Source: a virus. From it: DNA of 37,993 nucleotides. Position numbers and translations under genes: made by a program. Within the stretch, counting starts at the first letter, position 1. Each line of letters starts with the position of its first letter. The notes under the pieces are model-generated. The model ran no database searches and was not told where the DNA came from. It was given only the letters and a program-made list of their open reading frames with translations. Where the stretch lies: positions 1 to 37,993 of the IMG/VR virus record IMGVR_UViG_3300044801_000339. The stretch is one strand, 5' to 3'. Shown here in pieces: positions 1-37,993 of the stretch.

Positions 1-224
1 TCGGATTTCCGACAGCTGCGGTGCGTAGACGCTTTTTGACGCGGTAATTGGTCGGTTCTTCTTGACTTGTCGGTCGGTTGTGTGATTGGCGAAGGCGGCA
101 GGCGGGGCGGGTGTCAAGAAAAATCGTCGGGCGGCGAGATGTTTATGGTTGCTTTGTGGGGCGTTACCTTTTTGTAGACATTTGGTGTGATAAGAGTAGA
201 GTCTTGTCTAAAGGAGTTAATCAC
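1..224. other. leader region with no recognised gene
   Basis: No convincing reading frame with a ribosome binding site is visible here. An open frame runs in from about position 78 into the first gene, but it has no Shine-Dalgarno sequence and its composition does not look coding. The region probably carries the promoter of the first gene; no clear -35/-10 pair was identified. Confidence 0.4.
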
Positions 225-608
225 ATGAGGTTAAGTGAAGTCCTGTTTGACCACGAGGTGGCGATTGTAAGTGGTGTCTCTAGTAAGAGGTGGCAGGAAG
301 GTAGTAACGGGGTTGAGGAGATTCATTTGGGAAACCAAGGACAACTTTTCTTCCTTATGAATGGGGGAAGTAGTCATGTGGTTGTCGTACCCCCTGTGGG
401 AACGGTAATTAGGGAGGCGTCGGGGGGAGTTGGTAAGGAAGGTCTTTTGGACCGGATACGGGGACATCTAGGAGCTGCGCTGGCCCAGTCTCTCGTGACG
501 GACGACCAGGTCATCATGCAACATGTGCGAGAGTCTTACGTGCTGGCGGGAGGGCGACTAGAGTGGGTGTCGTCACAGAGTGGTTTCACAACGTCTGAGA
601 AACCATAA
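225..608 (+). CDS. hypothetical protein, 127 aa
   Basis: Unrecognised soluble protein. The start is ATG at 225 because AAGGAG lies eight bases upstream; an upstream in-frame extension to 78 lacks such a site. The N-terminal half is rich in beta-forming residues and glycine, and there is a VVVVPPVG stretch near residues 50-58. No catalytic motif, signal peptide or membrane segment is evident. It is visibly AT-richer than the genes further right. It is the only rightward gene in the first 8 kb and ends just before a hairpin terminator, so it is probably its own transcription unit or the end of one that begins outside the window. Confidence 0.7.
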   Translation: MRLSEVLFDHEVAIVSGVSSKRWQEGSNGVEEIHLGNQGQLFFLMNGGSSHVVVVPPVGTVIREASGGVGKEGLLDRIRGHLGAALAQSLVTDDQVIMQHVRESYVLAGGRLEWVSSQSGFTTSEKP

Positions 609-660
609 AGAAGCCCGCCCAGGGGCTTGGTTTCTGGGACATGAGGCTGGTGGGAATGCA

Positions 661-690
661 AAAGGCCGGGGGCTTTCGCCTCCGGCCTTT
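661..690. terminator. bidirectional hairpin terminator between convergent genes
   Basis: AAAGGCCGG at 661-669 pairs with CCGGCCTTT at 682-690, and the stem extends inward by a G-T wobble and three more pairs around a TTTC loop. The outer A and T runs provide short T tracts on both strands. It sits between the rightward gene ending at 608 and the leftward gene ending at 713, as expected for a shared terminator. Confidence 0.8.
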
Positions 691-712
691 CTCTTGCGTT
701 CTTCGACCTACT

Positions 713-1021
713 TTAGTATTCGAGGTAAAGGTCGGCGTCCTCGGTATCCATCATCTGCGCGCCATGTCCCCGACCTCGCGTCTTGCTCTGCACAGCCGCC
801 TCACGCCTCGATTCGTCGAGCTCGGTAGCCACCAAGACGAATGAAGTCGGTTCTCGTCTTGTTCCTCGACATTTGGGGCAGACAGCCGGATCCACATGTC
901 CTGGCATGTCGGGGTCGCAGCCGGAGCACGACTTAGTACGTCCCAAAACATCCGCCTTTGGGCTGGCATTGCGATAAAGTTCGTCGAGATTTAGATTTTT
1001 GACTTTTAGAGCGAATCCCAT
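713..1021 (-). CDS. zinc-ribbon protein, 102 aa
   Basis: Small protein with two cysteine knuckles, CSGC near residues 32-35 and CPKC near 48-51, which should bind one zinc ion. The C-terminal half is charged and ends in an acidic/aromatic tail (DADLYLEY). The ATG start is preceded by GGAGG at good spacing. It is the last gene of the leftward block and stops close to the convergent terminator. The coding sequence contains one copy of a 32-bp repeat whose other copy lies at 2282-2313, encoding the residues NASPKADVLG. A role in nucleic-acid or protein binding is plausible from the fold, but nothing more specific can be said. Confidence 0.75.
   Translation of the reverse strand: MGFALKVKNLNLDELYRNASPKADVLGRTKSCSGCDPDMPGHVDPAVCPKCRGTRREPTSFVLVATELDESRREAAVQSKTRGRGHGAQMMDTEDADLYLEY
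940..971. repeat. 32-bp direct repeat, copy 1
   Basis: Matches 2282-2313 in the same orientation with three mismatches over 32 bases. The core contains a near-palindrome, GCCTTTGGGC. This copy lies inside the 5' part of the zinc-ribbon gene, while copy 2 covers the end of a different gene 1.3 kb away in the same operon. Confidence 0.85.
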
Positions 1022-1075
1022 GACCGTCCTCCGGTTGGTTGGAGGGTACGATCAGGAGTGTAGCAACATTTATGC

Positions 1076-1432
1076 TCAAGTGGAAATCTTTTCTTCTGGA
1101 ACGGATTCAGTGGTTGGATTGGTTAACTTAGGTTCACTATTTTCCTCGGAGCCGAAGACCGATGAATCAGGGTCCGAGATGGTTGCCAGTTCTTCGAGGA
1201 GGTTGTCTTGAGAATCGCCATCCGAGAGCGAACCACCTAGTTCGAGGTGTTCTTCGAGAGCGGTCGATGTCGAGATTCGCAGATCTTCGATGGTGTCGAG
1301 CAGGGTTTCAGGTGATTGCCTTTTCATGGTTTCGAGACGAGACACCAACTGGTTTTTGTTTGTCACCTCGTCGAAGAACGACAGTATGTCTTGGGCATCT
1401 CGCAGGAGGTCAAAGAGGGTTTGGATCTTCAT
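1076..1432 (-). CDS. acidic hypothetical protein, 118 aa
   Basis: Unrecognised protein beginning MKIQTLFDLL. The sequence is helical in its first two-thirds and has an acidic, serine-rich C-terminal tail with repeated SD, EE and DS pairs. The ATG at 1432 is chosen because GGAG stands upstream and because it overlaps the TGA of the preceding gene (ATGA), implying translational coupling. No zinc knuckle or membrane segment. Confidence 0.7.
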   Translation of the reverse strand: MKIQTLFDLLRDAQDILSFFDEVTNKNQLVSRLETMKRQSPETLLDTIEDLRISTSTALEEHLELGGSLSDGDSQDNLLEELATISDPDSSVFGSEENSEPKLTNPTTESVPEEKIST

Positions 1433-1623
1433 GGGGTCTCCGGGGTCAGGGAGGTTTGAATTTTCATGGTGACGAGGTCGCAACCTGGACAGAGGTAGAG
1501 ATAGCTTATGACAATCTTGGTCTTGTGGTGCTTTTCGATTCGGATGACCGACCATTCTGACGGTATTGGAAGGCCGTCTGGATCTGGAGGCATGGCAACA
1601 TGGCAATTGCTGCACGTTACCAT
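1429..1623 (-). CDS. small zinc-ribbon protein, 64 aa
   Basis: Begins MVTCSNCHVAM and carries a second knuckle CPGC near residues 46-49, so it is a compact four-cysteine zinc ribbon. It overlaps both neighbours by a few bases: its start lies inside the end of the upstream gene, and its TGA overlaps the next ATG. The upstream GGAAG site is modest. Function unknown. Confidence 0.75.
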   Translation of the reverse strand: MVTCSNCHVAMPPDPDGLPIPSEWSVIRIEKHHKTKIVISYLYLCPGCDLVTMKIQTSLTPETP

Positions 1624-1925
1624 TCAACGGCATCTTCCGGGTATTTGGCCAAGATTACGACGGGGATAGTCATGATGACCGGCTCGGGTTTTGGCGGCCC
1701 TTTGCCAACGATCACGACACAGACCCGGCAAGGCCACAGGCTACGATCTTGGGGGTTGGTTTCCTTGTCTTCGATGATGTAGGGGCTAGTCCAGATTGCC
1801 CAGCCCCATCCGATAGCTGTCTCGACGAACTTGACGATGCGGCGTTCGCCGCGGTGGGGAGTCGCCTCGGGACGGGAGCCGACTGGCGTGGGAAGGGGAA
1901 GTTCGATACGTCCGACGTGTGCCAT
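1617..1925 (-). CDS. hypothetical protein, 102 aa
   Basis: Unrecognised protein with a strong AAGGAG site upstream of its ATG. Begins MAHVGRIELPLPTPVG and continues with a beta-rich, tryptophan-containing segment (GWGWAIWTSP, residues about 39-48), followed by DKETNP and a hydrophobic strand VCVVIVG. No signal peptide. The composition suggests a small beta fold. It overlaps the following zinc-ribbon gene by seven bases. Confidence 0.7.
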   Translation of the reverse strand: MAHVGRIELPLPTPVGSRPEATPHRGERRIVKFVETAIGWGWAIWTSPYIIEDKETNPQDRSLWPCRVCVVIVGKGPPKPEPVIMTIPVVILAKYPEDAVEW

Positions 1926-1928
1926 GAG

Positions 1929-2261
1929 TTACGTCTCCTTGCTTTCGGCGGGCTGGTCGCCGGCGACGGTTGCAGGTTTTGAAACGTGGGGGGCGTCGTC
2001 CACGGCAGCTTGCTTTTTGAGAGCCAGGCCGAGATGATTGGTTACCGTGAGTAGGTGGGGCCAGATTTTGTTGAGGAGGGAGTTATCGAGGTCTTTGAGT
2101 TCTTTTCCGCTGGCGATGGCCTTGCCGAGCGTCTCCAGATCTTTGGAGTTGAAGAACCCCCATTTGGGCGACTGTAGCGCGGCCCAGATGGCCTTCATGA
2201 GCCAGGCGGTTTCTTCTTTGGTGAGTTGGTTGGGGTCGGCGGGGGGGTTTATTTCGGTCAT
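1929..2261 (-). CDS. hypothetical protein, 110 aa
   Basis: The start MTEINPPADPNQLTKEE at 2261 is favoured over an upstream ATG at 2288 because AAAGGA lies seven bases before it, and the upstream ATG falls inside the 32-bp repeat. The protein is predicted to be mostly helical, with conserved-looking W residues (WLMKAIWAAL, PKWGFF) and a polar tail ending SKET. Unknown function. Confidence 0.7.
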   Translation of the reverse strand: MTEINPPADPNQLTKEETAWLMKAIWAALQSPKWGFFNSKDLETLGKAIASGKELKDLDNSLLNKIWPHLLTVTNHLGLALKKQAAVDDAPHVSKPATVAGDQPAESKET

Positions 2262-2281
2262 GGAATGTCCTTTGGTTGTGA

Positions 2282-2313
2282 GTCCCATAACATCTGCCTA
2301 TGGGCTGGCATTG
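2282..2313. repeat. 32-bp direct repeat, copy 2
   Basis: Partner of 940-971 (29 of 32 bases identical). This copy overlaps the last codons and stop of the sigma-region-4-like gene. In both copies the leftward reading gives NASP, but here the next codon is a stop rather than lysine. Confidence 0.85.
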
Positions 2314-2687
2314 GAAAAGGAATCGAGAATGGTCTGGTGAAGGTGGGCAAGGGCGATGGTTTCCAGTTGGCGGATCCGTTCGCGCGTGAGGTTTAGGAGA
2401 ACGGCTATCTCTTCGAGGTGCGAACCTCCTCGGTTGGCTACATCGAGCGCGCAGGTTTCCGTCAGATCGTCGATGTCGCGAGACGGGTAATTGATGCGGA
2501 TAGATCCCGTGGAAGGGATGACGTCGAGGTAAAGGTGGTATCTACAACTTACGAAAGGACAGGGACGTTCGCCGTTCTCGCAATCGCCACGGGTCATGGG
2601 TCGGCGGACGTCGGTAGGGTATTCCACGAGCTCTCGCCGTTCGTCGCGGGTCAGGGGTAACCATCCTGGTAGCGTTGTCGATCGCAT
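2298..2687 (-). CDS. sigma-70 region 4-like DNA-binding protein
   Basis: The C-terminal half reads [19 protein letters not shown], the classic helix-turn-helix of sigma factor region 4 (EIA-x-x-LxxTRERIRQIE), preceded by a TCALDVA segment. The N-terminal half has three cysteines around [16 protein letters not shown]. The protein is about 129 aa, far too short to be a full sigma factor and without region 2. It may be a stand-alone promoter recognition module or transcription regulator. The ATG at 2687 is used; a TTG at 2711 is also in frame, and neither has a strong ribosome binding site. The last residues, NASP, fall in the 32-bp repeat. Confidence 0.75.
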
Positions 2688-2726
2688 GCTGTTTAGGCGG
2701 GTAGAGTACAAGGTTAGGGCGAGAGG

Positions 2727-3155
2727 TTACAAGCCTTGACTTTTCACGACGCTATCGACAATGGCCTTGAGATCGATGAGCGTGCGGTTGGACGTTCCAA
2801 AGAATGTTGTGGCGAAGCCCAGTCCCGAGGAGATTTTGTCGAGCAATGCGGCTTTGGCCGAGGGGGCGATCTCCTTTTTCGATTTGGTGAGTAGATCGCC
2901 TATGACCTGCAAGGCTCCGAACGAGTTGTTTTTTAGGTCGGGGTGTTTGGACGTGTATTCGCCAACGATGTCCACTAGCTTGTCGAATGCTGCTACCTTG
3001 CCGGATACGAGAAGGTCGGAGGGCGACAAGTGGTGTTTTTCCATGAGAGTCCGAGCCTGTTTTTCGGCGACCTCGCGCTCGTTGGGGTTTGCCGTGGGGC
3101 TGCGGGCAATGGCAAGCAGCTTGTTTACACGTTCGATAGCCTGCGTCCTGGTCAT
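2727..3155 (-). CDS. DUF2786 domain protein, 142 aa
   Basis: Residues about 8-45 (RVNKLLAIARSPTANPNERE followed by AEKQARTLMEKHHLS) match the DUF2786 family signature, a domain of unknown function common in phages and plasmids. The remainder is a helical region (KKEIAPSAKAALLDKISSGL). The ATG at 3155 has GAGGTGA just upstream; an upstream extension is rejected. Two bases separate it from the SspB-like gene. DUF2786 proteins have no established activity. Confidence 0.8.
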   Translation of the reverse strand: MTRTQAIERVNKLLAIARSPTANPNEREVAEKQARTLMEKHHLSPSDLLVSGKVAAFDKLVDIVGEYTSKHPDLKNNSFGALQVIGDLLTKSKKEIAPSAKAALLDKISSGLGFATTFFGTSNRTLIDLKAIVDSVVKSQGL

Positions 3156-3157
3156 GG

Positions 3158-3583
3158 TCACCTCACGACGGAAAGTTTGGATTTTGAAGTGTTCGTATCT
3201 GTAGCGATTGGTTGGTCCCCAAGGGGTTCGCACATGAGAAAAAGTCGACGGTTGGTGGGGGACCAGCAGCAGGAGAAACGGGTTTTGGGGTTGAATATGG
3301 CGACGATGGCTTCCCAGGGAACGAAGGTATCGGAGAGGTTCCGGTTGAAAGAGAGTGTGGCGTATAGACCGTCGTCGTTGAGCTGAAAATTTAAGATTGG
3401 ATTAGGCATGGATAGGCCATATTCGAGGGAGAGTAACAGGCCTGGTGCCGTCACTTCGGGAGGTATGCCCTTGCACCTCGTCAGATCATCTATGTAGACC
3501 ACGACATTGGTGGAAAGGTAACGCTCGAAGATTAGTCTTTTGAATTGGTTTAACGAATCGTTTAGATCGTCGCTAGGAATCAT
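3158..3583 (-). CDS. SspB-like ClpXP adaptor
   Basis: The segments VVVYIDD, GIPPEVTAPGLLLSLEYGL, NFQLNDDGLYATLSFN and DTFVPWEAIVAIF align with the core of the SspB family, which tethers ssrA-tagged or other substrates to the host ClpXP protease; in bacterial homologues the pattern is a V-D-x-R-x-x-x-V-P strand, then LSF and a VPW motif. Length (141 aa) fits. The C-terminus lacks the usual acidic stretch before a ClpX-binding tail and ends in a basic SKSKLSVVR. The start is ATG with AAAGGA upstream, overlapping the end of the ParB-like gene by 11 bases. The family call is from recognised motifs; a role in redirecting host proteolysis is inference. Confidence 0.75.
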   Translation of the reverse strand: MIPSDDLNDSLNQFKRLIFERYLSTNVVVYIDDLTRCKGIPPEVTAPGLLLSLEYGLSMPNPILNFQLNDDGLYATLSFNRNLSDTFVPWEAIVAIFNPKTRFSCCWSPTNRRLFLMCEPLGDQPIATDTNTSKSKLSVVR

Positions 3584-4682
3584 TGTCTTGTTCCTTTCCA
3601 GTAGTGTCTTGGGCGTTTTCTCTTTTCAATTGTTCTATCTTGGAACTCATTACGAGTTCAGATTCCTGGTCATCGGTCAAGGCATTTGATTGTTGGGACC
3701 GCCATCCATCATGGATGATCCCATCGATTCGTTTCCGGCATCCCTGGATGTACTCGACGACTTCGAGGGCAACTTTCTTGGCTTTGGGAGAGAGCTTGCT
3801 CGATCGCAGTGCGATCATGAGGCGTTGTGTGCGCTCGATACCACGAACCGTTAAGACTTTTTCGCTGTCGCGTTTTCGCTCGCGTCTTTTTTCTAGGGCG
3901 CGACTGGCGAGGGTTGCGTAGTCGTCGATTCTATGCTGTCCTCGCCAAAGTCGCAGGTTTTTGACCGCTTCGAGCGGGGTCATCAAGGAAAGCTTGACGT
4001 AGATAGAGAAGGGGATGCGTTCGTTGTTTTTCCAGGACTGGTAGACTTCGGACGGCAACCTGTCGAGACAGCCGAGGAGTTCGTTTATGTAAGCAGGCGA
4101 ATGGCTGGTTTTGCGAGCGAACTCGTTTGCCGAGACCCCAAACTGGTCGCGCATGGTTTTGGCGGCCATGGCGAGTTCGTAGGTGGTGAGTTTTTCGCGG
4201 GAGGTGTTCTCGGTAATATTGATCCAGTATTCCTCCGACCGGGGCGTGTCGGCCGGCAAGACGATCGCGGGGACGTCGTGCCATCCGAGGTTGCGCACGG
4301 CCATGGTGCGGCGGAAGCCGGCGCGCACATGGTAGAAACCTGGCGCAGCGGCCTCGACGACGACGATGGGCACCTTGAGACCTTCGAGGTCGATGCTGTC
4401 TTGCAGGTTGGTGAGACCAACCGGATCTATGACCAGGCGCGAGTTGAAGAAATCGGGGTCGTCGACGATCTTGTTTACGGGGATGAGCGTGCTGTGGCCG
4501 TAGAGGATGCGGGTGTGGAACTCGGCCTGGGGACCGTTTTCGCGTTCAAAGTTGCGTAAGACGGTTTCGGCTCTACGCTTGGCGAGGGTATTTTTGGCGC
4601 GAGCGACGAGGCGAGATTGCAAGTTTGGAAACGGCGAATCTCGATCGTCACCGTCGGTAGGGTTTTGGGAGTCTGAGCTCAA
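3573..4682 (-). CDS. ParB-like nuclease/partition-domain protein
   Basis: 369-aa member of the ParB/Spo0J superfamily. The N-terminal ParB domain spans about residues 65-165: IPVNKIV, then LQDSIDLEGLKVPIVV, the GFRR box at 122-125 (GERR in typical ParB) and ITENTSREKLTTYE. A helix-turn-helix follows at about 176-205 (FGVSANEFARKTSHSPAYINEL). The C-terminal third is helical and basic. The start is TTG with TTGGAG eight bases upstream, overlapping the TGA of the preceding gene; no other start is available upstream of the domain. No ParA gene is visible in the window, so it may act as a regulator or nuclease-like DNA-binding protein rather than in classical partition. Confidence 0.85.
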   Translation of the reverse strand: MSSDSQNPTDGDDRDSPFPNLQSRLVARAKNTLAKRRAETVLRNFERENGPQAEFHTRILYGHSTLIPVNKIVDDPDFFNSRLVIDPVGLTNLQDSIDLEGLKVPIVVVEAAAPGFYHVRAGFRRTMAVRNLGWHDVPAIVLPADTPRSEEYWINITENTSREKLTTYELAMAAKTMRDQFGVSANEFARKTSHSPAYINELLGCLDRLPSEVYQSWKNNERIPFSIYVKLSLMTPLEAVKNLRLWRGQHRIDDYATLASRALEKRRERKRDSEKVLTVRGIERTQRLMIALRSSKLSPKAKKVALEVVEYIQGCRKRIDGIIHDGWRSQQSNALTDDQESELVMSSKIEQLKRENAQDTTGKEQDNDS

Positions 4683-5047
4683 GCTTTTTTCTCCAATTCA
4701 TCCTGGTTCGTCACGGAGACCGTGATGAACTGAGCGATCTGAGTGGTGTCCATTGTGATGATGCGTATCAATCGGCGTTGTCGGGTTTTCTTGAGGTGGT
4801 GGTGAAGGGCGATCGAGCTCCAGACTATGTTGCCAGACACGAGCATCGTTCCCGAGGCGAGGCTCCACCACTGTGCCAGGTGCGAGAAGAAGGCGAGGTT
4901 CCACAGGCCCCAGATTGCATAGTAGATGGTGAGAGGCCAGAAGATGCCGCGTATTTGCCTATCTCTCCAAAGGTGCTGGACGTTTTTCCAGGCCGCCAGG
5001 GCGCCACCTAGCTGGAAGAGAGCGTTGATGAGATCGAAGGTTTTCAC
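4679..5047 (-). CDS. small membrane protein, 122 aa
   Basis: Three hydrophobic helices are apparent: about residues 5-20, 35-55 (FWPLTIYYAIWGLWNLAFF) and 60-82, followed by a His/Lys/Arg-rich segment and a polar C-terminal tail. Probably an inner-membrane protein. The GTG start overlaps the helicase stop (GTGA), and its own stop overlaps the ParB-like start (TTGA), so all three are likely co-translated. No family recognised. Confidence 0.75.
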   Translation of the reverse strand: MKTFDLINALFQLGGALAAWKNVQHLWRDRQIRGIFWPLTIYYAIWGLWNLAFFSHLAQWWSLASGTMLVSGNIVWSSIALHHHLKKTRQRRLIRIITMDTTQIAQFITVSVTNQDELEKKA

Positions 5048-7794
5048 AGAGGTAAGCCCATTTGTGACGGTGATGAAGGTAGCTTGAGACCATGGTCAGG
5101 CAACCTATTGAGTGCTTTGTCGATGACTTCCTGCTTGGCGACCACTCGCTTGCAGATGTTGACGTCGAGCGTGCCGTCGAGCACGAGGTGGATGACATGG
5201 ACCATCTTTTTTTGACCCATACGACAGAGGCGATCTTCTGCCTGGGAGAGCACGGCCGGGTTCCAGTCGATTTCGATGAACACGACGGTGGAGGCGGCGT
5301 AGAGGTTGAGACCGATGCCCGCGGCTTTGAGACCGCCGATGAAGATCTTCTTGTCACCTTCCTGGAAGGCGCGCACGACCTTTTCGCGGTCTTGCTGCCG
5401 GGTAGCACCGTGGAGCGATACGGCCTGATCTCCGTAGTGTTCGGCGAGTTTGGCCAGGACGTCTTGGTGGTGGGCAAAGATGACGAGTTTGTCGAGTCCG
5501 GCGGCGAGCATATCGTCGATGTATTCGATGCAGGCCGGGAGCTTGGCCAGGGCCGTCCTGTGTCGGAAGTCGGACATTTCCTGGAAGGCGACGCCGGTGA
5601 ACTCGTCGAGGGCACGCACGGCGAGTCGGTATTCGAGCTGAGTCTTGGCGGCTTCGAGTGCCGCCAGTTTGGCCTCGTAGTCACGTTCGTAGAGATCGCG
5701 CCAGCGGCGGAAGTCTGGATCGCGAGACCAATCGGCCTGGGCATCGTTGAGGGTGACGAGCTGGCGGCGTTTTGGGGGGAGATCCTTGAGAACGTCGCTC
5801 TTGAGCCTTCGGAGCATGAAGCTTGCGCGCAGTCGTTGTTGGAGTTCTCCGAGGTTGGTGGCGCCCGTGTCGACAGATACGACACTACCGCCACGTTTTT
5901 CGTCGTGGAGTCCGCAGTATCTTTTGAGAAAGGCGATCCTATCGCCGAACTTGGCAGGACAGATGGCAGCGGCCAGGGGCCAGATCTCTTTTGGGTAGTT
6001 CTCGATCGGCGTGCCGGTGAGGGCGAGGAACCTGTGTGCGCGCTGCAAGAGTCCTTCACGACCGAGTATCGCTTGCGAGCGTTTTGTATTATAGGTCTTG
6101 AGAGCTTGAGCCTCGTCACACACGAGAACATCCCAGACGCGTTTGAGAGATTCGGTGAAGGGGTTGACACCGATGAGCTTCTCGTAGTTGGTGATGACCA
6201 CGAGGTTGTCTTGTTTTGGAACCTCGAATTTTGGGCCTGTAGGGATGATCACTGTCATGGGCTTGACGAGCCATCGTTCGATTTCTTGCCTCCAGTTGAA
6301 ACGCAGAGTGCTTGGACACACGATGAGCACGCTTTTGGGCTTAGGGTCGCCTGACCGCAGGTGGTTCACGAAACCCAAAGCTTGAATCGTGTTGTGGGTC
6401 AGAATGTAGTCGTCGGTGACGTAGAGGCGGTCGGGAGAGTTGACAGCAAGGCATTGAGTTTCCTTGTGACCGACGAATTCGATGTTGATTATGGAACGAC
6501 AGGGGGGATATTTTTCGCGGATTATGTTGTGTTGTAGTTTTCTTGCTAAGCGACAAGGGACAATGTTGTTTGGCAACCGGACTGACATACGGTACGAGAC
6601 TCTGCATTTGGTTGTTTTAGGACGGATTCTTGCAGTTCCTCCCAAGCTCCAGACGAGGTGTTGCACGTCTTTAGCAAGCTGAAGCGACGAGCTGGAGTAT
6701 TCAATGTTACCATCTAGGGGCCGAACGTGTCCATCCGAGTCTATCAGTCCTTGGAGAAGTGAAATTCGGTTTTGAGTTGAGGTCCAGAGGTAGTTGTGGG
6801 GGATTTTTTTCTCGTAGCTGTGGTAACCCATGAGATCTATCTTGCGTAGATGATCTAGAAAGGCATTGGGACGACCTGGCTTGTGCTCCGTGGTGGTTAC
6901 AATGAACTCGATAGGACTTGTTTGAGGCGACAGGATGAAGCCTTGGGGGAGTAAGGATGATATGCGTTCAACACTTTCACGATCAGGAATCGTAACGTGT
7001 GCGCTAACTTGTGAGAGGCCACCATTTCCGAGAAGGTAGCCGATAACATACGGGTCTACGAAGAGAGGACGTCTTTTGTGGTCACAGGGTTCAACCAAAC
7101 GAACGAAGTGCTTGTGGTTGTTTTTGTCCTTGAGACCAATATCCATGATCTGTCTTGTGGTTAGTATCTTAGGAGGATTTTTTCGCTTACGGCGCAGGGG
7201 AGTGTTGACTTCCCACAGGTGGTCTTCACCACATTCAGTCGTTGCACCATCCTGAAAGGTTACTCGGAAGACTTTGCGGACTCCTTGTGGGTACACATTC
7301 TCAACAGGATATGAGAGACCGTCAGACCCGATGATGAGTTGTCCCTTTTTCACTTCTCCCATAGTGGTCCATCCATAGGGAGTGAGTATTTTAGCGTCCA
7401 GAGGTTGTTCTTTCCCAAGCCCCATATCGTCTCCGAGAAGCGTGTCTTTGTGATCTCGTATGAAGGCAATGCCTGCTAGTTGGTATGGAGCATACTTGAG
7501 ACCTTGAGGGGCTGGAACGAGAATGTCAGAGGTTACAGCTCTTGATTTGGCGAGTTTGTCCACATGAGTCTTGATGGCAGCAAGGGCAAGCTGGTTACAA
7601 TAAGAACGAAGACGTGTGGCGGACTCAACTCGATTAGACCACCAACGGTTTCCAATTCGCGCGTAGCAGGCTTTGCATCGTTTGTCAGGTGTGCAGAGGG
7701 AAGGTTCGTGGGGCTCGAAGCCAGCTTTGGTGAGGACAGAGCGATCTTCTGGCTTGTCGACCACGAAGATTCCTTTCCAGAATGTGACAATCAC
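5044..7794 (-). CDS. SNF2-family (SMARCAL1-like) helicase with intein
   Basis: 916-aa precursor; after intein removal the extein is about 576 aa. An N-terminal segment (VTFWKGIFVVDKPEDR, then GNRWWSNRVESATRL) resembles the short substrate-binding module before SMARCAL1-like helicases, with an inserted CTPDKRCKAC cysteine pair. Helicase motifs: Walker A DDMGLGK|T (residues 122-128, then 469 after the intein), Ia LIVCPSTLRFNW, DEAQ at 560-563, TGTP at 593-596, motif V and QAEDRLCRMGQ at 851-861. The family remodels or anneals branched DNA using ATP. I start it at GTG 7794, which overlaps the stop of the 61-aa gene (GTGA) and has GAAGG upstream; a longer frame to a TTG at 7854 has no such signal. 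The intein makes activity conditional on protein splicing. Confidence 0.93.
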   Translation of the reverse strand: MIVTFWKGIFVVDKPEDRSVLTKAGFEPHEPSLCTPDKRCKACYARIGNRWWSNRVESATRLRSYCNQLALAAIKTHVDKLAKSRAVTSDILVPAPQGLKYAPYQLAGIAFIRDHKDTLLGDDMGLGKEQPLDAKILTPYGWTTMGEVKKGQLIIGSDGLSYPVENVYPQGVRKVFRVTFQDGATTECGEDHLWEVNTPLRRKRKNPPKILTTRQIMDIGLKDKNNHKHFVRLVEPCDHKRRPLFVDPYVIGYLLGNGGLSQVSAHVTIPDRESVERISSLLPQGFILSPQTSPIEFIVTTTEHKPGRPNAFLDHLRKIDLMGYHSYEKKIPHNYLWTSTQNRISLLQGLIDSDGHVRPLDGNIEYSSSSLQLAKDVQHLVWSLGGTARIRPKTTKCRVSYRMSVRLPNNIVPCRLARKLQHNIIREKYPPCRSIINIEFVGHKETQCLAVNSPDRLYVTDDYILTHNTIQALGFVNHLRSGDPKPKSVLIVCPSTLRFNWRQEIERWLVKPMTVIIPTGPKFEVPKQDNLVVITNYEKLIGVNPFTESLKRVWDVLVCDEAQALKTYNTKRSQAILGREGLLQRAHRFLALTGTPIENYPKEIWPLAAAICPAKFGDRIAFLKRYCGLHDEKRGGSVVSVDTGATNLGELQQRLRASFMLRRLKSDVLKDLPPKRRQLVTLNDAQADWSRDPDFRRWRDLYERDYEAKLAALEAAKTQLEYRLAVRALDEFTGVAFQEMSDFRHRTALAKLPACIEYIDDMLAAGLDKLVIFAHHQDVLAKLAEHYGDQAVSLHGATRQQDREKVVRAFQEGDKKIFIGGLKAAGIGLNLYAASTVVFIEIDWNPAVLSQAEDRLCRMGQKKMVHVIHLVLDGTLDVNICKRVVAKQEVIDKALNRLPDHGLKLPSSPSQMGLPL
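6391..7410 (-). mobile_element. class 3 (WCT) intein with LAGLIDADG endonuclease domain
   Basis: A 340-aa in-frame insertion between Lys and Thr of the helicase Walker A motif. It begins EQPLDAKILTPYGW, without the usual Cys or Ser at position 1, and ends THN followed by Thr +1. The class 3 triad is visible: Trp in block B (CGEDHLW), Cys in block F (KETQCLAV) and Thr in block G (LTHN). Two endonuclease motifs are present: GYLLGNGGL (block C) and LLQGLIDSDG (block E). In block C the catalytic Asp is replaced by Asn. The DNA is AT-richer than the flanking helicase. Splicing is expected from the motifs; homing is doubtful because of the Asn substitution. Confidence 0.92.
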
Positions 7795-7976
7795 TTGAGG
7801 CCAACCTTCTTTCTGACACCCATTACAGCTTCGACTAGAGACGCTTTTGAACAATTGAAGGTCTCGTCAGTCTTACTGTTGACAATCAATGACTTGTACT
7901 TCATCGAACCTTGTTTTCCAGCGTTGGTTGTCACATAGGTTCTGAGTATCGGGCGCGTCGGTCGCCTTGTTTTCAT
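7791..7976 (-). CDS. small basic hypothetical protein, 61 aa
   Basis: Begins MKTRRPTRPILRTYV and is rich in Lys and Arg. ATG at 7976 is preceded by GAGGAACGTC, a good ribosome binding site, and the stop overlaps the helicase GTG (GTGA). It is the first gene of the leftward block. An alternative view is that it is the N-terminus of the helicase joined by a frameshift, but the coupled GTGA junction and the natural helicase start favour a separate gene. Confidence 0.6.
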   Translation of the reverse strand: MKTRRPTRPILRTYVTTNAGKQGSMKYKSLIVNSKTDETFNCSKASLVEAVMGVRKKVGLK

Positions 7977-8065
7977 GACGTTCCTCGGAGTGTGAGGGCG
8001 TAGTTTACCATCTAGTTTTCGGCAGGTCGATAGGACAGATTTGCTCCGGGAGGCAACGACTCATC

Positions 8066-8071
8066 ATTATA
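8066..8071 (-). promoter_or_regulatory. putative -10 box of leftward promoter
   Basis: On the minus strand a perfect TATAAT lies about 90 bases upstream of the first leftward start codon. No good -35 is spaced at 16-18 bases (the nearest is TTCATG at 19). It sits in the 260-bp divergent intergenic region, where a promoter for the leftward block is required. Confidence 0.45.
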
Positions 8072-8129
8072 TGTGTCTATTAGTACGCACCATGAAGTCT
8101 AGCAACGAAAACTTTTTTGAAATACCCTA

Positions 8130-8158
8130 TTGACGAGTGCTATTGCTGGCGTTACGGT
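8130..8158 (+). promoter_or_regulatory. putative rightward promoter
   Basis: TTGACG at 8130-8135, a 17-base spacer, then TACGGT at 8153-8158. The start codon of the candidate SSB gene follows about 80 bases later. The -35 is strong and the -10 weak. This would drive the rightward replication block. Confidence 0.4.
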
Positions 8159-8236
8159 GCTTTTTGCAATCGAGCCGGAGATGGTCATGGTGACCTTGGA
8201 CCGGCAACCACCCCAGAGGACAGTGAAGGAGATACC

Positions 8237-8764
8237 ATGGCACGAGGAAAGAATACACAGGCAGAGGCACAGGTCGTAAGGGCACCGGCGGACTTTCGAG
8301 ATCTCGGTTCGGTCACGGCTGAGTGCTGGTTCAACCTGGAGCCGGGCAACGTCATGCAGGGCACGTTGCTTGGCATGTACGAGATGAAGGACGACAGGTC
8401 GAGCAAGCCTGGCGCGATGAAGAACTTCTTTCAGATCTGCGTGACGGAGCCCGGAGCACGCGGCCGTTACGGCAAGGGCGAGGATGCCGAGGTTTCGGAA
8501 ATTCCTGTCGGCGCCGTGGTCAATCTCAACTACGGCGTCAAGACGAAGGTGCTGGAGACTCTTTTGCCGAGCATCCAGAACAACGCCAAGCACGCGGTGT
8601 GGATCCATTGCGGCGAGAAGATCAAGGTCGGCAAGGGTCAAACGATGTGGGTCATCACCTGCAAGTCGAAGATGTTGCGGGCGCCCACCGCGGCTCCCGA
8701 GCCGGATTTTTCCGACGTGGAGCCCGAGACCACGAGCTCCAGCTCCGACACCTCCGAGGAGTAG
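8237..8764 (+). CDS. candidate ssDNA-binding (OB-fold-like) protein
   Basis: 175-aa protein starting MARGKN, with AAGGAG six bases before the ATG. The centre is beta-rich (residues about 35-150: LEPGNVMQGTLLGMYEM, FFQICVTEP, VNLNYGVKTKVLETLL, KHAVWIHCGEKIKVGKGQ), consistent with an OB-like barrel. The C-terminus is strongly acidic with a run of serines (TTSSSSDTSEE), resembling the acidic tails of bacterial and phage single-stranded DNA-binding proteins. It is the first gene of the rightward block that contains the DNA polymerase, opposite the helicase block. No family is firmly recognised; the SSB role is inferred from tail, fold and position. Confidence 0.55.
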   Translation: MARGKNTQAEAQVVRAPADFRDLGSVTAECWFNLEPGNVMQGTLLGMYEMKDDRSSKPGAMKNFFQICVTEPGARGRYGKGEDAEVSEIPVGAVVNLNYGVKTKVLETLLPSIQNNAKHAVWIHCGEKIKVGKGQTMWVITCKSKMLRAPTAAPEPDFSDVEPETTSSSSDTSEE

Positions 8765-8767
8765 ACC

Positions 8768-8962
8768 ATGCCACGTCCGGTGGCAATACGGGTCAGTTAC
8801 CGTAACGACGCCGCTTTTCTGCTGCGATTCGAAGAGGCCGTGAGCAAAGATCTGAATCAGACGGAAGAGTGGCGGCGCAAGGTGTGTGAGAAGTCCCGCG
8901 AGCTTGCGCAGTTGCTTCTGACGGCCAAGGATAGCAGCAAGCAGACCGAGAGGAAGAAGTAG
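8768..8962 (+). CDS. small charged helical protein, 64 aa
   Basis: Begins MPRPVAIRVSYRND and is followed by a long amphipathic, highly charged helix ending in KQTERKK. The GGAG of the ribosome binding site lies in the last codons of the preceding gene, so the two are likely co-expressed. It ends eight bases before a strong terminator. Function unknown. Confidence 0.7.
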   Translation: MPRPVAIRVSYRNDAAFLLRFEEAVSKDLNQTEEWRRKVCEKSRELAQLLLTAKDSSKQTERKK

Positions 8963-8969
8963 CGGGAAG

Positions 8970-9015
8970 ACCTACTCTACCGACCACTGGGGAGGTAGAG
9001 TAGGTTTTTGTTTTT
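8970..9015 (+). terminator. rho-independent terminator
   Basis: A perfect 12-bp stem, ACCTACTCTACC at 8970-8981 with GGTAGAGTAGGT at 8994-9005, a 12-base loop, and a T-rich tail TTTTTGTTTTT. It separates the SSB-like pair of genes from the following ones. Confidence 0.93.
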
Positions 9016-9036
9016 GGGAACCTATTGGAGGTCATC

Positions 9037-9477
9037 ATGTCGGAGAATTTGCTTTCAAGAGTTTCGCAACCGGTTGACGAAGAGGGGGTGCCGACGATCT
9101 GGATTTCGTTCTGTAACGAACTTGGGATCTATCACTGTCATAGGGAGGCCGAGGGCGAGGAGTCGTCGGACGAGAAGTTCACGCGTAACGAGTTGCTCGA
9201 CATCGTCGAGGGTCTCATGAAGTCGGGGCAATTGGCAACGGCCCAGCAGTTGGCGGGGATGTGCGCGTGGGCGAGGCTATTCGCTCACAAGATCGTGGTT
9301 TTCTATACCTCGGGCAGCTTTAAGATTTTTAATCCCACGCCGCCGCCGCCCGAAGAGCAGGAAGACACGGCGGAGATGAAGAAGTTTCTGGCGGAGTGGA
9401 ATGCCAAGCATCCGACGAGCGACACGATCCCAACGGTCGTGGGCTACAGATCTACTTCCTCAAAGGAGACCAGATGA
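9037..9477 (+). CDS. hypothetical protein, 146 aa
   Basis: Begins MSENLLSRVSQPVDEEG; ATG at 9037 is preceded by TTGGAGG. A beta segment (PTIWISFCNELGIYHCH) is followed by an acidic helix (EKFTRNELLDIVEGLMK), a helical hairpin around AQQLAGMCAWARLF and a proline-rich linker (NPTPPPPEEQ). Unknown. Its stop codon overlaps the 8-bp sequence duplicated at the ends of the adjacent methyltransferase cassette, so the insertion left this gene intact. Confidence 0.75.
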   Translation: MSENLLSRVSQPVDEEGVPTIWISFCNELGIYHCHREAEGEESSDEKFTRNELLDIVEGLMKSGQLATAQQLAGMCAWARLFAHKIVVFYTSGSFKIFNPTPPPPEEQEDTAEMKKFLAEWNAKHPTSDTIPTVVGYRSTSSKETR

Positions 9478-9480
9478 AAC

Positions 9481-10091
9481 CATGCCTATTCGGTTGACAC
9501 TCAATGACTGAAACTGCAAATCTTAGAATTGTTCCAGGTGACGGTCCAGATTTTTATCCGACGCCTGCATGGGCCGTGCGAGGGTTGTTGTCTGTAGAAA
9601 CGTTTACAGGGACAATTTGCGAACCTTGTTGCGGGGCAGGGCATATATCAAAAGCGCTCGAAATCGCCGGATATAGAGTCGTTTCGTCCGACTTGTACAA
9701 TTACGGGTATGGCATAAGCGGAAGAGATGCGCGCAGTCTCTCAAAAGCGGTCAATGTTGTGACTAACCCACCGTACAATCTTGCCACTGAGATGCTGCCA
9801 CATCTTCTTTCTGTCACGGAGAGAAGGGTTGCACTGTTGACGCGAATGGCGTTCTTGGAGAGCAAGGTCAGGTTCTTAATTTTTAACAAGTTTCGTCCTG
9901 CGCGTGTTCATGTCTTCTCTGAGAGGCTTTCTATGGCACCTAGTGGCAAAGACGTGAAGGGTGGGGGAACCGTGTCTCATTGCTGGATTGTATGGGATCG
10001 TGAAAACAAGGGATCGACAGTGCTTGACTGGATCACTCCTGGATTCAAAACAAAAGGGCTGTTGTAAATGGGCGTCAACCGGATAGGCATG
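9481..10091. mobile_element. 611-bp TIR-bounded methyltransferase cassette
   Basis: The ends are inverted repeats: CATGCCTATTCGGTTGAC at 9481-9498, and GTCAACCGGATAGGCATG at 10074-10091, 17 of 18 bases matching. The cassette is flanked by identical 8-bp direct repeats, GATGAAAC, at 9473-9480 and 10092-10099, as expected for a target-site duplication. The only gene inside is the NPPY methyltransferase; there is no transposase. G+C is about one half in sampled lines, lower than in flanking genes. It may be a non-autonomous element moved by a transposase supplied elsewhere. A related end motif occurs at 37658. Confidence 0.8.
9504..10067 (+). CDS. NPPY class I SAM DNA methyltransferase-like protein
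   Basis: 187 aa. Motifs: DFYPTPAWAV near residue 16, a SAM-binding loop CEPCCGAGH near 38-46, and catalytic VVTNPPYNLA near 84-93, typical of N6-adenine DNA methyltransferases. The compact size leaves no obvious separate target-recognition domain, so specificity is unknown. The second methyltransferase at 35668 has a similar arrangement (TP-W, EP-G, TNPPF, FL-S), so the two are likely distant paralogues. The start at 9504 lacks a ribosome binding site and lies six bases inside the left inverted repeat, whose inner end TTGACA could serve as a -35. The stop falls seven bases before the right repeat, so the cassette is essentially only this gene. Confidence 0.85.
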   Translation: MTETANLRIVPGDGPDFYPTPAWAVRGLLSVETFTGTICEPCCGAGHISKALEIAGYRVVSSDLYNYGYGISGRDARSLSKAVNVVTNPPYNLATEMLPHLLSVTERRVALLTRMAFLESKVRFLIFNKFRPARVHVFSERLSMAPSGKDVKGGGTVSHCWIVWDRENKGSTVLDWITPGFKTKGLL

Positions 10092-10141
10092 GATGAAACG
10101 GTTAATGTTGTTGACTCGCCTCGTATGAGAGGGCCTGTGAC

Positions 10142-10648
10142 ATGTTAGGCAGGTCGCGAGGCATACGGTCGATAGGTCAAAGACCTATAACCATTAGTGG
10201 GGGGCTTGAACCATCACACGTCCCTGGTCTGGTTATTCAGGGACGAGAGATAGATCTTGCTCGGCCTACAGTGCCCAGGCGTCGACCCATGTCTCCTCTT
10301 TATGAGCGTAGCCTCGCGGCGGGGCAGTTTGAGAGACAGAGCCCGAAGCTTTTGAGGGATTGCCTTTACGATCGCATGGTCGACGGCGAGTTTCATGACG
10401 TCGCTGAGATCGACTCCTGGCTGCCAGGCAACCAGTGGGTGCAGGCGATGGTAGATCTCATCAAGTGGGGATTTGCCTTCGACAAGAGAGAGCGATCTTT
10501 CAGGCTGCGCAAACGGAGGTTGGGCGAACGTCGTCAATATGTCGTGCCCTTGTTGTCGGGAGTTACGTTGCCTCGTTACTACAAGGAAGAGGGCGAGGCG
10601 ACCGAAAAGTCTTCGGGGACGGAGGACGAGGGGCCTTTTGATGATTGA
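10142..10648 (+). CDS. hypothetical basic protein, 168 aa
   Basis: The central part (YERSLAAGQFERQSPKLLRD through DKRERSFRLRKRRL) has alternating helices and an arginine-rich segment reminiscent of a winged helix, but no family is recognised. The N-terminal 45 residues are low-complexity and basic. Start uncertain: ATG at 10142 has a weak GAGAGG upstream, and another ATG exists at 10289. It precedes the first HerA ATPase. Confidence 0.6.
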   Translation: MLGRSRGIRSIGQRPITISGGLEPSHVPGLVIQGREIDLARPTVPRRRPMSPLYERSLAAGQFERQSPKLLRDCLYDRMVDGEFHDVAEIDSWLPGNQWVQAMVDLIKWGFAFDKRERSFRLRKRRLGERRQYVVPLLSGVTLPRYYKEEGEATEKSSGTEDEGPFDD

Positions 10649-10663
10649 ACGTCCGTTTGCGAG

Positions 10664-11716
10664 GTGCCTGACGAAGAACGGATGGTGCTCGACGGCGAAG
10701 GCAAGCTCGTGTTGTCGGCTCTCGACATGGTGACGGAGACGATCGGTATTCTGGCTCGCAAGGGTGCCGGCAAGACGTACCTTGGGACCGTGATTGCAGA
10801 GGAGTATTTGGCGAGCTCGTTCGCGATACCCTTCGTGGTTTTGGATCCGACCGGCGTCTGGCGAGGTCTGGGCGCCGACGTCGATGGACGTCCCAACGAC
10901 AACCGATTGGTCGTGTTTGGGGGAGCGAGCGGTCACTATCCGCTGGGAGTCGACCAGGGACGACAGTTGGCCAAGCTGGTCGTGGGCATGCGTCCTTTGC
11001 CCGTGGTACTAGATTTATCGGGCTTGAGTCCGGAAGATCAACACGGGTTCGTGGCCGATTTCGTGGGCGAGCTGTATCTTCTCAACAAGGAGCCTTTGCA
11101 CCTGTTTATCGACGAAGCTGACACGTTTGCGCCACAGAGCTTGGATAAGTCGTCGAGGCACCAGAAGAGATCGCTGAGCACGGTCGACAATCTGGTTAGG
11201 CGAGGTCGAACTCGGGGGCTTGGAAACACTCTCATTACCCAGAGGGCCGCCGTCATTAACAAGAACGTCTTGTCCCAGGTGGGTGCCATGTTCTACCTGC
11301 GCATGGGTGCCCCTCATGATTTGGACGCCGCCGAACGGTGGATGGCCGAGCAGGTGAAGCCCGAGGCCATGCGCGAGTGTCGCAGGAACTTGCCCATACT
11401 GGGGCAGGGGCAGGCGTACTACTTACATGGTGGGGATAGGTACACATTCAGCAGGTTTACAGTGAGGGCGAAGAATACGTTCGATTCGTCGGCGACACCC
11501 AGGATGGGCGAGACGGCGAGAACCATGAGGTTGGCTCCTCTTGGAGCGGACGTCCGTATGAAGATCGAGAGTTTCTTGGAAGTCAGATCGGCACCTGCGA
11601 CGGGAGATCTCGTGGAGTTAAACGAGAGATCTGAATTCGATTCGGAAAGGAACGACTTGCCGGTATTGGGTCAGGAAGCCGATGAAGAAGATCTTGACGA
11701 CGATTTGGAAGGGTGA
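10664..11716 (+). CDS. HerA/FtsK-type ATPase (DUF87-like) 1
   Basis: 350 aa. Walker A is RKGAGKT at residues 32-38; Walker B is LFIDEAD with Asp150/Glu151; VRRGRTRGLGNTLITQR supplies the sensor/arginine-finger region of the HerA-FtsK superfamily. The VVLDPTGVWRGL and VVFGGASGHYPL segments are typical of phage and plasmid DUF87 ATPases. The C-terminus is acidic (EADEEDLDDDLEG). It should be a ring-forming ATP-driven motor or nucleic-acid translocase. Start at GTG 10664 or ATG 10682; neither has a strong ribosome binding site. It is followed directly by the H1-like repeat gene and the second HerA-type ATPase, suggesting a common process. Confidence 0.85.
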   Translation: MPDEERMVLDGEGKLVLSALDMVTETIGILARKGAGKTYLGTVIAEEYLASSFAIPFVVLDPTGVWRGLGADVDGRPNDNRLVVFGGASGHYPLGVDQGRQLAKLVVGMRPLPVVLDLSGLSPEDQHGFVADFVGELYLLNKEPLHLFIDEADTFAPQSLDKSSRHQKRSLSTVDNLVRRGRTRGLGNTLITQRAAVINKNVLSQVGAMFYLRMGAPHDLDAAERWMAEQVKPEAMRECRRNLPILGQGQAYYLHGGDRYTFSRFTVRAKNTFDSSATPRMGETARTMRLAPLGADVRMKIESFLEVRSAPATGDLVELNERSEFDSERNDLPVLGQEADEEDLDDDLEG

Positions 11717-11718
11717 CT

Positions 11719-12834
11719 GTGGCCATTCAAAAAAGAGACAAGTGGGGGCGGTATGTTTCTCGCAAGTCTTCGTCCATTTCCAATCTTCGTCCTGGTGTCA
11801 AATCTAAGGCATCCGCGAAGAAAACGATTTCTAATCGGCGTTCGGTAGCCAAACCCAAGACGACCCCGAAGAAGCCTATTCCTCGCGGGCGTCCGGTCGT
11901 CAAACTCAAGACGACTCCGAAGAAGCCGATTCCTCGTCGGCGTCAGGTTGTCAAACCCAAGACGATTTCAAAGAAGCCGATTCCTCGCCGGCGGCCGGTC
12001 GTCGAATCCAAGACTACGCCGAAGAAGCCTATTGCTCGCCGGCGTCCTGTCGCCAAACCCAAGACGACTCCTAAGAAGCCTATTTCTCGCCGGCGTCCTG
12101 TCGCCAAACCCAAGACGACTTCGAAGAAGCCTATTCCTCGTAGGCGACAGGTAGCCAAACCCAAGACAACTCTGAAGAAGCCGATTCCGCGTCGGCGTTT
12201 GGCAGTCAAACCCAAGACGACTACCAAGAAACCCGCGAAGGTCGTCAAGAAGAAGCGTCCGCGGCGCCAGTATCCGACGTTCATATCGCAGGCTCTAGCG
12301 GCCGAGGCCTTGTCGCTCCAGAAACTATCGAGGTTTCAGGACACGATCGTCATCATCGAGCCTGAGATCGACGTGGGACTCAAATCTTTTGTCAACTCCG
12401 ACGGTACCGTCGACGCCGAGCTTCGGTTGCGCAATCTTCCCGATCTATGGAGGACCCTGGAAGGACAGCCTTCCTTGGGGAGCGCCTTGTCGGAAGCCGT
12501 GCGTGTGATGGGGGCATTTCCAAGGCAACCGTCCATGGGTGGAGCATTCTGGGTGTCGTTCGGAGTCAGATTCGGTCCCAAGAACGAGGCCGAGGTCGAG
12601 ATGATGGCGAAGTTCTACAAGCGGTTTCGGGGACTCTTCCAGGTGGGGGCCTACCATACGACGGCGTCAGCAGTGCCAGCCATCTTGAACAATGCCGCCA
12701 CGGTTAGAAGTCTTGTCGAGAGCATCTGGGATAAGCGCGACTTGCCGCCGGCGCAAGTGCTGGTTCGCATCGTATGGACACCTGACGGTCAACGTCCGGG
12801 ACGATTCCAGGGAGAAGGAGGGAGTGCAAAATGA
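11719..12834 (+). CDS. histone H1-like repeat protein with C-terminal globular domain
   Basis: About 370 aa. The N-terminal 35 residues are followed by eight tandem 17-aa repeats with consensus KKPIPRRRPVAKPKTTP, similar in style to eukaryotic H1 and bacterial H1-like tails that bind DNA by charge. The C-terminal 180 residues are a globular domain (FQDTIVIIEPEIDVG, MGGAFWVSFGVRFG, VLVRIVWTPDGQ) without a recognised family. GTG 11719 is chosen because GGAAGG sits six bases upstream; a GTG at 11713 overlaps the previous stop (GTGA) but lies too close to that site. Likely a DNA-condensing or DNA-tethering protein; position between two HerA ATPases suggests a link to DNA movement. Confidence 0.75.
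   Translation: MAIQKRDKWGRYVSRKSSSISNLRPGVKSKASAKKTISNRRSVAKPKTTPKKPIPRGRPVVKLKTTPKKPIPRRRQVVKPKTISKKPIPRRRPVVESKTTPKKPIARRRPVAKPKTTPKKPISRRRPVAKPKTTSKKPIPRRRQVAKPKTTLKKPIPRRRLAVKPKTTTKKPAKVVKKKRPRRQYPTFISQALAAEALSLQKLSRFQDTIVIIEPEIDVGLKSFVNSDGTVDAELRLRNLPDLWRTLEGQPSLGSALSEAVRVMGAFPRQPSMGGAFWVSFGVRFGPKNEAEVEMMAKFYKRFRGLFQVGAYHTTASAVPAILNNAATVRSLVESIWDKRDLPPAQVLVRIVWTPDGQRPGRFQGEGGSAK
11818..12225 (+). repeat. eight 51-bp tandem repeats (coding)
   Basis: Each 51-bp unit encodes a 17-aa Lys/Arg/Pro/Thr block of the H1-like protein; units differ by synonymous and a few nonsynonymous changes. Such arrays can vary in copy number by slippage or recombination. Confidence 0.85.
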
Positions 12835-13061
12835 GCGATCATCGTGATGTGGTAGACGAGCTTCGAGCGATACGTGTCTGGTTACCTGACAAGGGGAAAT
12901 TAGTGATGACAAGCGAGGCGGTTGAGGACATCTGTTCAAGAGGAGCAAGGGAAATCGAGAGATTACGTCGTGGTTTAATTGAAATAGCCGGGATGGGCGA
13001 CGATCCGTTTAACCGTCAGTCGCGTAGGGCACGAGAACTTTTGGTGGGAGACGAGAGATGA
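12831..13061 (+). CDS. small helical protein, 76 aa
   Basis: Begins MSDHRDVVDELRAIRVW; two or three amphipathic helices, highly charged. ATG overlaps the previous stop (ATGA), and its own stop overlaps the next ATG, so it is translationally coupled on both sides. GGAGGGAG stands upstream. Function unknown; probably a partner of the ATPase genes around it. Confidence 0.7.
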   Translation: MSDHRDVVDELRAIRVWLPDKGKLVMTSEAVEDICSRGAREIERLRRGLIEIAGMGDDPFNRQSRRARELLVGDER

Positions 13062-14842
13062 ACCGCGTTGTGGAATTGGGGAGGTTTCACGATGGAAGAT
13101 CTTTCAGCGGCGATCTTGATGTCGTTCTGAGATCTAACGTTCTCGTGCAGGCGAACAGTGGGGGCGGAAAAAGTTGGCTGCTCCGGAGGATGATCGAGCA
13201 GGTTTTCGGCAAGGTGCCCCAGATAATCATAGATCCAGAGGGAGAGTTTTCGTCCTTGCGAGCGAAGTTCGACTTCGTGCTGGTGGGCAAGGGTGGCGAT
13301 ACGCCGGCCGATTTGAGGTCTGCCGTGTTGCTGGCGCACAAGCTTCTGGAGCTCGGCGCCAGCGCTGTCGTAGATCTTTATGAGATGTCGAAGGTTCAGC
13401 GGCCATTGTGGGTTGCCGCCTTCGTACAGGCCCTTGTCGACGCTCCGAAGCGGCTATGGCGCGACTTGCTGGTTTACGTCGACGAGGCTCATGAGCTGGC
13501 CCCCGAGCTCGGACATGGAGCGCGCGAGAGTTCGGGTGAGAAGATTTGTCGCCACGCTCTCATCGACCTGGCGGCCAAGGGAAGAAAACGAGGTTACGGG
13601 GTTGTGGCGGCGACTCAGAGGTTGGGGAAGCTGTCGAAAGACTTCGCGGCAGAGCTCAAGAACGTGCTCGTGGGCCAGACGTTCATCGACATCGACCGCG
13701 AGCGGGCGGCGGGGTGTCTTGGCATAGCGAAAGTCGACAAGGCTAGCTTTTTCGTGGATGTCAAGACTCTGACTCCTGGTCGCTTCTATGCACTCGGCAG
13801 AGCTTTTGTTCTTGAGCCCACGCTTGTCCAGATAGGAAATGTAACGACAGAGCATCCCGAGGCAGGTAGGAGGCAGTCGGAGCCTCCGCCGCCGACCGAC
13901 AAAATCAGACATCTTCTGCCACAACTGGGAGATCTGCCCAAAGAGGCGGAGGCCAAGCTCGTGAGGGAGAGTGACTTGCGAGTTGAAGTCGCTCGGCTCC
14001 AAAATTCTCTGTCCAAGATGGAATCGCAATCAAAGAAACCCGTTGTCGTCGAGGTGGAGAGGTTGCCCCGCGAGGTTCTTGCCCAGGTGGCCGAAGCGAT
14101 CAAGAAGGCAGAAGGGGTCTTGAATTGGAAGAGAAAGTTGCAAGAGAATATGAAGTGGGATTTAGCGTCTCACGTCGAGTATATAGGTACCACGTTGAAG
14201 GAGTGTCGAGACGCGTCTTCCAAGGGCAAGATGGTCGGCCGACAGTCAAGTTTATCGGAAAGGGAGAATCGAGCGACGTCGTCGCTCCAATCGAGAGAAA
14301 GATTTTCGGGGCACAAAGGAGATCTGACGGCGGTCACAAGGCCCAATGTTCAGAGCCAGGAAGCCCTTCGCCTGCCCAAGGGTGCTAGAGACATCTTGAG
14401 GGCGCTGGGGAGCCGGCATCCTACGTCTCTTACGAGAACTCAGTTGGCGACTTTGGCCGGACTGTCTCCAAACTCGGGAACGTTTTCCACTTACCTTTCG
14501 CGATTGAATGTGGAAGGGTACCTGGGCCTTTGCGACGGCAAGTATGGGCTTAGTGCCGAGGGGGCCAAGATAATTGAAGGGGCTTTTCCCAATGTAGAGT
14601 GCTTAGGACACACATCGGAGGACCTGGTGCGGTTGTGGTCGAGCAAACTGCCGGGTGCCTCGAAGAATTTGCTTGAAGCTTTCGCTCGTTATGGTTCGTT
14701 GACGCGTGAACAGGCAGCGGAGCTGGTAGGCATGTCGCCTTCATCGGGAACTTTTTCGACGTACCTGTCCAAGTTAACCTCGAACGGTCTCGTGACCAAG
14801 ACGAGCGAGGGTTACGTAATCGCCGACGAACTGGCCTTGTAA
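13058..14842 (+). CDS. HerA-type ATPase 2 with duplicated winged-helix C-terminus
   Basis: 594 aa. Walker A is NSGGGKS at 33-39 and Walker B LLVYVDEAHEL with Asp142/Glu143; GRKRGYGVVAATQR supplies the arginine-finger/sensor segment. After a coiled-coil-like linker (residues about 290-400), the C-terminus holds two copies of a winged-helix repeat: LTRTQLATLAGLSPNSGTFS and LTREQAAELVGMSPSSGTFS, each followed by TYLS. This layout is seen in phage and plasmid HerA-like proteins; the wings probably contact DNA. It overlaps the preceding small gene and directly precedes the DNA polymerase. The substrate is not known. Confidence 0.88.
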   Translation: MNRVVELGRFHDGRSFSGDLDVVLRSNVLVQANSGGGKSWLLRRMIEQVFGKVPQIIIDPEGEFSSLRAKFDFVLVGKGGDTPADLRSAVLLAHKLLELGASAVVDLYEMSKVQRPLWVAAFVQALVDAPKRLWRDLLVYVDEAHELAPELGHGARESSGEKICRHALIDLAAKGRKRGYGVVAATQRLGKLSKDFAAELKNVLVGQTFIDIDRERAAGCLGIAKVDKASFFVDVKTLTPGRFYALGRAFVLEPTLVQIGNVTTEHPEAGRRQSEPPPPTDKIRHLLPQLGDLPKEAEAKLVRESDLRVEVARLQNSLSKMESQSKKPVVVEVERLPREVLAQVAEAIKKAEGVLNWKRKLQENMKWDLASHVEYIGTTLKECRDASSKGKMVGRQSSLSERENRATSSLQSRERFSGHKGDLTAVTRPNVQSQEALRLPKGARDILRALGSRHPTSLTRTQLATLAGLSPNSGTFSTYLSRLNVEGYLGLCDGKYGLSAEGAKIIEGAFPNVECLGHTSEDLVRLWSSKLPGASKNLLEAFARYGSLTREQAAELVGMSPSSGTFSTYLSKLTSNGLVTKTSEGYVIADELAL

Positions 14843-14843
14843 C

Positions 14844-17003
14844 TTGGCTGTTTTCGGTCCCATCAATACCGAGCGCACCTTGCGCCGGTTTGGAGCCCTA
14901 GATCTCGAATGGGTTCCGGGCGAAGTTCTGCCCATGCCCGAGCGGACGATTTTCGAGATTGAGGGAATTGGCGAGCCTCTCGTCATCAATCTGCCGCCGG
15001 CCAAGACAAGGACGCGGCCCTTGGAGCTGCGACTTGCTGGGTACTATGACCAGCAACCCGAAGATCACGACAAGGGCGCTCACGATCGAGACGACAGTCC
15101 GGTCATGGTCGAACGATACGAAGCTTTCAAGACGGTGGCAGAGCTCATCGATTTCATGCTCGTGCGCGAGCACCGAGGGATGTGGTTCTATGCGCACGCC
15201 GGGGGGTTGTTCGATATGGAGTTTGTGCTCGACGAACTGCTCAATCAGATCAAGGAGCAGCTTGCCGTCGACAAGAGCAACGAATCCTTGACCAACCACG
15301 TGCGCAGTCAGGTGGTGTGGGATGCCACCAATCAAAAACGTGAAGAGACGGTGGTGGTCAAAGACAGGTCTGATAAGAAAGGCCAGACGTGGACCATCAA
15401 GGCAGCGTTCTCGGGGTCGTCGGCGATCTTGATTCATGTCAGCCGCGGCAAGGATACGTGGCACTTTGTCGACAGCTATTGGCTGTTTCGCGACAAGCTT
15501 TCCAAGATTGGAGAGAGCATCGGCATCAAAAAGAAGGACGAGGAAAAACGCAGGACGCCCGAGGAGACGAGGCTCTATTTCGCGAACACGCCCCTTTCGG
15601 AGCTCATACCCTACAACAAGGTCGACTGCGAGATTTTGTGGAAGGCCGTGGCGAAGTTCGAGGAAGAGCTCGTGGCCCTGGGAGGACAGCTTCAGCAGAC
15701 GATCGCCTCGACCGCCATGAACCTCTTTCGGCGCTCGTACATGAAGGAAACCATACACACGTCGGAGGTCGTGAATCAGATTGCCGTCAAGAGCTATTTT
15801 GCGTCGCGCGTGGAGGTTTTCGAACGCAACGTGGAAGACGCCAGGGTATTCGACATCAATTCGTCTTTCCCGTTTTCGATGACGTTTCCGTTGCCGGCGA
15901 ATCTCATAGATCTGGGGACGACGTTACCCGAAGACGACAGCGACGAGTGTTTGTATGTGGCGGACGTGACGGTGGAGGTTCCCGACATGGATGTGCCTCC
16001 GTTGCCATTTCGCACGAACGAAGACAGTCGGGTGTTTTTTCCCACGGGCAAGTGGCGATCTTGGTTCACGTCGACCGATATACGGCTCGCGTTGCGCGAG
16101 GGATGCCGGTTGCATGCGGTCCACGAGGTCTACCGGTTTGCGCCGTTCTACGATTTCGCGAGGTACGCCAAGGAGATTTACGCCCTGCGGGCCGCGGCGA
16201 CGTCTCCCTTTCGGAAGCTTTTGCTAAAGTACCTTCTCAACAGCCTCTATGGCAAGGCGGCCGAGTCGCTTCTCAAGCAAGAGATGCTCATCAACCCGCG
16301 CGCCGAGGAGCTCGACAGATCCAAGATGCAGATGCTCCAGCCTGGAATCTGGCTACAGGAGAAAGAGGTACCGATTGCTCACCGGCACGTGGTCGTATCG
16401 TCGGTCATCACGGCCTTGTCGAGAAGGCTTCTTTTCGACTACATCAAGATGTGCTCCAAGCAAGGAAAGCCCGCCTACTACAGCGATACAGATTCGATCT
16501 GTACGAAGGCCGATCTGCCGACGGATCCAAAGGAGCTTGGAGCCCTGAAGCTTGAGAAGCATCTCGACTGGGCCGAGTTTGTGGCGCCCAAGATCTACCG
16601 GGGAGAGGGGAAGGAGCTCAAGGGGGATGGCACCTGGAAGGACGTGAAGCTCGCCAAGGCGAAGGGTTTCTCGCTTGGCAAGTTCGACGATCCACTGGAC
16701 GCCCTGGGCAAGATCATCGATGGGGAGCAGGTGGGGGTTCAGACGATGGTGCGCATGAGGGAGCTTTACCACGCATCGAGCCCTCAAAAGATCGAGAGTT
16801 CTCCCTACGAGAAGCTGACGATAAAAGCATTGACGCAGAGGATGTTGTCGAAGCGGTTTCAGTATCCGGACGGATCCACGAGGCCCTGGACCGTGGGAGA
16901 GATTTTGTCGGGCGATCACGTCGCTCATGGGTTTGATTTCACCGACGATTTTTTGGCAACTCTCGATACGACGACGCGAGCAATGCTTGCGGCTGCTGTG
17001 TGA
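14844..17003 (+). CDS. family B DNA polymerase (organellar/viral type)
   Basis: 719 aa with all key motifs: Exo I ALDLEW (Asp20, Glu22), Exo II HAGGLFD (Asp124), Exo III YNKVD (Asp261), motif A DINSSFP (337-343), motif B KYLLNSLYGK (462-471) and motif C YSDTDSI (546-552). The proofreading and polymerase sites both look intact. The compact palm and the spacing between motifs A and B resemble the DNA_pol_B_2 group, which includes protein-primed enzymes; no terminal-protein gene is recognised here, so protein priming is unproven. The start is TTG two bases after the previous stop; there is no strong ribosome binding site and no ATG before the exonuclease motif. Confidence 0.93.
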   Translation: MAVFGPINTERTLRRFGALDLEWVPGEVLPMPERTIFEIEGIGEPLVINLPPAKTRTRPLELRLAGYYDQQPEDHDKGAHDRDDSPVMVERYEAFKTVAELIDFMLVREHRGMWFYAHAGGLFDMEFVLDELLNQIKEQLAVDKSNESLTNHVRSQVVWDATNQKREETVVVKDRSDKKGQTWTIKAAFSGSSAILIHVSRGKDTWHFVDSYWLFRDKLSKIGESIGIKKKDEEKRRTPEETRLYFANTPLSELIPYNKVDCEILWKAVAKFEEELVALGGQLQQTIASTAMNLFRRSYMKETIHTSEVVNQIAVKSYFASRVEVFERNVEDARVFDINSSFPFSMTFPLPANLIDLGTTLPEDDSDECLYVADVTVEVPDMDVPPLPFRTNEDSRVFFPTGKWRSWFTSTDIRLALREGCRLHAVHEVYRFAPFYDFARYAKEIYALRAAATSPFRKLLLKYLLNSLYGKAAESLLKQEMLINPRAEELDRSKMQMLQPGIWLQEKEVPIAHRHVVVSSVITALSRRLLFDYIKMCSKQGKPAYYSDTDSICTKADLPTDPKELGALKLEKHLDWAEFVAPKIYRGEGKELKGDGTWKDVKLAKAKGFSLGKFDDPLDALGKIIDGEQVGVQTMVRMRELYHASSPQKIESSPYEKLTIKALTQRMLSKRFQYPDGSTRPWTVGEILSGDHVAHGFDFTDDFLATLDTTTRAMLAAAV

Positions 17004-17062
17004 GACATGGTAGTTTTTCTCTCGTGTCGTCTCTCCCCCACTCCACGAGCACGCCGCAGGTC

Positions 17063-17320
17063 ATGCTACCTGTCAAGTCCAAGACCCACGGCATTGATGA
17101 GTTGCGTCGAAACTACGAGCGCACCTTGATCATGATTGCCCTCCAGAAGAACAACTGGAACCGGAGGCTCGCGGCGGAGATGCTCAAGATCACGCGCCGA
17201 GGTCTCACCTACAAGATGAGGGCACTACATATCGACGTGAAAGCTATTCCACGTGATACGTCGGGTCCTAAGAGAAAGACCGAAAACGTTAGTGGTGAAC
17301 GTGAAGAGATGATAGGTTGA
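17063..17320 (+). CDS. Fis-type helix-turn-helix protein
   Basis: 85 aa from the ATG at 17063 (a GTG at 17000 overlapping the polymerase stop is an alternative giving 106 aa). The core NYERTLIMIALQKNNWNR continues into RLAAEMLKITRRGLTYKMRAL, the Fis/NtrC C-terminal HTH (HTH_8): long helix, N-x-x-x-A-A-x-x-L, then recognition helix. It lacks any N-terminal regulatory domain. A DNA-bending or transcription-control role near the polymerase gene is plausible. Confidence 0.8.
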   Translation: MLPVKSKTHGIDELRRNYERTLIMIALQKNNWNRRLAAEMLKITRRGLTYKMRALHIDVKAIPRDTSGPKRKTENVSGEREEMIG

Positions 17321-17333
17321 AAGGTTGACGGAA

Positions 17334-17489
17334 ATGGACTATTGCGTTTTATCATTGACATTCGTGTTAGTATTTCTTTTAGGTTTCAAGTGTGGTAGGG
17401 TTTCAGGTGTCTACGGCGGTTATCATGACGCCATGGCGGATATGCAGGCATTAGATATTGACGATGGTGAGGAGGGTCTACGCACATGA
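17334..17489 (+). CDS. tiny membrane protein, 51 aa
   Basis: Begins MDYCVLSLTFVLVFLLGF, a clear transmembrane segment or signal anchor, followed by a short glycine/tyrosine-rich stretch and an acidic tail (DIDDGEEGLRT). AAAGG stands nine bases upstream of the ATG, and the TGA overlaps the next gene's ATG (ATGA), the same coupling seen at many junctions here. Too short for a standard length cut-off but well supported by these signals. Confidence 0.65.
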   Translation: MDYCVLSLTFVLVFLLGFKCGRVSGVYGGYHDAMADMQALDIDDGEEGLRT

Positions 17490-17731
17490 CGCATTCAAAC
17501 GTGTCTCCCCGGCAGGTGACCTTCGAGCTGAGGTACGACGATTTCGCAGCCATGCTGGAGAAGGAGTTCGCCTTGATCTTGTCGCCCGTTTTGGACGCCA
17601 AGCACGAGGGCAACCTGCGAGGTATCGCCACACGCATGGCGCTTCTGGCCGGCAAGAGGGCGAGGGAGACCAATAAGTTGCGTGAGCGACCTTTGTCGAT
17701 ATGCGAATCCTGCGGCAGGAACGCAGACTAA
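17486..17731 (+). CDS. hypothetical protein, 81 aa, with C-terminal CxxC
   Basis: Begins MTHSNVSPRQVTFELRYDDF; helical middle, and a single cysteine pair near the end (CESCGR). GGAGGG upstream. It is coupled to the 51-aa membrane protein and ends in a terminator. Function unknown. Confidence 0.75.
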   Translation: MTHSNVSPRQVTFELRYDDFAAMLEKEFALILSPVLDAKHEGNLRGIATRMALLAGKRARETNKLRERPLSICESCGRNAD

Positions 17732-17755
17732 TCTAACACGTGTAGTTAGATTTTT
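17730..17755 (+). terminator. rho-independent terminator
   Basis: AATCTAAC at 17730-17737 pairs with GTTAGATT at 17745-17752, with a seven-base loop, followed by TTT. The stem overlaps the stop codon of the preceding gene and closes the polymerase-containing transcription unit. Confidence 0.8.
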
Positions 17756-17771
17756 GGTCTATCAAAAGAGG

Positions 17772-17800
17772 TTGACAGGAAAGTTTTAGCGGTTGAGAAT
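17772..17800 (+). promoter_or_regulatory. putative promoter
   Basis: TTGACA at 17772-17777, a 17-base spacer and GAGAAT at 17795-17800, immediately after a terminator and 45 bases before the next start codon. Confidence 0.55.
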
Positions 17801-17844
17801 GGTTGAAAGTTGCTAGGTGGTTGTAAATGCCAGGAGGTAGAAAG

Positions 17845-18117
17845 ATGGTTCAAAGAGATAAGATCGCCAGGTTCACTTGTCCCGGATGCCAGCATGTCAC
17901 GCTGGCGTCGCTGGGAGTTCTCAACGTGACTTGTTCGGGCTGCGGGCGAACGATTGTCGAGACCGCGGCGGCTCTCGATTGCATGAGGACGCTTTTTCGC
18001 GAGCGAGAGGAGCGCCGGCGGGGACACGCGCCGTTATCGACTCAAGGAGACTTGAGGCCTATTTTGGTGGGGCTGGCGCTGGTGACAGAGGGCAACCTCG
18101 GGGTGGCGGGGTTTTAG
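17845..18117 (+). CDS. zinc-ribbon protein, 90 aa
   Basis: Two knuckles, CPGC and CSGC, about 20 residues apart near the N-terminus (FTCPGCQHVTLASLGV, then VTCSGCGRT), then a charged helix (LFREREERRR) and a hydrophobic tail. ATG at 17845 has GGAGG seven bases upstream; an ATG at 17827 has none. First gene after a terminator and promoter. Unknown function. Confidence 0.7.
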   Translation: MVQRDKIARFTCPGCQHVTLASLGVLNVTCSGCGRTIVETAAALDCMRTLFREREERRRGHAPLSTQGDLRPILVGLALVTEGNLGVAGF

Positions 18118-18119
18118 CC

Positions 18120-18971
18120 ATGCTATTTCGTGTCGTAGACATCGAGACCGTACCCGACTTGTCGGTTTGGACACCTGGAAGAGATCAGTATGAGCTGAGG
18201 TGTGGTGACACTTGGCGTTCGCGTCATAACATGTTGGTTACGAACACAGGAAGTAAAATCTACGAAGCTGCCGTTGTAGCCAAGGAGCCGTTTCCGCCTC
18301 CCCAGGCCCACCGGGTCGTGGCCATCGCCTGGTGCGATGTCGAGATGATGATGGGCAAGGTAAAAACCTACGACTTGGTTGGATGTCACAGCAAGGCTGC
18401 CTGGTCGACAGATTCGATCGTTGACGAGTCCCTGTTGGTGGGAGCCTTTGGATTAGCGCAAGAAAAGTACCCTGCTACGGCTGTGACCTGGAATGGGAGA
18501 ACCTTCGATCTTCCTGTGTTGGCGATGCGGGCGCTCAAGCTGGGGATCCCTTGGGGTTGGTACTACAAGGACAAGTTCGGCGCCCGTTACCGGTATGGCG
18601 AGGACGGCCACTGCGACCTCATGGACTTCTTGTCGGACTATGGTTCGGCGAGGCAGATGAAGCTGGGTGACGCTGCCAGGCTCATAGGTTTGCCCGGCAA
18701 GACCGACATGGACGGGAGCAAGGTGGCCGAGGTCGTGTCCAAGGGGTCGAATGGCGACAACGAAAAAAAGATCGCCAGGTATTGTTTGCAGGATGCGATC
18801 CAAACGGCGATTCTGTTCGTGAGGTCGCGCTACCACCTGGGTAAGATCGGTCGCGAGGAGTACGCGGCCTCCCTCTCGACTTTCGAGAATTCCGAAGCCA
18901 TCAAGACGGCAATCGACATCGAGTGGTCGAGGTTGACATTGCCTGTCGCTCTTCATTGGGAGGATTTTTGA
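18120..18971 (+). CDS. PolB-like 3'-5' exonuclease
   Basis: 283 aa. Starts MLFRVVDIETVPD, where DIETVPD is the Exo I motif; TWNGRTFDLPVL is Exo II; RYCLQDAIQTA supplies the Exo III Asp. This pattern fits the predicted PolB-like 3'-5' exonuclease family of the DnaQ fold. An inserted region (residues about 20-60) contains LRCGDTWRSRHN. It would degrade or proofread DNA ends, complementing the polymerase with its own exonuclease. It is coupled to the following small membrane protein gene (TGATG). Confidence 0.8.
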   Translation: MLFRVVDIETVPDLSVWTPGRDQYELRCGDTWRSRHNMLVTNTGSKIYEAAVVAKEPFPPPQAHRVVAIAWCDVEMMMGKVKTYDLVGCHSKAAWSTDSIVDESLLVGAFGLAQEKYPATAVTWNGRTFDLPVLAMRALKLGIPWGWYYKDKFGARYRYGEDGHCDLMDFLSDYGSARQMKLGDAARLIGLPGKTDMDGSKVAEVVSKGSNGDNEKKIARYCLQDAIQTAILFVRSRYHLGKIGREEYAASLSTFENSEAIKTAIDIEWSRLTLPVALHWEDF

Positions 18972-19138
18972 TGTTCGCTGTTCTGCTAACCACGTGCATT
19001 GCCATGGTGGCCTGGGCTCTCGAACCAAAGTCCATCATGGCCGAGTGGGTGTCCGGTCTGTCGGCGGTGACCGGCCTGGTGTTGTTGGCCTTGTATTATG
19101 GCGGGCGAATGGGGTTTGTCAGGCGAGGGTTACGATGA
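18971..19138 (+). CDS. small two-helix membrane protein, 55 aa
   Basis: MFAVLLTTCIAMVAWAL forms a first hydrophobic helix and VTGLVLLALYYGGRMGF a second, with a basic end (VRRGLR). GGAGG lies eight bases before the ATG. It is two genes upstream of a cell-wall hydrolase without a signal peptide, so a holin-like role is conceivable but unproven. Confidence 0.65.
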   Translation: MFAVLLTTCIAMVAWALEPKSIMAEWVSGLSAVTGLVLLALYYGGRMGFVRRGLR

Positions 19139-19428
19139 GCTTTCAAGAAAACCTTTGGGACGACCTGACGGACGCTGTAAAGGCACAAGGCTATCGACCG
19201 ACCAAGTCTTCAGAGCCAGGCGTCTATGTGTGGCACGTGGACAACGACGATGCCCGATACGTGCGAGCCAGCTTTCGACCCAAAACCAGGTCGGTGGTGC
19301 TTTCTTGCAGCAATCCGGGGAGGTGGCGGTTGTACCGGGTCTTCATGTTCGGAGAGTGGAAACAGGCTGCCGTTTGGATCTCCGAAAACGTCGAGGCGTT
19401 GGCTTCGCAAGGAAGGAAATCGAAATGA
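19135..19428 (+). CDS. hypothetical protein, 97 aa
   Basis: Begins MSFQENLWDDLTDAVKAQGY; ATG overlaps the previous stop (ATGA), with GAGGG upstream. Alternating strands such as GVYVWHV, RYVRASF and SVVLSC suggest a small alpha/beta fold. Unknown function. Confidence 0.7.
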   Translation: MSFQENLWDDLTDAVKAQGYRPTKSSEPGVYVWHVDNDDARYVRASFRPKTRSVVLSCSNPGRWRLYRVFMFGEWKQAAVWISENVEALASQGRKSK

Positions 19429-20012
19429 CCGACGATACGACCGATCCGACCTCTGGAGGCTTCGAGCCTGTCTGCCAAGATCCATTGTTGGAACGCGTGC
19501 TTCTGATTGCCGCGGCCGAGAATGGGGTCATCGAAGATCCGAAGACGCAGAACCAAGGGCCTCGGGTCGACGAGTACATCCGATCTGTCGGTCTCAATCC
19601 AGCGGGCAATCCTCCTTGTGGGTACCCTTGGTGCATGTGTTTTGTGTACTGGTGCTTCGAGCAGGCGGCATTGGCGCTGGGACAGTCAAACCCCTGTACG
19701 CGCACGGCTGGGGTCGTTCACCACTGGGAGGTTACCAAGGGCAAGAAGATTCTGGCGTTCGATGTTGCCAATGACCATTCGTTGGTGACCGCGGGAATGG
19801 TCTTTTGCAAGTCCGAGGTCGACTCGCACACGGGAATCGTCTGCCAGGTGACGGACGCTGGTATTCTCTCGATCGAGGGCAATACGAACGAGGCGGGGAG
19901 CCGCGAGGGGAATGCCGTTGTCGCCGGCAAGCTTCGACCATGGGGATATGTCCAGCTAGGATTTATCGATTACGCGGGGCTCTCCGTTCCGACCACGGCT
20001 CCGATAAGCTAA
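19425..20012 (+). CDS. CHAP-like peptidoglycan hydrolase
   Basis: 195 aa. GYPWCMCFVYWCF (residues 66-78) supplies the nucleophile Cys in the CHAP/NlpC pattern PWC-x-x-F, SHTGIV near 134-139 the catalytic His, and IEGNT near 150-154 the third polar residue. There is no signal peptide, so release would need a holin or other route; a two-helix membrane protein lies two genes upstream. It probably acts as an endolysin or virion lysin that cuts peptidoglycan peptides. GGAAGGA lies before the ATG, which overlaps the preceding stop. Confidence 0.8.
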   Translation: MTDDTTDPTSGGFEPVCQDPLLERVLLIAAAENGVIEDPKTQNQGPRVDEYIRSVGLNPAGNPPCGYPWCMCFVYWCFEQAALALGQSNPCTRTAGVVHHWEVTKGKKILAFDVANDHSLVTAGMVFCKSEVDSHTGIVCQVTDAGILSIEGNTNEAGSREGNAVVAGKLRPWGYVQLGFIDYAGLSVPTTAPIS

Positions 20013-20019
20013 CAAAGTG

Positions 20020-20049
20020 TTGACAGCGTCTTCCATTCATAGGTAGGCT
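20020..20049 (+). promoter_or_regulatory. putative promoter
   Basis: TTGACA at 20020-20025 with an 18-base spacer to TAGGCT at 20044-20049. It lies in the gap after the hydrolase gene and about 55 bases before the next start codon. Confidence 0.5.
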
Positions 20050-20102
20050 ATTTGTTGCAATTTGGTAGGTTCAGTCCACCCAACGATGAGAGGAAAGAAG
20101 CA

Positions 20103-20642
20103 ATGGGAAAGAAGAAGACCAAGTCGTCCAGTCGAAAGTCGTCCGCGTCGGCGAGCGAAGCTGTTAGCGTGCCGACCACAAGCCTATCCGCCGACAAGCA
20201 AGATCTGCGCAAGGTTCCGCCGGTGGCCCGCATGCGTGGGCTGCAAGAAGGCATCAAGGAAAAGCTGGAGAAAGATCTGACGAAGCTGAAAGCGTGGCAG
20301 ACCGTCACCGACAACCAAGCCGCCAAGGATGCCGTGGCCACGCTTGGTGGCGTGTTGAACGAGCTGGAGGTGCTCGATAGTCATCTGGCAGAGCTGGAAG
20401 AGTCCGGGTTCTCGCCGGCTCGCAAGAGTTTCACGGCAAAGGCGGCCGAGGGTGACCGCGTGACGGTGCTCGACGACAAGCGCGAGGGTTACAGCGAGAT
20501 CATGGATCCGGAAAGCATGGTCGACCTGCTGGTCGTCAAGAAGCGGCCGGGCAAGTCCGGCGGCCTTGTTGTCGAGTCGAAAGATCACGTGCGCATGCAA
20601 GTGCCGGTCTCGCACGTGGTTCTGCGGGCTAAGGCGGCGTAA
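20103..20642 (+). CDS. basic coiled-coil-like protein, 179 aa
   Basis: Starts MGKKKTKSSSRKSSASASE, a basic, serine-rich tail, followed by long helices (residues about 55-105, with LQEGIKEKLEKDLTKLKAW) and a beta C-terminal part (DRVTVLDDK, GGLVVES, VRMQVPVSHVVL). No family recognised. AGGA precedes the ATG. Confidence 0.75.
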   Translation: MGKKKTKSSSRKSSASASEAVSVPTTSLSADKQDLRKVPPVARMRGLQEGIKEKLEKDLTKLKAWQTVTDNQAAKDAVATLGGVLNELEVLDSHLAELEESGFSPARKSFTAKAAEGDRVTVLDDKREGYSEIMDPESMVDLLVVKKRPGKSGGLVVESKDHVRMQVPVSHVVLRAKAA

Positions 20643-20656
20643 CTCAAGAGACGCGT

Positions 20657-20878
20657 TTGTCTCACAAGTCGGACATAAGCAACGCGCGTTCGGCGCGAGA
20701 CTTCAGGGCGCGGGTGGTGGGGCGTTGGCGTAAGATCTGGAGATCTGGCCATCAAACCTCACCACCTGTTTCCACCAACCAGGACGACGTTCCTCGGGTC
20801 GTTTATCAAGAGCCTAACCGGGAGCCGTTGCGGTATCTTGGAGGAAGATCGCCCGGTTCGTCCAAGAGGTTCCCCTAG
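20657..20878 (+). CDS. possible small basic protein, 73 aa
   Basis: An open frame from TTG at 20657 with no clear ribosome binding site. Arginine-rich N-terminal half, then VSTNQDDVPRVVYQEPNR. Codon choice resembles neighbouring genes. If it is not a gene, the 288 bases from 20643 to 20930 hold nothing recognisable. Confidence 0.4.
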   Translation: MSHKSDISNARSARDFRARVVGRWRKIWRSGHQTSPPVSTNQDDVPRVVYQEPNREPLRYLGGRSPGSSKRFP

Positions 20879-20930
20879 GGTTAGATCTCGCGGCGCGATA
20901 GTCGATAGCTGTCAAGGGAGATTGTAGGAG

Positions 20931-21434
20931 ATGGCACTCTACTGTTCGGTTTGCGGCAACAACGTGCCAGAGGGCCGAAACCAATGTGGCGTTTGCAACA
21001 ATGGGTTCGTGTCTCAGTTGGCTTGCGCCGTTTGCCAGCGAATGGTGATGAGAGGCAATGCTCGGTGTGTAGGTTGCCCTGGTAGACCTGCCGACGACGT
21101 TCATTCCGGAGAAAACATCGACGAGACGTCGGGTACTCTCGATCGTTACCGGGGAGGCGACAGGAGCACCGAGATTGCGAGGCGCCGGGATTGGTCGGGG
21201 GGAGAGACCTCGCTCGATGTGGGAAGATTCGGAGCGATCTCGAACGTGACGGTGCCTGACAACGAGGCCGCGCTCATGAGCGAGCTGGGAAATGGAGTGC
21301 AGGTGTTGCTCAACCTCGCCAATACGCTTTCTCGAAGCAAGGGTCACACGGAGATTTCACGGAAGGTAATCAGGGAGTGTCGGACGCTTGCGACGCTCAT
21401 TCAGGAAGAACTGGAAACGAGGAGAGGACCGTAG
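20931..21434 (+). CDS. multi-zinc-knuckle protein, 167 aa
   Basis: The first 50 residues hold four cysteine pairs in zinc-ribbon spacing: CSVC, CGVC, CAVC and CVGC, probably binding two zinc ions. A low-complexity linker with GGD and RRR follows, then a helical C-terminus (LLNLANTLSRSKGHTEIS, ending LIQEELETRRGP). It is coupled to the RRM gene by a one-base gap, which suggests a nucleic-acid-related role. Confidence 0.75.
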   Translation: MALYCSVCGNNVPEGRNQCGVCNNGFVSQLACAVCQRMVMRGNARCVGCPGRPADDVHSGENIDETSGTLDRYRGGDRSTEIARRRDWSGGETSLDVGRFGAISNVTVPDNEAALMSELGNGVQVLLNLANTLSRSKGHTEISRKVIRECRTLATLIQEELETRRGP

Positions 21435-21435
21435 G

Positions 21436-21843
21436 ATGGTAAAGCTCTATGTGTGCAACATCAATTTCGCCGCCACCGAAGACGGTTTTAGAGAGTGGCT
21501 CACCGAAGTGCAAGGGTACGTGGTCGATAAGGTTCAGCTCATCATGAGCGGCGAGACCGGCAAGTCGAGAGGGTTTGCCTTTGTGACTTTGGAGACCGAG
21601 CCTGCTGCCCGCGAGGCCTTGAGAGATCTGGAGGGCGAGTATTTTATGAATCGTCCCTTGCATGTGGCCGAGGCTACAGCCAAGCCGCGAACCGGCGAGC
21701 GGCGTAAATCGTCTTCCGGGGGGCTGGCGGGGCAAGGTCCCGCCAAGTATCGGAAGAAGGGAATTGGGGGCCAAGGTACGGGACGACGGTATGCCGTCGA
21801 TCATGGAGCCGACGTCGAGATCGACTGGTGGAGCGACAAATGA
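21436..21843 (+). CDS. RRM RNA-binding protein
   Basis: 135 aa. Canonical RNA recognition motif: RNP2 LYVCNI near residues 4-9 and RNP1 KSRGFAFVTL near 43-52, with the usual beta-alpha-beta spacing, then a glycine/arginine-rich tail (GERRKSSSGGLAGQ) and an acidic end. It resembles cyanobacterial and other bacterial single-RRM proteins that bind RNA. The start ATG has GAGAGGA upstream. Presence in a phage-like element is uncommon; a role in mRNA stability or host RNA control is inference. Confidence 0.9.
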   Translation: MVKLYVCNINFAATEDGFREWLTEVQGYVVDKVQLIMSGETGKSRGFAFVTLETEPAAREALRDLEGEYFMNRPLHVAEATAKPRTGERRKSSSGGLAGQGPAKYRKKGIGGQGTGRRYAVDHGADVEIDWWSDK

Positions 21844-22796
21844 CCTTTTCGCTGCTCGACACCTTCCGGGTAGAGAAACACGGTAGCTGTCTTTACTGCG
21901 GTCATGAAGATACTGTCGTGGTGGTCGCGCCACCCGTCGAATACAAGGCCACGGGACCATCGTTCATGGGAGTTTGCGATCTGTGTTCGTATGCTCTTCG
22001 TCACGTCTGGAAGCGCGAGCTCGGCGAGATTGTGGCCGCCACGTCTCCGCGGACGGTGGGAACTCGCGTGTTGATACCGCGATTGTCCGAAGGAAAAAGC
22101 GAACTCGACGTGTCGGCGTATGAGCTGGCCGTGCTGCCGGCGAGCGACCATGGAGACGACCGGTGGATGTTGCCACACATCGAGTTTCAGCCGATCTCTC
22201 GCGTGGTGGAAAAACTCGCGGCTTCCGTCGGCATCGTCACCTGGGAGTCGACCTTGCGCGAGGTGTATCTTGGGTACTCGGGCACGGGCGACTACACGAA
22301 CGTCCTAATCGCCTGGGCCTGGGGCCAGTTGCCCGGTTTGAAGCGCAAGGGCGTGGAGTGGAAGACGTTCGCCGAGTTGTTGTCGAAGCCCACGCAGGAA
22401 GCGGGCTTCTATCTTGGCGTCAAGGCGGCTTTCGAGACGCTTTTGTGGCGCCGGGAAGTATCGGAAGAAGGTGGAGAACTTGGAATGTCGTGTCCCGTGT
22501 CGGTCGTGCTTGGCGAGGGAGCCGTGCGGTGTCTTGGCGAAGGTGAAGATCCGAAGATGGTGGAGCTCTTCAGGGCGTCGCTCACGCCCTCGGAAGCCGA
22601 GGTCGTGCGACTGGTGATGGAGGCACGTAGAAGCGAGTCCTCGAAGACCGAGGCCTCGGGCAAGCAAGGAAAGACCAAGGCACCAGACGAGACCGGGGAG
22701 TTTCAGGGCGACCTGGAGGTCGACGATGGCGATGCCGGCGAGCCGTCAAGAGATCTGGCAAGCATTCCGCCGGGGTATGCGAGGGCACCACGATGA
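21840..22796 (+). CDS. zinc-containing hypothetical protein, 318 aa
   Basis: N-terminal cysteine pairs CLYC (near 17-20) and CDLC (near 46-49) with a strand between (VVVVAPPVEY) form a likely zinc ribbon. The middle is helical with tryptophans (WESTLREVYLGYSG, AWAWGQLPGLKRKG); the C-terminus is acidic and low-complexity. No family recognised. ATG overlaps the RRM stop (ATGA), so the two are co-translated. Its last codons coincide with a 27-bp repeat found again at 23300. Confidence 0.75.
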   Translation: MTFSLLDTFRVEKHGSCLYCGHEDTVVVVAPPVEYKATGPSFMGVCDLCSYALRHVWKRELGEIVAATSPRTVGTRVLIPRLSEGKSELDVSAYELAVLPASDHGDDRWMLPHIEFQPISRVVEKLAASVGIVTWESTLREVYLGYSGTGDYTNVLIAWAWGQLPGLKRKGVEWKTFAELLSKPTQEAGFYLGVKAAFETLLWRREVSEEGGELGMSCPVSVVLGEGAVRCLGEGEDPKMVELFRASLTPSEAEVVRLVMEARRSESSKTEASGKQGKTKAPDETGEFQGDLEVDDGDAGEPSRDLASIPPGYARAPR

Positions 22797-22797
22797 A
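22771..22797. repeat. 27-bp direct repeat, copy 1
   Basis: Covers the end of the 318-aa gene and the start codon of the following membrane-protein gene. Partner at 23300-23326, 25 of 27 bases identical. Confidence 0.85.
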
Positions 22798-23281
22798 TAT
22801 AAATGTGGGTTACCTGCTGACAGGAATCATGGGAGGACTAAGCTTAATGGCCATAATTAACGCGATTGTGGCTCACCATAAATATTCTTCCCACCTCAAG
22901 AGTGAAAGCGTTGGGAAAACACCTATCAACGTGATAGGACCATTTGTTCTCCCTTCTGTCGGTGATACCAGATGGGAGGGGAACATTAAGGATGGGGTTT
23001 ACAGCTATTGGCTGTCATCAATATACTTTTACTTCAATGAGTCGGGGAGGGCAATGGTTTTCGTCGATGGACTACTGTTGCACGAAATGTTTTCTTCGAC
23101 TGGACGTATAGAAGAGGCCAGAAGAAGACTGGATAGCTACGCAAATGCTGTTAAGGCGAGTTACGAGAAACGTTCTGGTGCCTATGTCGTTGAGTCGACA
23201 GTTACCAAGATCCAGGCCACGTTGGAGTCGATAAACTCTCAGGGTTCCTCCAGCGTTGTTGGTAGAGGAGAGCCATCGTGA
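22793..23281 (+). CDS. membrane-anchored hypothetical protein, 162 aa
   Basis: Residues about 5-27 (GYLLTGIMGGLSLMAIINA) form a membrane anchor; the rest is soluble and helical with many charged residues. AT-richer than its neighbours. It begins inside the first 27-bp repeat and ends shortly before the second, so the gene looks like an insertion between duplicated start regions. Function unknown. Confidence 0.75.
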   Translation: MNINVGYLLTGIMGGLSLMAIINAIVAHHKYSSHLKSESVGKTPINVIGPFVLPSVGDTRWEGNIKDGVYSYWLSSIYFYFNESGRAMVFVDGLLLHEMFSSTGRIEEARRRLDSYANAVKASYEKRSGAYVVESTVTKIQATLESINSQGSSSVVGRGEPS

Positions 23282-23299
23282 AATTCATTGTCCGATTGT

Positions 23300-23326
23300 C
23301 GGGGTATGCGAGGGCACTGCGATGAA
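23300..23326. repeat. 27-bp direct repeat, copy 2
   Basis: Contains the AGGG ribosome-binding site and ATG of the next membrane-protein gene; the first copy plays the same part for the preceding gene. Confidence 0.85.
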
Positions 23327-23594
23327 AGTCTGCTGGGTTGTGATGGTATCCATGGGATCCATCGGGCTCTATTTATTACTCATGAATTTCGTGGATCAGT
23401 GGTGGAAGGCTTGGAAAAATAGGCATAGACATGTCTATGTCACTCGACGGTGTTGTGTGGGCGAGAGGTGGGGAGCACCTGTTTATTTGGTGGAAAAACG
23501 GTGCAATTGTTGCAAGGCGGCCTACAGGCTGGTTACTTGTTCAGGCGTCGAAAAAGTCGAAAGCGATTGGGCCAAGGGGTATTTCGAGGAGTAA
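23322..23594 (+). CDS. membrane-anchored cysteine-rich protein, 90 aa
   Basis: Begins MKVCWVVMVSMGSIGLYLLL, a single membrane helix, followed by a basic segment (KNRHRHVYVTRRCC) and further cysteines (CNCCK, TC) that could bind metal or form disulfides. Start is in the 27-bp repeat. GAGGAG at its end serves the next gene. Confidence 0.7.
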   Translation: MKVCWVVMVSMGSIGLYLLLMNFVDQWWKAWKNRHRHVYVTRRCCVGERWGAPVYLVEKRCNCCKAAYRLVTCSGVEKVESDWAKGYFEE

Positions 23595-23599
23595 AGATC

Positions 23600-24859
23600 G
23601 TGGACCATCTCATCAAAAACGTTCCCATTAGCGACTTGGTAGATCCATCTGACGCCCCGTCGGTCTCCCTGCACGTTATCGCCAAGAACGCGGAGAACGT
23701 GCTCCGGCGTCTTTTCGACAACATCGGTCCATACGTCAGGGAATGGAGAATCCTTCTGAACGACACGACCGACGTCTCGAAGCGAGTCGTCTCGGCCGCT
23801 GCCGCCTCGTACCCAAAAACGGAAGTCTACCTGCGCGAGGTCACGCACGAGTCTCATCCGAATTTCTACATGCTTGATGTGGCCGAGACCTACAAGCAGG
23901 GTCGTGCGCTTGCCGGTGAAACGTTTGCCGGTCCTTTCACCAACGCTCCTTTGCTCTGCGACTGGGCGGCCTTGCGCAATCTCGGGTGGGAGTCGAAATG
24001 CGATTACATGCTGTTTCTCGACGCCGACGATGTCGTCGGCGACCCCGAGCATTTGCCCGCTCTGGTCAAGCAACTAGCCGCCGACCGGGTGTCGTTGGCC
24101 GCCACCAAGTACGTTTATGGGCGAAGCGAGAATGGGGTCGCTAACAGCGTGACCTATCGCGAACGCTTGTCCAGCAGTACCGCGGGGACGCGCTGGGTGG
24201 GTAAGACTCACGAAAGCTTGGTGGGAGGTCTTCGCAACGTCCTGGTCGAGGACAGTTTCATTGTCACCGACATGAAAGATAACTGGGGACGCGACGTGCG
24301 CGTTCCAGGTCGGTGCTTCAAGGTGCTTTACCGTGATGCGTGTGTGTCTGAATGGAAGGTGCCGGCTCGCCACCTGGCGTACCTTGTGCAGGAGAGCCCC
24401 GGCATGATGTCCGTCGAGTGGGTGACGGATAGCCTTTTGCCGTACTACTTGAGCGTGGCCACAGAGCCCGAGGAGAAGGCCTGGGTACTCTCGACGGTGG
24501 GCGAACAGTGGGAGGCGAAGGGGGCCTATGCGAACGCGGCCGAACACTATACCACGGCTGTAGAGGTACATCAGTCAGCCAAAGCCGCCTTTAGGCTTTG
24601 CCGCGTGAGGTTTTTGCAGGAGGAGTGGGGAAAGTGTGTGGAAGCGTACAATCTTGGCACGATGTATTCTGGCAAGTTTCAGATGCTCGATGCCGGGCCG
24701 GTGTACGCTCTCTCTTCCAAGATTTTGGCTGCGCAGGCTTACGATGAGCTGGGCGATCGGGCGAAAGCGAAGGTACTCATCGACGAAGCCGCGGGGGCCT
24801 TCGAGATTTCAGGGTCGAGTGCTCTCAAACAACTACAGGAGAAGATTCATGGCAAGTGA
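23600..24859 (+). CDS. GT2-like glycosyltransferase with TPR-like C-terminus
   Basis: 419 aa from GTG 23600, which has GAGGAG eight bases upstream. N-terminal GT-A fold: VSLHVIAKNAENVLRRLFDN, EWRILLNDTTD and the metal-binding LDADD at 140-144. After the catalytic domain, helical repeats (EQWEAKGAYANAAEHYTTAV, LCRVRFLQEEWGKCVEAYN) resemble TPRs. Family 2 enzymes move a sugar from a nucleotide donor. It resembles the enzyme at 27628 in overall order, so the two may be paralogues. First enzyme in a cluster of seven glycosyltransferases; acceptor unknown. Confidence 0.85.
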   Translation: MDHLIKNVPISDLVDPSDAPSVSLHVIAKNAENVLRRLFDNIGPYVREWRILLNDTTDVSKRVVSAAAASYPKTEVYLREVTHESHPNFYMLDVAETYKQGRALAGETFAGPFTNAPLLCDWAALRNLGWESKCDYMLFLDADDVVGDPEHLPALVKQLAADRVSLAATKYVYGRSENGVANSVTYRERLSSSTAGTRWVGKTHESLVGGLRNVLVEDSFIVTDMKDNWGRDVRVPGRCFKVLYRDACVSEWKVPARHLAYLVQESPGMMSVEWVTDSLLPYYLSVATEPEEKAWVLSTVGEQWEAKGAYANAAEHYTTAVEVHQSAKAAFRLCRVRFLQEEWGKCVEAYNLGTMYSGKFQMLDAGPVYALSSKILAAQAYDELGDRAKAKVLIDEAAGAFEISGSSALKQLQEKIHGK

Positions 24860-25292
24860 TGCGTTCGAGAAGTTTACGAAGGTTGCGGCGTTGTCGGGAG
24901 AACGCTGGATTCTGGCCAGCACGGGCAATCTGTACCAGATGATCTTGGGGAAGACGAGATTGTCTCAACTTCAATTGTCCGAGGCGGCAGACCGAAAATC
25001 GGCAATTGTGTTGGCCGAGTGCCGGTATTTTCAGTACACGACGGGGCAGGGACAAGATCCGAGCGGACGTTTCGTGAATTTTTTCAACCACCAACTGTCG
25101 CCGTTTCCGATGAGCCACGAAGGGGGAGTCGTTACGCTGGTCCCCTCCTACATCATCGAGGTCGAACAGTCCGAACCGTTAATCGAGCAGGTGGCGGCGA
25201 TGCTTCGGGGGGTCGAGCAGATGGAAGCGGAGATCCGTTCTAAGCAATCAGGACTCGTCTTGCCTCCGGCGGTATCTAACCGGAGAAGTTGA
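24849..25292 (+). CDS. hypothetical protein, 147 aa
   Basis: Starts MASDAFEKFTKVAALSGERW inside the end of the preceding gene, with GGAG eight bases upstream. Beta-rich middle (GNLYQMILGKTRLSQLQL, IVLAECRYFQY) and a C-terminal coiled helix (PLIEQVAAMLRGVEQMEAE). No family recognised. Coupled to the next glycosyltransferase (TGATG). Confidence 0.7.
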   Translation: MASDAFEKFTKVAALSGERWILASTGNLYQMILGKTRLSQLQLSEAADRKSAIVLAECRYFQYTTGQGQDPSGRFVNFFNHQLSPFPMSHEGGVVTLVPSYIIEVEQSEPLIEQVAAMLRGVEQMEAEIRSKQSGLVLPPAVSNRRS

Positions 25293-26440
25293 TGGCCAAA
25301 ATCATTTTCTGGCTAGGGCCGTCTGTCGAGACCTGGGATCCATTGACAGCTCTCGACACCGGCCTCGGGGGCTCCGAGACGGCCGCCATTCACATGTCCA
25401 ACGAATTGGCGGCCCTGGGACACGAAGTTGTCGTATATGCCGACATTTTGAAGTCGGAACGAATTCTCGCGCCTGATGGATTCAAGCTGGACGATCTCGA
25501 CAGAGGGAAGCGGGGGTGTTTGATTGAAAAGCTAGTGGAGTGGTTCCCATATCGCATGTGGAGACCTGGTACGGAGTGCGACCTGTTCGTTTCATCCCGG
25601 CAGCCCGAGGCGAAGCGGAAGCTGGCACCCAAGTGCAAGCAGGCCTGGCTCTGGATGCACGACCTTCATTGTGGTCCCGACTGGGACAACGTCATCGGGA
25701 CCGACTACGACAAGATCTTGTGTCTGTCCAGGTGGGCCAGGGAAAGGTTCATGGCCTACTACCCAGGGATAGATCCAATAAAGATCGTCCAAACCAGCAA
25801 CGCTGTGGATTTTGGAAGGTTCACAACCTCGCAACCGGGAGACCAGCATGTTTCGGTGCTGCGAGGCAACGGCAATTTTTCAAAGCGTCCGCTTCGGGTA
25901 ACCTGGTCCTCGTCGCCAGATCGTGGGCTCGATCGTTTGCTCGACATGTGGCCCTCCATACGAGCCACCATCGACAAGGATGCCACCTTGAACGTGTACT
26001 ACGGGTTCGATACCTGGAAGAAACTGGCGGAGCGTCACGGACAGGTTGGAGATCTCAACCGCATCAAGCTTCTGGAAGATCGCCTGGCGTCGATGTCCCG
26101 TATGGGAGTGGTCTTCCATGGTCGGCGTGGTCAACAAGAGATCGCCGACTCTTACCTGCAATCGCAGTTGTGGCTTTACCCCACATCGTTCGAGGAGGTG
26201 TCCTGTATCACGGCGATGGAGGCCCAGGCGGCGGGATGCAAGATCGTCGCTACCCGGTGCGGGGCACTACCCGAGACGGCGCCGGGGGCGTGGTTTGTGG
26301 ATCTTCCGACGATCGGCAAACGGTTTGAAGACGAATTTCTGACGGCCACGCGGGAGATAGCGGCGGACGACTCGGTGTTCGTTTACGGTCCGCGAACGTG
26401 GGAGCAGGTTGCTCAACAGTGGAACGAATGGTTACCATGA
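25292..26440 (+). CDS. GT4-like glycosyltransferase (GT-B fold)
   Basis: 382 aa. N-terminal LGGSETAAIHMSNELAALGH is the glycine-rich loop of GT-B retaining transferases; the C-terminal domain has SPDRGLDRLLDMWP and the donor-site EEVSCITAMEAQAAGCKIVA followed by GALPE, the typical E-x7-E region of GT4. It probably transfers hexose from a nucleotide sugar to a growing glycan. GGAG precedes the ATG that overlaps the previous stop. Confidence 0.88.
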   Translation: MAKIIFWLGPSVETWDPLTALDTGLGGSETAAIHMSNELAALGHEVVVYADILKSERILAPDGFKLDDLDRGKRGCLIEKLVEWFPYRMWRPGTECDLFVSSRQPEAKRKLAPKCKQAWLWMHDLHCGPDWDNVIGTDYDKILCLSRWARERFMAYYPGIDPIKIVQTSNAVDFGRFTTSQPGDQHVSVLRGNGNFSKRPLRVTWSSSPDRGLDRLLDMWPSIRATIDKDATLNVYYGFDTWKKLAERHGQVGDLNRIKLLEDRLASMSRMGVVFHGRRGQQEIADSYLQSQLWLYPTSFEEVSCITAMEAQAAGCKIVATRCGALPETAPGAWFVDLPTIGKRFEDEFLTATREIAADDSVFVYGPRTWEQVAQQWNEWLP

Positions 26441-26679
26441 TCGAGAAATCTCGCAAGCTCAAGACCGTGAACAACCGTCATGTCGGCGACCAGGTCGTGG
26501 TCTTCGGGGGAATTATGCGCAACAAGGCCTACAAGGCAACGATCAGGCAGCTCGGCATTATCGGCTTCTATGTAAAAGGGCTTGCCACTTGCTACTACAG
26601 GCACGAGCAGGGGCGTATGTGGCGCGACTACGTCCCCGAAACGGACGGCGATCTGCCTCCCATCTTGAAGAAGTGGTGA
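26437..26679 (+). CDS. small hypothetical protein, 80 aa
   Basis: Begins MIEKSRKLKTVNNRHVGDQV with beta strands (QVVVFGG, QLGIIGFYVKGL); probably a small beta-barrel-like fold. ATG overlaps the previous stop (ATGA); an ATG nine bases earlier is an alternative. Unknown. Confidence 0.65.
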   Translation: MIEKSRKLKTVNNRHVGDQVVVFGGIMRNKAYKATIRQLGIIGFYVKGLATCYYRHEQGRMWRDYVPETDGDLPPILKKW

Positions 26680-26680
26680 G

Positions 26681-27262
26681 ATGTCTTCGCACGATATTTT
26701 GACCAAGAAGCAGAATTACCGTCTCTGGCAGGGCGGAGAGTTCGGCAACAAGCTGCGTGCCTGGCGAACCGTGGAGGACTGGAAGGCGAGTGGATTTGGA
26801 GGAGACGTTGTGCTCCGAACGCTAGGTTCGTATGGAGGTGGCCCCGCTCACTACCATCTTCATCCTGACGAGGTCGAAGCGATGGCGGCCAGGTGGATCG
26901 AAGACGGCATACCATCTGAAAACATCATGGTCAACGAAGAGGCGCCAGATCGCCAGGTGATACTACAGGGCGAATACCTCAACGACATTTATGGGGCGGG
27001 CGATGACGCTTGTTGGTCTTATTTTCGATACAGCACTGTAGCAGCACACATGAGATCTGCTCTGGCCAATCGAGCTTCCGAATCGCGAGGATTGCGAGCG
27101 GACTTGATGTTGACGGCTTCCATGACTTCCGCTTCTCACGATGATTGGTTATTGCTAATCGACAAGTACCCGAAACATGTGTTTGAAGTGTCGATTTACG
27201 ATTGTTGCCTGGGCGACATGCCCGGTCGCAATGCACTAGTCTGGGAAGTTCGGCGCTACTAG
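26681..27262 (+). CDS. hypothetical protein, 193 aa
   Basis: Starts MSSHDILTKKQNYRLWQGGE one base after the previous stop. Contains GGGPAHYHLHPDEVEAM (residues about 52-68), WSYFRYST, and a C-terminal WLLLIDKYPKHVFEVSIYD. No recognised family or signal peptide. Lies within the glycosyltransferase cluster. Confidence 0.7.
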   Translation: MSSHDILTKKQNYRLWQGGEFGNKLRAWRTVEDWKASGFGGDVVLRTLGSYGGGPAHYHLHPDEVEAMAARWIEDGIPSENIMVNEEAPDRQVILQGEYLNDIYGAGDDACWSYFRYSTVAAHMRSALANRASESRGLRADLMLTASMTSASHDDWLLLIDKYPKHVFEVSIYDCCLGDMPGRNALVWEVRRY

Positions 27263-27286
27263 AAAATCACGAAAGGATCTTTGGAC

Positions 27287-27628
27287 ATGGATGTGGATCT
27301 GGATTTGAACGTACTTATGGCCCGAGTCGAACTGAGGCACCTCGACCTCGAAGCCTCCAAGGTCAAGCAGGATCCTATTGTCGTGGAAGTGTCGAAGGCA
27401 GTCACCTTGGCCCTTCTGCACAAGGAGATCGAAGCTCGCGTGGTGTGTTATTCGCCTCAAGATTTTGCCAGAGCGTTATTATTGCTAGCAGGCAGAGTGA
27501 GTGGCGATCACAACGGTAAGTGGGATGCTCGAAAGCGCACCGTCGAATATCCCAACGGTAGCGCCGTCGTGGTGGTGTTAAGGCAACCTGCAAACACGAA
27601 ACGTGAAGCCGCAAGGGAGAAGGCCTGA
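27287..27628 (+). CDS. hypothetical protein, 113 aa
   Basis: ATG at 27287 with AAAGGA nine bases upstream (a TTG at 27281 is in frame but too close to it). Begins MDVDLDLNVLMARVEL; alternating helices and a beta end (SAVVVVLRQP). The stop overlaps the next ATG. Unknown. Confidence 0.65.
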   Translation: MDVDLDLNVLMARVELRHLDLEASKVKQDPIVVEVSKAVTLALLHKEIEARVVCYSPQDFARALLLLAGRVSGDHNGKWDARKRTVEYPNGSAVVVVLRQPANTKREAAREKA

Positions 27629-28737
27629 TGCCCAGACTTGCGGTAAACATGCTGGTTCTGAACGCAGAGAAGGTGCTGGACAGGTGCCTTCGGCCCTTGG
27701 CCGGCGTTGTGGACGAACTCGTGGTGGTGGACAGTGGCTCGGATGACGGAACGCGCGTCAAGCTCGAAGAGATCGCCGCATCCCTGAGGCTTGACAGGTA
27801 TTACTACGAGCGCTTGCATCCGTGTGGAAAGGATTTTTTCACCGACGAACAGGCGTCATGGAACAGGGGCATGCCGGGTCCTTTTACCGGGCGCCGGGTT
27901 TTGGCCGACTGGGCAAAAGCGCGCAACGTGGCTCTCGACAACACCACGGCCGACTACGTTTTGAAGCTCGATGCCGACGACGAGCTTTTGACGCCCGCGG
28001 GAAATCTGTCGGCGCTACTCGTTCATCTCGACCAAAACCCGCACGTGTCGATTGTTTCCGCTCCCTACGAGATCATGGACGGTCAGGGCAATCCCGAGTG
28101 GTTGTCCATGTACGATAGGATCTGGAGATGCAATAGCGGTCATCGCTGGAAGCAGCCGATGCACGAGTACCTAGGTGGCAAGACGAGGGGCAATACGATG
28201 TTCGTGCCTGGAGGGCTGGCCGTTCGCGACTGGCGAGATTCTCCGGGCGAGGGGGTACGTATAGCCCACAGAAATTTGAAGGTTCTCCTTCACACCTGGG
28301 AGACTCAAGATCCACGTTTCGACGTGCGTTGGGCTTTCCACAACGATCTAATCTTCAGGTTCACGCTCGCTCACGAGGCGGCCGAGGTGTTTCCGTCCTG
28401 GTCGCGCGAGCTTTTGGCCAATGTCATGACGAGACTGGATCCGGCGGACCTAGGAATGTTGTCCGACTGCCATTACCACAAGGGCAGATCTCTGGAGGCG
28501 GAGGGACGAACGCAGGACGCTTACGAGGCGTATCTGGAGGCCGACCGCTCTACGAGATCTCACACGCAAGCGTTATTGCGGGCGTGGGCTATCGCGCACT
28601 ATGGCGAAATGAAAACCATGCTTGCCGCCGACATTGTCACCAGGATGAACTCCAAAGGTCAACCTTCTTACAATTGCGATCTTAGGTTACTGGCGAAAGT
28701 TCTGAATTCACAGAAAGCTTCATACCTATCAGCTTGA
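27628..28737 (+). CDS. GT2-like glycosyltransferase with C-terminal helical repeats
   Basis: 369 aa. GT-A motifs: AVNMLVLNAEKVLDRCLRPL, VVDSGSDDGT at 33-42 and KLDADDE at 113-119. The C-terminal third (GMLSDCHYHKGRSLEAEGRT, EAYLEADRSTRSHTQALLRA) has TPR-like helices, as in the enzyme at 23600. Start coupled by TGATG. Family 2 inverting transferase; donor and acceptor unknown. Confidence 0.87.
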   Translation: MPRLAVNMLVLNAEKVLDRCLRPLAGVVDELVVVDSGSDDGTRVKLEEIAASLRLDRYYYERLHPCGKDFFTDEQASWNRGMPGPFTGRRVLADWAKARNVALDNTTADYVLKLDADDELLTPAGNLSALLVHLDQNPHVSIVSAPYEIMDGQGNPEWLSMYDRIWRCNSGHRWKQPMHEYLGGKTRGNTMFVPGGLAVRDWRDSPGEGVRIAHRNLKVLLHTWETQDPRFDVRWAFHNDLIFRFTLAHEAAEVFPSWSRELLANVMTRLDPADLGMLSDCHYHKGRSLEAEGRTQDAYEAYLEADRSTRSHTQALLRAWAIAHYGEMKTMLAADIVTRMNSKGQPSYNCDLRLLAKVLNSQKASYLSA

Positions 28738-28765
28738 CAACTCCAAATGAATCAAGAGGAGAAGA

Positions 28766-29206
28766 ATGAAAATATACGTGGCCTCATCATGGCGAAATAC
28801 CTACCAGCAATCGGTCGTGAAGCTGCTGCGACATCTCGGGCATGACGTTTACGATTTTCGCAATCCGGCACCTGGAAACTATGGATTCGCTTGGTCGTCA
28901 ATAGATCCAAACTGGAAAAGTTGGACGCCGGACGTTTATCGGAAAGCGTTGAAAAATCCGATAGCCAAGGATGGCTATGCACTCGACAGTGACGCTATCC
29001 GTTGGTGTGACGCTGGCGTGTTGGTGCTACCGTCTGGACGCTCAGCCTCGTTTGAGCTTGGGCACATCATGGGACAGGGAAAGCCCGGCTTCGTCTATAT
29101 GCCAGAACCTTGTGAACCCGAATTGATGTACGCCGAAGCTAGTATCCTGGTGTCAGATGATGAGTTGCGCGAGCATTTCAACCCGTATTGCGGAGTCGTC
29201 CGATGA
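28766..29206 (+). CDS. nucleoside 2-deoxyribosyltransferase-like protein
   Basis: 146 aa. MKIYVASSWRN at the start, SDAIRWCDAGVLVLPSGRSA and SFELGHIMGQGKP match the nucleoside 2-deoxyribosyltransferase fold: N-terminal strand, acidic strand, and the catalytic Glu in the S-x-E-x-G helix. Such enzymes exchange bases between deoxynucleosides or hydrolyse deoxynucleotides. Strong AGAGGAGAAGA upstream. AT-richer than the adjacent transferases. Whether it handles normal or modified nucleotides is unknown. Confidence 0.8.
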   Translation: MKIYVASSWRNTYQQSVVKLLRHLGHDVYDFRNPAPGNYGFAWSSIDPNWKSWTPDVYRKALKNPIAKDGYALDSDAIRWCDAGVLVLPSGRSASFELGHIMGQGKPGFVYMPEPCEPELMYAEASILVSDDELREHFNPYCGVVR

Positions 29207-29454
29207 CCAGTTCGTATGCAATCAAGATTGAAAATTTGCGTACTTGCAAGAGCGAGCAAGATCGCCTGGCAACGATTGTCGAGGCTTTGGCGACGGCTCA
29301 AGGGGTGTCCAAGAATTTTGAGGTGGATTTCGACCGACGGCTTGTGGCACTTTTAGATCGCAAGATTGAAGAGTTGATGCGTGAGTGTGAAGAGGAGTAC
29401 AAGCTTCTGGACGAGCTTGAGAAACTACGGCAAGATCCAGAGAACCTGAAGTGA
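29203..29454 (+). CDS. small coiled-coil protein, 83 aa
   Basis: Almost entirely helical with heptad-like leucines in its second half (LLDRKIEELMRECEEEYKLL). ATG overlaps the previous stop, with GGAG eight bases upstream; its own stop overlaps the next GTG. Unknown. Confidence 0.7.
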   Translation: MTSSYAIKIENLRTCKSEQDRLATIVEALATAQGVSKNFEVDFDRRLVALLDRKIEELMRECEEEYKLLDELEKLRQDPENLK

Positions 29455-30242
29455 CCATTTCGGTAGTTTGCGGCACGAAGAACCGCACGGAGCATCTTGA
29501 CCGGGCGCTATCGACCTGGTGCCGGTGTCCTGAGATCTCAGAGATCGTCATTGTCGACTGGTCGTCCGACGAACCCGTGACGTTTCAAGATCCTCGGATT
29601 ACGATGGTGCGCGTGACCGATCAACCGTATTGGGTGGCCTCGAAATGTCACAACCTGGGGCTGAGACTAGCCCGCGGCGAATTCGTCTTGAGGCTCGACG
29701 CCGACGATCTTCTCGAACCGGAGTTCTTCAAACGGCATCCTCTCGATATGGCCAGCGGTGTTTTTTACTATGTCGATCAGACGAAGATCCGCGACGAGAA
29801 TGAGATCCACCTGGCGGGCGTCGTCTATGCGACCCGAAGCGACTTTCTCAAGGTCAACGGCTACAACGAACGGATCTTAAACTACGGGTACGAGGATGAC
29901 GACCTGGTGGCACGTTTGCGACTGCATGGTGTGCGTGCTCGTCCCATTGACTTCGATACGCTTCACCACATTCCCCACGACGAGAGGTCGCGACTGGTCA
30001 ACCAACCCATCCATGAGCACCCGGAGCTCGTGGTCAAGCCAGCCTGCGTGTCGTGGACGTGGGACTTTCATGCTCTGCCTGGTAGATCTGCCCAGGCCAA
30101 CGAGGCTCTGGCTAAATCTATACCCTGGAAGTCGTCTGACCACATGACAACTTTCAGGGTCGTGTCGGTTCCAGGTGGTTATTGGTGCGAGGAAGTTACA
30201 AATGAGTTTGTAGGGTCCAACAATGGACTTTTGTACGTATAA
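29451..30242 (+). CDS. GT2/GT-A galactosyltransferase-like protein
   Basis: 263 aa from GTG overlapping the previous stop. SVVCGTKNRTEHLDRAL at the start, RLDADDL at 81-87 (metal-binding DxDD) and YGYEDDDLVARLRLHG near 154-169, a motif shared with the C-terminal domain of family 7 galactosyltransferases and chondroitin synthases (x-E-D-x-D). Probably adds hexose or hexosamine. Acceptor unknown. Confidence 0.82.
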   Translation: MTISVVCGTKNRTEHLDRALSTWCRCPEISEIVIVDWSSDEPVTFQDPRITMVRVTDQPYWVASKCHNLGLRLARGEFVLRLDADDLLEPEFFKRHPLDMASGVFYYVDQTKIRDENEIHLAGVVYATRSDFLKVNGYNERILNYGYEDDDLVARLRLHGVRARPIDFDTLHHIPHDERSRLVNQPIHEHPELVVKPACVSWTWDFHALPGRSAQANEALAKSIPWKSSDHMTTFRVVSVPGGYWCEEVTNEFVGSNNGLLYV

Positions 30243-30259
30243 GGTAACGTAGCACAGCC

Positions 30260-30961
30260 ATGATTCCTCAACATATTCACCTTGTGTGGTTGGGAAAGCA
30301 GCCAATGCACCCTCGCATGGAAGGATGGTTGCAAAATTGGAGTCGGTTGAATTCTGACTGGGACGTATATCTGTGGCACGACGAGACGGGGGCGGCGAGC
30401 GTAGTTTCTGTACGTCTGTCGGGTCCTGACAGGACGAACGATGTTTGCAGTTCGCATTTTACGAGCCGTTACCCCGAGCTACTCCGTCAAGCCTGTCACC
30501 TGTCGCAGCGATCGAACATCTGGCGTTACGAGCTCGTTCGCGAATTTGGGGGTTTGTATGTCGATACGGATGTTGAGCCCTTCAAACCCATAGGAGATTT
30601 GATAGCTCCCTATTCGGCGTTTACATGTTCCAGCCAGCGAGCACCTGGCGTTCTTGAATGTGCCTTTCTAGGCGCCACTCGGGGTCATCCTTGGGTAGTC
30701 GAGTTGTGTGACAGGCTTCCGGAACAAGATCCAACCGTGTCGGGGAGCATGGGTGTTTCCTACTTCACGAAGATCACGGCTCTGCATCGGGAAGGTTCAC
30801 AGTCGGTAACTGTTCTACCAACTGAAACAGTTGACTTTGAGTACCCTAATCCGTGGGCTCACGCCTTCGACCTTTCGAAAAACAAGCCTGTGACTGACGA
30901 GTTGTATGCCAGGCACCACGTGTCGTCGCAATGGTACCCGACGGGCTTTCAGCCATGTTGA
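30260..30961 (+). CDS. GT32-like (Och1/capsular) glycosyltransferase
   Basis: 233 aa. IPQHIHLVWLG at the start and RSNIWRYELVREFGGLYVDT ending in the DxD at 102-104 are the family 32 / DXD sugar-binding signature. C-terminus SSQWYPTGFQPC is repeated in altered form (QWYAAGFQPL) 978 bases downstream, beyond the fucosyltransferase gene, hinting that the fucosyltransferase was inserted here. The ATG has only a distant AAGG upstream. Confidence 0.87.
   Translation: MIPQHIHLVWLGKQPMHPRMEGWLQNWSRLNSDWDVYLWHDETGAASVVSVRLSGPDRTNDVCSSHFTSRYPELLRQACHLSQRSNIWRYELVREFGGLYVDTDVEPFKPIGDLIAPYSAFTCSSQRAPGVLECAFLGATRGHPWVVELCDRLPEQDPTVSGSMGVSYFTKITALHREGSQSVTVLPTETVDFEYPNPWAHAFDLSKNKPVTDELYARHHVSSQWYPTGFQPC
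30928..30954. repeat. imperfect direct repeat flanking fucosyltransferase, left copy
   Basis: GCAATGGTA, five variable bases, CGGGCTTTCA, one variable base and CC; the same pattern recurs at 31906-31932 with 22 of 27 positions alike. The two copies flank the fucosyltransferase gene. Confidence 0.65.
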
Positions 30962-31878
30962 AGCTCAAGTTCGTGGACTTCTGGCCGGGCTTCGTGGTGG
31001 AGGACAACATCCTCTGGAAGGTGCTCCGCGCGAACTTTGAGGTGACCCTCTCGGACGAGCCGGACTACCTCGTCTATTCGGTTTTTGGTGGTGAGCATAT
31101 CTTCAACCAGCGTTACGAGAGATGTATCAAAATATTGTGGACGGCTGAGAGCGTGAGACCCAACTTCAAAATCTGTGACTATGCTCTGTCCTTCGACTAC
31201 CTCGCAGACCCCAGGCACCTACGCTGGCCGCTCTACGCGCTAACTGCTCCTCCGCTCGTTAATCCGATTGACGTTGACGCTGCGATGACGAAGAAGACCA
31301 AGTTCTGCAACTTTCTTTACTCGAACCCTTGTTGCCAGGTGAGAAACGACTTCTTCCACCTCCTCTCGACGTACAAGCGCGTGGACTCGGGTGGTCTCGT
31401 CCTGAACAACATCGGACGCCGAGTGGGAGCGGGGCATACCGACCAGGGCTACAGCGTCGATGACAAGAGGATCTTCCAGTCCGAGTACAAGTTCACGATA
31501 GCCTTCGAGAACTCCTCGCACCCTGGATACGTCACTGAGAAAATAGTCGACCCTCTCCTCGCTGGCAGCGTTCCCATCTACTGGGGCAGCGAGAGGATTG
31601 CTGAGGAATTCAATCACGGGTGCTTCATCAACGCGCATGAGTACCCTAGCATGAGCGAAGTCGTGCGTCGAGTGGTCGAAGTCGACTGCGACGACGACCT
31701 TTACAGGCTCTACCTCTCCGGCCCTAGGTTCTCTGGAGGCAAGCTGCCCGCCTGCTGCGAGCCGGATTACCTCGTGCCGTTCTTCCAGAAGATTTTCGCC
31801 GACAGGGAGCCACGCTGCCACAGTAAACCCAACCTCCTCGACGTGCTCACCACTTGTGGGTGGTCGGTGTTATCGTGA
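30955..31878 (+). CDS. GT10 alpha-1,3-fucosyltransferase-like protein
   Basis: 307 aa. Residues 180-199 (FTIAFENSSHPGYVTEKIVD) followed by AGSVPIYWGS are the hallmark of family 10 fucosyltransferases, with the FENS, Y-x-T-EK and VPIYWG elements of the GDP-fucose site. WTAES and DYALSFDY at 62-82 also fit. It overlaps the GT32 gene by seven bases with no strong ribosome binding site. Codon choice (many C-ending codons such as CTC, AAC, TAC) differs from surrounding genes, and imperfect repeats flank it, suggesting recent acquisition. Expected to add fucose to an N-acetylglucosamine-type acceptor. Confidence 0.9.
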   Translation: MLKLKFVDFWPGFVVEDNILWKVLRANFEVTLSDEPDYLVYSVFGGEHIFNQRYERCIKILWTAESVRPNFKICDYALSFDYLADPRHLRWPLYALTAPPLVNPIDVDAAMTKKTKFCNFLYSNPCCQVRNDFFHLLSTYKRVDSGGLVLNNIGRRVGAGHTDQGYSVDDKRIFQSEYKFTIAFENSSHPGYVTEKIVDPLLAGSVPIYWGSERIAEEFNHGCFINAHEYPSMSEVVRRVVEVDCDDDLYRLYLSGPRFSGGKLPACCEPDYLVPFFQKIFADREPRCHSKPNLLDVLTTCGWSVLS

Positions 31879-31905
31879 AGGACAAGTCTGTAGTGTCCCT
31901 TCCAT

Positions 31906-31932
31906 GCAATGGTATGCCGCGGGCTTTCAACC
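31906..31932. repeat. imperfect direct repeat flanking fucosyltransferase, right copy
   Basis: Right partner of 30928-30954. Read in frame it gives QWYAAGFQPL, a version of the C-terminal end of the GT32 enzyme, followed by the start of the methyltransferase gene. Confidence 0.65.
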
Positions 31933-31972
31933 TCTATCCCAACCCGCGGTTCCGACGACAGGAGAGTTTCCA

Positions 31973-32563
31973 ATGACACCCACGTTCACGGCAGATCTGT
32001 TTTCGAACCACCTCGATACCTGGAACAAGCATGTGGTGCCGCTATTGGCGGGCGTGCCCAGGGCCAGGTGGATAGAGATTGGCAGCTACGAGGGTAGATC
32101 TGCTCTGTGGACCTTGGACCACGTGCTCACGGGCGAGGATACGACGTTGGTGTGTGTCGACGTGTGGGAGCCCCTGTGGACCTCCCCGAACGTCACGGAA
32201 AGGCGATTCGACGAGAATCTCAAAGGTAGGCGAAACGTTGTCAAGTTCAAGGGAGCTTCGCGCCAGGTTTTGCCTCACTTGACCAAGGGCAGCTATCATG
32301 GGGCCTACATCGATGGCTCGCACACCGAGGAAGATGCCTACCAGGACGCCTGCCAGGTGTTGCCTCTTCTACGCCCCGGAGCCGTGCTGATTTTCGACGA
32401 CTATGCAGGTGACTTGCCGCCGGGCAAACCCCAGCAGTTCGGAGTTCGGCAAGCTGTCGACAGATTTTTGAAGGAACATCCCGAACTCGTGGTGTTGCAT
32501 CGTGGATGGCAGATCATTTTACGGTTGCCCGAAACCGGAGTCGTTTCGACAAAAGGAGCATGA
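31973..32563 (+). CDS. class I SAM methyltransferase (Methyltransf_24-like)
   Basis: 196 aa; GGAG eight bases before the ATG. ARWIEIGSYEGRSALW near residues 31-46 is the SAM-binding loop (E-I-G-x-x-x-G-x-S), VCVDVWEP follows, and GAYIDGSHTEEDAYQDA plus AVLIFDDYAG are typical of methyltransferases found in sugar and glycan clusters. Likely O-methylates a sugar or small molecule in the same pathway as the neighbouring transferases. Confidence 0.82.
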   Translation: MTPTFTADLFSNHLDTWNKHVVPLLAGVPRARWIEIGSYEGRSALWTLDHVLTGEDTTLVCVDVWEPLWTSPNVTERRFDENLKGRRNVVKFKGASRQVLPHLTKGSYHGAYIDGSHTEEDAYQDACQVLPLLRPGAVLIFDDYAGDLPPGKPQQFGVRQAVDRFLKEHPELVVLHRGWQIILRLPETGVVSTKGA

Positions 32564-32567
32564 ACGC

Positions 32568-33068
32568 ATGACATTGCGCGATCGTTTCGAGGAAGAGTTC
32601 GGCGACGAACAACTGCGCCGTGAGGATGTGTTGAGGTTCGTGGAGAGGGAAATCGCCCGAGCCGTCAAGGCCGCGGGGACCATACATCGCGAACGATTGC
32701 ACACCGACCGCAAGAGCAGCACGCGCGACTTTAAGATCCCTTGTCCCGGTCACCCCCAAGGCGATTTCGTGATGCACGCAACCGTCGGCCAGTACCCGGA
32801 CGGCCGGCCGGGGGAGCTGTTTCTCTGGGCCGATAAGGCAGGGTCGCTGGCATCCGGGGCGCTCACCGCCGTGGCCATCGCCCTGTCGTTTCAATGGCAG
32901 CATGGAGTTCCCTTCGAGGCGTCGGTATCCAAACTTCGAGGAATGCGCTTCGAGCCGATGGGAGCGACCGGAGACAAGTCTTACCCCATCGTGTCAAGTC
33001 CTCTTGACTATCTTTCAAGATGGTTGCTTGACAGGTTTGGTAAAAAGGTTGATGGTAAAGATGGTTGA
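32568..33068 (+). CDS. stand-alone TSCPD domain protein (NrdJ C-terminal-like)
   Basis: 166 aa. GELFLWADKAGSLASGALTA, ALSFQWQHGVPFEASVSKLR and GMRFEPMGATGD with SPLDYLSRWLLDRF match the C-terminal TSCPD domain of adenosylcobalamin-dependent (class II) ribonucleotide reductase, where the sequence is G-x-x-A-S-G-x-x-D-A-x-A-x-A-I-S and M-R-F-E-P-x-G. The catalytic barrel is absent, so this is not a complete reductase. A companion or regulator of a host or phage reductase is possible. AGGAG upstream. Confidence 0.78.
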   Translation: MTLRDRFEEEFGDEQLRREDVLRFVEREIARAVKAAGTIHRERLHTDRKSSTRDFKIPCPGHPQGDFVMHATVGQYPDGRPGELFLWADKAGSLASGALTAVAIALSFQWQHGVPFEASVSKLRGMRFEPMGATGDKSYPIVSSPLDYLSRWLLDRFGKKVDGKDG

Positions 33069-33093
33069 CAATCCACGTCTAAGGTGTTTTGTT
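33065..33093 (+). promoter_or_regulatory. putative promoter
   Basis: TTGACA at 33065-33070, a 17-base spacer and TTTGTT at 33088-33093. The -35 overlaps the stop of the TSCPD gene; the next start follows 17 bases after the -10. Confidence 0.35.
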
Positions 33094-33109
33094 GGCAGAA
33101 GGAGCGCGC

Positions 33110-33385
33110 ATGGCCGACGATGCTGTAAATCTTGAGAGAATCACTATCACCTTAGATCACGCGTTTGCTCCCATAGCAGACGATCTGATTTTCAGGGTCG
33201 TTGGAATGGTGACGACGGATGGTCTGGTATTGGTCGACATCCGTTCGCGTTTGCCCGCGCATGATGGGGAATCCAATATCGAAGTTAAAACCTTACGAGA
33301 CAAGATGGCTCTGTTGTTGCGAGACGCCATGGGTTGTGAAGAGGGCGACATGATCCGGTTGTCCGACGTGACGACCAAGGCTTAG
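33110..33385 (+). CDS. hypothetical protein, 91 aa
   Basis: Begins MADDAVNLERITITLDHAF; alternating strand and helix, ending MIRLSDVTTKA. GGAG six bases before the ATG. No family recognised. Confidence 0.7.
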   Translation: MADDAVNLERITITLDHAFAPIADDLIFRVVGMVTTDGLVLVDIRSRLPAHDGESNIEVKTLRDKMALLLRDAMGCEEGDMIRLSDVTTKA

Positions 33386-33394
33386 GGGGTTGCC

Positions 33395-33604
33395 ATGACC
33401 GCGGAAGATCATCTGAGGAACGTCATCAAGAACCTGAACACTCACGAGCACTGGACGAATGATCTACATTGTGCCGTGCGGGATGCCGAGGCCTTTTTGG
33501 ACCGGGAGGAGATCATGATCTCTCAAACCGCGAAAGGTATCGAGAAAGCTTTGGAACTTCTTGACGATATGGCCACCCTTTCGCCTGGTGGAAGGCAACC
33601 ATGA
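33395..33604 (+). CDS. small helical protein, 69 aa
   Basis: Starts MTAEDHLRNVIKNLNTHEHW; GGGGG precedes the ATG. Mostly helical; ends in SPGGRQP. Its stop overlaps the next gene's ATG. Unknown. Confidence 0.68.
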   Translation: MTAEDHLRNVIKNLNTHEHWTNDLHCAVRDAEAFLDREEIMISQTAKGIEKALELLDDMATLSPGGRQP

Positions 33605-33876
33605 TGCGTGCCTTGCGCGATACCGCCCGAGACCTGCTGTTCGTGAGCTTCATGTTGTTGTCGTTCGTGCTGCCTGTTCTGTTCGCGGCGCGCCTGGCGC
33701 TGGCGCTCTTTTCCACCGACAAGATCGACGCCTGCTACGTGACGAACCACCCTGAAGGTTACGTTCTCGTCGAGCAGCGGCGCTGGCAGGTGGTGCCCCA
33801 AGAAGTGAAGTTCTCGAATCTCGCCGAAGTGCTGGCCGTGGTCAAGGTCGTCTGTCCTCAACCTGCGGGCAAGTGA
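33601..33876 (+). CDS. membrane-anchored protein, 91 aa
   Basis: Residues about 12-38 (LLFVSFMLLSFVLPVLFAAR) form a long hydrophobic helix after a basic start (MMRALRDTAR); a short soluble domain with two cysteines follows. Probably an N-terminal membrane anchor. Coupled to both neighbours. Confidence 0.7.
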   Translation: MMRALRDTARDLLFVSFMLLSFVLPVLFAARLALALFSTDKIDACYVTNHPEGYVLVEQRRWQVVPQEVKFSNLAEVLAVVKVVCPQPAGK

Positions 33877-33887
33877 GGAGCCTCGAC

Positions 33888-34835
33888 ATGAAGATTGGAG
33901 TCATCATCCCTTCGCGCCTGGCGCCTCGTCCTGGGGGCCGGGAGCTACGTGAATTCGGTCCCGAGCTATGGCTCGATGGGGCTCTGGCCTCGGTTGTGAA
34001 TCAGCAGGGCTACAATGTCAACGACTGGGAGATCTTTGTTGCCGTAGATCCAAATGCGCTCGTTCCGATTCACGTGTACGACCACGCGACGATCGTCAGG
34101 GGGAAGTCGGCCGGCCGGGCGAGAGCCATTAACGAGGCGGCCGACGTGGCGCTGCTCGATGGGTGCGAGGCGCTTGCCTTCCTGGACGACGACGACAGGT
34201 GGCATCGTCGCAAGACCGAGATCATGTTGCCTCATCTTGAGCGGGCACTTTTTTTAAGTTGTTCCCAGCGACTCGTGTCGGAGAACTCGTTGGATCTTGG
34301 TGTCAACAACGACTATCCTGGTCCATCAGGCTGGATTGTGGCGGCTTCCTTGTGGAAGAAACTTGGAGGCTACAATGTGGCCTTCAAATGGACGATCGAC
34401 AGGGAGTATCTTGGTCGCGTAAACGAGCTGAAGGTGCCCTGGATACACTTTAGAGAACGGGGACTGCTAGGGAAACGGCGAGCTGGACAATCCGAGCATG
34501 CCGAAATCATCGAGACCGACGTTCCCGAATGTTTGGTATCGAAAACCACGAATAGTCAGGGGATCCATGCGACTATCTTGGCTGGGGGTGTAGCCGAGGA
34601 GGAAGCGGCGTTCGAACTCGCCGAAAGGGTGAAGAGCGTCCGGAGTGTGCTACATGCAAAGCTTGCGTCTTATCGGCCAAAGCTCGTTCCGCCAGATCCT
34701 CTCCCTCGTTATGATGAAGTTTTCGAGGAGGGCGTTCGTGCCTTAGATGCTGACGCGGGCGAGCCTTTGGTTGCAGAAACGGGAGAGCAGGTCTTCGATC
34801 TTACAGTCCGGAAATCGCGAGAAGGAAACGAATGA
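33888..34835 (+). CDS. GT2-like glycosyltransferase
   Basis: 315 aa; ATG at 33888 with AGGAG eight bases upstream. IGVIIPSRLAPRPGG at the start, SAGRARAINEAADVALLDGC and AFLDDDDRW with DxDD at 99-104 fit GT-A family 2. The C-terminal third (AELAERVKSVRS-like helices and an acidic EGVRALDADAGE) is unrelated to the catalytic domain and may mediate contacts. Seventh glycosyltransferase of the cluster. Confidence 0.82.
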   Translation: MKIGVIIPSRLAPRPGGRELREFGPELWLDGALASVVNQQGYNVNDWEIFVAVDPNALVPIHVYDHATIVRGKSAGRARAINEAADVALLDGCEALAFLDDDDRWHRRKTEIMLPHLERALFLSCSQRLVSENSLDLGVNNDYPGPSGWIVAASLWKKLGGYNVAFKWTIDREYLGRVNELKVPWIHFRERGLLGKRRAGQSEHAEIIETDVPECLVSKTTNSQGIHATILAGGVAEEEAAFELAERVKSVRSVLHAKLASYRPKLVPPDPLPRYDEVFEEGVRALDADAGEPLVAETGEQVFDLTVRKSREGNE

Positions 34836-35014
34836 TGAACGGTAAGCACAGGGCACGATGGTTGGCCGAGATAATCTCGGAGATTCAAAGATTCCACAAG
34901 AAGGCCAGAGGTAGCGCCGAGGACGGTCTTGTTACTCAGGCCCTGGAAAAGCTGCATACGGCCCGCGAAAAAGCGTTGGCCGACGCCAATGAAGGCCCCG
35001 GCGGTGACGAGTAA
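34832..35014 (+). CDS. small helical protein, 60 aa
   Basis: Begins MMNGKHRARWLAEIISEIQR; helical with a Gly/Asp/Glu tail. AAGGA precedes the ATG, which overlaps the previous stop. Unknown. Confidence 0.65.
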   Translation: MMNGKHRARWLAEIISEIQRFHKKARGSAEDGLVTQALEKLHTAREKALADANEGPGGDE

Positions 35015-35050
35015 ACTTCCAACATGATAACTTTTCTCAAATCTAAAACA

Positions 35051-35081
35051 ACCTGTTGACCTGCCTGTGAACAGGTATAAA
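35051..35081. promoter_or_regulatory. palindromic operator over a -10-like box
   Basis: ACCTGTT at 35051-35057 and AACAGGT at 35070-35076 form a 7-bp inverted repeat with 12 bases between; nested inside is CCTGT-GA-ACAGG. The right arm adjoins TATAAA at 35076-35081, and TTGACC lies in the left arm though only 14 bases away. It sits in a 121-bp gap before the next gene, as expected of a regulated promoter. Confidence 0.5.
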
Positions 35082-35135
35082 CTCGATGACGTCAGGTGAT
35101 GAGTATCTCGAAACCTCAACGATAGGAGACAGATC

Positions 35136-35651
35136 ATGCAGACGAACTTGAAGACGGTATCGAAGCGTCAGGCCCGAAAGCTCCAGGGCGGCACCTCCGA
35201 CAAGGCCGAAGCCTTCCGCAAGGCCACGGGATTGCCGTGCGTGCCCTTCCGGCCCAGGTACAGCACCCCTCATCCCTCGGGCATGAATCGTCACGCCAGG
35301 CGCAGGTATCTGTCCACGGCCAGGGGCAAGGGAGAGGCGAGCGAACGCGGCAAAACCCGCCTCCGGGGAGAGGCATATGGGCGCCAGCTCGAACACCTCA
35401 TCCGTTCGGGTGCCCCTTTTCAGATCGCACAGGACTTCAAGCTGGGCATCGTTCGCGCGATGAAAAATCGTGTCGTCACGAAGCTTCGCGCCCGAACCAA
35501 GGCCTCCCAAGGCGAAGCGGTGGCAAGCCTGTCCAAGACGACTCGCGTCCTTTCCAAGAAAGCAACTTCGCCTGCTTTCTCCGAAAGCTCCAAGCGGTCG
35601 GTGCTCGACAGAATTTCCGGCATGTTCAAGCGTAAGTCTCTCGCCAAGTAA
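35136..35651 (+). CDS. highly basic protein, 171 aa
   Basis: Begins MQTNLKTVSKRQARKLQGG; Lys and Arg throughout, with RHARRRYLSTARGKGEASER near the middle. No cysteine pairs apart from one Cys near residue 35. AGGAG eight bases before the ATG. It may bind nucleic acid, or be a structural protein; not recognised. Confidence 0.72.
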   Translation: MQTNLKTVSKRQARKLQGGTSDKAEAFRKATGLPCVPFRPRYSTPHPSGMNRHARRRYLSTARGKGEASERGKTRLRGEAYGRQLEHLIRSGAPFQIAQDFKLGIVRAMKNRVVTKLRARTKASQGEAVASLSKTTRVLSKKATSPAFSESSKRSVLDRISGMFKRKSLAK

Positions 35652-35667
35652 CCGCGAGAGAACGCAC

Positions 35668-36309
35668 ATGGACGACGGCGAGAAGCCCGAAAACGAAGCC
35701 TACATGACCCCCTGGTGGGTCATAAGACGCCTGCTTGAGGTCTGGAGGCCTCCACTGGGTATCGCTGTGGAGCCGGCCGTTGGTGAATACGCCATCGTCA
35801 AAAGTTTGAGCGAATTTTCACCTCGAATCTCCAAATGGATAACCTGCGACATTCGGGAAGTTTATCCGCTGGCGTGGGCAGGAAGCGCACCTAGGGTGCC
35901 TATTCAACACACGAAGTGTGACTATACAAAAACCTCGTTGCCAGTGTCGGATGTTTCTTTAGTCATCACCAACCCGCCTTTTTCGTTGGCCGAGTCTTTC
36001 ATCCGGAAAGCCCGGTTCGATTGTCCGAAGGCTGAACTCGTTTTCTTGTTGCGTCTGGGGTTTCTGGCTAGCGCCGATAGGTCCGACCTGTGGAACGAGA
36101 TTGGCGAGCCCAACCTTTGGGTTTTGCCGAACCGCCCCTCGTACACGACCTCGAAGCCCGGCACGCTCAAAACCGACAAATACGACTATGGATGGTTCAT
36201 CTGGCCGCCCTTTAGTCACACTACAAGTGCCCCTGGCGAGGGATTCAAGAGATGTGGGTCGTTGGGACATCTCAAGCTGACGTCGCTAGAGGAAAGAAAA
36301 CTCGGCTGA
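35668..36309 (+). CDS. NPPF class I SAM DNA methyltransferase-like protein
   Basis: 213 aa. EAYMTPWWVIRRLLEVW, then VEPAVGE (SAM loop), VITNPPFSLAESFI (catalytic motif IV), FLLRLGFLAS and a late YDYGWFIWPPF segment, a layout common in phage adenine-methyltransferase-like proteins (TP, EP-x-G, TNPPF, R-x-S-F/Y-x-x, Y-x-W-x-x-W). Distantly similar to the cassette methyltransferase at 9504. The ATG has only a weak GAGAG upstream. DNA adenine methylation is likely; target unknown. Confidence 0.85.
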   Translation: MDDGEKPENEAYMTPWWVIRRLLEVWRPPLGIAVEPAVGEYAIVKSLSEFSPRISKWITCDIREVYPLAWAGSAPRVPIQHTKCDYTKTSLPVSDVSLVITNPPFSLAESFIRKARFDCPKAELVFLLRLGFLASADRSDLWNEIGEPNLWVLPNRPSYTTSKPGTLKTDKYDYGWFIWPPFSHTTSAPGEGFKRCGSLGHLKLTSLEERKLG

Positions 36310-36403
36310 CTTGCCAGATCTGCACTCACCCCTGACGATTCGCTCTGGTAACCTTCGGTCCTCGGACTTTTCGTCCACCACCCCACAAAGGAGATCACCC
36401 GCC

Positions 36404-37651
36404 ATGTCCAATTTGAAACTTCGCCCCTACTTCAAGCACGCCCGATTCAAGCACCACACCGGCGGTGTCGACTACACGCCCAAGCAACTGGCCGCCTTCT
36501 ACAACTTTCCCGCCGCCTACACGGGCGCCGGCAAAAACGTGGCCGTCATCGAGCTCGGTGGCGGCTACGTGCAGTACGATCTCGATACGTACTTCAAGAG
36601 CCTTGGCCTTACCGTCAAGCCGGTCATTTTCCACAGCATTGCCGGAGGCACGAACGCGCCCGGAGATCCGAATGGGGCCGACGGGGAAGTGATGCTCGAC
36701 CTATGTGTCATCGGTGGCATGGCCCCCGGAGTGCAAATGCACTGCTACATGGCTCCCAACACCGACGCCGGGTTTCTGGCCGCTATCCAGCAGGCGACGG
36801 CCGACAAGATGGATGCGATCTCGATTTCGTGGGGTGCGGCCGAAGACGACTGGTCTGCGGCTTCACTAACATCGTTCAATGCTGCCCTGGAGGCCGCTGC
36901 CAACGCTGGCGTCACCGTGACGGTAGCAGCAGGAGACAACGGCTCGACCGACGGGGAGACAGGCCCGCACGTCGACTTCCCGGCGTCCTCGCCCTGGGTG
37001 GAGGCTTGCGGCGGCACGAGCCTTCCGACTTTGTCGCCAAGCTCCGAGGTCGTGTGGAATGACGGCACGGATGGGGGCGCTACCGGTGGGGGTGTCAGCA
37101 CGCAATTTCCGCTGCCCTCTTACCAAGCTAAAGCAGGCGTGCCTGGAGGCACCATGCGAGGGGTTCCCGACGTCGCGGGATGCGCAGATCCGAACACGGG
37201 CTGGTCGGTCATCGTCGATGGTCAACTCACCGTCATCGGCGGCACGTCGGCCGTGGCACCCATGTGGGCCGCTATCGCCGCGGTGGTGTCGCAGGCACTT
37301 GGAAAAAAGCTTGGGTTGCTCAACACGTTGCTCTACAACTTGCCCGCTGGAGTTATGCACGACATCACCTCGGGCAACAATGGCACCTATACGGCCAAAG
37401 CGGGCTATGACTGCTGTACGGGGTTGGGCACGCCGAACGTGACCAAGCTGATTGCGGCATTGCAGTTGCCTGCTCCATCGCCGGTTCCACCGGCTCCCAC
37501 ACCACCTGCTCCGACTCCGGCACCCACGCCGCCTGCGCCGACTCCGCCTGCACCCACGCCACCGACTCCTCCGGCCCCGGTGACCGTCACGAGGACGATT
37601 GTGGTCCATGGCACCGGAGTTTCCGTGACCGTTGACGGCAAGACGGTGTAA
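36404..37651 (+). CDS. kumamolisin-like sedolisin (S53) protease without propeptide
   Basis: 415 aa; AAAGGAG upstream of the ATG. DYTPKQLAAFYNFP starts where mature kumamolisin starts. Catalytic residues in family order: Glu95/Asp99 in GEVMLDL, oxyanion Asp178 in VAAGDNGSTDG, and Ser282 in GGTSAVAP; the C-terminal calcium site is near HDITSGNN and GYDCCTGLG. The usual N-terminal propeptide (about 190 aa) and a signal peptide are absent. After residue 357 comes a Pro/Ala/Thr-rich linker and a short beta tail (RTIVVHGTGVSVTVDG). S53 enzymes are acid-active endopeptidases; here it may be a virion or lysis enzyme, or be activated differently. Closely similar to thermostable acid proteases of bacteria. 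Confidence 0.95.
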   Translation: MSNLKLRPYFKHARFKHHTGGVDYTPKQLAAFYNFPAAYTGAGKNVAVIELGGGYVQYDLDTYFKSLGLTVKPVIFHSIAGGTNAPGDPNGADGEVMLDLCVIGGMAPGVQMHCYMAPNTDAGFLAAIQQATADKMDAISISWGAAEDDWSAASLTSFNAALEAAANAGVTVTVAAGDNGSTDGETGPHVDFPASSPWVEACGGTSLPTLSPSSEVVWNDGTDGGATGGGVSTQFPLPSYQAKAGVPGGTMRGVPDVAGCADPNTGWSVIVDGQLTVIGGTSAVAPMWAAIAAVVSQALGKKLGLLNTLLYNLPAGVMHDITSGNNGTYTAKAGYDCCTGLGTPNVTKLIAALQLPAPSPVPPAPTPPAPTPAPTPPAPTPPAPTPPTPPAPVTVTRTIVVHGTGVSVTVDGKTV

Positions 37652-37657
37652 CGAAAA

Positions 37658-37681
37658 CCATGCTTATCCGGTTTGTTGACA
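37658..37681 (+). repeat. third copy of cassette end motif plus TTGACA
   Basis: CCATGCTTATCCGG at 37658-37671, then TTGT and TTGACA at 37676-37681. It matches the left end of the 9481 cassette (CCATGCCTATTCGG followed by TTGACA) with two substitutions and a short insertion. It could be the left end of a related element extending beyond the window, or a shared promoter element. Confidence 0.6.
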
Positions 37682-37741
37682 AAGTGACTGCGTCACATGG
37701 GTGCGACATGTGGGCGGTGGGCGGTGATATAGTCGCGTGTC

Positions 37742-37993
37742 ATGGGGAAGCCATCTGTCGCGCTGTATCTAACTGCTGGAGGCCTTGTTACTACTGCGGT
37801 CGGAGCATGGACTGTGCATAAGCTGGAATTCCACTACATGGTCGGTGTTTGGATCATTGTAGGATTTTGGCTTTTACTCTTCGCCGTTTATCTTGCACAT
37901 CGTTATTTGGCTAAAAAGGTCGAAAAGGCTCAACAAGACAAATTCAGCGAAAATTTGCGTCGACAGTCCGAGGAACATGAAAAGGAAAGACAA
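37742..37993 (+). CDS. membrane protein, truncated by window end
   Basis: Open through the last base (84 codons seen). Starts MGKPSVALYLTAGGLVTTAV; two hydrophobic helices (residues about 6-22 and 33-52, with VGVWIIVGFWLLLFAVYLAH), then a charged helical tail (KKVEKAQQDKFSENLRR). No ribosome binding site precedes the ATG; TATAGT lies about nine bases upstream, so a leaderless transcript is possible. Two-helix proteins of this kind next to lytic enzymes are sometimes holins, but that is a guess. Confidence 0.65.
   Translation, partial: MGKPSVALYLTAGGLVTTAVGAWTVHKLEFHYMVGVWIIVGFWLLLFAVYLAHRYLAKKVEKAQQDKFSENLRRQSEEHEKERQ

Follow-up and report, generated by a model that had tools for sequence, protein, structure and literature searches.

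A DNA methyltransferase gene between IS1595-type ends in a virus, and the family of transposon-like cassettes to which the unit belongs

Introduction

Phage genomes are mosaic, and it has long been asked how they acquire individual accessory genes at the junctions between genes. One such junction lies in the DNA analysed here, the 37,993 nucleotides of IMG/VR virus record IMGVR_UViG_3300044801_000339 (the window), where a gene for a DNA methyltransferase sits between short inverted repeats that are themselves bounded by direct repeats. A sequence-only reading had taken this unit for a new kind of transposon-like passenger or self-protecting element. What kind of unit is it, does it belong to a mobile family, and what may its gene do for the phage?

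Boundaries of the window element

The element occupies positions 9481-10091 (611 bp) and encloses one gene, for a DNA methyltransferase of family phrog_799. Its left terminal inverted repeat, CATGCCTATTCGGTTGAC (9481-9498, plus strand), and its right one, CATGCCTATCCGGTTGAC (10074-10091, minus strand), match at 17 of 18 positions, and both ends are of the CATGCC type. The left arm runs on imperfectly to about 9508, and with this imperfect extension the arms reach 29 nt at 83%. Identical 8-bp copies of GATGAAAC (9473-9480 and 10092-10099, neither assigned a strand) directly abut the two inverted ends as target duplications. The left copy includes the TGA stop of the upstream gene (9475-9477), which is preserved intact. 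The GC content is about 49% in the element and about 53-61% in its flanks. The element contains no transposase, and a search of the whole record finds no IS1595 transposase anywhere in it. The sequence-only reading had described the inverted ends, flanking repeats of the kind left by transposition, a missing transposase, a deviant base composition and a spared stop codon, and each of these descriptions holds. A composite transposon was also considered and was rejected, as the record lacks an IS1595 transposase.

With up to three mismatches allowed, 0.01 copies of the element end are expected in the window by chance and three are observed. Two are the ends described above, and the third is a degenerate match at 28721. 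This match, CATACCTATCAGCTTGAC (28721-28738), forms the left end of a probable decayed second cassette (28721-29206, plus strand), whose right end is eroded and not recognisable. The deoxyribosyltransferase-like gene within it (28766-29206) is 77% identical in nucleotides to the cargo of an intact cassette (L041), so that this probable unit shares its cargo gene with cassettes that are intact elsewhere. No relatives of either gene flanking the 611-bp element were found, and hence no empty site for that insertion. Judged by these two genes, the virus has no close relative.

A family of elements with the same ends

The ends follow the consensus CATGC[C/T]TATCCGGTTNAC. When IMG/VR was scanned for exact copies of the end, 25 stretches came up; in many of them a second, inverted end lies at a distance of a few hundred to about 2000 bp, with perfect 8-bp repeats outside. 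A relaxed end pattern was scanned in viral and bacterial collections, and the family counts given here are counts among the matches listed. They comprise at least 116 distinct elements flanked by target duplications, which are nearly always 8 bp long and have at most one mismatch; of these elements, at least 82 lie in uncultured viral contigs and at least 34 in bacterial genomes.

Inverted repeats of this kind could instead be operators or hairpins flanked by chance repeats, and the ends do include TTGACA, a -35-like hexamer. However, identical 8-mers abut both ends exactly in 91 of the 125 nearest convergent end pairs (all fetched loci), whereas they match in 0 of 125 once the two flanks are moved 1-8 bp outward; the chance of such a match for one end pair is about 1 in 65,000. 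By this control (91/125 at shift 0, none at shifts 1-8) we reject operators or hairpins as an explanation, which leaves it practically no chance of being correct. The same control settles a doubt raised in the sequence-only reading, since the repeats are not ordinary operators.

The size of the elements differs strongly between viral and bacterial sequences among the matches listed. The ends in bacteria bound mostly MITEs of about 100-235 bp and some bare IS of about 980-1070 bp, whereas the ends in viruses enclose longer, gene-bearing elements. The median length is 654 bp in viruses and 194 bp in bacteria (Mann-Whitney p=1e-9), and elements of at most 250 bp make up 25 of 34 in bacteria and 1 of 82 in viruses, again among the matches listed. 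In one Myxococcales metagenome-assembled genome (L149-L225, contigs JAJYLH010000...), many elements of 131-194 bp have the family ends, a sign of MITE expansion. Isolate phages present a different picture. Short DNA queries with the cassette ends gave no match in 50,697 isolate phage records, and just three weak matches to the IS1595 transposase appear in such records, all in faecal contigs. The cassette family may have been overlooked because it was not found in isolate phages.

The transposase and the IS family

The sequence-only reading had called for a search for a transposase with the same ends, and one exists. It is roughly 310-350 aa long and is present in about 28 elements among the matches listed, L069, L097 and L119 included, mostly together with passengers in viruses. 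One transposase, that of L036, was scanned against curated models, and the remaining ones were assigned by sequence similarity to it. It matches DDE_Tnp_IS1595 (PF12762, E=1e-33), the NCBI IS1595 model NF033547 (E=2e-54) and, at its N-terminus, the IS1595 zinc ribbon (PF12760, E=5e-13) that marks all groups of the family but IS1016. Among named elements, ISAcr1 of Acidiphilium comes closest, with a transposase that is 65% identical; ISAcr1 has ends CTTGCCTATCCGGTT and, in the copy in L276, the 8-bp duplication GAATCAGC. The transposase, the zinc ribbon and the 8-bp target duplications of the autonomous relatives agree with the definition of the IS1595 family (PMC8101967). The window element has no transposase gene of its own; it is an IS1595-family derivative by its ends and is itself no IS.

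Cassettes often lie in records that encode no such enzyme. Of seven viral records with several cassettes that were tested for an IS1595 transposase, two have one and five lack it, which means that its source must in many cases be in another place or outside the contig. In several autonomous elements the end supplies TTGACA, with a TAGTAT-like sequence 17 bp further on; this arrangement is a plausible promoter and was not seen in the cassettes inspected.

Evidence of mobility

Several loci bear signs of movement. In a 194-kb viral contig, two copies that are 99% identical occupy two sites with different duplications, AAAGAAAG and ACTAAAAC. A 504-bp cassette in L061 interrupts a gene, and its excision together with one repeat gives a continuous DUF5131 match across the junction (E=2e-61); in the relatives L267-L270 and L272, the DUF5131 gene is uninterrupted at this site. 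The cassette in L112, 299 bp long, divides a GH113-like gene, and removing it restores the match (E=5e-32). Cassettes that interrupt genes restored by removal are also at odds with operators or hairpins. Two candidates for empty sites were discarded: the one for L038 amounts to a 73%-identical homologue of the interrupted gene, of which L077 and L245 have intact versions, and the one for L087 is a repeat with no clean empty site. The L038 cassette itself (L038:7632-8915), which carries a methyltransferase, lies within another IS1595-like transposase gene.

Cargo genes and modularity

About 60 viral elements among the matches listed have no transposase, and they usually carry a single cargo gene. 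The cargo includes N6/N4 methyltransferases (L038, L039, L059, L070), a D12-type methyltransferase (L060), other phage methyltransferases (L073, L075), a Lar restriction-alleviation protein (L031), an RNA ligase (L094) and deoxyribosyltransferase-like proteins (L025, L037, L041). Matches below the cutoff suggest MazG-like (L085), PAPS reductase (L047, L082, L124) and HNH (L132) proteins. Many cargoes are small unknown proteins; those of L113 and L138 match the profile of phrog_3193, of unknown function, and by our own reading of their sequence appear ASCH-like. Methyltransferases also occur in autonomous elements (L054, L099, L143). Including the window element, at least 11 of at least 82 viral elements bear a methyltransferase. 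These methyltransferases, together with Lar, suggest that genes for counter-defence move about in transposable units. As to a self-protecting element, the methyltransferase is one cargo among many, and thus the element needs no methyltransferase for self-protection.

The ends appear to be modular. When the terminal 45 bp are grouped by eye, sets emerge in which both ends are alike well beyond the 18-bp core and the cargo is unrelated, for example L055, L062, L072, L075, L092, L100, L112, L113, L122 and L129. The window element is in none of the large groups. In L025, L037 and L041 the left end terminates in TAGGAGAACA just ahead of the start codon, and in L053, L070 and L124 it includes ACTAGATGTTGACG, whose ATG begins ORFs starting MLT. 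By a crude, ORF-based count, the cargo has the same orientation as the surrounding ORFs in 28 cases and the opposite one in 9 (p=0.003), as expected if read-through expresses the cargo. A deoxyribosyltransferase-like cargo of 149 aa has a dN/dS of 0.03-0.07 and is under strong constraint, that is, purifying selection. One viral contig has two diverged 568-bp cassettes of the same cargo family that are 69% identical (L281:535-1102 and L281:4275-4842).

These properties bear on two other explanations. The unit could be an internally deleted, MITE-like IS whose ORF is incidental and not selected as cargo, since bare IS and 100-235-bp MITEs with the family ends are common in bacterial genomes. It is disfavoured by the cargo-sized viral elements, the low dN/dS of one cargo family, the biased cargo orientation and the methyltransferase itself, an intact homologue of a phage family with all its motifs, and is very improbable. 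Alternatively, the cassettes could have their main home on bacterial chromosomes and plasmids and reach viral records by chance or by misassignment of prophages, so that phages would not be the main carrier. ISAcr1-like IS and MITEs do reside in bacteria and plasmids, and isolate phages show almost none. However, among the matches listed the viral elements are mostly forms with cargo and the bacterial ones mostly MITEs, the cargoes belong to phage protein families, and several viral contigs hold at least two cassettes, some with different cargo. We therefore regard a mainly bacterial residence as unlikely, although it deserves more weight than an incidental ORF.

The methyltransferase and its setting

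The cargo gene of the window element (9504-10067, plus strand) encodes a predicted SAM-dependent DNA methyltransferase of 187 aa that matches the phrog_799 profile (E=1e-55) and has motif I (EPCCGAG) and motif IV (TNPPY) of these enzymes. Residues E40, G44, D63 and T87-N88-P89-P90 are invariant across seven aligned homologues. A structure model with a mean pLDDT of 76 is similar to SAM methyltransferases, among them type I M subunits and M.TaqI, and also to RNA methyltransferases; this last likeness weakens the case for DNA as the substrate. Homologues occur in 408 isolate phage records, every one less than 60% identical, and the closest homologues in viral contigs, when checked for cassette ends, have none that are recognisable. 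The gene family itself is thus not tied to the cassette, and homologues in isolate phages and nearest viral relatives outside recognisable cassettes point to an ordinary phage gene captured between IS ends. The window has a second phrog_799 methyltransferase (35668-36309), which is 26% identical to that of the cassette and has no recognisable cassette around it.

The genes on either side, an upstream phage gene of 150 aa (9025-9477) and a downstream one of 168 aa (10142-10648), are also on the plus strand, and no family was found for either. No promoter- or terminator-like sites were found in 8700-10800, including the inside of the element, and the cassette has no clear Shine-Dalgarno sequence for the cargo gene. 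The upstream gene bears AAAGGAGACC at its end, a sequence that may pass ribosomes on to the cargo gene. The insertion point lies just after AAAGGAGACCAG, at an ATGA overlap, and by its sequence this position would make the cargo gene reachable by ribosomes from the upstream gene.

The window has further features of note. What appears to be an intein containing a LAGLIDADG domain interrupts a SNF2-type helicase (5044-7854), and two HerA/FtsK-like ATPases (10664-11716 and 13058-14842) lie near a family B DNA polymerase (14844-17003). The first half of an ORF at 11713-12834 contains a long lysine-rich repeat (KPKTTPKKPI...RRR). A subtilase-family peptidase gene (36311-37651) and a small RRM-domain protein (21388-21843) are both unusual in phages.

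A model for the cassette

The window unit is very probably a non-autonomous passenger cassette of an IS1595-family (ISAcr1-like) transposon that is presumably moved in trans and expressed by read-through and is probably active against restriction. The transposase would come from an autonomous copy, carried either by the host or by a co-resident element. That this record has no transposase, and that no empty site was found for this insertion, count against the model. Having recognised the 18-bp ends, the transposase would have placed the unit directly downstream of the gene that stops at 9477, and an 8-bp staggered cut would have duplicated GATGAAAC. Having no promoter of its own, the cassette would rely on read-through of the phage operon, and translation of the methyltransferase would be coupled to the point where the upstream gene ends. 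Most likely, the methyltransferase would modify phage DNA by methylation and thereby allow escape from host restriction. Similar cassettes with swapped cargo seem to circulate among uncultured phages.

A broader proposal, for and against which we hold the case to be evenly balanced, is that phages have a transposase-driven system of gene cassettes. Its units would be modular, end-gene-end, and in some of them the conserved end would supply a ribosome-binding site or a start codon. Cargo would be swapped between fixed ends, and anti-restriction and nucleotide-metabolism genes would be moved between unrelated phages. Phages appear to trade single genes, some likely for counter-defence, via a borrowed transposase. 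The precise signature, known ends with an 8-bp duplication, makes gene gain in phages readable event by event and testable with a defined transposase.

Comparison with known systems

The sequence-only reading was right that the unit is transposon-like, as independently supported by the matching transposase family, the at least 116 relatives, the restored genes and the near-identical copies at two sites of one contig. Its claim of a new kind of unit goes too far, because the ends are those of IS1595/ISAcr1, and mobile insertion cassettes (MICs) and IS with passengers, including methyltransferases, are known. The unit shares with IS1595/ISAcr1-like elements the terminal sequence ([C][A/T/G]TGCCTATCCGGTT), the 8-bp duplications and, in autonomous relatives, a related transposase, but its interior is a methyltransferase gene in place of a transposase. 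A MIC is a passenger gene between IS ends that has no transposase and is expected to move with the cognate IS in trans (PMC3129680). The window unit has this structure and is a MIC-like derivative of the IS1595 family. Described MICs, such as MIC231 of IS231, belong to other IS families and to bacteria, whereas the present set is large, lies in phages and has many cargoes and, in some ends, translation signals. Transporter IS (tIS) include IS1595-family and other IS with passenger genes, among them methyltransferases as in IS220 (PMC11891212). The autonomous viral elements fit the tIS, but tIS retain their transposase and the window unit does not.

In phages, the mycobacteriophage mobile elements MPME1/2 are very small (about 440 bp) and have inverted repeats, but their insertion adds a 6-bp sequence beside the left repeat and makes no target duplication (PMC3029335). 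The window unit is likewise a very small phage element with inverted repeats, but has an 8-bp target duplication and is not an MPME. A search of open-access papers for the element end sequence gave no match. What is new is a large, diverse, cargo-swapping and apparently phage-enriched set; no such set was found in isolate phage records or in the open-access papers searched, and an earlier description elsewhere is possible.

The closest likeness in working is to integron gene cassettes, promoterless single genes that are exchanged among replicons, with the recipient driving their expression. Integrons use attC sites and a tyrosine integrase, in place of the inverted repeats and DDE transposase of the present family, so the two are alike in working only. 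If the proposal is true, these cassettes move genes between unrelated phages as integrons move resistance genes between bacteria.
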